From the NCBI RefSeq assembly GCF_002234535.1, contig NZ_CP022521.1, positions 62,001 to 126,000 on the forward strand: 64,000 bases of DNA. Direction: 5' to 3'. Of this stretch, positions 1-64,000 are shown piece after piece. Source of the stretch: Actinoalloteichus hoggarensis (GTDB taxonomy: Bacteria > Actinomycetota > Actinomycetes > Mycobacteriales > Pseudonocardiaceae). The notes beneath the pieces were generated by a model, which searched no databases, was not told where the DNA came from, and worked only from the letters and a program-made list of their open reading frames with translations. Each line of letters opens with the position of its first letter. The first letter of the stretch is position 1. The position numbers and the translations under genes are program-made.

Positions 1-1
1 C

Positions 2-499
2 CGGCTCATCGCACCGGTGGTGCTGATCATCGCCAACATCGGTCAGGCGGCGCCTGCGATCGGCATCCTGGTGTTGTTCTTCCTGTGGACCGGCCAGACG
101 GGGTTCTGGATCGTGGTGCTGCCCACCGCGCTCTACGCCCTGCTTCCGGTGCTGCGCAACACCATGATCGGCATCCAGCAGGTGGACCCCAGTCTGTTGG
201 AGGCGGGTCGGGGCGTCGGGATGTCGAACCTCACCGTCCTACGCCGCATCGAACTGCCCCTGGCCGTTCCGTTCGTCCTGGCGGGCCTGCGCACCTCGCT
301 GGTGCTGGCCGTCGGCGTCGCGACGCTGGCGTTCTTCGTCGGCGGCGGCGGGCTGGGCGAGCTGATCGACGCCGGATACAAGCTCGGCAGGCCGTCGGTC
401 CTGGTGGTGGGCGCGGCGCTGGCGATGGCCTTGGCACTGTTGGTGGACTGGCTCGGCGGGCTCGCCGAGCGGCTCCTCGGACCGAAGGGACTGCGATGA
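2..499 (+). CDS. Glycine betaine/choline-type ABC importer permease (3' part, cut by window edge)
   Basis: Membrane permease of an osmoprotectant (betaine/choline/carnitine) ABC importer, OpuCB/ProW type. The frame is open to the left edge, so the N-terminus is missing; 165 residues remain. The visible part has the hydrophobic segments of a BPD-transport inner-membrane domain and the EAA-loop region (LEAGRGVGMS near residue 65), which docks the ATPase. Its TGA overlaps the ATG of the next gene (ATGA), so the two are translationally coupled. The following substrate-binding lipoprotein supports the family. The exact substrate is inferred. Confidence 0.9.
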   Translation, partial: RLIAPVVLIIANIGQAAPAIGILVLFFLWTGQTGFWIVVLPTALYALLPVLRNTMIGIQQVDPSLLEAGRGVGMSNLTVLRRIELPLAVPFVLAGLRTSLVLAVGVATLAFFVGGGGLGELIDAGYKLGRPSVLVVGAALAMALALLVDWLGGLAERLLGPKGLR

Positions 500-1488
500 G
501 CACGACACGTCGCCGCGTCGCCCTGCTGGGGGCGACGGTGCTGACCTCGGTCTCGGTGCTCGCGGGCTGCGGGCTCAGCTCGGGGGCGGCGCTGTCCCTG
601 GAAGTCGGGCCGGGCTCGATCCAGGTGAACCCGGCCTTCGAAGACGCGGTCTTCACCGTCGGATCGAAGGACTTCACCGAGAACTGGCTGCTCGGCTACA
701 TGACGTTGTTCACGCTGTCCGCGGCGGGTGCCGAGGTGCGAGACCTGACCAACATCCAGGGCTCCAACAGCGCGCGCGACGCCCAGGCAGCGGGCCAGAT
801 CGACATGATGTGGGAGTACACCGGCACGTCCTGGATCTCCTACAACGGCAAGGTCGACCCGATCACGGATGCCGTGGCGCAGTACGACGCGGTCGCCGAG
901 CTGGACCGGCGGGAACATCAGCTGGTGTGGACGGCGATGTCCCCGGTGGACAACACCTACGCCTTCGCGTTGAACAGGGAGAACGCCGAACGCCTCGGAG
1001 TGGAGACGCTCTCCGACCTGGCGGCGCTCGTCAACGAGGACCCGTCGGCGGCCACGTTCTGCGTGGAGACCGAGTTCGCCAGCCGGAACGACGGGATGCC
1101 GGGTGTGGAGGAGGCCTACGGCTTCAGCGTCCCGCCGGAGAATCTCAACACCCTGGCCATCGGGCCGATCTACCAGGCCACCGCCGACGGCGAGGTCTGC
1201 ACCGTCGGCGAGATCTTCAGCACCGACGGCCGGGTGCTTGGCCTGGACCTGGTGGTCTTGGAGGACGACCGGCTGTTCTTCCCCCGGTACAACGCCTCCG
1301 TCGTGGTCCGTGAGGAGGTCATCGAGGAGTACCCGGAGGTCAGGGAGGTGCTCGACCCGGTGGCCGAGGCGCTGAACAACGACGTGATGCGGGAGCTCAA
1401 CGCGAAGGTCGACGTGGAGGGCCAGGACCCGGATCAGGTGGCCAGGGACTGGCTCATCGAGGAGGGCTTCGTCACAGCGGCCGAGTGA
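496..1488 (+). CDS. Glycine betaine/choline-type ABC transporter substrate-binding lipoprotein
   Basis: Extracytoplasmic solute receptor of the OpuAC/OsmF family, 330 residues. A signal peptide ends in the lipobox LAGC with the acylated Cys at residue 25, so it should be anchored to the outer face of the membrane. The mature part opens with GSKDFTENWLLG, followed by an MMWEYTGTSW segment, both typical of quaternary-ammonium binding proteins. The ATG overlaps the permease stop codon, and it is the last gene of the importer operon. A much longer open frame extends upstream, but the lipobox fixes this start. Confidence 0.93.
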   Translation: MSTTRRRVALLGATVLTSVSVLAGCGLSSGAALSLEVGPGSIQVNPAFEDAVFTVGSKDFTENWLLGYMTLFTLSAAGAEVRDLTNIQGSNSARDAQAAGQIDMMWEYTGTSWISYNGKVDPITDAVAQYDAVAELDRREHQLVWTAMSPVDNTYAFALNRENAERLGVETLSDLAALVNEDPSAATFCVETEFASRNDGMPGVEEAYGFSVPPENLNTLAIGPIYQATADGEVCTVGEIFSTDGRVLGLDLVVLEDDRLFFPRYNASVVVREEVIEEYPEVREVLDPVAEALNNDVMRELNAKVDVEGQDPDQVARDWLIEEGFVTAAE

Positions 1489-1747
1489 CGAGGACGACGT
1501 GAACGCCCGGACGTCGTCTCCTCAGGGTCGGCCACCGACCGCCAGGCTCGTGGACGGCCGTGAGGAGGCACGCTCCGCGGGCCAGGCGCGTCGGCGCCCT
1601 GCTCGGCGCCGGGTCGAATCGAACGGCGGGCCGGACACACACCGCCGGCGCCTCGACACGCCACCGGCGCGCATGCCCCGGTGCCCGACCCCGGCGTGTC
1701 GGCCTGCGGCGAGGAACGGGGACGTCGTAACGCGCCTGCCGCCGTGC

Positions 1748-2281
1748 TCAGCCTGCCGCCGAGCGCGGGGCCTGCGCCCTGCCCGACGCGGCCGAAGCAC
1801 CGCCTGCGGTCGACCCGAGCCGTGTGCTCAGGCCGAAACGGCGCAGGAGCTCGTCCTCCACCTGCGCCAGCTCCGCGTCGACCGCCCGGTGCGCGGCTCG
1901 CCGCCGTTCGGCGGGCATCCGTTCCGCCGCCCGGACCGCGGCGAGGAGCTGCCGAAGTCGGGGCTCGATCCCCACGGCGAATCGGGCGTCCTCGTGCTTG
2001 TCGCCGTCTCGCTCGCGGAGCGCGTCCAGCGCCTCCCGCACGCCGACGATCCGCGCGTGCAGGGCGGCTCCGCGGCCGCTGAACTCCGCCAGCCGCTCGA
2101 CCGGGACGCCGAGCCGCCGGGCCCGCAATCGGTCGACCGCGTCGCGCGCCGAGGCCGCCGCCCCTGCGGCGAACGGGAGCAGCACCGGTGCCGCGACCGG
2201 GATCAACGCCTTCGCCAGCCCCGTGAGCCGTCTGCCACCACGCCCCTTCGAGGCGGGGTCGTCCTTCTTCCGTCGTGCCAT
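1748..2281 (-). CDS. DUF6474 family protein
   Basis: A 177-residue basic protein of a family of unknown function widespread in Pseudonocardiaceae-type actinobacteria. It opens MARRKKDDPASKGRGG, then has one hydrophobic stretch (about residues 22-40, LIPVAAPVLLPFAAG) and an Arg/Glu/Ala-rich helical remainder that may form a coiled coil. The ATG at 2281 is chosen because GGAGGTG lies about 8 bases upstream; the open frame extends 30 codons further without such a site. It is divergent from the nuclease gene to its right. No function can be assigned. Confidence 0.75.
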   Translation of the reverse strand: MARRKKDDPASKGRGGRRLTGLAKALIPVAAPVLLPFAAGAAASARDAVDRLRARRLGVPVERLAEFSGRGAALHARIVGVREALDALRERDGDKHEDARFAVGIEPRLRQLLAAVRAAERMPAERRRAAHRAVDAELAQVEDELLRRFGLSTRLGSTAGGASAASGRAQAPRSAAG

Positions 2282-2450
2282 CGCCTGAGCACCTCCGCAT
2301 TCCTGCCTGGAGCACCGCCCTGGAGCACCGGCTGGGACAGCCTGCTGGGGGTACTCCAGCGAGATCGCCAATCGTGCCAGATCAGCCGCGAGGCGCGTGC
2401 GACATCGGGTGTCGACTCGGGCATCCCGGGGGTGCGCTTACGCTCGATGT

Positions 2451-4160
2451 GTGACGGACACGGTTCTTCTCGACGCGGGGGTGGTGACGCGGTGTCGCCG
2501 TCGGGTCCATCTGGAGAACGACCCGACGATGACGGACACGCCCAAGGCGGAGCCGGACACCGCCGCCGAGCAGCGGATGGCGGACGCGGCCGCCCACCGG
2601 GCGAGCGTCGCCAGGCGGCTCGCCGAGCTGCACGAACCCGGTTGGGTCGAGATCGCGCGGGACCTGCCGTCGAGCGTCAGAGCCCGCGCCACGCTCGACG
2701 CGATGGCGGCCGAGACACCGCTGATCTGGGGTGCCCAGCTGCCCGGTGACCCGGACCACGGGCGCCGCGGCGGCATCGACCTGCTCGTACGGTCCGACGG
2801 CCGCTACCTCCCCGTCCTGGTGGTCCGGCATAAGGTGAGCGACCCGGGCTCCGGAGTGCGGACCAGCCCCTTGGAGTCCCCGACCTTCGCCGCCGCCCGG
2901 CCGGACCCGAATCGCAAGGCCCGGCCGCAGGCGAGGGACCAGCTGCGGCTCGCACACATTCACCGGCTGCTCCAGGCCGTGACGGCCGGCCGGGACGAGG
3001 GCGGAGACACGGCCCGGCAGGCACCCGGCAGGCGCAGATCGGTCGGCAGAGGCGCGGCGAGCGGCCGGGGACGTGCCGTCGGCGGTGTCATCGGCATGGA
3101 CGGCGACGTCGTGGTCTGGCACGACCTGGAGGCGCCGAACTGGCCGGGCGGCCGGACGGCGCTGGACGAGTACGACAAGCGGTTCGCCGACCGGCTCGCC
3201 GTCGCCGCGGCGGCGGCCGCGGGCGCCGAACCGCTGGCCCGGCCGTCACGCATCCTCGAATGCCGATCATGCCCGTGGTGGCCGGTGTGCGAACAGACGC
3301 TGCGGGCCGAACGAGACGTGAGCCTGGTGGTCCGAGGTGAGGACGCGACGGCGTTCCGGTCGGTCGGGGTGGGCACCGTCGACGGGCTCGCCGCGCTCGA
3401 CCCGCGGGGCCGGTCGCCGGTGCCGCTGATGGGCGCGGGATTCGGCGACTCCGTCGTGCTGGCCAGGGCCTGGCTGCGGGACCTGTCGATGATCCGCCGC
3501 GTCCGGGACGTCCAGGTGCCCCGCGCGGACGTCGAGGTGGACGTCGACATGGAGAGCTTCGGCGACGGCGGCGCCTACCTGTGGGGTTCGCTGCTGTCCG
3601 GCGCCGACGTCGGCGAGCCCGCGGGATACCGCGCCTTCGCGACCTGGGAGCCGGTTCCGACCCCCGACGAGGCGCGGTCCTTCGCCGAGTTCTGGTCGTG
3701 GTTGCGCACGGTCCGGATGCGGGCGGCGGCGCGCGGCCTGACCTTCCGCGCCTACTGCTACAACGAACTGGCCGAGAACCGCTGGCTGCTGTCCTCCGCG
3801 AGCCGATTCGAGGGGATCGAGGGGGTGCCCGCCGTCGGCGAGGTGCGTGCCTTCATCCAGTCGGAGGAATGGGTGGACCTCTTCGCGATCGTCCGCGAGC
3901 AGTTCCTCTGCGCGGGCGGGCGGGGACTCAAGACCATCGCGCCGGCGGCGGGCTTCTCGTGGCGGGACCCCGAGGCGGGCGGCGAGAACTCGATGCGCTG
4001 GTATCGCGACGCCGTCGGGCTGGACGGCGCGCCCCCGGACGATCGGCAGCGAGAGCGGCTGCTCCGCTACAACGAGGACGACGTGCAGGCGACCCTGGCC
4101 CTACGCCGCTGGATGACCTCGGCCGAGGTCACCCGGGTGCCGTACGCCGGAGACCTCTGA
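2451..4160 (+). CDS. TM0106-family RecB-like nuclease with C-terminal RNase H-like domain
   Basis: Predicted DNA nuclease, 569 residues. The N-terminal half is a Cas4/RecB-like PD-(D/E)XK domain: GGID near residue 108 and LVVRHK near 126 match the Asp and Lys of the active site. One Cys near residue 15 and three clustered Cys (CRSCPWWPVC, about 271-280) fit the four ligands of a Cas4-type iron-sulfur cluster. The C-terminal part (from about 360, VDMES; RYNEDDVQ near 541) resembles a DnaQ/RNase H-fold exonuclease. The GTG at 2451 begins the conserved VTDTVLLDAG start. No CRISPR array or cas1/cas2 is nearby, so a housekeeping repair role is more likely. Confidence 0.85.
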   Translation: MTDTVLLDAGVVTRCRRRVHLENDPTMTDTPKAEPDTAAEQRMADAAAHRASVARRLAELHEPGWVEIARDLPSSVRARATLDAMAAETPLIWGAQLPGDPDHGRRGGIDLLVRSDGRYLPVLVVRHKVSDPGSGVRTSPLESPTFAAARPDPNRKARPQARDQLRLAHIHRLLQAVTAGRDEGGDTARQAPGRRRSVGRGAASGRGRAVGGVIGMDGDVVVWHDLEAPNWPGGRTALDEYDKRFADRLAVAAAAAAGAEPLARPSRILECRSCPWWPVCEQTLRAERDVSLVVRGEDATAFRSVGVGTVDGLAALDPRGRSPVPLMGAGFGDSVVLARAWLRDLSMIRRVRDVQVPRADVEVDVDMESFGDGGAYLWGSLLSGADVGEPAGYRAFATWEPVPTPDEARSFAEFWSWLRTVRMRAAARGLTFRAYCYNELAENRWLLSSASRFEGIEGVPAVGEVRAFIQSEEWVDLFAIVREQFLCAGGRGLKTIAPAAGFSWRDPEAGGENSMRWYRDAVGLDGAPPDDRQRERLLRYNEDDVQATLALRRWMTSAEVTRVPYAGDL

Positions 4161-4443
4161 GGGGGCTCGCCCGGTTCCGCGCGGTCTGTGGGTTCCGTGA
4201 CTCGGCGGGCTGCCACGCCGGTCGGGGCCTCACAGGATTCTCCGGCCGCGGCGGCCGGACCTCGCTCGGCATCGAAACCGTGTCCTCGCGGGCTCGTCCG
4301 CCGCTTCGATGCGCCAGGCTCGGTCCCGCCGCGTCCGGGCCGCCCTTCAAGGCCCGGGCCACGCCGTGTCGGACGAACACCGGCTGCGCGGCGGCGATCC
4401 GTGTGGCCGTGATCGCCGCCGCGCACGGCCCGACGTCCTCCAC

Positions 4444-5202
4444 TCAGCGCGGCGGCATCCGCAGCGCGCCGTCGAGCCGGATGGTCTCGCCGTTGAGGTA
4501 GTCCTGCTCGATGATCGACAGCACCAGCCTCGCGTAGTCCTCCGGGTGTCCCATGCGCTTCGGGAACTGGAGGTTCGACTCCAGCTTCTCGCGGAACTCC
4601 GGCGTGATGCCCGCCATCATCGGTGTGCTGAGGATGCCGGGGGCGATGGTCATCACTCGGACTCCCAGTGAGGCCAGGTCACGGGCGGCGGGCAGCGTCA
4701 TCCCCGCGACGCCGCCCTTGGACGCCGAGTAGGCGGCCTGCCCGACCTGCCCCTCGAACGCGGCGACCGACGCGGTGTTGACGACCACGCCCCGATGTCC
4801 CTCGGCGAGCGGATCGGTGGCGGCCATCGCCTCCGCCGCCAGGCGCATCACGTTGAACGTGCCGATCAGGTTGATCTCGATGACCTTGCGGAAGAGCTCC
4901 AGATCGTGGACGCCCTTGCGGCTGAGGATGCGGCCGGCGTCGGCGACGCCCGCGCAGTTCACCGCGACGCGCAGCGGCAGTCCGGAGCCGGTGGCCGCGT
5001 CGACGGCCGCCTGCACCTGCTCGGCGCTGCGCACGTCGGCGGCGACGAACCGGACGCCCTCCACGGGGGCCGCCGCCTCGACGGCCGAGGGCAGATCGAG
5101 GGCGAACACCGTGGCGCCTTCGGCCGCGAGGGCTCGTGCGGTGGCGCCGCCGAGCCCGGAGGCTCCGCCGGTGACGATCGCTGCGGTGTCGGTGATCTGC
5201 AT
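4444..5202 (-). CDS. SDR family NAD(P)-dependent oxidoreductase (3-hydroxyacyl-CoA dehydrogenase type II-like)
   Basis: Classical short-chain dehydrogenase, 252 residues. The Rossmann glycine motif TGGASGLG is at residues 11-18, an NCAG-type motif follows, and the catalytic YSASK motif is near residue 163. The spacing and the C-terminal RLDGALRMPPR tail resemble the HSD17B10/FadB2-like hydroxyacyl-CoA dehydrogenases, which oxidise 3-hydroxyacyl-CoA with NAD in fatty-acid or branched-chain breakdown; that substrate is inferred. The ATG at 5202 is preceded by GGGAG at good spacing, so the ATG six codons upstream is less likely. Its 3' end converges on the nuclease gene; no fatty-acid gene is adjacent. 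Confidence 0.88.
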   Translation of the reverse strand: MQITDTAAIVTGGASGLGGATARALAAEGATVFALDLPSAVEAAAPVEGVRFVAADVRSAEQVQAAVDAATGSGLPLRVAVNCAGVADAGRILSRKGVHDLELFRKVIEINLIGTFNVMRLAAEAMAATDPLAEGHRGVVVNTASVAAFEGQVGQAAYSASKGGVAGMTLPAARDLASLGVRVMTIAPGILSTPMMAGITPEFREKLESNLQFPKRMGHPEDYARLVLSIIEQDYLNGETIRLDGALRMPPR

Positions 5203-5295
5203 CTGCTCTCCCTTGAGCACGTAGGTCTGTCGTCTACCGGGACCAGCCGAGATTCGACGCGAGATCCCCGTGCCGGACGTCAGGCCTTCAGGCGC

Positions 5296-6258
5296 TCAGC
5301 GACGACCGGGTGGACAGATCTGGTCGAGTTCGGCCAAGTCTGCCAGGGTCGGCTGCCAGTCCCCGGCGACGGCGTTCATCTTGATCTGCTCGGGCATGGT
5401 GGCGCCCGCGATCACCGAGGCTACTGCGGGCTGTGCGGCCAGCCACCCGATCGCGACGTCGGTCATACTCAGATTGCGTTGGTCGGCGAAGTGCCTGATC
5501 GCCTCGATCCGATCCCACGGTGCCTCGGCGAGCAGTCTGCCGCGTCCGGCGAGCCTGGTCCCCGGCATGGTCTCGACGCCCCGGCGATATTTCCCGGTCA
5601 GCAGTCCGTTGGCGAGCGGAAAGTAGGGGATCAGCCCGATGCCGAACCGTTCGCAGACCGGCACCACCTCCCGCTCCGCCTCTCGTTCCAACAGCGAATA
5701 ATGGTTCTGCGCGGCGATGGGGCCGATGAGCTTCTCGGTGTCGGCGATCCAGGCCGTGTCGGCGATCTGCCAGCCGGCGAGGTTGCAGTGTCCGATGTAG
5801 CGCACCTTGCCCTCGTGGATCAGATCGTCCAATGCGGACAGCGTCTCCTCCAGAGGAGTCGCCAGATCCGGGCGATGCAGTTGGTAGAGGTCGATCCAGT
5901 CGGTGCCCAGCCGCCGGAGTGACGACTCGACGGCGCGTTTGATGTAGCGGCGTGAACCGCGAGAGCCGAAGTCGGGACCGTTGACGCCCTGCATGTCCAT
6001 GCCGAACTTGGTGGCGATGACCGCCCACTCCCGTCGGCCGGACAGCGCTTGTCCCAGCAGCTCCTCACTGCGGCCGCGAGGGGCGCCGTAGACGTCGGCG
6101 ACGTCGAAGAACGTGATCCCGACGTCCAACGCCGCATTGACCACCGCACGAGTACCGGACAGCGTCTCCGTACTGGTTCCGGGCCTGCCCAGGTTGTTAC
6201 AGCCCAGCCCGACGACGCTGACGGTCAGGCCTGAGTCACCCAGTCGTCGTTGCTCCAC
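5296..6258 (-). CDS. Aldo/keto reductase
   Basis: NADPH-dependent (beta/alpha)8-barrel oxidoreductase of 320 residues. The catalytic tetrad is visible: Asp52 (FFDVAD), Tyr57 (VYG), Lys in IATKFG (about 84) and His in YQLHRPD (about 127). The C-terminal half contains AQNHYSLL and the cofactor-binding ASVIAGATMPEQI segment. It fits the YhdN/Tas-like AKR groups that act on small aldehydes and ketones; the substrate cannot be read from sequence. It lies 93 bp upstream of the SDR gene on the same strand and may share its transcript. Confidence 0.9.
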   Translation of the reverse strand: MEQRRLGDSGLTVSVVGLGCNNLGRPGTSTETLSGTRAVVNAALDVGITFFDVADVYGAPRGRSEELLGQALSGRREWAVIATKFGMDMQGVNGPDFGSRGSRRYIKRAVESSLRRLGTDWIDLYQLHRPDLATPLEETLSALDDLIHEGKVRYIGHCNLAGWQIADTAWIADTEKLIGPIAAQNHYSLLEREAEREVVPVCERFGIGLIPYFPLANGLLTGKYRRGVETMPGTRLAGRGRLLAEAPWDRIEAIRHFADQRNLSMTDVAIGWLAAQPAVASVIAGATMPEQIKMNAVAGDWQPTLADLAELDQICPPGRR

Positions 6259-6709
6259 GGCTCAAGACCATAAGGCGTCACCTCTTGTCATCGCCGCGGT
6301 GCCGTCGTTCTCGCGCGTGTATCGGTGCCGACGCGGTCGGTGACCAGTGGTGATCGGAGTCTCGGGCCTCGTGAGTGAGCAGGCGCCCGCCGGGCGGGAT
6401 GTCGGTCCGCCTCGAATCGGTCACGACATCCCCCGGTATCACGAGCGAACGGCGTGCCTGGCGGAGTTCGGTCGGCGGGCCGCGATGTCGAGTCCACGGC
6501 GCTTTCCGGGGTCGCGAGTGCCGGACATGTTCGTCGCGCGGCTGTGGCCTGACGGCGCCTCGCTCACGGACGCGGGTTCGTCGTCGCGCGACCGCCGTCG
6601 GGGTGTCGTGAATTCCTTAACCGGTCGTTAGGGATCACGCAGCGTGCCGCTAGGTCGTTCTCGGCCATCGTCGTTCTCGTCAGCGACACACACCACGAGA
6701 GGACATCCG
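6259..6709. other. Intergenic region between two divergent genes
   Basis: About 450 bp without a convincing gene; open frames here are Arg-rich with no recognisable start signals or motifs. It must hold the promoter of the aldo/keto reductase (leftward) and of the PepSY protein (rightward). The only structure I see is the inverted repeat listed separately at 6614-6634. Confidence 0.5.
6614..6634. promoter_or_regulatory. Imperfect inverted repeat upstream of the PepSY gene
   Basis: TCCTTAAC, five bases, then GTTAGGGA: two 8-base arms with one mismatch, in a locally A+T-richer patch about 75 bp before the PepSY start codon. It has the size and placement of a dimeric regulator operator. No specific regulator can be named. 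Confidence 0.3.
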
Positions 6710-7234
6710 ATGCGCAACCCGAAGCTCATGGCCGCGGTCATCGGCGCCGCCGGACTACTGGCCGTCGGCGGCACCGCCATCGCGTTGGACGGCCGCGGCG
6801 CGAGCGAGGTCACCCCCAGCTCCTTCACCCAGCAGGTCGACGACCGGGATGACCGGCACGACCGCGACGACTGGGACGACCGCGACGACTGGGACGACCG
6901 CGACGACTGGGACGACCAGGACGACCGCGGTGGTCTCGGCGGCCCCGATGCCGCAGGCGGCTCCCCGGACTCGCGCACCGAGGCCGCGGTCAGCCGCGAC
7001 GAGGCGATCCGCATCGCCGAGGAGCAGGCACCCGGCGCCACCGTCGTCGAGGTCGACCTCGACTCCGACGACGGCAGGCTCGAATGGGAGATCGAACTGC
7101 GCCAGGACCGGACCGAATGGGAGGTCGAGATCGACGCCCACACCGGCGAGGTTCGCGACGTCGAACAGGACCACGACGACGATGACGACGACCGGGATGA
7201 CGACGACCGCTACGACGACGACTGGGACGACTGA
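6710..7234 (+). CDS. Secreted or membrane-anchored PepSY-domain protein with Asp-rich repeats
   Basis: A 174-residue protein. Residues 1-27 (MRNPKLMAAVIGAAGLLAVGG) form a signal peptide or anchor. A very acidic segment follows with three tandem DRDDWD hexapeptides, then a single PepSY domain (SRDEAIRIAEEQAPGATVVEV through IDAHTGEVRDVE) and an almost pure Asp/Arg tail ending in DDDWDD. PepSY domains are small extracytoplasmic modules thought to bind or inhibit other proteins. The Asp runs suggest divalent-cation binding, which is inference. The ATG at 6710 has AGAGG upstream. A strong hairpin follows the stop, so it is probably monocistronic. Confidence 0.85.
   Translation: MRNPKLMAAVIGAAGLLAVGGTAIALDGRGASEVTPSSFTQQVDDRDDRHDRDDWDDRDDWDDRDDWDDQDDRGGLGGPDAAGGSPDSRTEAAVSRDEAIRIAEEQAPGATVVEVDLDSDDGRLEWEIELRQDRTEWEVEIDAHTGEVRDVEQDHDDDDDDRDDDDRYDDDWDD
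6860..6913 (+). repeat. 18-bp in-frame tandem repeat (3 copies)
   Basis: Three near-identical copies of an 18-bp unit encoding the hexapeptide DRDDWD inside the PepSY gene. Period 18 keeps the frame, so copy number could vary between strains without disrupting the protein. Confidence 0.85.
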
Positions 7235-7287
7235 CCGCACCCGGCGCGGCCCGACCACGTCACCGATCCGACCACCGCGCCGGTCGG

Positions 7288-7327
7288 CCGGAGATCCCCG
7301 CGAGCGCCTGAGGCAGGGGATCTCCGG
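7288..7327 (+). terminator. Hairpin terminator after the PepSY gene
   Basis: Perfect 12-bp inverted repeat (arms CCGGAGATCCCC and GGGGATCTCCGG) with a 16-base loop, 54 bp after the PepSY stop. There is no clear T-tract, which is common for high-GC actinobacterial terminators. Confidence 0.7.
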
Positions 7328-7460
7328 AATGGCGAGAACGCGGAGTGAGGGCTCGGACGAGGACCGAGGCGGTGGCTGAAGCAGAGAGAAGGGCAAGGCG
7401 AGGACGAGGGACGCGACGGAACCGCCCGAACCGTCCCCCGTCCACCGTTAGGGTGTTGAC

Positions 7461-8762
7461 ATGTCCAGGCAGGGGAGCGATGAGACCGCGCCGATACCTC
7501 GCGTGCGGCTCCCCGAGGTTCACGAGGCATGGCTGCCACGAGAGCACGATCTGTACCGACCCCGACACGGCGGACGACAGATCCTGGCGCTGCTGGCCGC
7601 ACTGCTCTTCTTCGGCGCTCCCGCCTTCAGCTACCTGTTCGGCGCGAGAGCCACCGAGATCGAGAACCGCGCCCTGGTCGACTTCCCGAACATCATGCAT
7701 GGCTGGGGTTTCTTCACCGAGTTCCCCCAATGGTCGATCGACTACCTGCCGTTCCGCCAGTCGGCCATCACCATCGCGGACGGCGTCAGCCACGTCGTCT
7801 TCGGCGAGTCGGTGTCCCTGGACGGCGTCGGCGACGACGCGGCAGGCGGACCCATCACGCCGAGCGGCGGCGGCGACCGCAGGATCGTCTATCCCAAGGC
7901 GATCGAGGGCGGCGACGGCTGGATGTACCTGGGTGCCGACGTCGACGGCAAGTGCAACAGCGAGCGCTCCCTCGACGAGGTGATCGACGCGGTGCAGCGG
8001 CTTCGAGCCGGTGTCGAGGCCTCGGGCCGCGAGTTCGTCATGGTGATCGCTCCGGACAAGACGACGGCGGTCCCCGAACACCTGCCTGCCGACTACGCGG
8101 GCCGGGACTGCTCGAGCGAGGTCGGCGCGGAGTTCTGGAAACGGGTACCCACCGAGACGGGGGCGGTCGACATCCGGACTCCGCTGGCGGAGGCGGGCGA
8201 GGCTCTCGGTCGACCGGTGTACTACCCGCTCGACTCACACTGGATGGACGAGGGCGCCATCGCCATGCTGACCAGCGTGGCCGAAGACCTGCGTCCCGGC
8301 TCCACGGCCGCCGTCACCACCACCGAGGACGCGCTGTGGCACAGCGATGCCGATCTGCCTGTGCTCGTCGGACGGCACGCGGAACGCACCGGCATGACGT
8401 ACCGCATCCACCCGGACGGAAGTACGGACAACACCCATGGGTTGAATTACAACCTCGATCAGCCGGAGCACTTCACCGCGGGCCCGCTCGCGGGCATGAT
8501 CACCGAGCGGACCGCGATCATCGGAGACTCGTTCCTCGCCGCCGCCAGCCGGTACGTCTCCGGATTCTTCAGTGACGTGACTCTGCAGTACTACCAGACG
8601 TTGAGCCACGATCCGGACTCGGTGATCCAGATGCTCGTGGAGCAGGACGTGATCGTGGTCGAGGTCGTCGAACGGAACCTGGTCAGTGGTAGCGCGCCGT
8701 TCCTGGAGGAAGAGGTGATCGGTCTCATCAGCTCCGAGCTGGCCCGGAACCCGATCTCCTGA
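7461..8762 (+). CDS. AlgX/AlgJ-like SGNH-hydrolase-fold O-acetyltransferase, membrane anchored
   Basis: A 433-residue protein with a short cytoplasmic N-terminus, one membrane segment (about 40-62, ILALLAALLFFGAPAF) and an extracytoplasmic SGNH domain of the alginate O-acetyltransferase AlgX/AlgJ family. The catalytic Asp-x-His pair is seen in DSHWMDEGA (Asp258, His260) and the Ser in GDSFL (Ser357). Family members move acetyl groups onto exported polysaccharide, receiving them from a membrane acyltransferase. The 3' end overlaps by 35 bp the opposite-strand acyltransferase-3 gene, a likely donor partner. The glycan acceptor is unknown. Confidence 0.85.
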   Translation: MSRQGSDETAPIPRVRLPEVHEAWLPREHDLYRPRHGGRQILALLAALLFFGAPAFSYLFGARATEIENRALVDFPNIMHGWGFFTEFPQWSIDYLPFRQSAITIADGVSHVVFGESVSLDGVGDDAAGGPITPSGGGDRRIVYPKAIEGGDGWMYLGADVDGKCNSERSLDEVIDAVQRLRAGVEASGREFVMVIAPDKTTAVPEHLPADYAGRDCSSEVGAEFWKRVPTETGAVDIRTPLAEAGEALGRPVYYPLDSHWMDEGAIAMLTSVAEDLRPGSTAAVTTTEDALWHSDADLPVLVGRHAERTGMTYRIHPDGSTDNTHGLNYNLDQPEHFTAGPLAGMITERTAIIGDSFLAAASRYVSGFFSDVTLQYYQTLSHDPDSVIQMLVEQDVIVVEVVERNLVSGSAPFLEEEVIGLISSELARNPIS

Positions 8763-10215
8763 CCCCCGTGTCCTGTTTCCTGGAGCGTCCGTCGAGCTGG
8801 GCGGACCGGCGTCGATCACGATGACGCTCCCAGCGTCGGTGCAGCCGAACCGGTGGCATCTCGACACAGCGGTGCAGCATCTCCGTGGCCGCGGCCACGG
8901 CGACCAGCGACACGAGGATCGCGAGACCAGGACCGAACCGCGGCGTCATCAAACCCATGATCGGGTAGATGCAGGCGGTGTGGACCAGGTACACGCTGTA
9001 CGACCGTCTGGACATCGCCGAGATCACCGGAGCGGTCGCCAGCCTGCCGGTGCTGTTCATCACCAACACGATCAGCAAGACCAGCAGGAGCAGAGTCCGT
9101 GTGTGGGCGACCCCGGTGGTGATGTAGTCCCGCAGGAGGTCGGCGCTGAGGAACAGTCCGAAGTGCGCCAGGCCTAGACCGAGCGCGCCGAGCGGCGGAA
9201 TGCGTCGGGAGTAGGCGAGCGCGATGAGCTGACCGATGAACAGCACGGGCAGATAGCTGGTGAACATCCCGATGCGAAACGCGATGATGCCCTCATGCGC
9301 CGCGGCCCAGGACTGGGCGACCGAGACCAGCGCCGCACCCAGCAACGGCGGAAGCCAGGCCCACCGGCGTAACAACGGGATCGTGCAGGCGATGTAGGTG
9401 TAGAAGAGCAGCTGCACGACCAGAGTCCAGGTGACTCCGAGCAGGACCACCGAAGGCTGTTGGAAGTAGGTCGTCAGCATCATGTTCGCGAGGAGGTCGG
9501 CGGGGCCGCCCGCCGGATCGCCCTCCGGACTGACCAGCTCGGCCTGCACGAGGAAGTACATCGCGATGGTCACCAGCCACATCGCGGGCAGGATGCGCAC
9601 CAGCCGCCGCGCCAGGAACCGGGTCGGCGACTCACGATCGGCGACCCTCGTGATCACGATGCCGCTGATCAACAGGAACGATCCGACACCGACGAAGGAC
9701 AGGTTCAGGTTGAGATTGAGCGGGGTGGTGAGTCCGCGGTGCACGATGGTGTGACCCGGCCACAGGATCTCGTTCGAGCCGAGCCAGATCGCGAGATGCG
9801 TGTACACCACGGCGACGGCCATGAGCACGCGCAGCAGATCGAGCCCGGCGTGATAGTCCCGTCGCCGTGCCTTCTGGCGCACGGTCTCCGGCGCCGTGCG
9901 GTGCGCCGCCGCGCTCACGTCGTCGTCACGGCGCGCTTCCGACGTCCGTTCCGGCCCGGTGAACGCGGGGATCACCTCGGTGATCGCGTCATCGTCGGCG
10001 GAGTGGACGCGCGCTCGCACTCCGTCGTCCGCAGCCCTGCCACGTCCCGGCGTGCCGGGTGCCCGCGCCTGCCGCATCCGGGACGTCTGCCGCTTTCCGG
10101 GCGCCCGTGCGTCGACGATTCGGGGGATCGACTCCGTGACCGCGTCCTCGAGACGCACTTGACGTGCTCGTGCTCGACCGTCCTCGTCGTGGGCCTGTCC
10201 TGGTCGGGCCGTCAT
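8728..10215 (-). CDS. Acyltransferase-3 family membrane protein with long cytoplasmic N-terminal extension
   Basis: Integral membrane O-acyltransferase (OafA/YrhL-like), 495 residues. The first ~135 residues are charged and disordered, with two similar short motifs (DAVTESIPRIVDA, DAITEVIPAFTG). The membrane domain begins LDLLRVLMAVAVVYTHL, which carries the conserved His, and RRLVRILPAMW supplies the family Arg motif; about ten membrane segments follow. Family members transfer acetyl or other acyl groups from cytoplasmic acyl-CoA across the membrane. The ATG at 10215 has a strong GGAGGAA site. It converges with the SGNH O-acetyltransferase and may work with it. Confidence 0.88.
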   Translation of the reverse strand: MTARPGQAHDEDGRARARQVRLEDAVTESIPRIVDARAPGKRQTSRMRQARAPGTPGRGRAADDGVRARVHSADDDAITEVIPAFTGPERTSEARRDDDVSAAAHRTAPETVRQKARRRDYHAGLDLLRVLMAVAVVYTHLAIWLGSNEILWPGHTIVHRGLTTPLNLNLNLSFVGVGSFLLISGIVITRVADRESPTRFLARRLVRILPAMWLVTIAMYFLVQAELVSPEGDPAGGPADLLANMMLTTYFQQPSVVLLGVTWTLVVQLLFYTYIACTIPLLRRWAWLPPLLGAALVSVAQSWAAAHEGIIAFRIGMFTSYLPVLFIGQLIALAYSRRIPPLGALGLGLAHFGLFLSADLLRDYITTGVAHTRTLLLLVLLIVLVMNSTGRLATAPVISAMSRRSYSVYLVHTACIYPIMGLMTPRFGPGLAILVSLVAVAAATEMLHRCVEMPPVRLHRRWERHRDRRRSAQLDGRSRKQDTGVRRSGSGPARS

Positions 10216-10357
10216 GTCGGCGCTTCCTCCGGGGTTGGCGCGCCTCGCCGCAGACGAGACTTCCCACGCCTTGATGCCGGTGCGTGCCGCGGACATCGAG
10301 GTGGCGGCGGTCGCGGCGACCGCAGCCGCCCGTCCGCCGCCTGAATGATCCCGCCGA

Positions 10358-11473
10358 TCATGACCCTCCCGGCGACCGGGCTCGATCGAGGAGTCGCCGT
10401 AGACCCGTCTCGATGAATCGGTGGTAGGCGTCGGCTGCTGCCAGGTTCGCTCCGATCCCGAGTACCACGACGAGGATGACGGGCAGCGCGGTCGACGCGG
10501 TCTGGGTTGCCCAGCCGATGGTCGGGATGAACAGCAGGATCGTGTGACGCCGATCGAAGAACCACTGGAACACCCCATACGCGCCGAACCGAGGAGGATG
10601 GTTCAGCGCCAGCAGAAGCAGCAGCACGGCGAAGACCGCGCTGAGCGGGTACCACCAGTGCAGCAGCTCGCGGTACGAGTGCTCGGCCCAGGCCATCACC
10701 TGGAAGGTGGTCATGCCCAGCAGCACACCGAGCCACAGCGGAATCGTGGAGTGTCGAACCGACCAGGTGATCTGACCGATGATCACCACCGGTAGCAGGA
10801 ACGCCAGCAGGCCGAACGACCGCAACGGCCCCTCTGCTCCGACACCGACGAACACCGGCACGGCGCACAGCAGGATCTGAGTGAGAATCGCCCAGGCCGG
10901 ATGAATCCGGGCGAGTGGCCTGCACAGGATCGCCACGATGAGGAAGACCAGCACCGAGGTCAGCACGATCGCGAACGGAACCGCGTCCACCGAAGCGGTC
11001 ACCGGCGCGATGAGCAGCGCGGTCGCGACGAGGCTGCCGCCGTCCGGATCGACGTCTGCCGGAGCCGTGTAGAGCTCCCCGCCCGCCAGGAGTATCAGGA
11101 AGGCGAGGCCTGCCGTGAAGACGGCCAGCGCATAGAACATGACGAGTATGCGCATGGCGAACCGACCCAGGGGCTCCAGGTCCATCGAACGTGCCCCGAG
11201 ATAGCCCGCGATCAGCAGCAGCAGGGCGATTCCGACGAAACCGAAGTCGGCACCGATGCCCAGCGGCTCGTTCACCCACCGTCGCAGCACGACGACGAGA
11301 CCGAACGTCTCGCCCTGCCGATTCGGCCACAAGGCGACGAGGTAGCTGTACAGGACGAGGACGACGGCGACGGTGCCGAGGACGCTCAGCCCCCAGGCGT
11401 CCCGGGCCGTCGCCGTCCGGTCCGGCTGATCCGAGACGGGCCCGGTCTTCGGCTGAGTCTCCGCCGCCGTCAT
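10358..11473 (-). CDS. Acyltransferase-3-like membrane protein, catalytic His apparently absent
   Basis: A 371-residue polytopic protein with about ten membrane segments. Its layout matches the acyltransferase-3 fold: an opening helix SVLGTVAVVLVLYSYLVALW, an FVGIALLLLIAGYL segment, an RFAMRIL motif and a C-terminal AYHRFIETGL. In the opening helix a Tyr stands where the conserved His is expected (LYSY instead of LY-H), so it may be a non-catalytic relative or a flippase-like protein. It starts 4 bp after the stop of the giant glycosyltransferase gene, so the two should be co-translated, and its product probably acts on the same glycan. The family assignment is moderately sure. Confidence 0.7.
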   Translation of the reverse strand: MTAAETQPKTGPVSDQPDRTATARDAWGLSVLGTVAVVLVLYSYLVALWPNRQGETFGLVVVLRRWVNEPLGIGADFGFVGIALLLLIAGYLGARSMDLEPLGRFAMRILVMFYALAVFTAGLAFLILLAGGELYTAPADVDPDGGSLVATALLIAPVTASVDAVPFAIVLTSVLVFLIVAILCRPLARIHPAWAILTQILLCAVPVFVGVGAEGPLRSFGLLAFLLPVVIIGQITWSVRHSTIPLWLGVLLGMTTFQVMAWAEHSYRELLHWWYPLSAVFAVLLLLLALNHPPRFGAYGVFQWFFDRRHTILLFIPTIGWATQTASTALPVILVVVLGIGANLAAADAYHRFIETGLRRLLDRARSPGGS

Positions 11474-11477
11474 CGGA

Positions 11478-14400
11478 TCAGGATGCCGACGGGTCCAGCC
11501 ACAGCGTCGAGAACCCCGTGGCGCTGCCCCGCGCGTCGTCGATGATCGCCGCGTCGTCGGGCAGGATCTCGCCCGCGACGTCACGAATGCGGTAGCCCAG
11601 TTCCCGATACTCGGAGAGGACCGACTTCGGATCGTCCGTCAGCTCCTCGATCTGCTCCGGGCAGAACTCGCAGACGACATGCGGCCGATCACGAATCAGG
11701 ATGTCCCGCAGCCCCGTCAGCGCTCGATGGTCACGGCCCTGGAGATCAACCTTGATCAACGAGATCGGCGCCTCGATGACCTCGGCCTGAGAGCCCAGCG
11801 CCACGGCGGGCACCGTCACCGAATGGTTCTCCGCCCACTCGCTGACCCGGAAGTCACCACTGTTGTCCGCATCGGCGGCCAATAGCGAGAGCTTGGTGGA
11901 CGTGTCCCAGGCCGCGACCGGGAGGACGACCACACGTTCCGCCGCCGAGGGCGCGAGATTCGCGCTGATGTTGCGGCGCAGGAACTCGGCCGTCTCCGGA
12001 TTCGCCTCCACGGCGATCACCCGATGCTGTGGGTGCTGCGTGAGCAGGCGCAGCGAGTGGTAACCGACGTGCGCGCCGATGTCGAGGAACGTGCCGTCAC
12101 CCGCCAGCCGCGCTATCAGCCGGGCCTCCTCCAGCTCCCAGCTCCGGTGGTACCGAATCCATGGCAGGACGACCTCGTCCGACGGCATCAACAATGCGCC
12201 CGCATCGCATACCACGACCTCCGACCCCGGCGGGACGGAGCTGTGTCGTGCCGCGATGAGTGCGTGCAGGGCGTCGAGATCGCGCTGAGCCTGTGCCAGC
12301 TCGACGTCGAGGTGATCCGCTCTGCGATCACGCTCGGCGAACATCGTGAACGACTGCTCGCCCGCCTCGTCGACCCGCTGGTGCAGCCCGTGCAGTTCGG
12401 CGGTGTGCCCGGCCTGGACCGAGCTGAGGGAGAGCTGCTGCTCCTCGGACAGTCGGGCCTGTTCCAGGAGCCTGTTCTCGAGCTTGTGCAGCGCGTCGTC
12501 GTGACCGCGCAGCGCGGTGCCCAGCCGGCTCGCGACGGCTCTGACCTCCGACTTCACCTCCTCATCGCCGACCAGCTGCCGCTGCTGGAGGTCGGTGAGC
12601 TGAGATGAGAGGCTGTCGATCCGATCGTGGGCCGCCTGGAGGCTGCCCTCCACACCGTCGGTCACGGCACCGAGGACACGACGCTGGTGGACGTCGTAGT
12701 GATCGACCGCCCGGAGCACCGCCTTGCGCAACGCGGGTGCCAGCGGATTCCGCGAGGGCATCTCGGTGTCGGCCCGCCAGCGCAGCGCCTCCCGCGCCCG
12801 GCGCAGCGGTTCCATCGGGCCCGCCTGCTGCTCGGGAGCGGCCGGTGTCTGCTCGCCGGCGCGGCGTTCCCGCCAGGTGGCGTAGGCCCGCTCGAGCTGG
12901 TCGCGCATCCACGTCGCGGTGGTGTCGAGACTTCTGGTGGCCAGCAGATGCGCACGCGCCGCGGCCCCGCGTCTGCGGGCCTCCTCGGGGTCCTCCACGA
13001 CCTGACGCATCGCCGCCGCGGCGGCGTCCAGATCGGGATCGGCCCAGATCGCCGAGGCGTGATACGGCTCGCAGCGTTCCCCGACGGGGATCGTGGTGAA
13101 CGGAATCGGCCAGCCGGTCTCGGCGGTCATGAACTCGGTGGTGCTCGAGTAGTCCGTGGAGATCGTCGGAAGCTCCAGCATCATCGCCTCGGCGACGGTC
13201 AGCCCGAATCCTTCGCTGCGATGAAGCGAGACATAACAGTCGCTGTCGGCGTAGAGCGCCCGCAACTCCTCGACCGACAGATAGCGCTCCAGCAGGTCGA
13301 TCCGTGCATCGGCGGCTGCCAGGGAGCGCAGCCGCTCAGCTGCCTCCGGATGCAGCGCCCCGTTGATCGCCTTGATGGTGAGCCGGACGTCCTGCCGGTC
13401 GGGGAAGGCGCGTTGGAACGCCGTGACGAGGCCCCACGGGTTCTTCCGTTCTCCGACGCTGTTGAAGTCGAAGGCGAAGAGGAACCGGACGGGCTCGCCC
13501 TCCTCGTGGTCCCGACGGATCGGAGCACCGGTGTCCCGGACCGGGACGGGGATCGTGTGCACCGGGACGGGGGAGTGCCTGGCGATGGCATCACGGCAGA
13601 AGTCGCTGACGGTCCAGATCTCGTCGACCATGCTGAACGAGCCGTGCAGGGACTCCGGGAAGTCCTCCAGCTCCCACGCCCACAGACCGATGCGATACCG
13701 ATCGCGGACGGCGTCGGCATGGGTCGCGCTCACCGCCGGAATCTGATCGGCGTTGACACAGATCAGGCTGACCGGGAACCGCGGATCGCCCAGCGTCTCC
13801 GGGGCGGCCAGATCGGTACGGTTGGAGACGAGCTCGTCCTCCACCACGGCCGCGATCGGAACGTCGGCGCGCCGGATCGCGTCGTGCACGATCCTGGCCA
13901 TCTCGCCGAGGCCGAGCTCGGCCGTCAGATAGCCGAGCAGGTTGACGCCGAACCGGTCCAGCGGGGCGCTCGTCCTGGGAGAGACCGTGGGCAGTGCCCA
14001 CTCGGCGATCTGCTTCTCCTTCGTCCCGGAGTTCAGACACCAGTGTCGGTAGCCCTCGGCGTCGGCGCCCCACGGTTGTGGGAAGGCCACCTGCAGATCG
14101 GGGCGAGACTGCCAGACCGCCGTCGTCCACCGGCTGAGCCCCGCCGACGCCTGCTGCGCGTCGTCGGGCGCCGTCAGCCAGTCGCGAAACGCCTTGCCGC
14201 CGTCGACGCCGAACGCATGCGGCGGAGCGGGCGGCAACGGCCGTCGGCTGGGCGTGCCGGTGGCGCGTTCGGACTTGATCCAGCCCGCCCGGAACACCCG
14301 ACGCATGATCGGCGTGATGCGCGTCCCGTCGTCGAGGGTGTTGTAGCGGTAGGGGATCGACTCCACCGAATCTGCATAGCCTGCCGCCAGCAACGCCTGT

Positions 14401-15236
14401 CCGTACCCGTCGCAGAGCGCCCGCAGCGCCGGGTGATCGGACAGCAGAGTGCGGGGCTTGCGCGCACAGTGGAAGGTCAGCAGCCAGGGCTTCTCCGGCC
14501 GGTAACCGCTGAAGTGGAAGAACCGCAGCGGCCTTCCCGCGGCGGTGTACGCCCCGTCGGCCTCCTGCCGGATCGGCCGCTGCCACACGTTCCAGTACGC
14601 GACGTTGAGCCCCGGGTCTCGCCAGATGTGATGCGGGAACAGCGCGGGCGCCTGGTCCACCCATCGCTGATCGGTGAACAGCTGCTTCTCGGGAGCCGCG
14701 ATGGCGTCGTGTCGCAGGCGGGAGGCCCAGAAGTCCAGGAAACCCTCCGAGCCCGCGCCCACGGCGATGAAGCCGAGGTTGTAGATCCCGGTGCCCATGA
14801 TGACGGCGTCGTCGGGCTCCAGCCCGTCCTGCGGAATCGGCTCCAGGGTGTGCGGCGTCAACACGATGGAGTTCGCCGCGGCGAGCTCGACCACCTCGCC
14901 GAACGGACTGAAGACCTGGATGTCCGGATCGAGGTAGACGGCGACGTCGGCCTGCTCACGCAGTGTGCGCAGCAGGTACGGCTTGACCGCCGTCGCCAGC
15001 TCCATGACCGTGTACGAGGTGGCCATCCGCAGATAGTCGTCCTCGTCGATGCCGAACCAGTCGGGGCCGACGATGGTCGCGTGCTCGTCCTGCTCCTCAC
15101 CGGGTTCGCGGTCGATCACCGCGATGACGAAGCCGTGTTCCGGATGATGCTCGCGGAACGACCGGGCGAGCACTCTCGCGGCGGGCAGATAGTTCTTCGC
15201 GACGATGGTGCACGCCAGGGCCGTGAACTCACTCAT
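11478..15236 (-). CDS. Giant fusion: GT8-like glycosyltransferase, GT4-like glycosyltransferase, coiled coil, FkbM methyltransferase
   Basis: 1252 residues, cytoplasmic. Residues 1-300 resemble a nucleotide-sugar glycosyltransferase with a DxD motif (VYLDPDIQVF, about 100). Residues 428-780 resemble a GT-B family 4 glycosyltransferase: SEGFGLTVAEA near 680 holds the E-x7-E motif. Residues ~830-1000 are heptad-rich and Gln/Leu-rich, probably a coiled coil. Residues ~1010-1252 form an FkbM-type methyltransferase with the SAM motif FLDIGAHVGYHSL near 1050. The protein could thus add two sugars and one methyl group in a surface glycan; the product is unknown. It overlaps the upstream membrane-protein gene by 8 bp and is followed 4 bp later by an acyltransferase-like gene. 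Confidence 0.88.
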   Translation of the reverse strand: MSEFTALACTIVAKNYLPAARVLARSFREHHPEHGFVIAVIDREPGEEQDEHATIVGPDWFGIDEDDYLRMATSYTVMELATAVKPYLLRTLREQADVAVYLDPDIQVFSPFGEVVELAAANSIVLTPHTLEPIPQDGLEPDDAVIMGTGIYNLGFIAVGAGSEGFLDFWASRLRHDAIAAPEKQLFTDQRWVDQAPALFPHHIWRDPGLNVAYWNVWQRPIRQEADGAYTAAGRPLRFFHFSGYRPEKPWLLTFHCARKPRTLLSDHPALRALCDGYGQALLAAGYADSVESIPYRYNTLDDGTRITPIMRRVFRAGWIKSERATGTPSRRPLPPAPPHAFGVDGGKAFRDWLTAPDDAQQASAGLSRWTTAVWQSRPDLQVAFPQPWGADAEGYRHWCLNSGTKEKQIAEWALPTVSPRTSAPLDRFGVNLLGYLTAELGLGEMARIVHDAIRRADVPIAAVVEDELVSNRTDLAAPETLGDPRFPVSLICVNADQIPAVSATHADAVRDRYRIGLWAWELEDFPESLHGSFSMVDEIWTVSDFCRDAIARHSPVPVHTIPVPVRDTGAPIRRDHEEGEPVRFLFAFDFNSVGERKNPWGLVTAFQRAFPDRQDVRLTIKAINGALHPEAAERLRSLAAADARIDLLERYLSVEELRALYADSDCYVSLHRSEGFGLTVAEAMMLELPTISTDYSSTTEFMTAETGWPIPFTTIPVGERCEPYHASAIWADPDLDAAAAAMRQVVEDPEEARRRGAAARAHLLATRSLDTTATWMRDQLERAYATWRERRAGEQTPAAPEQQAGPMEPLRRAREALRWRADTEMPSRNPLAPALRKAVLRAVDHYDVHQRRVLGAVTDGVEGSLQAAHDRIDSLSSQLTDLQQRQLVGDEEVKSEVRAVASRLGTALRGHDDALHKLENRLLEQARLSEEQQLSLSSVQAGHTAELHGLHQRVDEAGEQSFTMFAERDRRADHLDVELAQAQRDLDALHALIAARHSSVPPGSEVVVCDAGALLMPSDEVVLPWIRYHRSWELEEARLIARLAGDGTFLDIGAHVGYHSLRLLTQHPQHRVIAVEANPETAEFLRRNISANLAPSAAERVVVLPVAAWDTSTKLSLLAADADNSGDFRVSEWAENHSVTVPAVALGSQAEVIEAPISLIKVDLQGRDHRALTGLRDILIRDRPHVVCEFCPEQIEELTDDPKSVLSEYRELGYRIRDVAGEILPDDAAIIDDARGSATGFSTLWLDPSAS

Positions 15237-16458
15237 TCGGCACCTGAGACACCATCTGCTGGTTCAAGACCTCCTGGTGCCTGTCGCCGACCGCCTGCTC
15301 GCTCGTGCCTCGGACCTGAATGCGGATCAGCAGGTCCTCGCTGACGTAGTGCGCGCGGACCATCGACTCGTCGCCCTCTCCGGCGACCAGCCACGCCTCG
15401 TTGACCCCGGGCGGACCGTCGCGGAGCTCGAGGCCGTAGTTCTCCTGCAATGTGGTGAGCTCGTCGCGCGCCGTCGTCGCCGACTCCTCGTCCGCCATCT
15501 GCACGACGAAGACCACCACGTGGGTTCCATCGTCGAAGTTCGAGACGAGTGCTCGTGCGTCGGCCGCACCGCCGGTCGTGAACGCCGCGTCCTCGCCCTC
15601 GGTGAGGGTTCGGATCTCCTGAATGCCCGGGTAGTCGACGATCTCGGCCTTGTCCAGCTCCTGCGCGCCTCCGATGTCCGCGGGCAACAACGGGTCACGC
15701 GGCTCCCGAGCCTCTTCGGACGACGGAGACGAGTCGGAGGGGTCGGCGGCGCCGGTCTGGCTGGTGTCGTCGCTCGCCTCGGTGGACTCGCCCTGACCCC
15801 AGAGCATCCAGGCACCGAACGCGATCGCGGCGAGGACGACGACGGCCACGACGACGGCCACGATCTTCGGTCCCTTGCCGCCGCCGTCGCTCTCGAAGGC
15901 CTCCGGCCCCTGCCGGATCCAGTTCTCCGAGGAGCCTGCCGCCATCGGCGGAAGATCCGACCCCGCCCACGGCGGCTGACTGTCGCCGCCGGCCCAGGGC
16001 GGCTGTGCCATACCCGGCGGCGGCGCGTTGTAGTTGCCTTGCGGGAAGCCGCCGGGCGGCGACTGCGGCGCCTGCGGTGGCGGTCCGGCGGGATAACCCT
16101 GCTGCGGATATCCCTGAGGCTGCTGCTGGCCGAGGCCGCGGACGACCTGGGTGCGGTCGGCGTCGCTCTGGCCGCCTGCCTGGCCACCCGGCTGCTGACG
16201 CCAGTCCTGCCGGACCACCTGAGTGGCATCGCTCGGAGGGGTGGCGCCGCCCTGCCGTTGATCGTTCTCTGAATTGGGGCCTATCAACTGAGTCGACTCC
16301 ATCGACGAGGGGGCCTCGTGGCCGGTGCTCTGGGGGGTGCCGGTGGTGCCTTGGCCGCCTGCCTGCAGCTGGTCGCGGCGGGCGCGATATTCCTCGGCGG
16401 AGATCCGACCTGTCGCGAGGTCCGCGTCCAGCTTCTGCGCCTCTTCCTGCCAGGTCAC
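15229..16458 (-). CDS. Single-pass membrane protein with SHOCT-like N-terminus and Pro/Gln-rich linker
   Basis: A 409-residue protein. Residues 1-35 (VTWQEEAQKLDADLATGRIS, EEYRARRDQL) resemble a short SHOCT-like helical module. A Gln/Pro/Gly-rich linker to about 195 follows, then one membrane segment (IVAVVVAVVVLAAIAFGAWML) and an extracytoplasmic domain of about 190 residues of unknown fold. The GTG at 16458 aligns with the MTWQDEL start of the paralogue just upstream. Its stop overlaps the start of the giant glycosyltransferase by 8 bp, which implies tightly coupled translation, so it may help recruit or regulate that enzyme. The role is inferred from context only. Confidence 0.75.
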   Translation of the reverse strand: MTWQEEAQKLDADLATGRISAEEYRARRDQLQAGGQGTTGTPQSTGHEAPSSMESTQLIGPNSENDQRQGGATPPSDATQVVRQDWRQQPGGQAGGQSDADRTQVVRGLGQQQPQGYPQQGYPAGPPPQAPQSPPGGFPQGNYNAPPPGMAQPPWAGGDSQPPWAGSDLPPMAAGSSENWIRQGPEAFESDGGGKGPKIVAVVVAVVVLAAIAFGAWMLWGQGESTEASDDTSQTGAADPSDSSPSSEEAREPRDPLLPADIGGAQELDKAEIVDYPGIQEIRTLTEGEDAAFTTGGAADARALVSNFDDGTHVVVFVVQMADEESATTARDELTTLQENYGLELRDGPPGVNEAWLVAGEGDESMVRAHYVSEDLLIRIQVRGTSEQAVGDRHQEVLNQQMVSQVPNE

Positions 16459-16739
16459 CCTGACACCCCCTTTCCTCACGCGTCAAGCATGCCTATTGTC
16501 CACACCCCACCAAACCCTCGATGAGGCCGCGATCGGGTGTCACCAATCTGTGATGAGTGCCCGGTTCTAGGTCACCGTCAGTGCTTCGGCGCCGGTGCCG
16601 GATCGTTGCCTCGGGTCGATCCGTGGGTTGGTTCGCACCATGTCACGTCCAGGTGCGGACCGACGTCACCGTCGAGGCGTCGAGACGACGCGGGACGCGG
16701 GCCGCGGATCGGATGCGATCAGTCCGTGCGGGGCGGCTC

Positions 16740-18275
16740 TCAATTCTGCTCCAGCGTCCGGAGCGTGTCCTCGGCGAGGGTGCGGAACGCCGCCGCGACC
16801 GGCTCGCCCGCGCCGTTCGTCGGTCCCGCCACGCCGATGCGGACCACGTACTCGCCGGAGACATAGACGGCCCGATGAATGCTCTGCTCCTCGCCGACCT
16901 GCTCGAAGACGCGTACCTCCGCGGGGACTTCCTCCATCGCGACGGCGGCGAGTCCCAACTCGGTCTGCGAGCGGGCCAACGCCTCAGCGGCCGCCAGTGC
17001 CGCGTCAGCGGTCGGGGCGACGCCGACGAGGACGCCGAAGGCGTTGTCACCGTCCACCGAACCCCGGAAGAAGATCTCCGACACGTCATGGTCGGCGAAC
17101 GTGGCGACCTCGCTCTCGCCGAGGACTCCCGCGTTCACTGCCGCGTCACGGCTCATCGCCTCGGGATGGGGAGCGACGGCGCCGGGCAGCGCGGGGAAGT
17201 CCGGCTGTACGGCCTCCTCCGCGGGCGCGGCGCCGTCGCCCTGACCCTGCGCGTGGTCCGGGACGGTCGTGTCCCCGGGCTCCGGGCCGTTCTGGGAGAG
17301 AAGCCAGAAGGCACCCGCCGCGATCACCGCGAGTACGACGACGGCGACGGCCACGATCGGCAGGTACTTCCGTCGCGGCCTGGCGTTCTGCGCGCTGAAG
17401 ACCTCCTCGGCGCGGCCCGCGTAGGGACCCGGCCTGCTCGCCTGGTCGGTCTCCCGCAGTGCCAGCGCGTCCTGGTCGGTCTGGTGGACGTTCGGGTGGT
17501 CCTGCATGACCGCGCCGAGCCGGGCGCCGAGCGTCTGGGCCTCCGTCGCGCCGTCGGGCACCGGGACGCCGGGGTTCGGGCCTGCCTGCCGTGCGGTGCT
17601 CGGCACCGGAGCTGGTGCGGTCGGCCCGGCGCCGGGCGCTCCCGTCGTCGCGGGGCGTGAGGTCGGATGACTCGGGGCGGGCGCGGCGGCGGCCAGCTGC
17701 TCGTCCGCTGCCGGAGTCGTCGCGGCCGGGGCGTCAGGATCGTTCGACACGGCCGCCGCGGTGACGTCGTCCCGGCCGATCACGCCCGGCTGGTCGGTCG
17801 GGTGGGCGCCCGGCCGGCCGGGCGCTCCGTCGGTCACCTGGTCGGTCGTCGCTTCGGCGGGCGAGGGCTCAGCCGGGTCCTGCCGCGTCTGCTCGATCCG
17901 CGCCTGCTCCGGCTGCGTCCGGGGCGCCACGGCGTGCTCGTGCTCGGCCGCGCTCACGCCGGCTGCGTCGGACGTGCCCGCGCCGGCCGCTCCGGTGCCT
18001 CTGCCCGCGAACGCCTGGGAGATGGATGCCGCGCCCGCCTCGGTTCGAGTGGCCGCCTCGCCTGCGGCGGCCTGCTGCGCGTCGGTCTGCGCGGGCGTCG
18101 AGAGCGCGGCGATCGGCTGATTGCGCAGTGTGAGCTGAGTGTCGAAGGGCGATCCCGCCCTGCTGCCCGCTGCGATCGACAGGACGGCGTCTCGTTGCTC
18201 CTGATGCTCGCTCTGCGAGATGTCGCCTGCAGCGAGAGCGGTATCGAGTCTGCGCAACTCGTCCTGCCAGGTCAT
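16740..18275 (-). CDS. Paralogous single-pass membrane protein, SHOCT-like N-terminus, Ala/Pro-rich linker
   Basis: A 511-residue paralogue of the next gene, with the same plan. The start MTWQDELRRLDTALAAGDIS matches; a very long Ala/Thr/Pro-rich cytoplasmic linker runs to about 310; one membrane segment (LPIVAVAVVVLAVIAAGAFWLL) is followed by an outer domain that shares an EHLYVSGEYVVRIGV-like end with its neighbour. The ATG at 18275 has AAGGAG at proper spacing. About 280 bp separate it from the following gene, so the two may have separate promoters. No function is known. Confidence 0.72.
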   Translation of the reverse strand: MTWQDELRRLDTALAAGDISQSEHQEQRDAVLSIAAGSRAGSPFDTQLTLRNQPIAALSTPAQTDAQQAAAGEAATRTEAGAASISQAFAGRGTGAAGAGTSDAAGVSAAEHEHAVAPRTQPEQARIEQTRQDPAEPSPAEATTDQVTDGAPGRPGAHPTDQPGVIGRDDVTAAAVSNDPDAPAATTPAADEQLAAAAPAPSHPTSRPATTGAPGAGPTAPAPVPSTARQAGPNPGVPVPDGATEAQTLGARLGAVMQDHPNVHQTDQDALALRETDQASRPGPYAGRAEEVFSAQNARPRRKYLPIVAVAVVVLAVIAAGAFWLLSQNGPEPGDTTVPDHAQGQGDGAAPAEEAVQPDFPALPGAVAPHPEAMSRDAAVNAGVLGESEVATFADHDVSEIFFRGSVDGDNAFGVLVGVAPTADAALAAAEALARSQTELGLAAVAMEEVPAEVRVFEQVGEEQSIHRAVYVSGEYVVRIGVAGPTNGAGEPVAAAFRTLAEDTLRTLEQN

Positions 18276-18575
18276 GACTGTGCTCCTTCGCTGCTTCCAC
18301 GAACCTGTCCGCGAAACGGTCCGGGTTGTTCATCGCCTATTCAAACTTCGATATAAGCAGCCGACGCCGTGATGTGATCGAGATCAAAGTGCCGCAGTTT
18401 CCGGATCATCTTGTCCATCGGGCAGGCGGTTGTCGAGGACGATGTCGAGTTCTTGCCCTCGCACGGTCCGATTCGACGGCTGCCGCCGGTCGACCAAGAA
18501 GATCACAGCAGGTCAGGCTGAAGCGTCTTGCATGAGGGTGCCCATGGCGGCGTGAGAGTTGCGTACAGTGGCGGT

Positions 18576-19241
18576 ATGGCGTTGTTCGGCGGGGCCAGAG
18601 GGCGGATCGTGACTTCTGACGAGGCGTTGTCAGGTCGTGACACTCCGTTGATGATCAGTGGGCGACACGCGGTCTTCCCGGATCGTCGGATCGTGCCGCC
18701 CTTCCCGGAAGGACTGCGGACAGTCGTGTTCGGGATGGGTTGTTTCTGGGGTGCGGAACGGATCTTCTGGCAGACGAAGGGCGTCTGGTCGACCGCGGTC
18801 GGGTACGCGGGCGGCAGCACGCCCAATCCGACCTACGAAGAGGTCTGCAGCGGGCTCACCGGGCACACCGAGGTCGTCCTCGTCGTCTTCGATCCGGCAG
18901 TCATCTCGCTGTCCGAGCTGCTCCGAGTGTTCTGGGAGGGCCACGATCCCACCCAGGGCATGCGGCAGGGCAACGACGTCGGCACCCAGTACCGATCGGC
19001 GATCTACACCTCCGACGAGTCGCAGCAGGCGGTGGCCGAAGCGAGCCGCGACGAGTATCAGCGGGCACTCGGCTCGGCTGGTCACGGCGCCATCACCACG
19101 GAGATCGCGCCGCTCGCCGACTTCTATTACGCGGAGGAGTACCACCAGCAGTACCTGAGCGACGCCAAGAACCCGAACGGCTATTGCGGCATCGGCGGTA
19201 CGGGTGTCGCCTGCCCGGTGGGGCTCGGCGCGCAGCGCTGA
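18576..19241 (+). CDS. msrA: Peptide-methionine (S)-S-oxide reductase MsrA
   Basis: Cytoplasmic repair enzyme that reduces methionine-S-sulfoxide in proteins, recycled by thioredoxin; 221 residues. The catalytic Cys56 sits in GMGCFWGAE. The substrate pocket motifs GYAGG, TGHTEVV and the YRSAIY segment are present, and [13 protein letters not shown] near the C-terminus carries the resolving cysteines. The ATG at 18576 (MALFGG) is the usual family start, although the frame extends 16 codons upstream. The gene stands alone on the plus strand, between a membrane-protein gene and a lipoprotein gene on the minus strand. Confidence 0.95.
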
Positions 19242-19473
19242 GAGCGGTTGCCGGAACGCTCATCCTGACGCCTTTCACATGGAAGGGTCCTGCGGTGCCC
19301 TGACGGCGCACCTGCGGCGGTTCCGACGCGCCTCGCACCGAGAGAATCGCTGTCGGAGTCTGGTGACAGTGGCGGGCCGCGATCTCGCACTTCGCGCGGA
19401 CGATTCGGTGGACGGGTCGGCGCTCGCCGACGACGAGCGACCGTGGAGGCTCTGCTTCGGAGACTTCTCGACC

Positions 19474-20259
19474 TCAGGCCCCGCCTTCCAGGACGACGAA
19501 GAACTCGCCGATCTCGCTCTCGCAGGATGTCGTCACCCGAGACGGGTGATCGGCAGGGTCCAGTTCGGCGCAGGTCCAGTGCGCAGCCTGTCCGCCGTCG
19601 TCGACTCGGGCGATCACCTCGCGAGCAGCGACGCATCCCACCTGGTCGGCGGGCGCCGTGCCGTTGATCTTCGATGGCAGCCCTGCCTTGGTGACGAGCT
19701 GCCGCAGTTCGCCGTCGTGCACGGGCAGTCCGCCGCACTGGACGTCGCCGCTCTCCGGCCGGGCATGGTGCAGCAGCCGGGTGGTCACGACGGTCAGGTT
19801 CACGTCGTCGTCCCGGCCGCAGAGAACTCCCTGGGTCGCCGCCGCCGTCGAATCGGCCGCGCAGGTCCAGCCGTCGATCCTGGCGCGTTGACCGACGCCG
19901 TGGGCCCCGCTTCGGTGGTACTCGCCCGCGATCCGGCGAGCCTCGGCGCAGTCGACGCTACGCCCGTCCTCATCGGCGAGCGCGGTGACGGCGAAGCCGA
20001 TGTCGTCCGGGGTGCGCACGGCCTCGCAGACCAGGTCCGGGCCGGTGGGGCGGACTTCCACCGCGGGCCGCCGTGTCACCGGTACCTCCGCCGACACGCT
20101 GATCGACTCCGTCGCGGAGTCCGGCGTCAGGCTGCTGATCAACTCGGGGGAGGACCGCTGTGCTGAATCCTGCTCGGCTCGGTCGAGCTCGGCGCAGGAG
20201 GCCGCGGTCAGACAGCCCACCGCCAGTATCGCGACTCGCCACCCCGCCCGGGTCGACAT
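19474..20259 (-). CDS. Putative lipoprotein of unknown function
   Basis: A 261-residue exported protein. The signal peptide MSTRAGWRVAILAVGCLTAASC ends in a lipobox (TAASC, Cys22). The mature part is acidic and carries about eight further Cys, for example VCEAV, VDCAEA, WTCAADS, VLCGRDD and VQCGG. They are spread in pairs, suggesting disulfide bonds. Two segments look alike (GWTCAADSTAA... and HWTCAELDPAD...), hinting at an internal duplication of a small domain. The ATG at 20259 is preceded by GGAGAACACG. I recognise no family. Confidence 0.78.
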   Translation of the reverse strand: MSTRAGWRVAILAVGCLTAASCAELDRAEQDSAQRSSPELISSLTPDSATESISVSAEVPVTRRPAVEVRPTGPDLVCEAVRTPDDIGFAVTALADEDGRSVDCAEARRIAGEYHRSGAHGVGQRARIDGWTCAADSTAAATQGVLCGRDDDVNLTVVTTRLLHHARPESGDVQCGGLPVHDGELRQLVTKAGLPSKINGTAPADQVGCVAAREVIARVDDGGQAAHWTCAELDPADHPSRVTTSCESEIGEFFVVLEGGA

Positions 20260-20448
20260 CGTGTTCTCCTCACTGATCGCTCTCCGATCAGGTTGGAAGA
20301 TTACCGTCGGTGGTGGGGAGCGTGGGTGTGTCACGGCTCGTCGCATCCGGATGGCTGTCGCCGAACCTGCAACCTCTCCCGCCGATTCCGCGTACTACCG
20401 GCAGTCCGCGATCACCGTCGGTGATCGGACGATCTGCTAGGAGCGTGC

Positions 20449-20839
20449 ATGCAGGAAAGACGATCATCATGGAGACCGCCCTCGGCGGTGCTCACGGCGT
20501 GCGCCGCGTTCCTCGCTGCCGTTGATCGACCTCCACTACGACATGGCGTCGAGCCTGCCGCACACCGCGCCGGCTGGGGAGGACGTCACCCTCGGCGTCG
20601 CGGCCGGTTATCAAGCCGGCCCCACCATCGACGCGGCCGGTGTGGCGGCCCCGCGGGTCGAGTTCGCCACCGATGGTGAGACGTGGCAGGACGCTGTGGT
20701 CACCGAGGCGGAGCAGGGCTGGACCGTGAGGGTTCCCGGACAGGAGGCGGGGCCCGTGTCATTGCGGGTGCATGCGGCCGACGAAGCCGCGGGCAACTCC
20801 CACACGGAGACATTGATCACGGCCCACGAGGTTCGCTGA
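20449..20839 (+). pseudogene. Remnant of a secreted serine protease-like gene (internal deletion/frameshift)
   Basis: Two pieces in different frames. From 20449 a signal-peptide-like segment runs MQERRSSWRPPSAVLTACAAFLAA and then degenerates. From about 20522 another frame encodes 105 residues resembling the C-terminal region of a secreted subtilisin-type (S8) peptidase: YDMASSLPHTAPAGEDVTLG, VEFATDGETWQDA, a GWTVRVPG turn, and VSLRVHAADEAAGN. No catalytic domain is present between them. The simplest reading is a protease gene that has lost its middle. The family is inferred from the C-terminal pattern only, and the second frame alone could still be translated. Confidence 0.45.
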
Positions 20840-20868
20840 GATGAGTCGGACGTCGTCTCGGCGGGGTG

Positions 20869-21987
20869 TCACGACCCGGCTGGGGCGGCGTCCCTTCGGC
20901 GGGCGTGACGATCGCGTTCACGCCGCCGGTACCAGTCGTGGACGGGCAGCTCGACCAGTCGATACAGCAGCTCGGCACAGACGCCGGAGACCAGGATCGC
21001 CGCCACGACGGCCATGCCCGCTCCGGCATGCGGGCTGACGAACTCCAGGATCGGGAAGCCGACCGGCATGTGGATGAGGAAGATCGAGTACGTCCGCTTC
21101 GCCACCTCGCGGACGGCTCGTGATCGAGCAAGGCCGCCGTTCGCCCCGAGCAACAGCACCGTCAGCAGGGTCATCAACAGCACGGTCCGCTCGACAGGGT
21201 CACCGTAAGGGATGGTCTCGTGATTCAGCCCGCCCCAGATGAACAGCAGGTAGTGGCCGGCTCCGACGGCGATGCCCGCGGACGGCCGCAGGCGCCCGGA
21301 GCGCACCAGCGAGATGCACTGCCCGATGAACAACACCGGCAGAAAAGTCGCCATGGTGCGGAGATGGTTCAGAGTCGCCGTGGGCGTCTCCATCGTCAAC
21401 GCGAGCGCGATGCCGATGATCAGTCCTGCGATGAGTGGTCCGAGCCACGGCCTGTCCCGTCCAGGGCGGATCATCGCCGCGGTGAACAGGTAGAAGGCGA
21501 ACTGCAGCGTCAGAGTCCAGGCCACCGGAAGGACGACGTTCTGCTCGGTCAGGAAGTGATTGGCCAGCGTGAGGCTGCCGATCAGCGCGTTGGCGTCGGC
21601 CGTCATGGCGGGATTGCCGCCGGGGAACACCTCGATCAGCACCAGCAGCCAGCTGATCACCACGGCGACCCAGAAGGCGGGCAGCAACCGGAACGCCCGC
21701 CGCACCAGGAACTGTCCCGGCGTCTCCTTCTCCGTCACGTAGCTGATGACCAGCCCGCTGATCAAGAACAACGATGACAGACCGACCATGCCGAGGTTCG
21801 GCAGCAGTCGCAGCGATGCGACCGTGTCGTTCACCGCGTCACGGAAGTCCAACGCCAGATCTCGAGTCGCAGTCCAGTCCATGAAATGGCGATAGACGAT
21901 GAACAGGGCGGCGACGGCTCGGAGGACGTCCAATCCGTAGAGGTATTGCCGCTTCGGCGCCGGTGACGGGGGTGGTGGAGTGCTCAC
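20869..21987 (-). CDS. Acyltransferase-3 family membrane protein
   Basis: Integral membrane O-acyltransferase, 372 residues, about ten membrane segments. The opening helix YGLDVLRAVAALFIVYRHF carries the conserved Arg and His. RRAFRLLPAFW is the second Arg motif, and the C-terminal Ser-rich end KRTYSIFLIHMPVGFP and YRLVELPVHDWYRRRE match OafA-type enzymes. It closely resembles the protein at 8728-10215 (shared LFLISGLVI, FLPVLFIGQ patterns), so the two are paralogues. The start is GTG with GGAGGGATCTACAG upstream. The acceptor glycan is unknown. Confidence 0.9.
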   Translation of the reverse strand: MSTPPPPSPAPKRQYLYGLDVLRAVAALFIVYRHFMDWTATRDLALDFRDAVNDTVASLRLLPNLGMVGLSSLFLISGLVISYVTEKETPGQFLVRRAFRLLPAFWVAVVISWLLVLIEVFPGGNPAMTADANALIGSLTLANHFLTEQNVVLPVAWTLTLQFAFYLFTAAMIRPGRDRPWLGPLIAGLIIGIALALTMETPTATLNHLRTMATFLPVLFIGQCISLVRSGRLRPSAGIAVGAGHYLLFIWGGLNHETIPYGDPVERTVLLMTLLTVLLLGANGGLARSRAVREVAKRTYSIFLIHMPVGFPILEFVSPHAGAGMAVVAAILVSGVCAELLYRLVELPVHDWYRRRERDRHARRRDAAPAGS

Positions 21988-22035
21988 CTGTAGATCCCTC
22001 CGGCCCGGCCCTTCGTCGGTGCCTGCTGACGCGAA

Positions 22036-22067
22036 AGAGGCTCGATCGAAATCGATCGAGCCTCTTG
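22036..22067 (-). terminator. Hairpin terminator downstream of tRNA-Gly
   Basis: Perfect 15-bp inverted repeat (arms 22036-22050 and 22053-22067) with a two-base loop, 8 bp past the tRNA 3' end. On the minus strand the stem is followed by TTTCGCG. Confidence 0.8.
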
Positions 22068-22074
22068 TCCCGAG

Positions 22075-22145
22075 CGGACGACGGGATTCGAACCCGCGAC
22101 CCTCACCTTGGCAAGGTGATGCGCTACCACTGCGCTACGTCCGCA
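22075..22145 (-). tRNA. tRNA-Gly (anticodon GCC)
   Basis: A 71-base cloverleaf on the minus strand: 7-bp acceptor stem GCGGACG/CGTCCGC, D-loop with AGTGGTA, anticodon stem TCACC/GGTGA with loop TTGCCAA (anticodon GCC), and a T-loop TTCGAAT closed by a GCGGG/CCCGT stem (one G-T pair). The 3' CCA is not encoded. It decodes GGC/GGU glycine codons. Confidence 0.97.
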
Positions 22146-22233
22146 CGATGTCCGCCTCTGGGGTGAACCCCGTGTGGTGACACCACTCTAGCTCGCCTCC
22201 GAACCACTGCCTACACCGGGTCGGCCGAAGATC

Positions 22234-22677
22234 TCAGCCGTGCGCCTTCGGGCCCGTGCGGTCGACCGTGATCCGCAGGATCACCCGTCGCTGCTCGCGC
22301 ATCGCCGTGCGGTACTCGTCCCAATCGGGATGCTCGCCGGAGACCTGGCGGTAGTACTGCTCCAACAGCGGCATCGCCGTCGGCAGTTCGACGACGTCCG
22401 CTCGGCCGTCGATCTGGAGCCAGCCGCCGAAGAACTCGTCCGACAGCACGCACAGCCAGACTCGGGCGTCGCGGCGGACGTTGCGGACCTTGTACGCCGT
22501 CTCCCGCGTGCTGACGAGCACGCGACCCTCCTCGTCGACGGCCGTGAGCACCGGGGACATCTGGGGTGTCCCGTCGGCTCGGGCGGTGGCCAGCACCGCC
22601 CGATGCTGCTCGCGGACCCTGTCCAGGGCGACACCGTGCTCCACGACTGCCTCCGAGTGCTCATCGACCCGTGCCAC
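22234..22677 (-). CDS. PPOX-class F420-dependent oxidoreductase (split beta-barrel)
   Basis: A 147-residue member of the flavin/deazaflavin oxidoreductase family (TIGR03618-like). It has the typical start of the barrel (HRAVLATARADGTPQMSPV), TRETAYKVRNVRRDARVWLCV and a WLQIDGRADVVELP strand. These proteins bind cofactor F420 or FMN as dimers and reduce diverse small molecules; the substrate is unknown. F420 is common in this lineage. The start is GTG at 22677 with no strong ribosome-binding site visible. It lies 88 bp upstream of the tRNA on the same strand. Confidence 0.9.
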   Translation of the reverse strand: MARVDEHSEAVVEHGVALDRVREQHRAVLATARADGTPQMSPVLTAVDEEGRVLVSTRETAYKVRNVRRDARVWLCVLSDEFFGGWLQIDGRADVVELPTAMPLLEQYYRQVSGEHPDWDEYRTAMREQRRVILRITVDRTGPKAHG

Positions 22678-22878
22678 GCCCGAACCGGCGCCGCTTCCTC
22701 GGCCTCCACCCTCTCAGATGAGAAGATCGCCGAGGGAGCGTCTTCGAGGCCGTCGCGAGTGCTGGGCGAGTCGCTGTGGACGCGGTACGGTGAGTCTACG
22801 CACGGTGATCGACCCCGACTTCTCCGTTGTCTCTTGGTGGTGGGTGGCCCCTGCCGCCACTGCCCGCTGGGAGGCGGC

Positions 22879-23322
22879 ATGAACAAGATGGTGCGCGGCG
22901 CCGACGGCCGGATGTGGACCATCCAGGGCCAGATGGAGTGGACGCATCCGCTGCAGCTCGACGAGTTCGAGCACGACGTCAGCGGCGGTCGAGGTCCCGG
23001 CATCCTGTTGTCGATCGTGCTCGGCGCGCTCGTCGTCCTGTTGATCCTCTGGCTTCCCCCGGAGGTCGTCGTCCCGAGCTGGCTGCTCCTCGCGCTGCTC
23101 CTCGTCCTGATCTTCTTCCCGGCTCGGTGGGTGCTGCGCAGGCCGTGGACGCTGGTCGCCGAGACCCAGGCAGGCGTCGACGAGGAGGAGCTTCCGCAGG
23201 AACGCTGGACTGGTGTGGTGCGCGGGGTGTTCCTGGTGCGTCAGGAGGCGGCGAAGACCGCACGACACATCGAGGTGTACTCGGAGCCGGATCAAGAGGG
23301 CACGCTGCAACTCGTCGACTGA
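22879..23322 (+). CDS. Small membrane protein of unknown function (two membrane helices)
   Basis: A 147-residue protein conserved in style with actinobacterial small membrane proteins. An N-terminal cytoplasmic segment (VRGADGRMWTIQGQMEW, DEFEHDV) precedes two adjacent membrane helices (about 42-60 and 65-83) linked by PPEVVVPSW, then a positively charged FPARWVLRRPW stop and a soluble C-terminal domain of about 60 residues. The ATG at 22879 has GGGAGG at ideal spacing. Divergent from the F420 oxidoreductase. No function can be assigned. Confidence 0.8.
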   Translation: MNKMVRGADGRMWTIQGQMEWTHPLQLDEFEHDVSGGRGPGILLSIVLGALVVLLILWLPPEVVVPSWLLLALLLVLIFFPARWVLRRPWTLVAETQAGVDEEELPQERWTGVVRGVFLVRQEAAKTARHIEVYSEPDQEGTLQLVD

Positions 23323-23522
23323 TCCCCGCCGTACTCGGGCAGGCTCGTCGCGTCGCCCGTGACGGTGTTCGGCGGGGCCCGCCCGCCAGGCCGGTCGCGC
23401 GTACCGTGTCACCCGCTGCGAAATGAGTACCGCCGCGCCGCGGTGTCCAGCGGAGCCGCGGGCGGCGGCCTCGGCCGGGTCATCGCCCGGTGGGAAGCGG
23501 CGCGCGGGCGCACACTGGGCAC

Positions 23523-24386
23523 GTGCCTGAGCTTCCCGAGATCGAGGCGATCGTCGGCTATCTGCGGGAACACGCGGTGGAGCGGACGATCTCCCGGATC
23601 GACATCGCGTCGCCCTCGGTGCTGAAGACGGCGGACCCGCCGTGGACCGAGCTGCACGGCGGACGGGTTCGGCACGTCGACCGGCACGGCAAGTTCCTCG
23701 ATCTCGACTGCGGCGGACTGCACCTGGTGACCCATCTGGCGCGAGCAGGCTGGCTGCGGTGGGCGGATGTGCTCGCCGCCGCCCCGCCACGGCCCGGCCG
23801 GGGACCGCTGGCCGTGCGAGTCCACCTCGGTCCGCCCGGCACCGGCCCCGGATTCGACCTCACCGAGGCCGGGACCAGGAAGGGCCTCGCCGTCTGGGTG
23901 GTGCGCAGCCCGTCGGAGGTGCCTGGCATCGCGAACCTCGGGCCGGACGCGGCGACCCTGGACGAGGCGGGCCTGGCCGAGGTGCTGCGGGGCCGTGCCG
24001 AACGCCTCAAGACGGTGTTGACCACGCAGTCGATGCTGGCGGGGCTGGGCAACGCCTACTCCGACGAGGTGCTGCACGCGGCTCGGCTCTCGCCCTATGC
24101 GACGGCGGGCAGGCTGACGTCGGGAGAGGTCGATCGGCTGCACGCGGCGCTGGAGATCGTGCTCTCCGACGCCGTGCATCGCTCGGTCGGCCTGGAGGCG
24201 GCTCGGCTCAAGGGGGAGAAGCGCTCGGGCCTGCGCGTGCACGGGCGGACAGGCCTGCCGTGCCCGGTCTGCGGGGACACCATCGCGGAGGTGTCCTTCG
24301 CCGATCGCTCCTTCCAGTACTGCCCGACCTGCCAGACCGGTGGGCGGATGCTGGCCGACCGCCGCCGCTCGCGTTTCGTCAAGTGA
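23523..24386 (+). CDS. Fpg/Nei family DNA glycosylase-lyase
   Basis: Base-excision repair enzyme that removes oxidised bases and cleaves the abasic strand; 287 residues. It begins VPELPEIE, so after Met removal Pro2 is the Schiff-base nucleophile and Glu3 the general acid. Lys57 in RHGKFLDL contacts phosphate. An H2TH domain follows (LAGLGNAYSDEVLHAA near 180), then a four-Cys zinc finger (CPVCG ... YCPTCQTGGR). The GTG at 23523 is fixed by the need for Pro at position 2. The extension from 23490 must be wrong. Whether it prefers 8-oxoG or pyrimidines is not clear. Confidence 0.93.
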   Translation: MPELPEIEAIVGYLREHAVERTISRIDIASPSVLKTADPPWTELHGGRVRHVDRHGKFLDLDCGGLHLVTHLARAGWLRWADVLAAAPPRPGRGPLAVRVHLGPPGTGPGFDLTEAGTRKGLAVWVVRSPSEVPGIANLGPDAATLDEAGLAEVLRGRAERLKTVLTTQSMLAGLGNAYSDEVLHAARLSPYATAGRLTSGEVDRLHAALEIVLSDAVHRSVGLEAARLKGEKRSGLRVHGRTGLPCPVCGDTIAEVSFADRSFQYCPTCQTGGRMLADRRRSRFVK

Positions 24387-24565
24387 CCGGTGCGTGCGGA
24401 GAGGCCTCGCCGCGTCGGTGGAACTCGGCAGGGCCGTGGTGTCACAGTGTGAGCGTCGCGGCCCGAGCAGCCCGCCGGAGGCCCGACCGACCGGTCCGAT
24501 CGTCGCCGCCTCCGACCGGCGTCGCCGCCTTCCGCGCGGGTGGCTGCCGCGCCGGGCGTCCGACG

Positions 24566-25453
24566 TCAGCGGACCTGACCGGGATGCCGCGGCCTGCGCT
24601 CACCCGCTGCCGCCGCGGCACCCTCGACCCGGACGACGTGAAAGCGCGCCGTGGTGCGCACGTCGACCGGGTCGAGGAGCCGAGACATCCGGCGGATCAG
24701 GTACAGGGAGAGCACCGCCACCGCGGCCGCGGTCAGGTTGAGCACGAGATGCAGCAGCACCCCGTCGGCCATCGCCTGCGCGCCCTCGCGAAAACGCCAG
24801 AGGACGGCCGTGAAACCGAGCAGCAGATTGATCGACCACGCGATCCACCAGACCGTCACCGGTCTGCTCGGCCGAGGCCGCCGATCGGGCGGTCGCAGGG
24901 CGGCGGTGTGCTCCAGCTCCGCCAGGACCGAACCGGGAACGATCAGGTTCACGCCCGGTGCCAGGAATCCGAGGATCACCTGCCATCGGGGTCGGGACGG
25001 TCGCACCTCGGCCAGTTCGGCCGCCGCCTCGCCTGCCCGCACCAGCCACAGCAGAGCCGCTCCGAAGGCGCCGACGCCGAAGACGAGGGCGAGCAGCGCA
25101 CTGGTCTGCACAGCGCTGTCGGACAGCCGCACCGTCTGCACGGTCAACGCTCCGTGCAGACCCGCGACCAGCAGCAGGTAACGCCATGCCTCAGCGGCCG
25201 CGGCGAGCACCAGCAGCACCGCCGTCGCCCAGAGCATGCGGATCGCGGGCACCGCGACCAGGCGCGCTCGGGTGCTCGCGTCGAGCGTCGGAGCCGCCAT
25301 GCTCGGCACCGAGGTCGGCGCACGCCATCCCAGCAGCGGCAGACCCCAGCGCGGCGGCGCGGGATAGGAGGGCGGTCCCCGATACACCGGCGGGGGCGTC
25401 GTCCGTCCGACCGGCCGGAGTACCGGGTCGGGTGGGACGGCCACCCATCGCAT
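24566..25453 (-). CDS. DUF4328-type multi-pass membrane protein
   Basis: A 295-residue protein with a Pro-rich cytoplasmic N-terminus, then about six membrane segments. The core signature WLVRAGEAAAELAEV...RWQVILGFLAPGVNLIVPGSVLAEL matches the DUF4328 pattern. Function is unknown; members occur in many actinobacteria. The ATG at 25453 (MRWVAVPP) is chosen; a GTG eight codons upstream is possible but nearly abuts the upstream rhodanese stop. The two genes lie close together on the same strand and may be one operon. Confidence 0.82.
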   Translation of the reverse strand: MRWVAVPPDPVLRPVGRTTPPPVYRGPPSYPAPPRWGLPLLGWRAPTSVPSMAAPTLDASTRARLVAVPAIRMLWATAVLLVLAAAAEAWRYLLLVAGLHGALTVQTVRLSDSAVQTSALLALVFGVGAFGAALLWLVRAGEAAAELAEVRPSRPRWQVILGFLAPGVNLIVPGSVLAELEHTAALRPPDRRPRPSRPVTVWWIAWSINLLLGFTAVLWRFREGAQAMADGVLLHLVLNLTAAAVAVLSLYLIRRMSRLLDPVDVRTTARFHVVRVEGAAAAAGERRPRHPGQVR

Positions 25454-25480
25454 GCGCTGACCTGATCGCGGCTGCACGCC

Positions 25481-25828
25481 TCAGAGGATCTCTGCGTCGT
25501 TTCCGGACTCGGACACGACGGAACGGCCTGCCGCGGCCCAGGCCTTCATCCCGCCGTCGACGTTCACCGCGTCCCAGCCGTTCTGATTCAGGTAGGCGGT
25601 GGCTCGGGCGGATCGACCACCGGATCGGCACACGACGAAGACGTCGTGATCCGTGGGCAGCTCACCGAGCCGGGCGCCGAGCTCTCCGAGCGGGATGTGC
25701 AGGGCGTCGGGCGCGTGGCCCGCCTGCCACTCGTCGTCCTCCCGGACGTCGAGGAGGACGACGTCCGGGTTCGGCAGCTCGTCGGGAAGATTGCTGATCG
25801 CCACACTGGGCACCTGTACTGGTTGCAC
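25481..25828 (-). CDS. Single-domain rhodanese-like sulfurtransferase
   Basis: A 115-residue rhodanese (GlpE/PspE size). The fold markers are LLDVREDDEWQAGHAPDALHIPLGEL, the active loop VVCRSGGRSA with the catalytic Cys, and the closing NVDGGMKAW. It would carry a persulfide and hand sulfur to an acceptor thiol; the partner is unknown. The GTG at 25828 gives the usual length. The frame stays open 53 codons further upstream across the divergent gene's leader, and that extension looks non-coding. No strong ribosome-binding site is visible. Confidence 0.9.
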   Translation of the reverse strand: MQPVQVPSVAISNLPDELPNPDVVLLDVREDDEWQAGHAPDALHIPLGELGARLGELPTDHDVFVVCRSGGRSARATAYLNQNGWDAVNVDGGMKAWAAAGRSVVSESGNDAEIL

Positions 25829-25931
25829 GAGTCGATGCTGCCACGAACCGGGGCGGCCGTGCCGTGGACGGGCCCCGACCGGGCCCCGGTGGGGTGCGCG
25901 GGGTTCGGCCCGCGTCGGCGACACTGGGCTG

Positions 25932-26729
25932 ATGGAACCAACCCCGCGGGTCGGGCTGGACTTGACGACGCCGAACCCGGCGCGCATCTACGACTACTCG
26001 CTCGGCGGTGCGCACAACGTCGCCGCCGATCGGATGGTCGGCGACTCGATCATGGCGGTGACCCGCAACGGCCGACAGGTCGCGCGGGCCAACCGTGACT
26101 TCCTTCGGCGGTCCGTGCGGCACTGTGTGCACGCGGGCGTCACCCAGTTCCTGGATCTCGGCTCCGGCATCCCGTCGGTGGGCAACGTGCACGAGATCGC
26201 CAAGGCCGTCGATCCGTCGTCCCGTGTGGTGTACGTGGACGACGAGGCGGTCGCCGTCGCCCAGACCCGCGCGGCGCTGACGGGGATGGACAGCGCCGCG
26301 GTGGTGCGGGCGGACCTGCGGGACGCGGTCGCGGTCCTCGACGCCTCCGAGACCCGCAGACTGATCGACTTCGATCGGCCGGTCGCCCTGATGACGGTCG
26401 CGGTCCTGCACTACCTCGACCGCGAGGAGGACATGCGCACGGTCCTGGCCCCCTATCATCGGCTGCTCGTCTCGGGCAGCTACTTCGTCGTCTCCCATGC
26501 GACGGCCGACGGACGCGAGGCGGAGGCCGCCGCCGTGGCCGACCGCTTCGCGACCACCACGCACCGAATCCACTATCGGAGCCGGTCCGAGGTACAGGCG
26601 CTCTTCGACGGCTTCAGCCTGGTGGAGCCCGGCGTGGTGTGGACGTCCCAGTGGCGGCCGGACGGCGAGTCGGACGGCTCTGAGCCGAGCGACTCCGCCT
26701 GTTGGGCCGGCGTCGGACGTCGCGATTGA
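25932..26729 (+). CDS. DUF574-family SAM-dependent methyltransferase
   Basis: A 265-residue methyltransferase of the actinobacterial family PF04672. It starts with TTPNPARIYDYSLGGAHN, the diagnostic PARxYDYxLGG motif. FLDLGSGIPSVGNVHEIA is the SAM-binding motif I and VVYVDDEAVAV the second strand. Family members are numerous in actinomycetes and lack a known substrate; some lie near developmental or natural-product genes. The ATG at 25932 begins the conserved MEPTPRVGLD. It is divergent from the rhodanese gene. Confidence 0.92.
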   Translation: MEPTPRVGLDLTTPNPARIYDYSLGGAHNVAADRMVGDSIMAVTRNGRQVARANRDFLRRSVRHCVHAGVTQFLDLGSGIPSVGNVHEIAKAVDPSSRVVYVDDEAVAVAQTRAALTGMDSAAVVRADLRDAVAVLDASETRRLIDFDRPVALMTVAVLHYLDREEDMRTVLAPYHRLLVSGSYFVVSHATADGREAEAAAVADRFATTTHRIHYRSRSEVQALFDGFSLVEPGVVWTSQWRPDGESDGSEPSDSACWAGVGRRD

Positions 26730-27033
26730 GGGAGCTCGGATCACGGGCCGAGGTCGTCGCATCCGACGTCCCGCCCGTGCTGCGGCTGCCGCGCCGTGGA
26801 GGTCCGGGGCGGGCCGTCGAGATCGGTTCGTCGACCCGACGGCGGCAGGCATGGGGAGACGGCCGCCGGGGGAGACGTGCCGACCATGCCTGCGCCGCCG
26901 TGCCATTGGCCGTCTGCGCCGGCCCGGCAGGCGGGCCCGCGCCTCGACCAGTCCCGTCCTCACCCGACGCTCCGTGGTGATCGTGCCGAGCCGGGGCGCG
27001 CCGGATTCCGCGGGGCGGCTGCCTCCCCGCGGC
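26730..27033. other. Convergent intergenic region
   Basis: About 300 bp between the methyltransferase and the 3' end of the sigma-factor partner gene. I see no gene, repeat or clear terminator in it; overlapping open frames are Arg/Pro-rich noise. Confidence 0.5.
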
Positions 27034-27966
27034 TCAACCCAGCGCGGCGGCCAGGGTCAGTCCCACCGCAGCCAGCTCCTCGGTGGTCAGCGGCACGACG
27101 CCGGTACCGGCATCCTCGGGCAGTCCTCCCATTCCGGGGTCGTCGTCCGACGCCTCGAAGTCGGTGCTGAGGTGGCCGTCGGCGTCGAGGGAGACGGTGT
27201 AGTTCGCGGGGTGGAAGAGATCGAGTTCCTGACTGGGGGACTCGGCGTTGAAGCCGCCGCTCATGACGCCGTAGATCTGCACCACCGATCCGTCGTCCAG
27301 TGTCATCCGCTGCGCGACCTCACAGGACGAGGCTCTCGTCGTTCGGCCCGCCGCCGCACGGTCGGCGGCCTCCGTCGGATCGCCGTGATGGGGCAGTGCT
27401 TCCAGATAGATCGCCCCGGACGCCTCCGGATCGACCAGGTCCAGGTTGACGGCCAGCCGAGGAGACTCCGACCGCTCGCTGTACTGCTCGCTCATCGTGA
27501 ACGTGATGGTCTGGTCGGCCGCGGGTCGCTGCTCGGTCAGCGCGTCCTGGAGCACGGGCTCGACGACGCCCGTCGACGGCAGGTCCACCTCTGGGAGGGG
27601 ACCCAGGTCGGACGGAAGCTCGTGGCCGTATCGATCGAGTAGCGGGCAGCCGTCGACCGGCTCCCAGCCGGGCAGACGTTCCACCGGTGACTGCACCCGT
27701 GGTGGGAGCCGTGCGGGGTCGTTCTCGTCGACTCCCGCAGGGGCGAGGGCTGTGCCGCCGAGCCCGCCGAGCAACACGGTGCCGAGTCCGATGCCGACGG
27801 CGGCGCCTGCCGTCCCCAGCGTCGTCAGCCCCCGCCGGAGTGCGGTGCGTCGCCTTCCCAGGCGCATCACGTGTTCGACGTCGACCGTCGGCGCCGGGGC
27901 AGGCCCGTCGACGCTGTCCCGGAGCGCCGCACCCATCGCCTCATCGTCAGCCCAGATGTCCTTCAT
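27034..27966 (-). CDS. Membrane protein co-translated with a SigE-family sigma factor (possible anti-sigma or signal partner)
   Basis: A 310-residue protein. The N-terminal ~45 residues are cytoplasmic (MKDIWADDEAMGAALRDSVDG ... HVMRLGRRRTA). A Gly-rich membrane segment (about 50-75, LGTAGAAVGIGLGTVLLGGLGG) and an extracytoplasmic domain of about 230 residues follow. Its ATG overlaps the sigma factor's stop (ATGA), the usual layout of anti-sigma factors. No zinc-anti-sigma H-x3-C-x2-C motif is seen, so the anti-sigma role is inferred from position. The ectodomain has an acidic C-terminal part and only two Cys (VDGCPL, SSCEVAQ), which might pair. Confidence 0.75.
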   Translation of the reverse strand: MKDIWADDEAMGAALRDSVDGPAPAPTVDVEHVMRLGRRRTALRRGLTTLGTAGAAVGIGLGTVLLGGLGGTALAPAGVDENDPARLPPRVQSPVERLPGWEPVDGCPLLDRYGHELPSDLGPLPEVDLPSTGVVEPVLQDALTEQRPAADQTITFTMSEQYSERSESPRLAVNLDLVDPEASGAIYLEALPHHGDPTEAADRAAAGRTTRASSCEVAQRMTLDDGSVVQIYGVMSGGFNAESPSQELDLFHPANYTVSLDADGHLSTDFEASDDDPGMGGLPEDAGTGVVPLTTEELAAVGLTLAAALG

Positions 27967-28481
27967 CGCCGAACCCTCGCTTCCTGCGGCCGACCGGCCG
28001 ACTCGTATGCCCGGCGCAGCGCGACCAGCCCGCGCGCGGTCTGACTCTTGACCGTCCCCGGTGAGCACCGCAGCGCCTGGGCCGTCTGCTCGACGGAGAG
28101 GTCTTGGACGAACCGCAGTACCAGCGTGGCGCGTTGCCGGTACGGAACGCGCTGCAGCGCCGCGATCAACTCTCGACGTTCGTCACGGCCGCCTGGCTCG
28201 ACGTCGGGTCTCTCCGGGGGAGCGGCGACCGGCCGCTCCCACTGCCTGCCTCGTCGACGCGAGTCGAGGAAGACCCGCGTCAACGTGGTGCGCAGGTAAC
28301 CGGACGGGTTGATCCGTCGAGCCGAGGACCACTGGGAGTAGACCCGGACGAATGCCGCCTGGGTGATCTCCTCCGCCTCCGACCAGTCACCGCACAGGGC
28401 GTACGCCGTTCTTCGTGCCGTGTCGAAGCGCGCCGCGAAGAACTCGGTGAAGTCCTCCGCGTGCTCCTTGCGTCCGCGCAC
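27963..28481 (-). CDS. SigE-family (ECF-type) RNA polymerase sigma factor
   Basis: A 172-residue sigma-70 factor with only regions 2 and 4. Region 2: FFAARFDTARRTAYALCGDWSEAEEITQAAFVRVY and SGYLRTTLTRVFLDSRRR. Region 4: RVPYRQRATLVLRFVQDLSVEQTAQALRCSPGTVKSQTARGL, a helix-turn-helix for the -35 element. This matches the SigE/TIGR02983 group of actinomycetes, most of which are paired with a membrane regulator. The start is GTG with AAGGAG upstream. Its stimulus is unknown. Confidence 0.93.
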   Translation of the reverse strand: MRGRKEHAEDFTEFFAARFDTARRTAYALCGDWSEAEEITQAAFVRVYSQWSSARRINPSGYLRTTLTRVFLDSRRRGRQWERPVAAPPERPDVEPGGRDERRELIAALQRVPYRQRATLVLRFVQDLSVEQTAQALRCSPGTVKSQTARGLVALRRAYESAGRPQEARVRR

Positions 28482-28614
28482 CGATCTCCTTCTGCCGTGG
28501 TGAAGCTGCGGTCATGGTCACTACGCGGATCCGGCGGAGGAGGTTGCACGAGCCTCGAAGATCGTCGGGAGACGTGGGGCCGCCCTGCTCGCCGAGCCGG
28601 GTGCCGAGACGAGT

Positions 28615-28648
28615 GTGGGCCCGGCCGCACGACGGCGGCCGGGCCCAC
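28615..28648 (-). terminator. Hairpin terminator after the symporter operon
   Basis: Perfect 14-bp GC-rich inverted repeat (28615-28628 with 28635-28648) around loop ACGACG, 18 bp past the symporter stop. No T-tract. Confidence 0.75.
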
Positions 28649-28665
28649 GGAATCGGGGTCTGAAG

Positions 28666-30285
28666 TCAGTGATCGGTGGCCTTCTCCGCACCGAGGCCGG
28701 TCAGCGAACGCACCTCCATCTCGCTGTACTTCGCCGGATCGGCGGGGCTCTTCGAGAGCATGGTGCCCAGCCAGCCGAGGGCGAAGGAGATCGGGATCGA
28801 GACGATGCCGGGGTTCGAGAGCGGGAACCAGTCGAAGTCCGCCGAGGGGAACATCGCGGTCTCGCTGCCGGACACGGCGGGCGAGAAGACGATGAGCGTG
28901 ACGGTGACGGCCAGGCCGCCGTACATGCTGTAGAGCGCCCCGGTGGTGTTGAAGCGCTTCCAGAACAGCGAGTACAGGATCGTGGGCAGATTCGCCGAGG
29001 CCGCCACGGCGAACGCCAGCGCGACCAGGAAGGCGATGTTCTGCCCGTTGGCCACGATGCCGCCGAGGATGGACACCACACCGATGACGACCGCGGTGAT
29101 CCGGGCCACCCGCACCTCCGCCGCCTTGTCATCGGCCTCGCCGCCCTTGATCACGTTGGCGTAGATGTCATGTGCGAAGGAGGCAGACGCGGTGATGGTC
29201 AGTCCCGCCACGACCGCGAGGATGGTCGCGAACGCCACGGCCGCGATGAAGCCGAGCAGCAGCGGGCCGCCGAGTTCGGCCGCCAGCAGCGGAGCCGCCG
29301 AGTTCACCCCGCCGGGGGCCTCCTGAATCCGTTCCGGGCCGACGATGGCACCCGCGCCGTAGCCGAGCACCAGGGTGAACAGGTAGAACAGGCCGATCAG
29401 CCAGATGGCCCACTGCACGGAGCGGCGGGCCTCCTTGGAGGTCGGCACGGTGTAGAACCGCATCAGGATGTGCGGCAGCCCGGCGGTGCCCAGCACCAGT
29501 GCCAGCGACAATGACAGGAAGTCGATCCTCGTCAGCAGCGAGGCCCCGTAGGCCATGCCGGGATTGAGCACGTCCTCGGTGCCTGCGGACTCGACCGCCG
29601 CGCCGAGCAGCTCCGAGAGGTTCATGCCGTACATGCCGAGCACCCACACGGTCATCACCGCGGCGCCGGAGATCAGCAGAGCGGCCTTGATGATCTGCAC
29701 CCACGTGGTGCCGCGCATCCCGCCGATCAGCACGTACACGATCATCAGCGCGCCGACGACCGCGATGACGAGGGCCTGGCCCGCACCGCTCTCGATGCCG
29801 AGCAGCAGGGCGATGAGCCCGCCCGCTCCCGCCATCTGCGCCAGCAGATAGAAGAAGGACACCGCGAGGGTGGAGATGGCCGCGGCGGTCCGGACCGGCT
29901 TCTGCTTCATCCGGAAGCTCAGCACGTCGGCCATCGTGTAGCGGCCGGTGTTGCGGAGCAGCTCCGCCACCAGCAGCAGCGCGACCAGCCAGGCGACGAG
30001 GAAACCGATCGAATAGAGAAAACCGTCGTAGCCGTTCACCGCGATGGCGCCGGCGATGCCGAGGAATGATGCCGCCGACAGATAGTCGCCGGAGATGGCG
30101 ACGCCGTTCTGCGGTCCGCTGAACGCCCGCCCGGCCGCGTAGTAGTCGGCGGCGGTCTTGGTGTTGCGGCTGGCCCGCAGCACGATCACCAGGGTGACCG
30201 CGACGAAGAGGCCGAAGATGCCGATGTTGAGCCAGGGCGATCCGATGTCGCCCTGAGCGAGGATCACCGTCTCGGCACTGGTCAT
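28666..30285 (-). CDS. Solute:sodium symporter, acetate/monocarboxylate permease (ActP/MctC-like)
   Basis: A 539-residue polytopic transporter of the SSS family with about 13 helices. Early markers are NGVAISGDYLSAASFLGIAGAIAVNGYDGF, GRYTMADVLSFRMKQKP and GTAGLPHILMRFYTV, all typical of acetate/pyruvate permeases. It would take up short monocarboxylates with a cation; acetate, propionate and pyruvate are known substrates in the family. Its ATG overlaps the stop of a small DUF485 protein, the usual ActP accessory. The C-terminal tail (SEMEVRSLTGLG) is cytoplasmic. The gene is followed by a strong hairpin. Confidence 0.92.
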   Translation of the reverse strand: MTSAETVILAQGDIGSPWLNIGIFGLFVAVTLVIVLRASRNTKTAADYYAAGRAFSGPQNGVAISGDYLSAASFLGIAGAIAVNGYDGFLYSIGFLVAWLVALLLVAELLRNTGRYTMADVLSFRMKQKPVRTAAAISTLAVSFFYLLAQMAGAGGLIALLLGIESGAGQALVIAVVGALMIVYVLIGGMRGTTWVQIIKAALLISGAAVMTVWVLGMYGMNLSELLGAAVESAGTEDVLNPGMAYGASLLTRIDFLSLSLALVLGTAGLPHILMRFYTVPTSKEARRSVQWAIWLIGLFYLFTLVLGYGAGAIVGPERIQEAPGGVNSAAPLLAAELGGPLLLGFIAAVAFATILAVVAGLTITASASFAHDIYANVIKGGEADDKAAEVRVARITAVVIGVVSILGGIVANGQNIAFLVALAFAVAASANLPTILYSLFWKRFNTTGALYSMYGGLAVTVTLIVFSPAVSGSETAMFPSADFDWFPLSNPGIVSIPISFALGWLGTMLSKSPADPAKYSEMEVRSLTGLGAEKATDH

Positions 30286-30626
30286 CGTCCGCCTCCCTCG
30301 GCTTCTTCCCGGATCCGATCGGCGAGAGGATCGAGCCTGCGATTCGCGAACCGCACGTAGAGCATCGTGATCGCGAAGGTGGAGACGAACTGGAGAAGGC
30401 CGAATATCAGGCCGAGGTTGATGTTGCCGATGAGCTTGATGCTCATGAAGTCATGTGCGAAGTCGGCCACCAGGACATAAAGGAGATACCACGCGAGGAA
30501 CAGCGCGGTCATCGGGAAGACGAAACGGCGCAGTCTGCGTCGCAGGTCGACGAAGTCCGGCGTCTCCTGGATGGCACGCCAGTCGTCCGGGCCGGGTGGT
30601 GGGGGTGGTGGCGGTGTCTCGCTCAC
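30282..30626 (-). CDS. DUF485 membrane protein, symporter accessory subunit
   Basis: A 114-residue protein with a Pro-rich N-terminus (ETPPPPPPPGPDDW) and two membrane helices (about 40-60 and 72-95). RRRLRRFVFPMTALFLAWYLLYVLVADFA is the DUF485 signature. Such proteins precede and are co-expressed with acetate/pyruvate SSS symporters, where they are thought to assist assembly or activity. The GTG at 30626 has GGGAGGTCCT upstream. It overlaps the symporter start (ATGA). This pair is one operon, separate from the second symporter cluster to the right. Confidence 0.9.
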   Translation of the reverse strand: MSETPPPPPPPGPDDWRAIQETPDFVDLRRRLRRFVFPMTALFLAWYLLYVLVADFAHDFMSIKLIGNINLGLIFGLLQFVSTFAITMLYVRFANRRLDPLADRIREEAEGGGR

Positions 30627-30998
30627 AGGACCTCCCTGCTGGCTTGGGGGTGTCCCACATGCTTGTGTCGCGTTGATCACATCGGAAGCCGCCAAACGGG
30701 GGGCTTACCCGCCTGCCTCGGAGGAATCTGACAGCACAGGGTGTTTTCGTCTACGTTGAGTGACGGTGATGCGGTTCGATTCTCACTCTTTGGATGCATG
30801 TCTTGATTCGGTCGAGTGAGAAGTTTTCGACGGAGCCCGCCCTCGGCGGAGGTCCGAGCTTGGCGTGCGGGTCCCGAATCGTCGACCCCGGCGAATCGGC
30901 GCGGCCGAACGTGCCCGTCCGATTGTGTCCGTTTCGCGCGGTCAAGCCCGTTCTGGCGGAATGCGATCGGCGGCCGCACGGCGTCGCCCACCGATCCG
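30627..30998. other. Promoter-containing intergenic region, A+T-richer than its surroundings
   Basis: About 370 bp between the second symporter's stop and the DUF485 start, both genes on the minus strand. It must hold the promoter of the DUF485/symporter operon and possibly a terminator of the upstream operon. The visible structure is the inverted repeat at 30780-30822. No small gene is supported. Confidence 0.5.
30780..30822. promoter_or_regulatory. Inverted repeat in the symporter-operon upstream region
   Basis: Nine-base arms TTCTCACTC and GAGTGAGAA separated by 25 bases, 154 bp before the DUF485 start codon. It could be a regulator target (for example for the LytTR protein encoded nearby) or a weak hairpin. 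Assignment to a regulator is a guess. Confidence 0.35.
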
Positions 30999-32816
30999 TC
31001 AGTCGTCGTCGGTCGCCCGTTGGTGGCGAGGTCGGGTCGGGCGAGGAGGCGGCTCGTCCGACGGCTCCTCGACGAATCCGAAGCGCTCCAGATCACGATC
31101 CCTGATCAGCCCGAGCCGATCCGGGGCATGCATCCGCAGCAGGATCCGTGCCACCTCGGGGGACACCTGCCGAGCCGTAGCCCGACTCACCACGATCATG
31201 GTCACGAAGGCGATCGGGACCGTGATCAACGCAGGCTGCGCGGTCATCGAGCTCAACCAGCCCGCCGACGTGGGCTCCAGGACCACCGTCAGCGTCACCG
31301 CGAGGACGGCGAGCCCGCCGCCGACCATCATCCCCGTCGCGGCGCCGGTGGCCGTCAGGCCGCGCCACCAGATGCCCAGCACCAACAGCGGGCAGAAGGT
31401 CGACGCGGACACGGCGAACACCATGCCCACCGTCTGAGAGATGCTGAGATTCGCGAAGTACATGACCGCGATCAGGGGCACCAACGCCGAGATCACGGTG
31501 GCGAGTCGGAAGTCGTTCAACGCCCCGCGCCGCAGGACGTCGGTCGCCAGGACACCCGCCACACAGCTCACCAGGCCCGACGCGGTCGAGATGAAGGCGG
31601 CGAACGCGCCTGCCGCCGTCACCGCCCCCAACAGCATGCCCGGCCAGCCCGACAACATGGCCCCGGGCAGCAGCAGCACGGCCGCATCGGTCGTGCCGGT
31701 GACCAGGAGCTGCGGGACGTACAGTCGGGACAGCGCGCCGAAGATCGTCGGGAACAGGTAGAACAGCCCCAGCAGCATGAGGACGAACAACGTCGTCCGG
31801 CGGGCCGCTCCGCCGTTGGGATTGGTGTAGAAGCGGACCAGGATGTGCGGCAGGCCCATGGTTCCCAGGAACGTCGCGAAGATCAGCGAATAGGTCGCGA
31901 AGAGACCCGCACCCCCGTCGTCCTGGGGGGTCAGCCACGAGGCGTTGTCCGTCGGCGCGCCCACCACCACCGGCACGTCGGAGCCCGCCGGGAAGGTCAG
32001 TTCGGTGTCGGCCCCCACGCTGTGCTCACCCGGTGCCCAGTAGACGGCGCCCGCCGCCGGCCTGCCGCCGATCACCCCGTCGGCGTGCAGATACAACGGC
32101 CGCGAGACGTCCAACGTCACGTCGGTGCCCACCGTGACGGCGGTCGCCTCCTCGAACCGAGGGGGCAGCGGCTCGGCCAGGCCGCGGCGGGTGCCCTCTT
32201 GGTTCGCGACGAACACGATGACCAGGAGGAACGCCGGTAAGGAGATCGCGAAGAGCTTCACCCAGTACTGCACGGCCTGCACCAGGGTGACCGCGCGCAG
32301 CCCGCCGCTGAGGACGTTCACCGCCACCAGCAGCGCCACCAGCGCGGTGCCTGCCCAGAATGGCAGCCCGGTCACCATCCGCAGGGTCAGTCCCGCGCCC
32401 TGGAACTGCGGGACCACGTAGAGCCAGCAGATGACGACGACGGTGAGGGTCGCCAGCCTGCGCAGGCCCGCCGATCCCAGCCGTGCCTCGGCGAAGTCCG
32501 GCAACGTGTAGGCACCCGATCGACGTAGCGGCGCGGCCACGAACATCAGCAGCAGCAGATAGCCGCCCGCGAAGCCGATCGGATACCAGAGGGCGTCGAC
32601 GCCGTCCTTCAAGACCAGCCCGGCGATGCCGAGGAACGACGCGGCGGAGAGGTACTCGCCGGAGATCGCCGCCGCATTGCGCTCCGCGCCGATCGTGCGC
32701 CGAGCCACCAGGAAGTCCGAGGTGGTGTGCACGGACCGCGAGCCGAAGACGCCGAGGGCGAAGATCACCGCGGCCATGACCACGATGCCGACCGTCGCCC
32801 AGGGGATCAGCTCCAC
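30999..32816 (-). CDS. Second solute:sodium symporter of the acetate/monocarboxylate group
   Basis: A 605-residue SSS-family permease, paralogous to the one at 28666-30285. Shared landmarks are NAAAISGEYLSAASFLGIAGLVL, GAYTLPDFAEARLG, and TMGLPHILVRFYTNPNGG. Unlike its paralogue it carries a ~80-residue extra loop (about 235-315, TVGTDVTLDVSRPLYLHADG ... TPQDDGG), as in the longer actinobacterial MctC-type permeases. The GTG at 32816 places the first helix at once (VELIPWATVG). A GTG at 32885 would add 23 Arg-rich residues and cannot be excluded. Last gene of the LytTR/small-membrane-protein operon. Confidence 0.9.
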   Translation of the reverse strand: MELIPWATVGIVVMAAVIFALGVFGSRSVHTTSDFLVARRTIGAERNAAAISGEYLSAASFLGIAGLVLKDGVDALWYPIGFAGGYLLLLMFVAAPLRRSGAYTLPDFAEARLGSAGLRRLATLTVVVICWLYVVPQFQGAGLTLRMVTGLPFWAGTALVALLVAVNVLSGGLRAVTLVQAVQYWVKLFAISLPAFLLVIVFVANQEGTRRGLAEPLPPRFEEATAVTVGTDVTLDVSRPLYLHADGVIGGRPAAGAVYWAPGEHSVGADTELTFPAGSDVPVVVGAPTDNASWLTPQDDGGAGLFATYSLIFATFLGTMGLPHILVRFYTNPNGGAARRTTLFVLMLLGLFYLFPTIFGALSRLYVPQLLVTGTTDAAVLLLPGAMLSGWPGMLLGAVTAAGAFAAFISTASGLVSCVAGVLATDVLRRGALNDFRLATVISALVPLIAVMYFANLSISQTVGMVFAVSASTFCPLLVLGIWWRGLTATGAATGMMVGGGLAVLAVTLTVVLEPTSAGWLSSMTAQPALITVPIAFVTMIVVSRATARQVSPEVARILLRMHAPDRLGLIRDRDLERFGFVEEPSDEPPPRPTRPRHQRATDDD

Positions 32817-32964
32817 GGCGTCGCTGCCCCGTCCATCGCGCGGCGGGCCGCGGATGCGGCCGAAGATCCGCCGGGGTGCGCCCACTCACGGCGGCCTGCC
32901 CGGTCGTCGAACGACCCAGCCACGCGACGGGGCGATCCGACCGCCTGCGCGCGACGTGGTGACA

Positions 32965-33390
32965 TCAGTTCTCCACCATGTCTACGAAGTCCCGCTCATG
33001 CCGCTCGGCCTGCACGCTGTAGGCATAGCCGGCCGCGATGAACAGCGGGAAAGGCAGCACACCCAGGAGCACCCAGGAGACCCTGATCCCGCCGACCGAC
33101 AGCGTCGCGAAGGCGGGGAACAGCCAGAAGAGCACCGGCAGGCTGCCGAGCAGGGCCAACGTCGCCAAGGCCAGTCGTAACGCCGTGCGCAGCTGCGCAC
33201 GGATGAGGTTGCGCACGAGCGCCTCGCCGACGCTGGTCTGCTCCTCCAGTTCCGTGATCTGCCGGATCGGGCCGCGGTGCGCACGGCGATCCGCGAGCAC
33301 CACCTTGACCCGGCGCAGGCGGCGTCCCGGTGGTGCCTCCAGCGTGTCGGGGTCGGGAAGCTCCGCGCGATCGTCGTCCGGGGGGATCAT
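32965..33390 (-). CDS. Small two-helix membrane protein between LytTR regulator and symporter
   Basis: A 141-residue protein: a charged cytoplasmic N-terminus with a helical stretch (RQITELEEQTSVGEALVRNLIRAQLRTALRL) and two membrane helices (about 74-95 and 103-125). Position and topology mimic the DUF485 accessory of the first symporter, although the sequence differs. Its ATG overlaps the regulator's stop (ATGA). Probably the accessory subunit of the symporter encoded next; this is inferred. Confidence 0.8.
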   Translation of the reverse strand: MIPPDDDRAELPDPDTLEAPPGRRLRRVKVVLADRRAHRGPIRQITELEEQTSVGEALVRNLIRAQLRTALRLALATLALLGSLPVLFWLFPAFATLSVGGIRVSWVLLGVLPFPLFIAAGYAYSVQAERHERDFVDMVEN

Positions 33391-34214
33391 CGGCCCGGAC
33401 CGAGTCCCCGTTTGGGCGACCGCACCAGCCGATCCTTCAGCTCCCGGGTGTGGCGGCGACTCACCGGAAGCTCGATGGCCGTCTCCCCGTTCCCCAGCCG
33501 CACGGAATAGCCCGACGAGGACATCTGAAGTTCGCTCACCAACGACAACGAGACCAGATAAGACCGGTGGATACGGGCGAAGCCGACCTCGGACCAGCGC
33601 TCCTCCAGCTGCGAGAGCGGAATGCGTACCAGATGGCTGCCGTCGACGGTGTGGAGACGTGCGTAGTCGCCCTGCGCCTCCACATAGCGGATCGAGGACC
33701 GTGGTATCAGTTTCGTCGTGCCCGCGAGTTCGACGGGGATGACCTCGTCCTCCGCGGGGGTCACCGTGCCCGGGCCGCTCTCCGGTCGGCGCAGCCGCTC
33801 CGCCCGCCGTAGCGCCTCGTCGACCCGCTCCGCGTTCGGCGGTTTGACGAGGTAGTCGGTGGCGCCGACGTTGAACGCCTCCAGAGATTGATTGTCGAAG
33901 CCGGTGACGAAGATCAACGCGGGCGGAACCCGGAACGCGGTGAGCACCTTGCCCAGCTCCATACCGTCCAGCCCCGGCATCGCGATGTCGAGGAAGACCA
34001 CGTCGACCGGAGACAGCCCCGCCCTGGAACGCTCCCGCAACTCGGCGTCGTTGCTGCGCAGGACACGGAGGGCATCGGCCGAATCGAAGGCGGTGAGGAT
34101 GCGACGGACTCGATTATTGCGGCGCAGACAGTACAACAACTCGTCCAGGCCGCGATCCTCGTCGTCGACCGCGAGGACGATCAGTCCCGCGCCGTTGTCG
34201 TGAGTGCTCACCAT
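33387..34214 (-). CDS. LytTR-family DNA-binding response regulator
   Basis: A 275-residue two-component response regulator. An N-terminal receiver domain carries the acidic pair (AVDDEDRG), the phosphoacceptor Asp in VVFLDIAMPG near residue 71 and the Lys in DYLVKPPN. A C-terminal LytTR beta-domain (about 150-255, VELAGTTKLIPRSSIRYVEAQGDYARLHT, FARIHRSYLVSL) binds direct-repeat DNA sites. Its partner kinase is encoded two genes upstream. By analogy with BtsSR/YpdAB systems that control pyruvate uptake, it probably controls the two neighbouring symporters. It overlaps the next gene by 4 bp. Confidence 0.93.
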   Translation of the reverse strand: MVSTHDNGAGLIVLAVDDEDRGLDELLYCLRRNNRVRRILTAFDSADALRVLRSNDAELRERSRAGLSPVDVVFLDIAMPGLDGMELGKVLTAFRVPPALIFVTGFDNQSLEAFNVGATDYLVKPPNAERVDEALRRAERLRRPESGPGTVTPAEDEVIPVELAGTTKLIPRSSIRYVEAQGDYARLHTVDGSHLVRIPLSQLEERWSEVGFARIHRSYLVSLSLVSELQMSSSGYSVRLGNGETAIELPVSRRHTRELKDRLVRSPKRGLGPGR

Positions 34215-34313
34215 GCCTTCAATTCCTGCCCAGACGTGTCGTGGCCGTCCATGACCGAACGTCTACCCGACAGTGTGACAAGGGGATCGCGGCTCTGACC
34301 ATTCCCGGTCCCT

Positions 34314-35219
34314 CTACAGCCCGAACCGGTTCCACATCGCGCGCTGTTCGAGACCTTCGATCATCTGGAGTACGCCGGTCGCCGCAGTGGAACGGCCGAA
34401 AGACAGCTGCGCGCCGCTACCGAAGCCGAGGCGGGAGAGAAGATTGCGGCGCGGTTCGGCGACCGAGATCTCGGCCTTGGGGAATCGGCGGGCGATCACC
34501 TCGCGCAGCGTGCCCAGCTCGTCGACCAGCCCCAGGCCCCTGGCCTTGGCTCCGGTCCACACCTCCCCGGAGAACAGCTCCTCCTCGGTGCCCGTCAGCC
34601 GGTCACCGCGCCGTTCACGGACCCACCCGGCGAACTGCTCGTGCAGGTCGGACTGGAGTCCCGTGAGCCACTCCACGTCCTCGTCCTTCTGCGGAGAGAA
34701 CGGATCGAGCCGGACCTTGTGCGCCCCTGCGGCGTGGATCCGCCGCTCCACGCCGATGCGTTCCAACAGCCCGGTCAGACCGAAGCCGCTGCTGATCACT
34801 CCGATCGAACCGACCAACGACGTCGGATGCGCGTAGATCTCGTCGGCCGCGCACGCCAGCCAGTAGCCGCCGGACGCGGCGACGTCCTCGCAGAAGGCGA
34901 GCACCGGGACCGATCTCGTCCGATGTGCCTTCGCCTCGGCCAGGCCTCGGATGCGATCGGCGATCAACGCCGACTGGGTCGGGGATCCGCCCGGCGAGTT
35001 GATCTCCAGGGCGACCGCGGCCAGTCGATCGTGGGCGAACGCCTTGGTCAGCGCGGTCTCCACCGTGTGCAGACTGAGTGCGCCGCGCGTCGTGGGGCCG
35101 GGGTTCGGCGTGATGACGCCGTGCAGTCTGATCACGGCGACCACCGGTGCACGTTCCGCACGCTCGCCGAGCCTGCCGGGCAGCGGAAGACGGGCGGCCA
35201 GTTTGTCGGTCACGCTCAT
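34314..35219 (-). CDS. sppA: S49-family peptidase (SppA-like)
   Basis: Serine peptidase of the signal-peptide-peptidase A family, short 36K type, 301 residues. ALEINSPGGSP leads to the catalytic Ser in SLVGSIGVIS (about 141) and the Lys in RIHAAGAHKVRLDPFSP (about 170). FCEDVAASGGYWLACAADEIYA is characteristic. No signal peptide or membrane helix is evident, so it is probably cytoplasmic or peripheral. The start is ATG at 35219. It sits between the sensor kinase and its regulator on the same strand, an unusual place for this housekeeping-type enzyme. Confidence 0.92.
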   Translation of the reverse strand: MSVTDKLAARLPLPGRLGERAERAPVVAVIRLHGVITPNPGPTTRGALSLHTVETALTKAFAHDRLAAVALEINSPGGSPTQSALIADRIRGLAEAKAHRTRSVPVLAFCEDVAASGGYWLACAADEIYAHPTSLVGSIGVISSGFGLTGLLERIGVERRIHAAGAHKVRLDPFSPQKDEDVEWLTGLQSDLHEQFAGWVRERRGDRLTGTEEELFSGEVWTGAKARGLGLVDELGTLREVIARRFPKAEISVAEPRRNLLSRLGFGSGAQLSFGRSTAATGVLQMIEGLEQRAMWNRFGL

Positions 35220-35470
35220 GTCCCGACCCTAGCCCGAAACGCGACGGTTGATCGAGACCTTCTCCTCCGGCCGCGCGTGGTTGACCCGGTACGCCGTCCG
35301 GTGGCGCGCGATCATGTGATGACCAGGGGCCGACCGTTCGCCGCGATCGAGGCGGGAGGCCTGGCCACGTCGAGATCCGCGTGCGCGGTGCGTCCGTGTG
35401 GCGACGGCCCGGCACGGCGCCGGGTGCGGACCCGGCAGGCAGACGGCCTGGTGTTCGGTGGAGGCATCCT

Positions 35471-35526
35471 CATCGGGGCATCGGGGCATCGGGGCATCGG
35501 GGCATCGGGGCATCGGGGCATCGGGG
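35471..35526. repeat. 8-bp tandem repeat, seven perfect copies
   Basis: Seven uninterrupted copies of CATCGGGG (CCCCGATG on the minus strand). The array lies in the 329-bp gap (35220-35548) between the sensor kinase stop and the sppA start, 22 bp past the kinase stop. Apart from this array I see nothing in the gap. The unit is not a multiple of three, so it is unlikely to be coding; every unit contains an ATG on the minus strand. Confidence 0.95.
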
Positions 35527-35548
35527 CATGACGCCGCCTCCTCCGTCC

Positions 35549-36934
35549 TCAGCTCCCGTCGCGCCTGCCCAGCGCGGCCGTCCGCGCCCTGGCATCGTCG
35601 GTGGCGGGCTCGCCGGGCACCGCCAGCTCGGTCCTGGTCCGTTCCAGCGGCTCCGCGTCGTCGCGTGGTTCGTCGGCGATCGAGGGCGGCGCCTGCGTCT
35701 CGTCGATCGGCGTCTCCGGGACCGCGTCGTCCTCCGGCGTGGCCGGCAGCGGCCGAACACCGGGGCTGAACTTGGGCACACGCATCGTGACCCGCATCCC
35801 CGCGCCGAGATTGGTCTCCACGATCAGGCCGTACTCGTTGCCGAACACCGACTGCATCCGGTCGTGGATGTTGCCGAGCCCCACATGGGCGCCGGAGAGA
35901 TGCGCGTTGGTGAACTCCTTGTTCAACCGGTTCGGGTCCATGCCGACGCCGTCGTCCTCGACGCTGATCAACGCCTCGGTGCCGTTGTCCGCCGCTTCGA
36001 CGGTCACGGTGCCGCCGCCTCGCTTGCTGGCGAGGCCGTGCCGCACGGCGTTCTCGACGAGCGGCTGCACGACCAGGAAAGGCACGACGACCGGCAGCAC
36101 CTCCGGTGCGATGCGCAGCTGGACCCGCAGCCGGTCCTCGCCGTAGCGGGCCCGCTCCAGGGTGAGATATCGGTCGACGTTGCGCAGCTCCTCGGCGAGC
36201 GTGGTGAACAGCCCGGTGGCGCGGAACGAGTATCGCGTGAACTCCGCGAAGTCCTGGAGCAGATCCCGCGCCTCCTCCGGATCGGTCCGGATGAAGGAGG
36301 AGATCGTGTTGAGCGCGTTGTAGATGAAGTGCGGCGAGATCTGGGCCCGTAAGGCCTGCACCTCGGCCTTGGCCAGTCGTTCTCGCGACTCCTGGAGCTC
36401 GGCCAGCGCCAACTGGGTGCAGACGTAATGTCCGAGTTCCTCGGCGGCGTTGACGAGTCGTTTGCCGCCGGTGTCGGCCACCACGACCAGCGATCCCTTG
36501 ATCTCGCCTTCCACCAGCAGCGGGATGATCGAGGCGTGTCGCATCGGACAGGCCTTGTGCGTGCAGTCGAGATCGGCATGATCGACATGGGCGCGCTTGC
36601 CGCCGGAGACGACCTCGCCCACCTTGTCGGCCAGGTCGTCGTAGTGGTGGTTCGCCTCGCCGTCCCAGCTGATCAACCCCGCTCGGTCGGTGAGCCCCAC
36701 GGCTACGCACTGCAACAGCTCCCGCAGGTGTGGTGTCGCTCGATTGGCTGACTCCTCGGTCAGCCCCTCGCGCAGTTCGGGCGCGGCCTGCGACACCCGA
36801 TGCAGGGCACGCAGCGTGGCGTCCTCGACGGAGGTGCTGACCCGACGAGCCCGACAGAGCATGACGAACATGCCCAGCACCCCGATCACGGCAAGCGTGG
36901 TGAGAACTGTGCGATCGGTCAACAGCTCACTCAC
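35549..36934 (-). CDS. LytS-type sensor histidine kinase with GAF domain
   Basis: About 461 residues. One membrane helix near the start (LTTLAVIGVLGMFVMLC), a GAF-like sensor domain (about 60-185) and a His_kinase/HATPase pair. The phosphoacceptor His is in ISPHFIYNALNTI near residue 201, and ATP-binding boxes are VENAVRHGLA, DDGVGMD and GLGNIHDRM. The GAF part holds a His/Cys-rich stretch (DHADLDCTHKACPMRHA) that could bind metal or sense redox. The C-terminal ~70 residues are a disordered acidic tail. A GTG at 36934 has GGAG at good spacing; the ATG 9 bp upstream is nearly as likely. Partner of the LytTR regulator. Confidence 0.9.
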   Translation of the reverse strand: MSELLTDRTVLTTLAVIGVLGMFVMLCRARRVSTSVEDATLRALHRVSQAAPELREGLTEESANRATPHLRELLQCVAVGLTDRAGLISWDGEANHHYDDLADKVGEVVSGGKRAHVDHADLDCTHKACPMRHASIIPLLVEGEIKGSLVVVADTGGKRLVNAAEELGHYVCTQLALAELQESRERLAKAEVQALRAQISPHFIYNALNTISSFIRTDPEEARDLLQDFAEFTRYSFRATGLFTTLAEELRNVDRYLTLERARYGEDRLRVQLRIAPEVLPVVVPFLVVQPLVENAVRHGLASKRGGGTVTVEAADNGTEALISVEDDGVGMDPNRLNKEFTNAHLSGAHVGLGNIHDRMQSVFGNEYGLIVETNLGAGMRVTMRVPKFSPGVRPLPATPEDDAVPETPIDETQAPPSIADEPRDDAEPLERTRTELAVPGEPATDDARARTAALGRRDGS

Positions 36935-37053
36935 GGGTCCCATGCTCCGATGATCTGTGCCGACGTGGCAATCCACTCGGGTTTTGTCGCCCGAATGGAG
37001 CAGCACACGAGAAAACCCCGCATGTCGCCCGACTGATCACCGGCACGCCGCCC

Positions 37054-38268
37054 TCATCGGCTCACCGGAAGATCGTGCAGCCCCCTGATGACGAACTCGT
37101 CGCGTCGCCGAGGCGTCCCGGCCGCCGACAACGTCGGGAGCCGCCGCAGCAGCGCCGCGAGGATGGCGGTCACCTCGATCCTGGCCAGCGGTGCACCGAG
37201 GCAGTAGTGGATGCCGAGGCCGAAGCCGATGTGCGGGTTCGGATCGCGTCCCACGTCCAGCGCGTCCGGATCATCGAACACCAGCGGATCACGGGCCGCG
37301 GCGCCGAGCAGAGCGGCGACCCGCTCGCCCGGAGCCAGGACCACCCCGGCGATCTCGACCTCTTCGACGGCCGTGCGTTCGAAGAGCTGGAGCGGCGAGT
37401 CGAATCGGATCAGCTCGTCGGCGGCCGTGGGCAGCAACGAGGGATCGTCGAGCAGTCGCCGCCACTGTGTCGGATGCCGCAGCAGCGCCGAGACACCGTT
37501 GCCGACGACGTTCACCGACGCCTCGTGGCCCGCCATCAACAACAGGACGGCGGTGCCGATCAGCTCGTCCTCGCTGAGCCGAGCGCCGTCGGAGTCGGTC
37601 ACGGCGACGAGGTCGGACACCAGGTCCTCGCCGGGGGCCCGCCTGCGCAGCGCGACCAGCCCGCGCAGGTACTCGACGAACTCCCGGGCGGCCTGTTCCG
37701 CCGCTCGTCGGCGCTCCTCGGGCAGGTCGAACTCGTACATCTTCACGATCGCGTTCGACCAGGGGGCGAGCAGGCCGCGGTCGGACTGCGGGACGCCCAG
37801 CAGCTCGGCGATCACCTCGACCGGCAGCGGAGCCGCCACCTCGGCGAGCAGGTCTCCGGAGCCGGTGGCGTCGATCCGATCGGCCAGCCCGGCCACCATC
37901 TGATCGGCCAGCCGCTCGACCCATGGCCGCAGCCGTTCGACGTGACCTCGGCCGAAGGCGGCCGAGACGAGGCGACGCAGTCGGGTGTGGGTCGGCGGCT
38001 CGTTCTCCAACAACGAGGTCTGGTGCAGCAGATTGAACGCACCGAACTCGGCGGCGGGCTCCGCGTCGGTCCAGACCCGGCCGAGTGATCGATGTCGGAG
38101 CACCGCGGAGGCGGCCGCATGAGTGACGGCAAGCTGGAGCCCCATGCCGTCATGGCGGTGGACCGGCCCGGCCGCGCGCATGGCCGCGAACGTCGGGTAC
38201 GGATCGGCCAGGAACGACGAGTCGGTCGGATCGAATGGCTGCGCGGCGGCAGACTGGGCGACGCTCAT
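37054..38268 (-). CDS. Cytochrome P450
   Basis: Soluble bacterial P450 monooxygenase of 404 residues. The heme-binding motif FGLGIHYCLGAPLAR places the thiolate Cys near residue 355. The oxygen-activating I-helix reads LLLMAGHEASVNVVGNG, and an E-x2-R equivalent DELIRFDSP is present. Other landmarks are ENEPPTHTRLRRLVSAAF and the LLHQTSLLE B'-region. The substrate is unknown; no redox partner is encoded next to it. The start is ATG at 38268. It is divergent from a SnoaL-like protein, and the two could belong to one pathway. Confidence 0.95.
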   Translation of the reverse strand: MSVAQSAAAQPFDPTDSSFLADPYPTFAAMRAAGPVHRHDGMGLQLAVTHAAASAVLRHRSLGRVWTDAEPAAEFGAFNLLHQTSLLENEPPTHTRLRRLVSAAFGRGHVERLRPWVERLADQMVAGLADRIDATGSGDLLAEVAAPLPVEVIAELLGVPQSDRGLLAPWSNAIVKMYEFDLPEERRRAAEQAAREFVEYLRGLVALRRRAPGEDLVSDLVAVTDSDGARLSEDELIGTAVLLLMAGHEASVNVVGNGVSALLRHPTQWRRLLDDPSLLPTAADELIRFDSPLQLFERTAVEEVEIAGVVLAPGERVAALLGAAARDPLVFDDPDALDVGRDPNPHIGFGLGIHYCLGAPLARIEVTAILAALLRRLPTLSAAGTPRRRDEFVIRGLHDLPVSR

Positions 38269-38455
38269 CGGAACACCGTAAGCCGCCGCCCGCGCGCCCT
38301 CGGCATCGGTCGTGCCAGCTCACGGTGTCGACGACGAGCCGGGCGGCGTGCCGAGCACGGCCGCGTGGCGCCCGAGAGGGTCGTCTGCCGCCGGGACGCG
38401 CGTCATCATGGACCGCCTTGACCTTTACCGTGGTTGAGGTGTTTGGCTCGGTCGT

Positions 38456-38899
38456 ATGACGACACACGATGACGCCGCCCCAGTGGTTCAGGACGAGACG
38501 GTCGACCACCAGGCTGACCTCGCCTCCGTCGCCGAGGTGATCCGCGAGGTCGAGGCCGCCGTCAACACCAATGACGCCGAGCTCCTGACCGCTCGCTTCA
38601 CCGAGAACACCGTGGTCGTCAACGCCGCCGGGTCTCTGCTGACGGGACGACGAGAGCTGTTGGCCGCGAATCGGCGTGCCCTCGCGGGCTTCCTGCGCGA
38701 CGAGCACGTCCGCTACGAGCTCGGCGACGTCGTCTTCCTGCGGCCCGACGTCGCCATCGCCGTCAAGACCGCGCGGTCGGCGACCGCCGCCGGGGAGCCG
38801 TTGGAGGCGGATCCGTCCATGATCGCCCTCTACGTCCTGGTCAAGGAGGCGGGCCGGTGGTGGGTCGCGGCCAGGGAGAACACCTTGATCCCCGCGTGA
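38456..38899 (+). CDS. SgcJ/EcaC-type (SnoaL-like) protein
   Basis: A 147-residue NTF2-fold protein. The pattern DLASVAEVIREVEAAVNTNDAELLTARFTENTVVVNAAGSLLTGRREL matches the SgcJ/EcaC family, named from enediyne and other natural-product clusters. Family members are often called oxidoreductases, but few have a proven reaction. The ATG at 38456 has no close ribosome-binding site (GAGG is about 17 bases upstream), so translation may be leaderless. It is divergent from the P450 gene with a 187-bp gap. Confidence 0.85.
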   Translation: MTTHDDAAPVVQDETVDHQADLASVAEVIREVEAAVNTNDAELLTARFTENTVVVNAAGSLLTGRRELLAANRRALAGFLRDEHVRYELGDVVFLRPDVAIAVKTARSATAAGEPLEADPSMIALYVLVKEAGRWWVAARENTLIPA

Positions 38900-39271
38900 C
38901 CGGCGGCGACGGCGGGCGACGCCCCGCGAGGCCGGGGCGCGGCACCAGACCCTCGTAGTCGCCGTGGTTCCGCCTGCGCAGGGGGATCGGCGTGGGTGCG
39001 GGCAGGGTGCGAAGGGGTTACCGCGAGTCGGTCTCGGCGTTGTCGTACGCCGCTTTCGAGAGGCGGTCGGCGCCGTAGACGATTCGGCACGCCCACCGTC
39101 GGCACGCCCACCGTCGGCACGCCCGCCGAGGCCGGACCGCGACCTCCGATCGGGCTGGACCTCCGAGCGGACGGGCGTCGACCCGCTCGAGCGGGCGAGT
39201 GCCATCGGGGGTTCTCCCCCGTGTCGGCGAGACGCCACCTGCGAGCCACCTCGGCGGCGCAGGATCGCCGG
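38900..39271. other. Intergenic region with a 15-bp triplication
   Basis: About 370 bp between the SnoaL-like and glycerophosphodiesterase genes. The only structure is a 15-bp tandem repeat (39084-39128). An open frame through it on the plus strand is continuous with the downstream gene but is Arg/Pro-rich and lacks a convincing start. Confidence 0.5.
39084..39128. repeat. 15-bp tandem repeat (3 copies)
   Basis: Three copies of TCGGCACGCCCACCG, the third with one change (A to G). It lies about 145 bp before the glycerophosphodiesterase start codon. Confidence 0.9.
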
Positions 39272-40096
39272 GTGTCACCAGCCGTCGTCGCTCATCGCGG
39301 CGCATCAGCCGACCGTGCCGAGCACACGCTGGCCGCCTACACGCTGGCCCTGGAACAGGGGGCCGACGCACTCGAATGCGACGTCCGGCTCACCAGGGAT
39401 CGGCATCTGATCTGCATCCACGACCGCAGCGTCGACCGGACCTCCTCGGGGCGGGGCCTGGTGAGCGAACTGACCCTGGCGGAACTGTCGGCCCTGGACT
39501 TCGGCGGCGGGCACCCGACGGGGCGGTCCGATCCCACCGCCGCCGACGGACGCCTGCCCGTCGACCGCGCCACCGGTCCGCTCCGATTCGACGACCTCCT
39601 CGACCTCGTGGTCGGTGCGTCGCGACCGGTCCGGCTGTTCGTGGAGACCAAGCATCCGGTCCGGTTCGGCGGCCTCGTGGAGCGGGCGCTGCTGCACACC
39701 CTCGCGCGGCACGGACTCACCAGGCCCGCGTCGAAGGAGGACTCGCCCGTGGTGATGATGTCCTTCTCCTCGCGCGCGGTGCGGCGAGTCCGCGAGCACG
39801 CGCCCGCCCTGCCGACGGTGCTGCTGCTCGACCGGATCGGCCGGTCCCTCCACGACGGCACGCTGCCCCCGTGGGCGGACTACACCGGACCGGGCATCCG
39901 TCTGCTGCGGTCCGACCCAGACTATGTCCGGCGGGCCGAGGCTCGCGGGCATCCGACGTACTGCTGGACGGTCGACGAGCCCGCCGACATCGAGTTGTGT
40001 CGTCGACTCGGCGTCCGCTTCCTCGCGACCAACCGGCCTGCCGCCACCCGGTCCGTCCTCGGTCCTGCTCCGTCGACTACCGTTCCCAGCGCGTAA
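39272..40096 (+). CDS. Glycerophosphodiester phosphodiesterase
   Basis: A 274-residue enzyme that hydrolyses glycerophosphodiesters from lipid turnover to glycerol-3-phosphate and an alcohol. Catalytic residues are clear: VAHRGAS (His near 8), AEHT (Glu near 16), ALECDVRLTRD (Glu/Asp metal ligands near 38-40) and ICIHDRSVDRT (His near 53). There is no signal peptide, so it should be cytoplasmic. The GTG at 39272 has AGGA upstream. The frame extends far upstream through a tandem repeat, which looks non-coding. It lies 26 bp before the SEC-C gene and is probably co-transcribed. Confidence 0.93.
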   Translation: MSPAVVAHRGASADRAEHTLAAYTLALEQGADALECDVRLTRDRHLICIHDRSVDRTSSGRGLVSELTLAELSALDFGGGHPTGRSDPTAADGRLPVDRATGPLRFDDLLDLVVGASRPVRLFVETKHPVRFGGLVERALLHTLARHGLTRPASKEDSPVVMMSFSSRAVRRVREHAPALPTVLLLDRIGRSLHDGTLPPWADYTGPGIRLLRSDPDYVRRAEARGHPTYCWTVDEPADIELCRRLGVRFLATNRPAATRSVLGPAPSTTVPSA

Positions 40097-40122
40097 CGAG
40101 GGAATCACGGGAGGGGCGCCAC

Positions 40123-41088
40123 GTGGCCAAGCGCACAGCGGTCAAGCGTAAGGATCGGGCGGGTGGCCGCGAGGACGGCCTCAACCCGAGGCGGCCCTGC
40201 GAATGCGGCTCGGGCAAGCGGTTCAAGGCCTGCCACGGCACCGGCGGCGGTGCGGCCGACGTGATCATCACGAGGCCGTTCGAAGGCCTCGCCTCGGAAT
40301 GCGAGCTGATCGCGCTCCGTGAGTTCGTGCCCAGCGCCACCGCACGGCTTCCGCTGGTCGACGGCGTCTCGGCCGTGGACGTGACGCTGGCCTCCGTGCT
40401 GCCGATGGCTGCCGCGGCCATGCGTCGCAACGACGATCAGGCACTCGTCGGACTCCAGGTCCAGACGCGGTCCGGCGATCTCAGCCGCGACCTCGCCCGC
40501 GCCGTGCGCTGGGTGGCCGATGCAGGCGCCGGCGACATGCTGCCGGTGGTCGGGCCGGACGACGACCCGGCGGGCCCGCGACTCCAGGATCTGCTGATCG
40601 CCGACGCGCCGTTGGACATCGAGCTGCACCCCGACTTCGCCTGGTGGATCCCGGAGGGCACCGAGGCGACTCCCGAGATCACCGTCTCGCTGGAACGCGC
40701 CAACGAGGCGATCATGCCGACCGAGCGGCTCGACGGCACCGACATCCGTGCCGCGTACTGGGTCGATGCGGGCGAGAAGGCACATCTGCGGTGGGTACGG
40801 CCCGAGCCGGAGGAGAAGCTGCTCGCCGCGATGGCCCGACTCGCCGCGCGCGATGCGCTCACGTTGGGCGAGGGCAGCCGCTACGCGGGATCGTTCCGGG
40901 CCCACGGACTGCTCGTGCCGGTGTGGGATCTCGATCGTGAGCTGCACGCCCGGGAGTGGGAGAAGCCCGCCGCCGACCTCGGGGTCCGACTCACCGAGGC
41001 ACTCGGCACCCTCGAGGACACCCCGCTCGACGAATCGGAACGGCGTGCTCGGGCCGGCCTGATCGGGCGGCAGATCACGCTGCGCTGA
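40123..41088 (+). CDS. DUF5926 family protein with SEC-C zinc motif
   Basis: A 321-residue protein with a Lys/Arg-rich start, then the SEC-C metal-binding motif PRRPCECGSGKRFKACHG (Cys26, Cys28, Cys37, His38) as found at the end of SecA, where it binds zinc and contacts ribosome or SecB. The remaining ~275 residues (ADVIITRPFEGLASECELIALREFVPS ... ) form the DUF5926 domain of unknown function, conserved in actinobacteria. The GTG at 40123 has GGGAGG at good spacing. A protein-quality-control or translation-linked role is possible but unproven. Confidence 0.88.
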   Translation: MAKRTAVKRKDRAGGREDGLNPRRPCECGSGKRFKACHGTGGGAADVIITRPFEGLASECELIALREFVPSATARLPLVDGVSAVDVTLASVLPMAAAAMRRNDDQALVGLQVQTRSGDLSRDLARAVRWVADAGAGDMLPVVGPDDDPAGPRLQDLLIADAPLDIELHPDFAWWIPEGTEATPEITVSLERANEAIMPTERLDGTDIRAAYWVDAGEKAHLRWVRPEPEEKLLAAMARLAARDALTLGEGSRYAGSFRAHGLLVPVWDLDRELHAREWEKPAADLGVRLTEALGTLEDTPLDESERRARAGLIGRQITLR

Positions 41089-41308
41089 GCGACACCGTCC
41101 CGGTATCGCCTGATCGGTTCTCGCACGTCGGCTCGCCGAGCGGTCCGGCACGTCGATGTCGACGGCCGGGCCGACGGCATCGGACGGCCATCCTGCCGGG
41201 CCCTCCGCACTGAGCCTGTCGCGTGCCGACACCGGCGGCCGCCACACCGGCTCGCCGATCTGCGCCGTCGTCCGCGGCGCGCTGGTCTCCGGGTGAGGTC
41301 GAGGCGGG

Positions 41309-42115
41309 TCAGATCCGAGGCCCGATCGAGGACAACAGGATCTCGACCTGGCCGATGAGCGTCGTTCGGTCGGCGGGCGCGAGGGTGAACCATCGCCTGC
41401 CGTCCGACTCGGGTCGATGCCGCAGCAGATAACGGCCGTCGGCGGTGTCCCGGAATTCCACCTGGTAGGCGGCATCGGCGGTGCGACCCGCCAACGGGTC
41501 GAAGCCGGTGGCGCTGATCCGCCCTTCCCGCTCGACCCGTGCGGTCAGGACCCGTTCCAGCAACCGGGCGTCCGGGGGGCGCAGGCCGGCGGCGGCGATC
41601 ACCGACGACAGTCTCGCCGGGTCCAGGACACCCGCGTCGTAGGCTCGCAGGAGGCGCTCCGAGGGGATCCGCACCGGATCGCCCCGCCCGGCCTGGACCG
41701 GGGGCAGCGCCTCGACGACCACCCGAGCCAGCGACGTCGGCCGGATCCGCTCCAGCGTCAGCGAGCGGTCGGCCCCGGCGGATCCCACCGGCTCCGAGCG
41801 CGTAGCCAGGACGGCGAACTCCCCGCTCGACGCGGCGATGGCGTGCAGTCCGAGGTCGGACACCAGGAAGGAGCCTGTCACCGAGCGGCTGGGTCGATGC
41901 AGTGCGTGGAACGCGGTCGTCAGGAACGGGACCGGCTCGCCGCGATCAAGCAGGCCCATCGCGTCGAGCTCCAGCCAGGCCTCCCGGCGTAGATCATCAG
42001 GTTCGTGGTCGGCGTCGTCGAGGCTTGCGGCATGCAGCAGAGGCGTGATCGTCGTGCGGAGCCGAGTGCGCAACGCGTCCACCGCGAGTGCGGAGAGGGT
42101 GAACCGCTCGGCCAT
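41309..42115 (-). CDS. ESX secretion-associated chaperone, EspG family (copy 1)
   Basis: A 268-residue cytoplasmic protein of the EspG family, which binds the tip of PE-PPE heterodimers and keeps them soluble until type VII (ESX) export. Landmarks are the start MAERFTLSALAVDALR, WLELDAMGLLDRGEPVPFL, and the C-terminal DGRYLLRHRPESDGRRWFTLAPAD followed by a helix. It is clearly paralogous to the EspG at 43008-43817. It sits nearly 900 bp from the rest of the module, so it probably has its own promoter. The start at 42115 aligns with the paralogue; the ATG three codons upstream is less likely. Confidence 0.9.
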   Translation of the reverse strand: MAERFTLSALAVDALRTRLRTTITPLLHAASLDDADHEPDDLRREAWLELDAMGLLDRGEPVPFLTTAFHALHRPSRSVTGSFLVSDLGLHAIAASSGEFAVLATRSEPVGSAGADRSLTLERIRPTSLARVVVEALPPVQAGRGDPVRIPSERLLRAYDAGVLDPARLSSVIAAAGLRPPDARLLERVLTARVEREGRISATGFDPLAGRTADAAYQVEFRDTADGRYLLRHRPESDGRRWFTLAPADRTTLIGQVEILLSSIGPRI

Positions 42116-43007
42116 GGCGTTCATCGACGCATCACGAGGGCTTCGTCGCGCCGCGGGGCCCGCGTCCTCCGTGCTCCCGCCGCGTTCATCGCGTCCAGGC
42201 CTTCCGTCGCGCCGCGGCGACCGGGCCGGCGCCCGGGAGCCGCCGGACAGGGCGGTCTCGACCGCCGCGCGCGCGAGCAGGCCTGCCGGTTCCGGACTCG
42301 TGCATGCCGTACCTCGACCGGTGACTGCGCTGCGCGGTCGCGGAGTCTCTCACCGGCGTCGGACACAGTGCCTGCCTCCCCGTCGCTGCTCCGGGCGGCC
42401 GCCCCACCGCCCCGTAGTGATCTTCGACCGAAGTTATCAGCCTGCGCGTAGCGGATCAGGCACCCTGCGAAGTCGATCCGCGACATCACACCATCAGCGC
42501 AGTGCCGCCTCGCCCGGCGGCCGGACACACGGCCCGAGAGGAAGCATGTCGCCCGCGATCGAGAGCTCGGGCGAGGTGAATCGGCCCGGCTTCGCCTGCG
42601 CGGCCGTGTCACCGAGGATCGAGAGCGGCGAGGACACGGAAGACCCGCACCGGTCGCGACACGCGGCGATGACGCGGGCTCAGCCCGCGAGCCCGTGGTC
42701 GCTCCTGGTGTGCGCGGGTCCTCGAAGGCTTGGGGTATCGGGGCCGAGCCGAGAGGGGAGCCGAACGCCCGCGCCGCCGGAGACCTGGATGAGGGCGTGG
42801 ACGCCGACACCGACGTCGAGCCTGCACCGAGGCCGCCATCCGTGCACGAAGGCGGACGATCGCACAGGAGGCGTGTGGCGGCGACGTCCGCTCAAGGCGC
42901 CTCGAGAGGACGACGCAGGATCGCGGCCTGCCCGGACGCCTCGTCACTCCGCCGATCACAGCCGGCGAGCATCCCGGCCGGGCGTCCGCCTCGCGCCCGC
43001 CGACGGC
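42116..43007. other. Long region without a supportable gene between two espG genes
   Basis: Nearly 900 bp. Several open frames cross it on both strands, but all translate to Arg/Pro/Ser-rich sequence with no recognisable motif or ribosome-binding site. It may be decayed coding DNA from the duplicated espG region, or promoter plus spacer. I found no repeat or hairpin that stands out. Confidence 0.45.
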
Positions 43008-43817
43008 TCAGTCTCGCCGTTCGAAAGTGGCCAGCAGCTCCTCCACCTGCCTCGCGAGCATCGCCCGATCCGCCGGGGCGATGGTGAACCATCGTCGGCC
43101 GTCGTGGGACGGCCGGTGGCCCATGAGGTAGCGCCCGTCGGCGGTGTCGATGAAGTCCACCCGATACGTGCCGTCGGTCGTCCGACCGGTGAGCCGATCG
43201 AAACTGCCCGCGCTGATCTGGCCTGCTCGGAGACGGTGCGCGGTGAGCGTCCGTGCGACGACGTCGGCCTCGCCGCCGCGCAGCCCCGCCGCGGTCAGCG
43301 CCGACCGCAGCGCGGTCATCGAGCGGCCGGATCGCTGCGCGGCATGCAGCATGTCGTCCGAGGGAAGGCTCACCGACGTTCCTTGGCCCGCGGGCACCTG
43401 CGGCAGCACCTCCACGACGGCACGCGCCAACGACGTCGACCAGATGCGTTCGATGGTCAACGGCCGCTCGGCCTCGGTGCTGCCCTCGGGCTCCGTCTGC
43501 GTCGCCAGCACGGCGAACTCGCCGTTGGCCACCGACACCGCGTTCGCCCCCGTCGTCCGGTCGAGCTGATAGGCGCCGTACACGGCGCGCATCGGCCGGG
43601 ACAGCGTGGTGAAGGCGTCGGCGAGGAAGGGGACGGGCTCGCCGCGATCCAACAGCCCGAGCGCATCGAGCTCGGCCCACGCGGTGCGATGCAGCCTCCG
43701 ACGTTCCTCCTCCGACTCACCGAAGCCCACGGTGTAGAACAGCGGCGGAAGACGGGTCTTCAAGTGGACGCGCACGGCATCGGCGGCGAGTGCGGTCAGG
43801 GTGAATCGTTCGCTCAC
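43008..43817 (-). CDS. ESX secretion-associated chaperone, EspG family (copy 2)
   Basis: A 269-residue EspG paralogue. It starts VSERFTLTALAADAVRVHL and has AWAELDALGLLDRGEPVPFL, ERIWSTSLARAVVEVLPQVPAG and the terminal DGRYLMGHRPSHDGRRWFTIAPADRAML. The GTG at 43817 begins 22 bp after the PPE-like gene's stop, so this copy is the one co-transcribed with that substrate. A much longer frame extending through the PPE-like gene on the same strand is an artefact of its Gly/Pro codons. It is probably the dedicated chaperone of the PPE-like protein. Confidence 0.92.
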   Translation of the reverse strand: MSERFTLTALAADAVRVHLKTRLPPLFYTVGFGESEEERRRLHRTAWAELDALGLLDRGEPVPFLADAFTTLSRPMRAVYGAYQLDRTTGANAVSVANGEFAVLATQTEPEGSTEAERPLTIERIWSTSLARAVVEVLPQVPAGQGTSVSLPSDDMLHAAQRSGRSMTALRSALTAAGLRGGEADVVARTLTAHRLRAGQISAGSFDRLTGRTTDGTYRVDFIDTADGRYLMGHRPSHDGRRWFTIAPADRAMLARQVEELLATFERRD

Positions 43818-43839
43818 GTCGTACCTGTCTCCCGGTTGG

Positions 43840-45213
43840 TCACTCGCCGAAGACGGGCGGAGCGACCTTCGTGTCGTCGTCGAAGACGCCGTCCATCTCG
43901 ATGAGGTAGTCGGCGCGCTGGTGCTCCCTGTCCTCTTCGCCCGCACCGTTGCGTCCGTTCGCGCCGCCGCCTGCCATGCCCCCTGCCGCGCCACCGCCCA
44001 TGCCGCCCGCACCCCCGACGCCGGGCATGCGAGCGCCGCCGGCGCCGCCGACGCCCGTGGTGCCGCCGGGACCGAAGCCACCGCCGGGGCCGCCGCTGCC
44101 CGGACCGAAGCCGCTGCCCGGACCGAAGCCGCTGCCTGGACCGAAGCCCCCGCCGGGGCCGAAGCCACCGGGGATGCGTCCGGGGCCGGCGGGCCCGCCG
44201 CCGAGACCGCCGGGGCGTCCGCCGCCGGGGATGCCGGGCGCCCCGGGACGTGCGCCGGGCATGCCGGGGCCTCGCCCACCGAGACCACCAGGCCCACGTC
44301 CGCCCGGCCCAGGCCCGCCGGGGACGTCGGGTCCACCCAGCCCACCGGGAGGCAGCAGGCCGCCGCCCCCGGGATGTCCGGGGCCGGGCCCCACGCTCGG
44401 CGGCCCGACCGGAGCACCGAGCGGAGGCTGCGGTGGAGCGGGATGGTGGAAGTCCGGCCCGATCGACGGCGGCGCCACCGGAGGAATGGTGTGGCCAGGG
44501 CCGCCGGGCCGTTCTGAGCCGCCGTTCCCGCCGAGACCACTGCCACCACCGTCACCAGGGCCGCCGAAACCGCCGCCAGGGCCGCCGAAACCGCCGTCGG
44601 CTCGGCCGCCCGTCGACGGGGCGTCGCCCAGCGTCGACGGCATGCCCTCGTCGGCCCGACTCAACGCCGGATCGGCGATGGTGATGGTCGTCTTCTCGGG
44701 CTCCTCGAAACCTTGCAGATTGGCGAGGTTCGTGTTCGTGATGTCCTGGTACTGCTCCATGGCTTCGCGAGCGCGTTGATTGTCCTGATCGTAGGCCGCG
44801 ATCTCGTCGTTATAGCCGTTGAGCCCGAAGGTGACGGTTTCCAGAAATCCCTTCTCCGGCTTCGGTGAGCCCATGGGCGCCATGAGCTTGACCGCCGCGT
44901 GATAAACGGATTGGACTGCCACGACGTTGCCGACCTGCCGTGCCTGCTCCTCCGCTTCCAGCGCATACCGCGCAAGCGGTGAGGCAGCCGCCCTGGACCG
45001 ATCGCCTGCCTCACCCTGATAGCTGTCGGAGGAATCGGAGATAGACTTCTCGATGTACTCGCCGATGTTTCTGAACCGGTCGGATATGGCGTCCCAGCTG
45101 CTCTTCAACTGCTCCGGATCGGCATTCCCCGGATTGGCGCGTAGTGCTGCGGAGATTGCTTGTGCGTTGGTGTGATCCCAAGATCGATTGCTCGTTTCTG
45201 GCTGGAATCCCAT
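43840..45213 (-). CDS. PPE-like ESX substrate with Gly/Pro-rich C-terminal half
   Basis: A 457-residue protein. Residues 1-185 are helical and resemble the PPE/WXG100-type domain of type VII secretion substrates (SWDHTNAQAISAALR; LKSSWDAISDRFRNIGEYIEKS, with a W-D turn). The rest is a Gly/Pro-rich repetitive region with tandem hexapeptides GSGFGP (18-bp unit, around 44100-44150) and an acidic end (EMDGVFDDDTKVAPPVFGE). The ATG at 45213 has GGGGGAAG upstream. It sits between a lipoprotein gene and espG. Export through an ESX system encoded elsewhere is inferred; no membrane helix or signal peptide is present. Confidence 0.85.
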   Translation of the reverse strand: MGFQPETSNRSWDHTNAQAISAALRANPGNADPEQLKSSWDAISDRFRNIGEYIEKSISDSSDSYQGEAGDRSRAAASPLARYALEAEEQARQVGNVVAVQSVYHAAVKLMAPMGSPKPEKGFLETVTFGLNGYNDEIAAYDQDNQRAREAMEQYQDITNTNLANLQGFEEPEKTTITIADPALSRADEGMPSTLGDAPSTGGRADGGFGGPGGGFGGPGDGGGSGLGGNGGSERPGGPGHTIPPVAPPSIGPDFHHPAPPQPPLGAPVGPPSVGPGPGHPGGGGLLPPGGLGGPDVPGGPGPGGRGPGGLGGRGPGMPGARPGAPGIPGGGRPGGLGGGPAGPGRIPGGFGPGGGFGPGSGFGPGSGFGPGSGGPGGGFGPGGTTGVGGAGGARMPGVGGAGGMGGGAAGGMAGGGANGRNGAGEEDREHQRADYLIEMDGVFDDDTKVAPPVFGE

Positions 45214-45239
45214 TGTTCTTCCCCCTGCTATGAGTGGTG

Positions 45240-45827
45240 CTATTCTGTGATGTTCTTCAGGGTGGCTCCCGCAATCTCGGCTCCCCATTCGCAGGCGTCG
45301 AGATTATCTCTCCTGGCCGCGGTGGAGTCGATGACGATGATCTGCTCTTCTGTCGTGGCCAGGAATACCTCGCAACTGGTCGTCGAGTCCACTCGGTTCG
45401 CAATTACCGCCGGGTATCCGTCGATCGTCCTCGGTTCGAAGATCGAGAAACTGTCTTCTTGTGCGTAGATGTCGGCCAGAGAGAATTCGGCATCGAGGTA
45501 GACGATCGCGTTGAGGCCTGAGTCGGGGTCGGTCCACTTGCAGGCCTCGCTCATCCAGACCTCATGAGGTTCGCCCGTCTCGGGTAGTTCGAGGCTGGCG
45601 GCGTCTCCCGCGGAAAGGAAGCTGCATGGAGAAATCCCTGTTGCGTCTACAGGGTTCGGAACGGCGATCGCTCCAGCGGTGGCGCCTGTCGCCGACTCGC
45701 TGATGCTACTACTCGGCGGCGTGCTCTCCACTGAGAGTGCGCCTGGGTCCTGATTGCACGCTGCCAGTGTGAGCGATGCGATAAAAATCGGTACCAGCGT
45801 CCGGGCGGGGCGACTTTTCCTGATCAA
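45240..45827 (-). CDS. DUF3558 family lipoprotein
   Basis: A 195-residue exported protein. The signal peptide ends in lipobox LAAC (Cys24). The mature part matches DUF3558: SPCSFLSAGDAASL, EACKWTDPDSGLNAIVYLD, RTIDGYPAVIANR, TSCEVFLAT and DACEWGAEIAGATL, with paired cysteines. Such lipoproteins often accompany ESX/PPE genes in Pseudonocardiaceae; function is unknown. The start codon is TTG at 45827, chosen because AAGGA lies 7 bases upstream and the signal peptide begins there. The DNA is visibly less GC-rich than the rest of the window. Confidence 0.88.
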   Translation of the reverse strand: MIRKSRPARTLVPIFIASLTLAACNQDPGALSVESTPPSSSISESATGATAGAIAVPNPVDATGISPCSFLSAGDAASLELPETGEPHEVWMSEACKWTDPDSGLNAIVYLDAEFSLADIYAQEDSFSIFEPRTIDGYPAVIANRVDSTTSCEVFLATTEEQIIVIDSTAARRDNLDACEWGAEIAGATLKNITE

Positions 45828-45872
45828 TGCAGATTCCTTATGTCGAATTTCAGCCTTAGTGTCGATATTCTT

Positions 45873-46196
45873 TCAGTTTATCGGCGTCGCTTTGATCTGA
45901 TTCAGCTCCTCAAGGTCCTGGTATCTCGCAAGATTGTCCTCTAGGGCGTGGATCTGGTCCTTGAGGGCTGTCATGTAAGCTGTTATGGCTTCGAACAGTG
46001 AGCCGGATTCCGGGTTTGTGGCGAATCTTTGCAGCTCGGCCGATGCATGGCGGCTCACGCCATCTGTTCCTCGAAGACTGTATCGGGCGAGCTGTCTGGC
46101 TTCTGCTTGAATTTCCACAATTGAGTCATGCGCGTTCTTCAGGTTCGCCAGGATCTGTGGTGCTCGGTCGAGGTCGATCTCGTAGCCGTCCGCCAT
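45873..46196 (-). CDS. Small helical protein, WXG100/PE-like partner of the PPE-like substrate
   Basis: A 107-residue, mostly helical protein of the size of WXG100/PE proteins: MADGYEIDLDRAPQILANLKNAHDSIVEIQAEARQLAR, a turn region, then ITAYMTALKDQIHALEDNLARYQDLE. The usual W-x-G motif is missing; a G-x-D (RGTDGV) occupies the predicted turn. First gene of the four-gene operon with DUF3558, PPE-like and EspG genes; in ESX loci this place holds the small partner of the PPE protein. The ATG at 46196 has AAGGA upstream. Assignment rests on size, predicted helices and context. Confidence 0.75.
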   Translation of the reverse strand: MADGYEIDLDRAPQILANLKNAHDSIVEIQAEARQLARYSLRGTDGVSRHASAELQRFATNPESGSLFEAITAYMTALKDQIHALEDNLARYQDLEELNQIKATPIN

Positions 46197-46417
46197 GTGC
46201 GGTCCTTCCCCCGTGCGTTCTCGTGGTCGGACCGTCCCCTACGGCCCCGCCGACGATCTTCCCGTCGAAGTTAGCAGTCGCTCGGTAGCGTGTCTGCCAC
46301 GCTCTGGAGTCGTTCGGAAGGTCACACCTTCGGCGTAGAGCGGCCGGCTCCCGGAGTCGGACCTCGCATGCATGATCGTCCTCGATCACCGGACACGAAG
46401 GAGAAGGGCGAGTCGCG

Positions 46418-47881
46418 ATGGTCGCAGTCGAGGGGGTCGCCGGGGGCGGCGCGGCCGGGTGGCGTCTCGATCAGGAACAGGACGCCGCGGCCGAGCCGAC
46501 ACCCGGCGGACGCGATGTGCTGATCGGCGGGCCGGGGACGGGCAAGACCGTCGTGGCGTTGCATCGGATTCACCGGACGTGGCGGGCCTGCGGAGTGGGC
46601 AGGCTGTTGTTGACGACCGGGACGCCCGCCGCGGTCGGTCGCCTTGCCGACGGCCTGGTGCGGCTCGGCGGCAGGGAGATCCTCGATCGGGTCGACGTGC
46701 TCGATGTCGACGTCGTCGCTCGGCAGACATGCGTCGGCATCACCGGCCGGACGGTCCGCACCGAGCCCGACGAGGCCGCTCGCTGGGCGCAGGTGCTGCA
46801 GCGGGCCGTCGAGCTCGACGACGCCGACCGCAGGCGTTACACCCCGGAGTTCCTGGCCGCCGAGTATCGGTTGGTGATCGTCGGTCGAGACCTGCGCCGT
46901 CGGGAGGATTACCTGGCGTGTTCGCGATCGGACCGCGGTGTCGCTCTCGACGGACCCGAGCGGACGCGGGTGTGGGGGCTGGTGACGGCGTTCGAGGATC
47001 TGCTCGCCCGGCGGGGTACGACGAGCCGCGATCGGACGGCGGCGCGGGCGGCCGAGTTCGCGGAGGCCGCCCGCGACCCGGGGGCGCCGAGGATCGGCGG
47101 TTACCGACACGTCGTCGGCGACGCGGCGCACGAGTTCTCGCCGACGCAGCTCCGGCTGCTGCGTGCCCTGGTCGTCGGGGACACGGGAAGTCTGCTGCTC
47201 TGCGGGGACGACCGGCAGCGGGTTCATGCTCAGGGCGACGTCCTGAGCGCGGTCGCCGCGTCGTGGCGTCGGCTTCGGCTCGGGACGGATCACCGGAGCT
47301 CGCGAGCGATCGTCGACTTCGCCACGTCGGTGCTCGATCCGGATGAGGAGTCGCCGGGCGCGGGTGGGGCGGGGAGCACGGTCGATGCTGGACCGGAGCC
47401 GATCACCTGGGCGTTCGACTCGACCACGGAGGAACGCGATGCCGTGGTCCGGGTGTTGCGACGGTGGCGGACGGAGGTGTCCGTCGACGAGCCGCCCTGC
47501 GCGGTCCTCACACCGTCGGCGCGGCTGCGGGACCACCTGGATCGGCGGCTCCGTGCGGCTCGGGTGGGCACGGTCCTCCTCGGGTCCGAGGAGGACATCG
47601 AGGAGAATCGGGCGGTCCGGGTCGGTGAGCTGGCCTCGGCGGCCGGTCGGGAGTTCTCGCGGGTGGCGGTCTCCGGAGTCGGGGCGGAGTCGGTGCCGCC
47701 TGCCGGGCTCGCCGATCGCGTCGACCCCGGCGACCGACCCGAGATGCTGCGCCGTTGGCGGGCGCTGCTCTACGTGGCCTGCACGCGAGCGCGCGACCGC
47801 CTGCTCCTCACCTGGACCGGCGAACCGTCGCCGTTCCTGCCTCGCCTCCCCGCTCGTCGGAAGGCGCCGGGGGCAGAGTGA
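46418..47881 (+). CDS. UvrD/PcrA-like superfamily 1 ATPase with altered Walker B motif
   Basis: 487 residues, shorter than typical UvrD (over 650). Seen: a Q-motif (LDQEQDAA), Walker A GGPGTGKT (37-44), motif III-like LLLCGDDRQRVH, and a well-kept motif VI LLYVACTRARDRLLLTWTG near 450, followed by the usual S-P-FL ending. The Walker B/DEAQD box reads GDAAHEFSPTQLRLLRAL (about 233), so the catalytic Glu of DExQD is replaced by Ala. The motif V region is also weak (GREFSRVAVSG). It probably binds ATP but may not be a normal helicase. It is divergent from the ESX module. Function unknown. Confidence 0.8.
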   Translation: MVAVEGVAGGGAAGWRLDQEQDAAAEPTPGGRDVLIGGPGTGKTVVALHRIHRTWRACGVGRLLLTTGTPAAVGRLADGLVRLGGREILDRVDVLDVDVVARQTCVGITGRTVRTEPDEAARWAQVLQRAVELDDADRRRYTPEFLAAEYRLVIVGRDLRRREDYLACSRSDRGVALDGPERTRVWGLVTAFEDLLARRGTTSRDRTAARAAEFAEAARDPGAPRIGGYRHVVGDAAHEFSPTQLRLLRALVVGDTGSLLLCGDDRQRVHAQGDVLSAVAASWRRLRLGTDHRSSRAIVDFATSVLDPDEESPGAGGAGSTVDAGPEPITWAFDSTTEERDAVVRVLRRWRTEVSVDEPPCAVLTPSARLRDHLDRRLRAARVGTVLLGSEEDIEENRAVRVGELASAAGREFSRVAVSGVGAESVPPAGLADRVDPGDRPEMLRRWRALLYVACTRARDRLLLTWTGEPSPFLPRLPARRKAPGAE

Positions 47882-48226
47882 TCACCCGGTCGTGGCGGAG
47901 GGGAAGCGGAGGCAGCAGATCGGGTGACAGGTCGTCGGCCGCGACGGGGCTCGTGGGCGGGCGGACCGCCGGACCGGTCGCCTCGGCCGTCCGCGGCGAC
48001 TGCGTCGGGATGCGCCCCGCGATCCGAGCCGCCGCACCACCCGCCGTGACGGGCCCGGCAGTGAATTCGCCAGCGGGCCCGCCCGGGCCGGAGGCCCACC
48101 GCTCCTCCGTCGCAGGCTCGGACGCCTCGGCGCGAGCCGACTGGGCAGCGGCCGGACGCGGCCTCGTGGCCTGGTCGGAGTGCGAGCCTGCGTCCGGCGG
48201 CGAGTGCCGACCGGGTCGACCCCGGT
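47882..48226. other. Convergent intergenic region
   Basis: About 345 bp between the UvrD-like gene and the ferritin stop. Open frames in it are Arg/Pro/Ala-rich shadows. No gene or clear terminator is seen. Confidence 0.5.
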
Positions 48227-48787
48227 TCAGAGCGCCCCGCCCGCGGCAGGCGGGGCGGTGGGGTCCGTGCCCGCATCGCCGACGGTCTCGCGTGCCAGGT
48301 AGTTCTCCACGTCGAACAGGTTGCCGTTCGATCGCTCCACGACGTTGAGCAGCGTGGACATCTGCGACACCTCCTCGACCTGCTCCTTGAGGAACCACTG
48401 CATGAACTGCTCGCCGATGTAGTCGTCCTCCGCCCGCGCGGCCTTGGCGAGCGCCACGATCTGGTCGGTGACGGCCCGCTCCTGTTCCAGTGCCAGCGCG
48501 ATCAGCGCGCGGGGCTCGCTGAACGAGTTGCGGACCGGCCCGACGTCGGGGATGGTCACCTCGACGTCCTTGTCCAGCAGATAGCGGACGATCATCATGG
48601 CGTGGTTCCGCTCCTCCAGCGACTGCTGGTAGAAGTGGCGCGCGAGCTGGGGAAGATCACGAGCGTCGAACCACACGGCCAGCGCGATGTACTGCTGTGC
48701 GGCGGTGAACTCGTTGCGCACCTGATCCTGCAAGAGCGTCTGGAAGTCGGACGTCGTCCGCTGAATATTCTTCGCCGCGATGGTCAT
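48227..48787 (-). CDS. Ferritin (BfrB-type iron-storage protein)
   Basis: Iron-storage cage subunit, 186 residues, four-helix bundle. Ferroxidase-site segments are visible: NEFTAAQQYIALAVWFD, SLEERNHAMMIVRYLL (E-x2-H) and EQFMQWFLKEQVEEVSQMSTLL. It resembles the mycobacterial BfrB group, which stores Fe(III) mineral without heme; the ~20-residue C-terminal tail is Pro/Gly-rich. The ATG at 48787 has only a weak AAAGG upstream. In mycobacteria this gene is activated by IdeR with iron; a weak IdeR-like sequence lies about 90 bp upstream here. Confidence 0.94.
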   Translation of the reverse strand: MTIAAKNIQRTTSDFQTLLQDQVRNEFTAAQQYIALAVWFDARDLPQLARHFYQQSLEERNHAMMIVRYLLDKDVEVTIPDVGPVRNSFSEPRALIALALEQERAVTDQIVALAKAARAEDDYIGEQFMQWFLKEQVEEVSQMSTLLNVVERSNGNLFDVENYLARETVGDAGTDPTAPPAAGGAL

Positions 48788-48878
48788 GATTAAAGGATAA
48801 GCCTTTCGCGTCCCTCCTGCGACTTCGTGAGAAGCAGCTCACGGCTATACCTCTCAGCGGAGGGAAGGCTTGCCGAAG

Positions 48879-48897
48879 TTAGCCACGCCTGACCTTA
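48879..48897. promoter_or_regulatory. Weak IdeR/DmdR-like iron-box candidate upstream of ferritin
   Basis: TTAGCCACGCCTGACCTTA matches 13 of 19 positions of the reverse complement of the actinobacterial iron-box consensus TTAGGTTAGGCTCACCTAA. It lies about 92 bp before the ferritin start, similar to the activating IdeR sites of mycobacterial bfrB. It overlaps a terminator-like hairpin, so the match may be coincidental. Confidence 0.3.
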
Positions 48898-48916
48898 CCT
48901 GGCAGGTCAGGCGTGG
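48883..48916 (-). terminator. Hairpin terminator after arginine deiminase
   Basis: Perfect 13-bp inverted repeat (CCACGCCTGACCT and its complement) with an 8-base loop, 48 bp past the deiminase stop. On the plus strand the stem is followed by TTTGATTCCCTTTT. Confidence 0.75.
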
Positions 48917-48963
48917 TTTGATTCCCTTTTCTCGGCATCTCGACTATTTGCGAAAATGCTCGG

Positions 48964-50193
48964 TCAGGCGATCTGATCGCGCGACAGTGGACAGGACATG
49001 CAACGCGGTCCGCCGCGGCCGCTGCCGAGTTCGTAGCCTGAGATGCGAAGGACCTCGATTCCATTCTCCTCGAGTCGGGTATTCGTCTCCACATTTCGCT
49101 CGTAGGCGACCACGACCCCCGGCGCGAGCGCGAGCGTGTTGTTTCCGTCGTCCCACTGCTCCCGTTCCGCGGTGACCGGATCCAGTCCGGTGTCGATCGC
49201 TCGCAGTCGTTCGATGCCCATCGCCTCGGCGGCGGCGGTGAGGAACGGCGCCGGTCCCGCCACCGCGAGACCGCCCTCCCCGGTCGGCCGCAGCGGATAG
49301 GCGGACAGGGTGTCCTGGATGGCGGGGTACATCACCACCGCGTCCACGTCGACCATCGTGCACACCGTGTCCAGGTGCATGGAGGCGCGTCGCTGCTCGA
49401 TGGGCACCGCGAGCACCGTGTGCGCCAGGCCGTCGGCGAAGACGGATCTCGCGAACGACTCGGCCCCGGCGGGTGTGGTGCGCTCGCCGACGCCGATGGC
49501 GAGCACGCCGGGGGCCAGCAGCAGCACGTCCCCGCCTTCCACGGGTGCGGAGTGCGCGCCGTAGGCGCGACCTGCGGAGGCGAACCGGGGATGGTAGGCG
49601 TAGATCAGGTCGGTGATGGAGGTCTCGCGGCGGCGCGCGGGCATGGTGAGCGACGTGATGGCGACGCGGTCGCCGACCCAGATCGAGGAGTCGCGGGTGA
49701 AGAGCAGATTGGGCAGCGGGGTGACGGCGAAGTCGTGTGGATGCCGCATCCGCCGGACCAGAGAGGCTCCCTCCGACGCAGGCAGCTCTTCGAACGTCAT
49801 GCCGCTCATCAGCACCTCGACCAGCGTGGCGGCGGGCAGTCCGGTGAGGTGCGAGCGCAGCGCGTCGGCCAGTTCGAGACCGAGGCGGCGTTCCTCCACG
49901 GCGGCGTGGATTCCCGCGGCACGGGCACGCGGGTCGGCGAGGGTGTCGGTCAACAGGTCGGCCACCAGCAGGACCTCGACACCGCGGGATCGGAGCAGCG
50001 CGGCGAAGGCGTCGTGCTCGTCCTGAGCCCGGTCCACCCACGGAATCCCGTCGAACAGCAGCTGATCGTTGTTCCTCGGTGTGAGGCGCTTCAGCTCGTT
50101 GCCGGGTCGGTGGAGCAGCACCGATCGGAGCGGCCCCACCTCGGAGTCGACTCGGGCGGGCGGGGACACGGGCGGAATGACCTGGATGCTCAC
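48964..50193 (-). CDS. arcA: Arginine deiminase
   Basis: Hydrolyses arginine to citrulline and ammonia, first step of the ADI pathway; 409 residues, cytoplasmic. Family landmarks: [38 protein letters not shown], the catalytic His/Asp in [12 protein letters not shown] (about 270), [10 protein letters not shown], and the nucleophile Cys in GGPRCMS (Cys398). No arcB, arcC or arcD is nearby, so the role may be nitrogen supply or acid tolerance rather than ATP generation; that is inference. The start is GTG at 50193 with a weak ribosome-binding site. Confidence 0.96.
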
Positions 50194-50414
50194 GCCGATC
50201 AGCCTAAGCTCGACGTCGATAATCGTCGCGATCAGCGACGGTACACGAGCGATTTCGCTGTCTTCCTTCTGGCCTGCGTCGATCTATTAACGTCAAACCG
50301 TGAATCGGCGCGTATTCGTTCAGTTCGTGCGTCGCTGTCGGATCGTCATCGTCGCGCCGGCCGGGTCGCCCGTCCGGCGGGCTTGAGTCCCGTCGGACCG
50401 GCTATCCCGACGAG

Positions 50415-50699
50415 GTGATGCGGGTGACGGACATCGATGACGAGATGCTGGCCATGGCCGGCCTGCGGCTGGGAACGGTCACGGTCGACGAGACGGTCAA
50501 CGTGGCGCTGCGGCTGGCGGCGGGCCTGCCCGCCGAGGACCGAGGCGAGGAGCCTGCGGCCTGCACGTTCCGACTCGCCGAGGACGTCTTGGCGGAGTCC
50601 GCCCGCGAGCAGTGCCGATCGGACGCCGAGCGCGTCACGGGAGCCAGGACAGGGAGTCGCGCAGCAGCGCATAGCCGACGAACGCGACGATGTCGATGA
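50415..50699 (+). CDS. VapB-family antitoxin-like protein without a toxin gene
   Basis: Up to 94 residues. The N-terminal ~40 (VTDIDDEMLAMAGLRLGTVTVDETVNVALRLAAGL) match the ribbon-helix-helix region of VapB antitoxins (IDDE-L-A-A-LGT-T--ETVN-AL). From about residue 60 the sequence becomes Arg/Ala-rich and runs into the 3' end of the opposite-strand CPBP gene, so the true C-terminus may be degraded. No PIN-domain VapC follows. The start is uncertain: GTG 50415, ATG 50418, or GTG 50424, which has GAGG 8 bases upstream. Orphan or decayed antitoxin. Confidence 0.6.
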   Translation: MMRVTDIDDEMLAMAGLRLGTVTVDETVNVALRLAAGLPAEDRGEEPAACTFRLAEDVLAESAREQCRSDAERVTGARTGSRAAAHSRRTRRCR

Positions 50700-51459
50700 C
50701 CGCATGGCCGACGACCAGGGCCCACAGCCGATTGGTTCGCTGCCAGTAGCGGCCGTAGATCAGCCCCATCACGATGTTGCCGAGGAAGCCCCCGAAGCCC
50801 TGATAGAGATGGTACGAGCCTCGCAGCACGGCGGAGGCGAGCAGACTCGCGTTCTCCGACCAGCCGAGTTGCCGCAGACGGGTGAGCAGGTATCCGACGA
50901 CGAGGATCTCCTCGGCCCAGGAGTTGCCCAGTGCCGAGAGAACGAGCACCAGACTTCGCCACCACTGCTCGTCCAGGGCTGACGGCACCACGGTCAGATT
51001 GATGCCGATCGCGCGGGTGCCGAGGTAGAAGGCCAGTCCGGGGATGCCGATCAACGCCGCCAGACCGAGTCCGTGCAACAGGTCACGGCCTGGACGGGTG
51101 CGATCGAGGCCGATCCGCCGTAGCGCGATGCCGCCACGCCAGATCAGATACACGCCCAACGCGCCCCATGACAGGAGCTGGAGGACGCTGGTGAGCTGTC
51201 TGGCGAAGTCCAACAGCCCGAGCGCGGCCTGCGGAACGTTGATCGCCACCGCCTGCTCGTTCAGCGGTTCCGGCCGCAGCAGGCGATCCAGCAGCGACAG
51301 CAGGCTGCGCAGCCCGGACAGTCCCAGCGTCGCGGTGAAGACGATGAGCAGTTCGACGACCACCGCGCGGCGTTCCGCCGGGTCGGTGATCACCGCCGGA
51401 TCGTCGGGCCGTCGCGGCCTGAACCAGCCGGACGAGGGACTGGGCGATCCGGTGGGCAC
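50635..51459 (-). CDS. CPBP-family intramembrane metalloprotease
   Basis: A 274-residue protein with about eight membrane helices. CPBP/CAAX-protease motifs: the EE pair in SWAEEILVVGYLLTRL (about 184-185), the His in SYHLYQGFGGF, and the third motif GHAVIDIVAF. The usual Arg after the EE motif is displaced (VVGYLLTR instead of E-E-x3-R), so activity is uncertain. Family members process prenylated proteins or bacteriocins; here the substrate is unknown. The start is GTG at 51459, only 15 bp after the DUF2470 stop, so the two genes are probably one operon. Confidence 0.87.
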   Translation of the reverse strand: MPTGSPSPSSGWFRPRRPDDPAVITDPAERRAVVVELLIVFTATLGLSGLRSLLSLLDRLLRPEPLNEQAVAINVPQAALGLLDFARQLTSVLQLLSWGALGVYLIWRGGIALRRIGLDRTRPGRDLLHGLGLAALIGIPGLAFYLGTRAIGINLTVVPSALDEQWWRSLVLVLSALGNSWAEEILVVGYLLTRLRQLGWSENASLLASAVLRGSYHLYQGFGGFLGNIVMGLIYGRYWQRTNRLWALVVGHAVIDIVAFVGYALLRDSLSWLP

Positions 51460-51474
51460 GGCCCAGACGGTAGC

Positions 51475-52245
51475 TCAGGTCTGCCGGACGAGGAACGGAC
51501 AGCCGACGAGCCTGCGCAGTTCGACCGACAACTCGGCGACGTCTCGTACCGGTCTGGCGAAGGCCAGCCGCACATCGTGATCGCCGTCGTCGTCCTCGAT
51601 GCGCAGCCGCAGGCCGAGCCGGTCCAGTCCCAACGGTCGCACCCGACCGCCCCGGATCTTCTCGGGAAGATGCCGGGCGAGCATGTCGACGACGTTGCGA
51701 TGCGCACCCTCGAGGTGTCGCAGCCAGCCCGCCTCGAACCGGCAGAACGGGTCCGGGGCGGCCGAGGCGAACTCGGCGACGTCCAGGGGGCCGCTGCTGT
51801 CGGCGTCGGCGAGGACCAGGGAGGCGACCCGCAGCCGGAGGACGACCATGTCGTGTCCGACGTCGAGCAGTCGGGGGTCGGGACGGGTCTCGGCGATGCT
51901 CACCGCGGCTGCTCGTGCCGCCCGCTCGGGCAGGACGCTGAGCAGCCCGCTGATCCACAGCAGCCCGCGGACCGGTTCGCGCAGGGCCACGGGCGCGGTG
52001 TCCGCGACCTCGACCATCGCGGCGAGTTCGCCGCCCGCACCGTGCAGGGCGAGGCCGACGAGCGGATGCCGTCGGGAGAGGATCGCGGACACGGTGCCGT
52101 CGGGGTGCACGTGATGCAGCACGGGGTTCACCCGGGCGGCGCTCTCGATCGCGGGCAGGATGACGGCACGCCCCCGGGTAGCCGTCGACCTGGCTCGTTC
52201 CGCCGCCGTGGGCGACGGGGGCCTGCGACTCGCGTTGACGTCCAC
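51475..52245 (-). CDS. DUF2470-domain protein, possibly iron/heme-related
   Basis: A 256-residue cytoplasmic protein whose start (SRRPPSPTAAERARSTATRG) and C-terminal domain (about 170-245, CRFEAGWLRHLEGAHRNVVDMLARHLP ... RLRIEDDDGDHDVRLAF) match the DUF2470 group found with HugZ-like heme-utilisation proteins. The N-terminal part has split-barrel character (SAILSRRHPLVGLALHG). The GTG at 52245 has the best ribosome-binding site in the area (GGAGGTGAGA); the frame extends 45 codons further without one. An iron-box-like site lies upstream. Role in heme or iron handling is inferred. Confidence 0.82.
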   Translation of the reverse strand: MDVNASRRPPSPTAAERARSTATRGRAVILPAIESAARVNPVLHHVHPDGTVSAILSRRHPLVGLALHGAGGELAAMVEVADTAPVALREPVRGLLWISGLLSVLPERAARAAAVSIAETRPDPRLLDVGHDMVVLRLRVASLVLADADSSGPLDVAEFASAAPDPFCRFEAGWLRHLEGAHRNVVDMLARHLPEKIRGGRVRPLGLDRLGLRLRIEDDDGDHDVRLAFARPVRDVAELSVELRRLVGCPFLVRQT

Positions 52246-52718
52246 TCTCACCTCCAGGACTCCGCGTCGGTGTCCGGCTCGTACGGCTCGCACCGGGACG
52301 CGGGGCGACGTAGACGAGCCGCCCATGCCGATGCCGTGGTCCGTCGAGTCCGGGAGCGGGCGCCGACGAGGAACGACCACGGGTTATTAGGGGAGCCTAA
52401 GTTATTTCGGCGTGGGAGGGAAGCGCGCCGCGCGGGATCGGGCGTCGTAAGGGGGAATCCGCCAGGGTGTCGCCTGCACGCCGGTGCCACCGAGGCCCGA
52501 GGCTCCGGAGTCGGCGAGAAAGCGGTGAGACGGTCCTGACCCCGACGTCCTGGCGGGCGCCGGAGTCCCTCCCTGGTCGGAGACGTCCGCACGGACCGAT
52601 GCCGCGGTGAACGGCCTGCCGCAGGTCTTCGGCGGGAGTCGATGCCTGCGCGCGGGCCGCCGATCCCGAGGACGCGCCGCTGTTCACGTCGAGCCGGACG
52701 CTCGCGCCTCCGGCGGCG
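52246..52718. other. Upstream region of the DUF2470 gene
   Basis: About 470 bp between the DUF2470 start and the hmgA stop, both on the minus strand. It contains the iron-box-like palindrome listed at 52387-52405 in a short A+T-rich patch. I see no gene in it. Confidence 0.5.
52387..52405 (-). promoter_or_regulatory. IdeR/DmdR/DtxR-type iron box
   Basis: The minus strand reads ATAACTTAGGCTCCCCTAA, which agrees with the actinobacterial iron-box consensus TTAGGTTAGGCTCACCTAA at 15 of 19 positions. It sits in an A+T-rich patch 142 bp before the DUF2470 start codon, where a promoter would lie. It suggests iron-dependent repression of the DUF2470/CPBP operon. Confidence 0.6.
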
Positions 52719-53903
52719 TCAGTCCGCCCGGTCCGGGCCACGTCGGGCCCAGGACCAGGCGTAGCGCGGGTCCTCGCAGGCTTCGGCGGCCTCGCCCAGT
52801 TCCAGTGGGCGGAAGGTGTCGACCATGACGGCCGTCTCGTCGAAGTACTCCGCGCCGAGAGAGGCCTCCACCGCCCCCGGCTGCGGGCCGTGGGTGCAGC
52901 CCGCAGGGTGCAGGGACAGCGAGCCGAGCCCGATCCCGGAGCCCTTCCTCGCCTCGTAGTCGCCGCCGACGTAGAACATCAGCTCGTCGGAGTCGACGTT
53001 CGCGTGGTTGTACGGCACCGGCACCGCCTGCGGGTGGTAGTCGACCTTGCGCGGGCAGAACGAGCAGACCACGAAGTTGGGGCCCTCGAAGGTCTGGTGC
53101 ACCGGCGGCGGCTGGTGGACCCGGCCGGTGATCGGCTCGAAGTCGCGGATGTTGAAGACCCACGGGTAGAGGCACCCGTCCCACCCGACCACGTCGAACG
53201 GGTGCCGGGCGTAGGTCAGGCGGGTGAGGCCTGCTCGATGGCGGACCAGCACGGGTACGTCCTCGCCGTCGACGAGCAGCGGGGCCGCGGGGCCGCGGAG
53301 GTCGCGTTCCGAGTACGGCGAGTGCTCCAGGAACTGCCCTCTGGCCGAGAGGTAGCGGCGCGGCGGTCCGATGTGGCCGCTCGCCTCCAGGATCAACAGC
53401 CGCATCGACGGCTCGGGTCTCACCCGGTAGGTGCATGACGTGGGCAGCACGACGTAGTCGCCCTCGCCGACGTCGAGCGCGCCGTAGATCGTCTCCACCG
53501 CGCCACGTCCGGACTGGACGTAGAACAGCTCGTCGCCCACGGCGTTGCGGTACAGGGGACTCGGGGAGGTCGCCTCGACGAAGCAGATCGAGACGTCGGC
53601 GTTACGAAAAAGTTGCCTTCGATGCGTTATGGCATCCGGGTCGCCCGCATCGCGCCAGTTCAACGCCTGGGTACGGAAGTGGCGCGGCTTCAGCGGCAGA
53701 TTCGGCGTGGAGCCGCGCCCGGTCTCCTCGACGGTCTCGGCGTTCACGATGGCGGTGGGAAGATGGCGGTGGTAGAGCAACGAGGAATCAGCGGAGAAGC
53801 CCTCGACGCCCATCAGCTCCTCGGCGTACAGACCCCCGTCTGGCCTGCGGAATTGGGTGTGTCGCTTGGGGGGAATCTCGCCCACGGCGCGGTAGTGCGG
53901 CAC
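52719..53903 (-). CDS. hmgA: Homogentisate 1,2-dioxygenase
   Basis: Ring-cleaving Fe(II) dioxygenase that converts homogentisate (from tyrosine and phenylalanine) to maleylacetoacetate; 394 residues. Cupin-fold landmarks: NAVGDELFYVQSGRGAVETIYG, YVVLPTSCTYRV, WDGCLYPWVFNIRDFEPITGRVHQPPPVHQTFEGPNFVVCSFCPRKVDYHP, and the metal-site region VPYNHANVDSDELMFYVGGDY with LHPAGCTHGPQPG. The start is GTG at 53903 with GGGAG upstream. It is divergent from the unnamed protein of the same locus (gap 68 bp), so a shared regulator is likely. Confidence 0.96.
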   Translation of the reverse strand: MPHYRAVGEIPPKRHTQFRRPDGGLYAEELMGVEGFSADSSLLYHRHLPTAIVNAETVEETGRGSTPNLPLKPRHFRTQALNWRDAGDPDAITHRRQLFRNADVSICFVEATSPSPLYRNAVGDELFYVQSGRGAVETIYGALDVGEGDYVVLPTSCTYRVRPEPSMRLLILEASGHIGPPRRYLSARGQFLEHSPYSERDLRGPAAPLLVDGEDVPVLVRHRAGLTRLTYARHPFDVVGWDGCLYPWVFNIRDFEPITGRVHQPPPVHQTFEGPNFVVCSFCPRKVDYHPQAVPVPYNHANVDSDELMFYVGGDYEARKGSGIGLGSLSLHPAGCTHGPQPGAVEASLGAEYFDETAVMVDTFRPLELGEAAEACEDPRYAWSWARRGPDRAD

Positions 53904-53971
53904 GATCTGCTCCCGGCGTTCGTTATACGGACACCTTTGTTCATTCTGTGGTACGCACTAGCCTCGCAGCC

Positions 53972-54838
53972 GTGTCAAGCGCCGTAGAACTCCATGCGCC
54001 CGGTCCACGCGGTATCCCACCCCTGTTGGCGAGGTTGATCGATGACGCCGCACTGTTCCCACCCGGCAGCGCGAGCATGCCGGATGCGGTACGCCGCCAC
54101 CTCGAGGCCAGGGCAGGAGGAACGGCCGGTGTGCTGGGTCTGTTCCTGTGCCCGGCGTCGAGGCTGTCGGAGCTGATCACCGAGCTGATCAAGGCGAAGC
54201 CGATCCGTCCGGTAGCCCTGTCGCTGGTGATCGACACCGGCCTGGGGGGTGTGCCCAAGGCCGTGTCGATCGTCGAGTCCCGCAGTGAGCTGCTCGCGCT
54301 GCGCATGGTCGAGATGCCCGCTCCCTCCGATCTGGACGAGGTCTGGCTGGAACGTGTCTCGGAGTTCGTCCCCGAGGACGTCATCCGGGTCATCGAACCG
54401 CGTCGCGGCGGTCCCGGCTGGCTGGAGAGCGTGCGGCGGGTCGCCGAGCACGGGTCCTGGCCGAAACTGCGTTGCGGCGGCCAGACGATGGAGGCGTTCC
54501 CCGGCGCCGATCAGGTGGCGGACTTCCTCGCTGTGGCGAGCACCACGGGCCTGCCCTTCAAGGCCACGGCGGGGATGCATCACGCGGTGCGGTACACCGA
54601 CGAGGAGACCGGCTTCACCCACCACGGATTCCTCAATCTCATCGTCGCCACCGCGAGGTCGCTGTCGGGCAAGGACGTCCGCGAGGCCCTGTTGAGCACC
54701 GACGCCGAAGCCCTGGTGAACGAGGCCGAGGCGCTCGGCGACGAGGCGGCCACCGCGGTCCGGTCGGTCTTCGCCTCGTACGGCTCCTGCTCGCTCACCG
54801 AGCCGGTCGAGGACCTGGAACAGCTCGGCCTGCTGTGA
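53972..54838 (+). CDS. Unnamed conserved-looking protein of the homogentisate locus
   Basis: A 288-residue soluble protein of no family I can name. Regular alternation of hydrophobic strands and helices suggests an alpha/beta barrel. Striking segments are IDDAALFPPGSASM, WPKLRCGGQTMEAFPGADQVADF, LPFKATAGMHHAVRY and HHGFLNLIVATARSL. The Lys, Gly-Gly, Lys-Ala-Thr-Ala-Gly and His-His residues look like an active site. It lies between hmgA and fahA, where a maleylacetoacetate isomerase is needed but none is visible; a catalytic or accessory role there is a hypothesis. The GTG at 53972 has no ribosome-binding site, so it may be leaderless. Confidence 0.8.
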   Translation: MSSAVELHAPGPRGIPPLLARLIDDAALFPPGSASMPDAVRRHLEARAGGTAGVLGLFLCPASRLSELITELIKAKPIRPVALSLVIDTGLGGVPKAVSIVESRSELLALRMVEMPAPSDLDEVWLERVSEFVPEDVIRVIEPRRGGPGWLESVRRVAEHGSWPKLRCGGQTMEAFPGADQVADFLAVASTTGLPFKATAGMHHAVRYTDEETGFTHHGFLNLIVATARSLSGKDVREALLSTDAEALVNEAEALGDEAATAVRSVFASYGSCSLTEPVEDLEQLGLL

Positions 54839-55007
54839 GCGACTCGTCTTCTGCCCGCGTCACCGACAGGGCCGGGCGGGTGTCGACGACGGGCGGGCAT
54901 CGCGTCGATCCAGCCGTCGGCGCGGGCAGGGGCGAGTGGCCGCGATTCCGCCAGAAATCGACGAAAAGAGGTTTCCACGGTCGGGACTCCCGAGAGAGGC
55001 TTGACGA

Positions 55008-56213
55008 GTGACCTGGATCGACGTGCCCGGATTCCATGCCGATGCACCGTTCGGACCGCAGACCCTGCCCTATGGGCTGGTGCGGGTGGACGGTCGTCCG
55101 ACGCCTGCGGTGCGAGTCGGTGATCATGCGCTGCCGCTGCGCGGGCTGGCCGATGTGCTGGGGCCTCGGCTGGCGGAGCTGGTGGTTCAGGACTCGCTCG
55201 ACCCGCTGCTGGCGTGTGATGCGTCGATCTGGCGAGAACTTCGGGAGCGGCTGCGCACCTTGACCGCCGAGTCGACGGCGCCGCGTGGTGCCCGGCTGAT
55301 TCCGCTCGGCGACCTGCGCCCGAGCCTGCCGTTCACCGTCGGCGATTACGTGGACTTCTACTCGTCGCGGCACCACGCGGAGAACGTCGGCCGGATCCTG
55401 CGGCCCGATTCGGCGCCGCTGCTGCCGAACTGGACGCACCTGCCGGTGGGCTATCACGGGCGCTCGGGCACGGTGGTCGTCTCGGGGACCGACGTCGTCC
55501 GTCCACACGGACAGCGCAGGCCGCCGGGCACGGAGCTCCCCGTCTTCGGGCCCAGCACCCGGCTGGACATCGAGGCGGAGGTCGGGTTCGTCTGCGGCGG
55601 AGCGGTCGCCGGCGGGGTGTCGACGGCCGAGGCCGAGGACCACGTCTTCGGGGTGGCCCTGGTCAACGACTGGTCGGCCAGGGACATCCAGGCCTGGGAG
55701 TATCAGCCGTTGGGGCCGTTTCTCGGGAAGTCGTTCGCGACGTCGATCGCGGCCTGGATCACTCCGCTGGCGGCCTTCGACCACGCCAGGGTGTCGCCGC
55801 AGGCACCTCCGCACGACCTGCTGGACTATCTCATGGAGGATCGACCCGCCGGGTTGGATCTCCGGCTCGAGATCAGCTGGAACGGCACGGTGGTCAGCAG
55901 GCCGCCGTTCGCGGCGATGTCCTGGTCGTTCGCCCAGCAGCTCGCCCATCTGTCGGTGAACGGGGCTACGGTCCGGCCGGGCGATCTCTTCGCCTCGGGC
56001 ACGGTGTCCGGGCCGCTCCGAGCCGAACGCGGCTCCTTTCTGGAATTGAGCTGGGGCGGTGCGGAGCCGATCGAGCTGGCCGACGGCGCTCGCCGGACCT
56101 TCCTGGCCGACGGCGACTCCGTGGTCGTCACCGCGACGGCCCCCGGCCCGAACGGCTCGGTGGTCGGGCTCGCCGAGGTGGCGGGCACGGTCAGACCCGC
56201 CGCGTCGGCGTGA
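55008..56213 (+). CDS. fahA: Fumarylacetoacetase
   Basis: Last enzyme of homogentisate breakdown: cleaves fumarylacetoacetate to fumarate and acetoacetate. 401 residues with the N-terminal SH3-like domain (TWIDVPGFHADAPFGPQTLPYGLVR) and the C-terminal FAH barrel. Metal and catalytic motifs are DYVDFYSSRHHAENVGRI (catalytic His), LPVGYHGRSGTVVVSGT, LDIEAEVGFV and NDWSARDIQAWEYQPLGPFLGKSF. The start is GTG at 55008 with GAGAGGC upstream. Its last codon overlaps the IclR gene start (GTGA). Confidence 0.96.
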   Translation: MTWIDVPGFHADAPFGPQTLPYGLVRVDGRPTPAVRVGDHALPLRGLADVLGPRLAELVVQDSLDPLLACDASIWRELRERLRTLTAESTAPRGARLIPLGDLRPSLPFTVGDYVDFYSSRHHAENVGRILRPDSAPLLPNWTHLPVGYHGRSGTVVVSGTDVVRPHGQRRPPGTELPVFGPSTRLDIEAEVGFVCGGAVAGGVSTAEAEDHVFGVALVNDWSARDIQAWEYQPLGPFLGKSFATSIAAWITPLAAFDHARVSPQAPPHDLLDYLMEDRPAGLDLRLEISWNGTVVSRPPFAAMSWSFAQQLAHLSVNGATVRPGDLFASGTVSGPLRAERGSFLELSWGGAEPIELADGARRTFLADGDSVVVTATAPGPNGSVVGLAEVAGTVRPAASA

Positions 56214-56932
56214 GCGTGAGGACTGAGGCGATGGTGGCACCGGCCGCGCGGCGGCGACATTCCGGCGGGGCGACGGCCTCGGCGGAGGGCGACGACGTAC
56301 CGGCGGGCAGGGAGCGCTCCCTCACCCTCGAACGCGGGCTCACCCTGCTTCAGGCGGTGGCGGACGCGGAGTCGGACGCGCCGAGCATCAGTGATCTGGC
56401 CGCGGCCATCGGCGCGAGCCGGGCGGCGGTCTATCGGATGTTGGGACCGTTGCAGGCTCGAGGCCTCGTGCGTCGTGAGGGCTCGAAGGTCCGGCTGGGT
56501 CTCGGTGTGCTCCGGCTGGCCAACCGGGTGCTCCCGCAGGTGCGGTTCGCCGCGCTGCCGTCGCTGCGGGTCCTCGCGGAGCAGGTGGGCGCCACCGCGC
56601 ACATCACCGTGGCCGACGGGATGGACGCCCAGGCCGTCGCCGTCGTCGAACCGTCCTGGACGGCGTTCCACGTCTCCTACCGGGTCGGCACCCGGCATTC
56701 GGTGCGCTTCGGGGCGGCTGGCCGGGCGATCGACCTGACGTCGAAGGACGGGCCCTGGGTCGTCTCCTGCGGCGAGCTTCAGACCGGCGCGCACGGGGTG
56801 GCGGCGCCGATCACGGGCGTCGACGGACTGCGGGCCAGCGTGGGTGTGGTGGCGCTGGCTCCGTTGGACGCCGAGGCCGTGGGGCCGCAGGTGCTGCGGG
56901 CCGCGGCGGACATCGCGGCGGCGCTGAGCTGA
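56210..56932 (+). CDS. IclR-family transcriptional regulator
   Basis: A 240-residue regulator. A winged helix-turn-helix (about 37-95, RGLTLLQAVADAESDAPSISDLAAAIGASRAAVYRMLGPLQARGLVRRE) is followed by an effector domain (PSLRVLAEQVGATAHITVADGMDAQAVAVVEP). IclR proteins often sense aromatic breakdown intermediates. The start overlaps the fahA stop (GTGA), so it is in the same operon. It is the obvious candidate to control the hmgA/fahA divergent promoter. The effector domain is somewhat short at the C-terminus. An internal ATG at 56231 is an alternative start. Confidence 0.92.
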   Translation: MSVRTEAMVAPAARRRHSGGATASAEGDDVPAGRERSLTLERGLTLLQAVADAESDAPSISDLAAAIGASRAAVYRMLGPLQARGLVRREGSKVRLGLGVLRLANRVLPQVRFAALPSLRVLAEQVGATAHITVADGMDAQAVAVVEPSWTAFHVSYRVGTRHSVRFGAAGRAIDLTSKDGPWVVSCGELQTGAHGVAAPITGVDGLRASVGVVALAPLDAEAVGPQVLRAAADIAAALS

Positions 56933-57151
56933 CGGGTCCCCGGGTACCCGTGCGGCGCGTTCGCCGAATGCGTGTCGCGTGCCTCGGGCGGCGTGTCGGC
57001 GGAGCGGCCCGCGATCGGGTGCCGACGATCCGGTCGGCCGCCGCGGAGACGGTCCGAGACGGGACCAAGGTCCCGCGTCGACGGGACTCTCGAACCTGAA
57101 GATCACTCATCTACCGCGGCTAGGTTCGCCACGTGCCCTGAAGGAGGCAGC

Positions 57152-58708
57152 GTGGAGATCCTCGACGTGGCGCGGTGGCAGTTCGGCATCACCACCGTCT
57201 ACCACTTCCTGATGGTGCCGTTGACCATCGGACTCGCCCTGCTCGTCGCGATCATGCAGACGGCATGGCACCGCACCGGCGACCCCAGGTACCTGGCGAT
57301 GACCAAGTTCTGGGGCAAGCTGATGCTCATCAACTTCGCCATGGGCGTGGTCACCGGCATCGTCCAGGAGTTCCAGTTCGGGATGAACTGGAGCGCCTAC
57401 TCACGTTTCGTCGGTGACGTCTTCGGCGCCCCGCTGGCCATGGAGGGCCTCGTCGCCTTCTTCGTGGAGTCCACGTTCCTGGGACTGTGGATCTTCGGCT
57501 GGGGCCGCATCTCTCAGCGGCTCCACCTGGCCTCGATCTGGGCCGCCGCACTCGCCACCGTCGCCTCCGCCTACTTCATCCTCGCCGCGAACTCCTGGAT
57601 GCAGCATCCGGTCGGGGTCGAGATCGGGCCGGACGGCGACCCGGTGCTCAACTCGATCTGGGCGCTGTTGACCAACTCCACCGTGCTCGCCGCCTTTCCG
57701 CACACGCTGGCGGGCAGTCTCGCCGTGGCGGGCACCGTCCTCATCGGAGTCTCGGCCTGGCATCTCGCACGGAGGCATCGGAACTCCCCGGTGGACGACC
57801 CGGACCGTCGTGTCTGGCACACGTCCCTGCGATGGGGCGGCTGGGTCGGGCTGGCCTCCTTCGCCGCCGTGGCGGTGTCCGGCGACATCCAGGCCAAGCT
57901 GATGTTCGAGCAGCAGCCGATGAAGATGGCGGCGGCCGAGGCGCTGTGCGAGACAGAGGAACCCGCGGGCTTCTCGATCTTCGCCATCGGGGACCTCAGG
58001 GACCCGAGCTGCGACAACATCGTCAGCGTCACCGTGCCCGCCCTGCTGTCCTTCCTCGCCGAGGGCGACTTCGAGAGCGAGGTCAAGGGCATCGAGGAGC
58101 TGATCCCCGCCTACCAGGAGCAGTACGGATCGCACTATCCCGACGATCCGCGGCTCGGTGAACTCGCGGGCATGCCCATCGACTACGTGCCCTCGCTGCC
58201 GGTGACGTACTGGGGCTTCCGACTCATGATCGGCTTCGGATCGATCGCCGCCGCCGCGGCAGCCGCAGCGCTCTGGTTCACCCGAGGCGGCCGGGTGCCG
58301 AGGTGGCGATGGTTCGCGCCGGTCGCCCTCGCCTCGATCGCCACGCCGTTCCTGGCGAACACCTTCGGCTGGATCTTCACCGAGATGGGGCGCCAGCCGT
58401 TCGTGGTGGTGCCGAACCCGACCGGGGTGGACGGCGTGTACATGTTCACCGCCAGCGCCGTCTCGGCGGGGGTGTCCCTGGGCGAGGCGGTCTTCTCCCT
58501 GGTCGCGCTCACACTCGTCTACGCGGCGCTCGCGGTCGTCGAGCTGTTCCTGCTGATCCGGTACGCCAGGGCCGGGGTCGACGGGGTGATGCGGCCGCCC
58601 TGGGAGAAGGACGACCCGCCGGACGACGATCCGCCGGCCTCCGCCGACGCGGGCGACGACGGGCAACAGAAGGGGCGGGACCAGGATGTCCTCTCGTTCG
58701 CGTACTGA
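57152..58708 (+). CDS. cydA: Cytochrome bd ubiquinol/menaquinol oxidase subunit I
   Basis: Membrane subunit that binds hemes b558, b595 and d and oxidises quinol while reducing oxygen to water; 518 residues. Seen: FGITTVYHFLMVPLTIGLALLVA with the axial His18, GIVQEFQFGMNWSAYSRFVGDVFGAPLAMEGLVAFF, and WGFRLMIGFG. The Q-loop is of the short actinobacterial type. The C-terminus is an acidic cytoplasmic tail. The GTG at 57152 has an excellent AAGGAGG site. It is first of the cydA-cydB-cydDC operon. An inverted repeat CGAACCT/AGGTTCG lies just upstream (57091-57128), of unknown meaning. No Rex site was recognised. Confidence 0.96.
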   Translation: MEILDVARWQFGITTVYHFLMVPLTIGLALLVAIMQTAWHRTGDPRYLAMTKFWGKLMLINFAMGVVTGIVQEFQFGMNWSAYSRFVGDVFGAPLAMEGLVAFFVESTFLGLWIFGWGRISQRLHLASIWAAALATVASAYFILAANSWMQHPVGVEIGPDGDPVLNSIWALLTNSTVLAAFPHTLAGSLAVAGTVLIGVSAWHLARRHRNSPVDDPDRRVWHTSLRWGGWVGLASFAAVAVSGDIQAKLMFEQQPMKMAAAEALCETEEPAGFSIFAIGDLRDPSCDNIVSVTVPALLSFLAEGDFESEVKGIEELIPAYQEQYGSHYPDDPRLGELAGMPIDYVPSLPVTYWGFRLMIGFGSIAAAAAAAALWFTRGGRVPRWRWFAPVALASIATPFLANTFGWIFTEMGRQPFVVVPNPTGVDGVYMFTASAVSAGVSLGEAVFSLVALTLVYAALAVVELFLLIRYARAGVDGVMRPPWEKDDPPDDDPPASADAGDDGQQKGRDQDVLSFAY

Positions 58709-58834
58709 GCCGGAGGCCCTCATCGCGTCGTCACACCGGGGTGCGGCCCGTCCGCCCCATAGTCGCCGGGCGACCCCCGTTCGGCGGCGGGGCCGCGGCC
58801 GCCCCTGCCGCATCGCTCGAGTCGGGAGCTGACC

Positions 58835-59842
58835 ATGGACCTGCCCACCGTGTGGTTCTTCCTCATCGCGACGTTGTGGCTCGGCTACTTCTTCCTGGAA
58901 GGGTTCGATTTCGGCGTCGGGATGCTGCTCGGCATCGGCACCAGGGACGAGAAGGAACGCCGGGTTCTCATCAACACCATCGGCCCGGTCTGGGACGGCA
59001 ACGAGGTCTGGGTGATCGTCGCCGTCGGGGCGACCTTCGCCGCCTTCCCCGACTGGTATGCCGCGCTGCTCTCGGGCGCCTATCTGCCGGTGTTGTTCGT
59101 CCTGCTGAGCCTGATCGGTCGGGGCGTGGCCTTCGAGTACCGAGGGAAGGTCGACGGCGTCCGATGGCGGCGCAATTGGGACCGGGTCATCCAGATCGGC
59201 TCCTGGCTCCCGCCGTTGGGCTGGGGTTTCATCATCACCGCGACGGTCACCGGACTGCCGATCGACGTCAACGGCGATCTCCGGGGCGGGCTGATCGACC
59301 TGGTGCGCGTCGAGACGCTGCTGGGAGCCCTGGCACTCGCCGGCTTCAGCCTGCTGCACGGTGCGGTGTTCCTCGCCTTGAAGACCGACGGCGACATCCG
59401 GTGGCGGATGCAGCGCTTCGCGAGCCGGTACGGGGCGCTGCTCCTGCTGCCGGGCGCGGCCCTGCTGGCGATCGTCCAGTTCCGGCACGGTGCGGCCTGG
59501 ACGGCCGTGATCGCCGGGGTGGCCGTCCTCGCCTCGATCGGCGCTCTGCTCCTGCTGCCCCGGGGGCGGGCGGGCCGGGCCTTCACTCTGTTGGGAGTGA
59601 TGCTCGCCGCAGTGGTGGTGGTTCTGTTCGGATCGTTGTATCCCAATGTCATGCCGTCCACGATCGACTCGATGTTCACCCTGACGGTTGCCGGCGCAGC
59701 CTCCAGCCCCTACACACTTAGCGTGATTACTTGGGTCGCGGCGTTCGGAACGCCCGCGGTGCTGCTCTACCAGGGGTGGACCTACTGGGTGTTCCGACGT
59801 CGGATCAGCACGGCGCACATCCCCGCGGTGCGCGTGCCGTGA
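58835..59842 (+). CDS. cydB: Cytochrome bd oxidase subunit II
   Basis: 335-residue polytopic partner of CydA. Family landmarks: WFFLIATLWLGYFFLEGFDFGVGML, GPVWDGNEVWVIVAVGATFAAFPDWYAALLSG, GRGVAFEYRGK and SSPYTLSVITWVAAFGTPAVLLYQGWTYWVFRRRI. About eight to nine helices. ATG with GGGAG upstream. It is followed directly by the exporter gene needed for bd assembly. Confidence 0.96.
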   Translation: MDLPTVWFFLIATLWLGYFFLEGFDFGVGMLLGIGTRDEKERRVLINTIGPVWDGNEVWVIVAVGATFAAFPDWYAALLSGAYLPVLFVLLSLIGRGVAFEYRGKVDGVRWRRNWDRVIQIGSWLPPLGWGFIITATVTGLPIDVNGDLRGGLIDLVRVETLLGALALAGFSLLHGAVFLALKTDGDIRWRMQRFASRYGALLLLPGAALLAIVQFRHGAAWTAVIAGVAVLASIGALLLLPRGRAGRAFTLLGVMLAAVVVVLFGSLYPNVMPSTIDSMFTLTVAGAASSPYTLSVITWVAAFGTPAVLLYQGWTYWVFRRRISTAHIPAVRVP

Positions 59843-59868
59843 GGGCGTCGACGACGGAGGGGGCGGCC

Positions 59869-62800
59869 GTGTCGTCGGGGGACGCGGCCGCCCTGCCGTT
59901 CCCCTCGGCCCGCAGGCAGGCATCGGCTGGACGCGGGCCGATGGCCGGGCTGTCGCTGCTGCCGACGTCGACGCGCCGCGCCCTGCTGCTGACCGGCCTG
60001 CTCGCGGCGGCCAACGCGGTGGTCCTCGTCGTGCAGGCGGTGGCGATGGCCGAGGCGCTCGGTGCGGTCGTCGTCTCCGGCGTCGGCGCGGCCGAACTGG
60101 CGGGGAACCTGTGGGTCCTGGGCATCGCGGTGGCGGCCAGGGCCGGGCTGAGCTGGGCGACCGAGTCCGTCGCGGCTCGTGCGGCGGGTGCGGCTCGGCG
60201 TGAGCTGCGGGGCGCCCTGCTCGACGCGGCCCTGCGGATCGGCCCCGAATGGATTCACGGCGGCGGCCCGGGTGCCGCGCACGTCGACTCCGACGGCGCG
60301 GCCGCCGACGGCCCGACCGCGCCGTCACAGGTTCGCGGCGGTGCGGCCCATCTCGCCTCGATCGCGACCACCGGACTGGACGCGCTCGACGCCTACTTCA
60401 TCCGGCTCCTGCCCGCCCTTGTCACGGCGGCGGCGGTGCCGCCGCTGGTCGGCGGCTGGATCCTCCTCACCGATCCCCCCTCGGCGATGTTGATCCTGGT
60501 GACCGTCCCGCTGATCCCGCTCTTCGCCGTCCTGATCGGCCGGTTCACCGAGGCACGATCGGCCAGGACGGCAGATGCCGCCTCTCGGCTGTCCGACCGA
60601 CTGCGGGAACTGGTCAAGGCGCTGCCGTTGCTCACGGCGTTTCGCCGGGCGGCGGCGCAGACGGCTCTGGTGGAACGTGTCGACGAGGAGCACCGGCGGG
60701 CAGGCATGGCGACGCTGCGCGTCGCGTTCCTCTCGGCGCTGGCACTGGAACTGATCGCGTCCATGTCCGTGGCCCTGGTGGCCGTCAACATCGGCCTTCG
60801 GGTGGTCGCGGGTGATGTCGAGCTGACGACCGCGCTGGTCGTGCTCATCCTGGTGGCCGAGTGCTACCTGCCGCTGCGCGCGGCGGGGGCGGCGCATCAT
60901 GCCGCCGAGGACGGCGTGGAGGCCGTCCGCCGAGTCCACGACGTCCTCGACCTCGCTGATTCGCTCGACCGAGAACCGAGACCCGGGACGGCCGCGGCGG
61001 AGCCGGCGATCCGCCCCGCCACCGGCGCGCGGGCGACTCGAAGCAGACCGGCGGCCGTGCCGTCGACCGGAATCAGCGCCCAGGCGGGCGAGCCGGGGCC
61101 GGTTGCCGCGTCTGACGCTGAGGGCGGGGGCGGCTCCTTCACCGGAGGCGGCGACGACGGCGCGGCCCGGCCGCCCTCGGCCGAGGCATGCGAGGCCGCC
61201 GAGGCGTTCGGGCGGCTCGCCGCCGAATCCGCTGGGCGGCTCGCCGCCGAATCCGCTGGGCGGCTCGCCGCCGAACTCGCCGTGAGCGGCGTTCATGTGA
61301 CGGACCTCCGGGTGCACAGGCGCGATCGAGACGCGCCCGCCGGGCTGAGCTTCCACGTGAAGCCGGGCGAGATCCTGCGGCTGGACGGGCAGAACGGCAT
61401 CGGGCCCAGCGGCAGCGGCAAGTCCACCACCTTCGCCGTGCTGCTGGGCCTGCTGCCCGCCGATGCGGGCGACGTGCGGGTAGGCGACCTCGAGCTGTCG
61501 CGCTGCGACCTCCGAGAATGGCGACGCAATGTGGCCTGGGTTCCGCAGCGACCCCGATTCACCGAGCCCACCGTCGCGGAGGAACTGGCCCTCGCCACGG
61601 CGGACCAGGAAGGCGGTCCGCCGAGCCAGCGGGAGCTGATCGTGGCCGCGCGATCGGCCGCCGCGGGTCATCTGCTCGGCCGATCGACGGCGGCGCTCTC
61701 CCTGGGCGAACGTCAGCGAGTCGCGACGGCCCGGGCGTTCCTACGGATGGGACGCGGCGCCCGCCTGCTGCTGCTGGACGAGCCGACATCGCATCTGGAC
61801 GCCGCCACGGCGGGCACGGTGCGGGCGAGCGTCCGTCGATACGCCGACGACGGCGCCGTGGTGGTGTTGGCCGAACACCGGCCCACCGACGCCGCTGCCG
61901 GGGTCGAGACGACACGTCCGGTCGCCGCTGACACCGCAACCCGACCAGCGCTCCCCGGCAGACTGTGGGACCTGTTGGACCGGCGGTGGGCGGTGGCCGT
62001 CGGGCTCGGCGCCCTCTCCGTCCTCGCGGGCGTGGCGCTCACCGGCACGGCCGGCTGGCTGATCGCCACCGCGGCCGACCACCCCCCGGTGCTCACGCTG
62101 ACGGTCGCCGCCGTGCTCGTCCGCACCTTCGCCCTGTCGAAGGCGTTGCTGCGGTACCTGGAGCGGCTCTTCACCCACGACGCGGCCTTCCGGCTCGCGG
62201 GCAGACTGCGGCTCTCCCTGTGGAGATCGCTGGTGCGCGCCGGGCCCGCACAGGCGAATCACCGGGGCAACGCCGAGGCGCTGCGCACCCTCGTCACGGA
62301 CGTCGACGTCGTGCGCGACCTCGTGCCCCGGGTGCTGCTGCCACCGCTGGTCGCCGGGGTGGTCGGCGTCCTCGTGGTGATCGCTCAGTGGTCCCTGCTG
62401 CCTGCGGCGGGGGCGGCCATGGCCGCCGGTCTGCTGATCGCCGCCATCGGCGGCGGCTGGGTGGCAGCGACGGTGCGACGTCGCGGCGTCGCGGTACCCG
62501 CCACGCTGCGCAGGCGGGTGGCCGACCGGGTGTTGGGACTCCTCGACGGGGCGGCCGACCTGACCGCGATGGGCGCCGATCGGCAGTGCCGCGACGCGCT
62601 GGACCGGGATGATCGAGAACTGACGCGATTGAGCAGACGCGAGGCCGTGGGCGTCGGCGCGGCGGCCGCCGTGGTGACGACGGCGACGGGCGCCGCACTG
62701 CTGGTGTGCCTCGCGGCGGTGGCCGACGCGGTCGCGGCGGGTGCGCTGAGCGGGCCGTGGGCCGCGGTGGTGGTGCTGGTCGCGCTGACCGCGGGCGAGA

Positions 62801-63651
62801 TCGTCGCGACCGTGCCCCCGGCCTGGCAGCAGGCCGCCGCGCTGCGGGGCGCGCAGGGCAGGCTCCTGCCCGCCGACGAACGTGTGACGGGCAGGCCGCG
62901 TGCCGACACCGCGCTGCGACCCACGCCGGACACCGCCGAGGTACGGCTGATCAAGGTCGACGCCCGGTGGCCGGGCGCCGCGGAGCCCGCCTTGCGCGAC
63001 GTGACGATGGAGCTGCCTCCTGGCGCCAGGGTCGCGGTGCTCGGTCCGTCGGGCGCGGGCAAGTCGACGCTGCTCGCGCTCCTGTTGGGCTTCCTGCCCG
63101 CTGAACAGGGCATGATCAGCCGTCCCGCGCGGGTCGCCTGGTGCCCGCAGGACGCCTCACTCGTCTCCACCAGCATCCGGGAGAATCTCCGGCTGGCGGA
63201 CCCCACCGCGGATGACGAGCGCCTGCGGGCCGCCCTGCGGTCGGCGGGGTTGGACGCCTTCGTCGACCGACTGGACACCGTCGTCGGCGGTGACGGAGTC
63301 GCCTTGTCCGGCGGCGAGGCGGGCAGGCTCTCCTTCGCGCGGACGCTGCTCGCGGCTCGGGATGCCGACCTGGTGCTGCTGGACGAGCCGACGGCATCGC
63401 TCGACGCCGAGGCCGCCGCGCGGGTCCGAGCGGCGATCCGCTCCGAGCTGGCCGACCACACCGTGGTGCACGTGACTCACCACATCGAGGAGGCCGAGGA
63501 CGCCGATCTCGTGCTGGAGGTGCGCGACGGGACGGTGCGGGCCTACCCCGAACTGGGTGCGCTGGCCTTGTCCAGCCAGCCGCTCTCGATGGAGATCGGC
63601 CTGCACAGCGGTCCGGTGGTGGTTCCGGTTCAGCAGGCGAGGGCGGACTAG
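59869..63651 (+). CDS. cydDC: Fused CydD-CydC thiol-reductant ABC exporter
   Basis: One polypeptide of 1260 residues carrying two complete ABC half-transporters; it exports thiol reductant needed to mature cytochrome bd. First half: membrane domain (about 40-330), then an ATPase with GPSGSGKST, LSLGERQRVATARAF and LLLLDEPTSHLD. Second half: membrane domain (from about 700), then GPSGAGKST, LSGGEAGRLSFARTL and LVLLDEPTASLD. A ~130-residue disordered linker with three GRLAAESA repeats precedes the first ATPase. Before its Walker A stands RLDGQNGI, longer than usual. The GTG at 59869 has GGAGG 8 bases upstream; a GTG at 59839 overlapping cydB is possible. Confidence 0.94.
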   Translation: MSSGDAAALPFPSARRQASAGRGPMAGLSLLPTSTRRALLLTGLLAAANAVVLVVQAVAMAEALGAVVVSGVGAAELAGNLWVLGIAVAARAGLSWATESVAARAAGAARRELRGALLDAALRIGPEWIHGGGPGAAHVDSDGAAADGPTAPSQVRGGAAHLASIATTGLDALDAYFIRLLPALVTAAAVPPLVGGWILLTDPPSAMLILVTVPLIPLFAVLIGRFTEARSARTADAASRLSDRLRELVKALPLLTAFRRAAAQTALVERVDEEHRRAGMATLRVAFLSALALELIASMSVALVAVNIGLRVVAGDVELTTALVVLILVAECYLPLRAAGAAHHAAEDGVEAVRRVHDVLDLADSLDREPRPGTAAAEPAIRPATGARATRSRPAAVPSTGISAQAGEPGPVAASDAEGGGGSFTGGGDDGAARPPSAEACEAAEAFGRLAAESAGRLAAESAGRLAAELAVSGVHVTDLRVHRRDRDAPAGLSFHVKPGEILRLDGQNGIGPSGSGKSTTFAVLLGLLPADAGDVRVGDLELSRCDLREWRRNVAWVPQRPRFTEPTVAEELALATADQEGGPPSQRELIVAARSAAAGHLLGRSTAALSLGERQRVATARAFLRMGRGARLLLLDEPTSHLDAATAGTVRASVRRYADDGAVVVLAEHRPTDAAAGVETTRPVAADTATRPALPGRLWDLLDRRWAVAVGLGALSVLAGVALTGTAGWLIATAADHPPVLTLTVAAVLVRTFALSKALLRYLERLFTHDAAFRLAGRLRLSLWRSLVRAGPAQANHRGNAEALRTLVTDVDVVRDLVPRVLLPPLVAGVVGVLVVIAQWSLLPAAGAAMAAGLLIAAIGGGWVAATVRRRGVAVPATLRRRVADRVLGLLDGAADLTAMGADRQCRDALDRDDRELTRLSRREAVGVGAAAAVVTTATGAALLVCLAAVADAVAAGALSGPWAAVVVLVALTAGEIVATVPPAWQQAAALRGAQGRLLPADERVTGRPRADTALRPTPDTAEVRLIKVDARWPGAAEPALRDVTMELPPGARVAVLGPSGAGKSTLLALLLGFLPAEQGMISRPARVAWCPQDASLVSTSIRENLRLADPTADDERLRAALRSAGLDAFVDRLDTVVGGDGVALSGGEAGRLSFARTLLAARDADLVLLDEPTASLDAEAAARVRAAIRSELADHTVVHVTHHIEEAEDADLVLEVRDGTVRAYPELGALALSSQPLSMEIGLHSGPVVVPVQQARAD
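61210..61281 (+). repeat. 24-bp in-frame tandem repeat (3 copies)
   Basis: Three copies of a 24-bp unit within cydDC, encoding GRLAAESA (last copy GRLAAELA). The first two units are identical. It lies in the linker before the first ATPase domain. Confidence 0.9.
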
Positions 63652-63775
63652 TCGGATGTCGGCGTCGAGACGGGTCCGCGCCCAGGCCGAGGCGGCATGG
63701 GCGGGCGACGCGGCGGGCCGCCGCTCGGCGGGGCCTGCGGTCTGCGAGGGCCGAGGACCGGCTCCTATCCTGGGC

Positions 63776-64000
63776 ATGACCATGGACTCCTCCCTCGCGG
63801 GCCGCACGCTCGCCGCCGCGACCGGGATCACCACCGCGGCCTTGGCCGGTGACGATCCGGATCTCGTGCTGCCGATGGTCGTCGAGCAGGCCGCCGCGCT
63901 CACCGGCGCGGACCTGGGCCTGGCGATGGTGCGCTCGCCTGACGGGACGTTGACGGTGGAGGCCGCGCACGGCGGCGTCGAGGGCGGAGCGCTCGAGGGG
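63776..64000 (+). CDS. Probable GAF-domain sensor (histidine kinase), 5' end only
   Basis: The first 75 codons of a gene running off the right edge. MTMDSSLAGRTLAAATGITTAALAGDDPDLVLPMVVEQAAALTGADLGLAMV resembles the start of a GAF sensor domain as in DevS/DosS-type kinases (helix with LVVEQA---TGAD-G). In Streptomyces a GAF-containing sensor kinase also follows the cyd genes, which supports the call. ATG at 63776 or 63782. The kinase part is outside the window, so the family is inferred. Confidence 0.65.
   Translation, partial: MTMDSSLAGRTLAAATGITTAALAGDDPDLVLPMVVEQAAALTGADLGLAMVRSPDGTLTVEAAHGGVEGGALEG

Follow-up and report, generated by a model that had tools for sequence, protein, structure and literature searches.

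A candidate module for a methylated, acylated envelope glycan, with a ruler-like glycosyltransferase, in Actinoalloteichus hoggarensis and its relatives

Six neighbouring genes of Actinoalloteichus hoggarensis very probably form part of a conserved chromosomal module for a methylated, acylated envelope glycan. In the fuller form that we propose (probability about 0.4), this is an O-methylated, O-acylated envelope-glycan module with a ruler, an SP1 tether, an acyltransferase-3 (AT3) heteromer, and AlgX working with an MBOAT protein. Two glycosyltransferase (GT) modules would build the chain at the cytoplasmic face, and a coiled coil would keep the methyltransferase at a set distance. Methylation would thereby be limited to sufficiently long chains, whose growth it would end. 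SP1 would tether the GT protein to the membrane and tune it from a PknH/LpqN-like ectodomain via the threonines of TQ motifs, which could be phosphorylated and read by FHA proteins. An AT3a-AT3b heteromer would acylate the exported glycan, to which AlgX would add acetyl groups taken from a distant MBOAT. The most specific version of this proposal is a Ser/Thr-kinase-tunable, single-protein polymerase, ruler and methyl terminator (of the Klebsiella O7 type in mirror order) with a PknH-fold SP1 tether and an AT3 heteromer with an obligate dead subunit, giving a chain-length-controlled methylated, acylated glycan not yet described chemically. We consider it unlikely to hold in all these particulars.

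The window, that is, the whole stretch of 64,000 nucleotides that was analysed, covers positions 62,001-126,000 of the 6.6-Mb single-contig A. hoggarensis genome. All six genes lie where the earlier note had put them, as open reading frames (ORFs) with high third-position GC in five. Two further genes nearby are of unsure membership.

7461-8762, plus strand: AlgX, AlgX/AlgJ-like SGNH O-acetyltransferase (Pfam ALGX, 5.8e-16)
8728-10215, minus strand: AT3a, canonical stand-alone acyltransferase-3 with a cytosolic N tail of ~110 residues (Acyl_transf_3, 1.6e-23)
10358-11473, minus strand: AT3b, AT3-derived membrane protein without the catalytic His (tblastn homology to AT3a)
11478-15236, minus strand: GT, GT-A-like module, GT4, coiled coil and FkbM (Pfam/NCBIfam GT4 and FkbM)
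15229-16479, minus strand: SP1, SHOCT/DUF1707-like N terminus (sub-threshold match), linker, one transmembrane segment (TM), PknH/LpqN-like ectodomain
16740-18275, minus strand: SP2, SHOCT-like N terminus (E 0.0044, under the cut-off), long low-complexity linker, one TM (by eye), ectodomain
20869-21987, minus strand: AT3c, further AT3 protein (34% identity to AT3a), membership unsure
6644-7234, plus strand: PepSY-domain protein upstream of AlgX, kept in both congeners, membership unsure

Transcription on the minus strand runs in the order SP2, SP1, GT, AT3b, AT3a, with AlgX on the opposite strand; AlgX and AT3a are convergent and overlap by 35 bp at the AT3a end. The 8-bp overlap of GT and SP1 (15229-15236) and the 4-bp gap between AT3b and GT (11474-11477) are as previously given. 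The ORF listed for AT3a (8728-10578) is over-extended at its start and failed the ORF filter. Judging from the start kept in two congeners, translation probably begins at the ATG at 10215 (495 aa); that of AT3b probably begins at the ATG at 11473 (371 aa). Pfam and NCBIfam assign names to AlgX, AT3a, GT4 and FkbM, and bear out both the SGNH O-acetyltransferase call and that of a glycosyltransferase and methyltransferase in one protein. The SP proteins give only sub-threshold matches, and AT3b has no Pfam match. A scan for promoters and terminators found no more than in shuffles.

A search with the GT protein gave 53 loci, mostly labelled as Pseudonocardiaceae genera, plus 17 further stretches from relatives; with duplicates removed (L079, L081, L082, L083, L085, L086), 65 loci were compared, window included. 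The short matches L055 and L056 were excluded from the GT tree, which has 63 rows. Alignments A1 (24 rows) and A2 (19 rows) were hand-picked from the 65 loci for spread over genera; L033 was left out of A1 because its translation contained a stop. In addition, 60 genomes including that of A. hoggarensis were searched for the GT protein. Strong matches (E 1e-52 or better) occur in 27 of the 36 family genomes and correspond to this gene or to a second paralogue family, ~37% identical and located elsewhere in the genome; among the 24 genomes outside the family, none was better than E 1e-18. The A. hoggarensis genome contains a second paralogue of the GT protein (L076, G000:C1:5440002-5442950); its apparent giant frame of 2773 residues was discarded as an artefact of a stretch that is partly N.

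In 57 of the 65 loci, an SP-family match lies upstream of the GT match and ends no more than 1.3 kb from it (56 at 103 bp or less, one at 369 bp); in two, it lies downstream. This SP-GT linkage is beyond chance. The GT protein ends in FkbM in 42 loci (fused) and lacks this end in 23 (non-fused). An AT3 gene is found within ~9.5 kb after or 4.5 kb before GT in 41/42 fused loci, as compared to 1/23 non-fused ones; on tree rows, the figures are 41/42 and 1/21 (Fisher p 3e-14). However, the fused or non-fused state changes only three times on the GT tree (sign test p 0.25), and the association therefore cannot reach significance by independent contrasts and is suggestive only. Among the 23 non-fused loci, 18 have a methyltransferase encoded on its own near GT: Methyltransf_25 together with an Ig-like match (type c26), Methyltransf_23 (c30) or FkbM (c31). 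A 2xGT4 protein is present in many non-fused loci and a GDP-mannose 4,6-dehydratase in some.

The full set of SP, GT, AT3b, AT3a and AlgX is found in only seven of the 65 loci. In many, the module is flanked by msrA and SDR/AKR genes; hence, it occupies a conserved place with variable content. The AT3c homologue (45%) adjoins msrA in one of two congeners. The gene grouping put forward in the earlier note is thus recovered in relatives through the SP1-GT and fused GT-AT3 linkages, which favour a locus for a methylated, acylated surface glycan. The idea of one single machine is not supported: the complete set is rare, AlgX tracks a distant MBOAT, and AT3b is without the AT3 catalytic residues. 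The note knew of no described system with this gene set, and a narrow search confined to open-licence PMC full text gave no named pathway for the orthologues and nothing recognisable as this locus.

Two observations concern the loci themselves. In 14 of them, mostly of Amycolatopsis and Prauserella, a 383-aa membrane protein without Pfam match lies between GT and AT3 (cluster c11, e.g. L006:13697-14848, minus strand); visual inspection suggests a likeness to GT-C (PIG-V-like) mannosyltransferases. One contig labelled Rhodococcus rhodnii (L043) falls inside Kibdelosporangium on the GT tree, with the same gene order, and is probably from a mislabelled strain.

The GT protein is made of a GT-A-like module (residues 1-~300), a GT4 domain (~430-790), a coiled coil (~853-1009) and an FkbM domain (~1050-1217). 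The GT4 match is clear (1.2e-12). The first module gives only a sub-threshold GT8 match (E 0.0058), its DxD aspartate D105 being present in 20/24 rows. Catalytic motifs of GT4 and FkbM are conserved in the aligned rows, those of FkbM in 18/18. The coil was identified by a periodicity test on the sequence, run on 18 of the 42 fused orthologues: segment 853-1009 is heptad-periodic in every one of them, with only 0 to 3.4% of 500 shuffles giving as strong a signal in each case, and five control stretches of other domains show no such periodicity. Mean identity of the coil is 37%, as compared to 59-70% for the remaining GT parts, and its length stays within 139-164 residues throughout. A ruler would be expected to be just such a spacer, fixed in length but free in sequence, although the constancy of length could stem from relatedness alone. 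We infer that FkbM terminates the glycan chain; it might methylate internal residues rather than terminate.

In capped-type ruler systems, Wzt has a C-terminal carbohydrate-binding domain. Klebsiella pneumoniae O7 ORF6 and O12 WbbB are described as fusions of polymerase, coiled-coil ruler and terminator, the O7 terminator including a methyltransferase (PMC11231755). In them, a pair of GT modules shares one chain with coil and terminator. The GT protein likewise joins a GT4 domain, a candidate second GT module and a putative terminator in one chain, with the coil between polymerase and terminator. It differs by its mirrored order (GT-GT-coil-methyltransferase), by FkbM in place of a methyltransferase-kinase, and by its actinobacterial host. 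Moreover, the cluster contains no dedicated Wzm/Wzt ABC exporter, no ABC gene is among the annotated locus genes, and Wzt_C, which would point to coupled export, is found in 0/36 family genomes. We therefore say that GT works like a ruler-terminator polymerase, not that it is one. Elsewhere in the genome, 22 ABC2_membrane matches leave room for an exporter. E. coli O9a and Klebsiella O3 WbdA-WbdD also combine a dual-GT polymerase with a coil-borne methyl terminator, and a similar split is seen in relatives whose shorter GT protein has a separate methyltransferase close by; here, however, no kinase domain is seen and the heptad signal of the separate methyltransferases is weak. A coiled coil in these was indeed rejected, since periodicity went beyond the 5% level of shuffles in 1/6 c30 proteins and in 0/6 c31 tails.

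A possible alternative, and the strongest, is that the coil is a plain spacer for oligomerisation or tethering, with FkbM decorating internal or side residues and chain length set otherwise, hence neither ruler nor terminator. Decoration by O-methylation is the role best known for FkbM enzymes, which suits this explanation, as do the absence of a Wzt_C reader of the capped end, the little coil signal of the separate methyltransferases, and the presence of these enzymes in most non-fused loci, which makes methylation a more constant feature than fusion. A mere spacer fits less well with a coil whose length is kept despite sequence divergence, or with a methyltransferase placed at the coil end, far from the GT modules, an arrangement described for ruler-terminators (PMC11231755). 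If the coil does act as a ruler, as we propose, the ruler-terminator principle of O-antigen synthesis extends to an actinobacterial family as a mirror-order fusion, and control of envelope-glycan chain length becomes testable by altering one coil.

SP1 and SP2, presented earlier as paralogues, are clearly alike over about their first 46 residues (E 6e-6); the rest is only weakly alignable. Further SP-family genes lie upstream of SP1 in many loci. The SP1 linker carries three [DE]xTQxx motifs, which are candidate phosphosites. The SP1 ectodomain has the features of the fold of the PknH extracellular domain, TiME and LpqN, with an identity of 6-12%; a profile search of the PDB by sequence gave chance-level matches only and, in contrast to PknH, no kinase domain is present. 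In the proposed tethering role, SP1 would link a PknH-fold sensor to a glycan polymerase. Several loci contain short extra SP1 copies between GT and AT3b (~200 aa, ectodomain without the N-terminal tail; L019:13776-14378, L020:13788-14390 and L029:13724-14272). A tRNA-Pro(GGG) called by ARAGORN inside SP1 (15936-16025, minus strand) is probably false, Rfam finding none there.

Of the two AT3-type proteins announced for the six-gene set, AT3a is canonical but AT3b is not, and a third, AT3c, lies just outside the set. The R-x10-H and RXXR motifs are reported to be essential in AT3 proteins (PMC9833829). In a joint alignment, all four residues are present in 17/17 AT3a/c-type rows and are nearly always kept in 37 other AT3s, whereas AT3b has the catalytic His in 0/15, the first Arg in 3/15 and the RXXR arginines in 2/15 and 5/15. 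AT3a, with both motifs intact, thus resembles stand-alone AT3 proteins (PF01757), except that a degenerate neighbour precedes it: in each of the 15 pairs scored, the gene after AT3b is an AT3a in the same orientation. AT3b is under purifying selection, with dN/dS of 0.23 and 0.38 in two comparisons; AT3a gives 0.25 and 0.24 in the same two, AT3b being less constrained in one (0.38 vs 0.24).

The simplest reading of these sequences is that AT3b would be a non-catalytic subunit. It is improbable, by comparison, that AT3b is an active acyltransferase in its own right with a different set of catalytic residues. Purifying selection would agree with activity, and GWT1, a related transmembrane acyltransferase, is reported to catalyse the addition of an acyl group although it has no catalytic His (PMC12423673); AT3b, too, may be active without this residue. 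Yet the His is lost in 15/15, hence the four essential residues are never all present, and an intact AT3a always comes next. With AT3b as a non-catalytic subunit, the AT3 field would gain a natural catalytic/non-catalytic pair; no AT3 pseudoenzyme pair was found in the accessible text of open-licence PMC papers on AT3 proteins.

The window AlgX has the D258/H260 and S357 motifs, and the SGNH residues D-x-H-W and [GSA]DSF are present in 25/25 AlgX proteins. AlgX is near GT in 24 of the 63 tree rows. The A. hoggarensis genome has a single MBOAT match, ~303 kb away and beside a second AlgX. This MBOAT ends in FLYYQF, which fits the FXYXXF acyl shuttle reported at the MBOAT C terminus (PMC12148441). 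The locus is therefore comparable to MBOAT-SGNH systems (PatA/PatB, AlgI/AlgJ/AlgX) in its SGNH residues and FXYXXF-type MBOAT end, and unlike them in the distance between MBOAT, with its own AlgX neighbour, and the window AlgX. Across the 36 family genomes, 30 have both AlgX and MBOAT, four have neither, and one is discordant each way (Fisher p 0.0004), the two discordant ones being incomplete assemblies (74% and 86%); outside the family, the order's remaining 24 genomes gave no match to either gene.

It has been discussed that a stand-alone AT3 may rely on a PatB-type SGNH protein belonging to an MBOAT system (PMC9558356). This suggestion, together with adjacency in the window and in the six further full-set loci, would support a single acetylation unit in which AT3a/AT3b bring acetyl through the membrane for transfer by AlgX, like AT3-SGNH fusions split over genes. 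We regard this as doubtful, given that AlgX presence tracks MBOAT. Moreover, in four genomes (G008, G023, G029, G033) every AlgX copy found lies close to a GT locus, with MBOAT elsewhere, and a fifth (G012) has AT3b and AT3a (L082) but no match to AlgX or MBOAT. From these co-occurrences, AlgX most likely works with MBOAT in trans, as an add-on to the locus.

Kinase-site-like motifs occur in the cytosolic N tails of AlgX and AT3a in the window genus. The AlgX tail (7461-7500) has T-A-P-I-P, a T-x-x-I-P-type motif shared by 4/25 AlgX proteins (three of the window genus and the A. hoggarensis MBOAT-side copy) vs 0.7 expected. The AT3a tail (about 9960-10150) has T-E-x-I-P in two copies in 3/3 congeners, in this genus only. 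T-x-x-I-P as a general feature of the locus membrane proteins was rejected: the AT3 count (30/45 vs 4.3 expected) is contaminated because the pattern E[VI]TxE[IL]P is, by eye, the end of the last AT3 helix.

Finally, it is very improbable that the locus serves polymethylated polysaccharides in the cytosol, in the manner of mycobacterial MGLP/MMP. Acylated methylglucose polymers exist, GT and methyltransferase are here combined in an actinobacterium, and in one relative (L004) AT3a is followed by a gene of the alpha-amylase family. However, SP1 with its membrane anchor and ectodomain, the AT3 proteins in the membrane and the SGNH enzyme, which lies behind a TM, all point to the outside of the cell, and no MGLP-specific gene was recognised among the genes annotated at the loci.

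Elsewhere in the window, ARAGORN and Rfam agree on a tRNA-Gly at 22072-22144. Past two adjacent sodium:solute symporter genes (28666-32885, minus strand) come genes for a response regulator of LytTR type (33387-34214) and for a histidine kinase (35549-37006), and an EspG-family gene (ESX secretion) lies at 43008-44555 on the minus strand.
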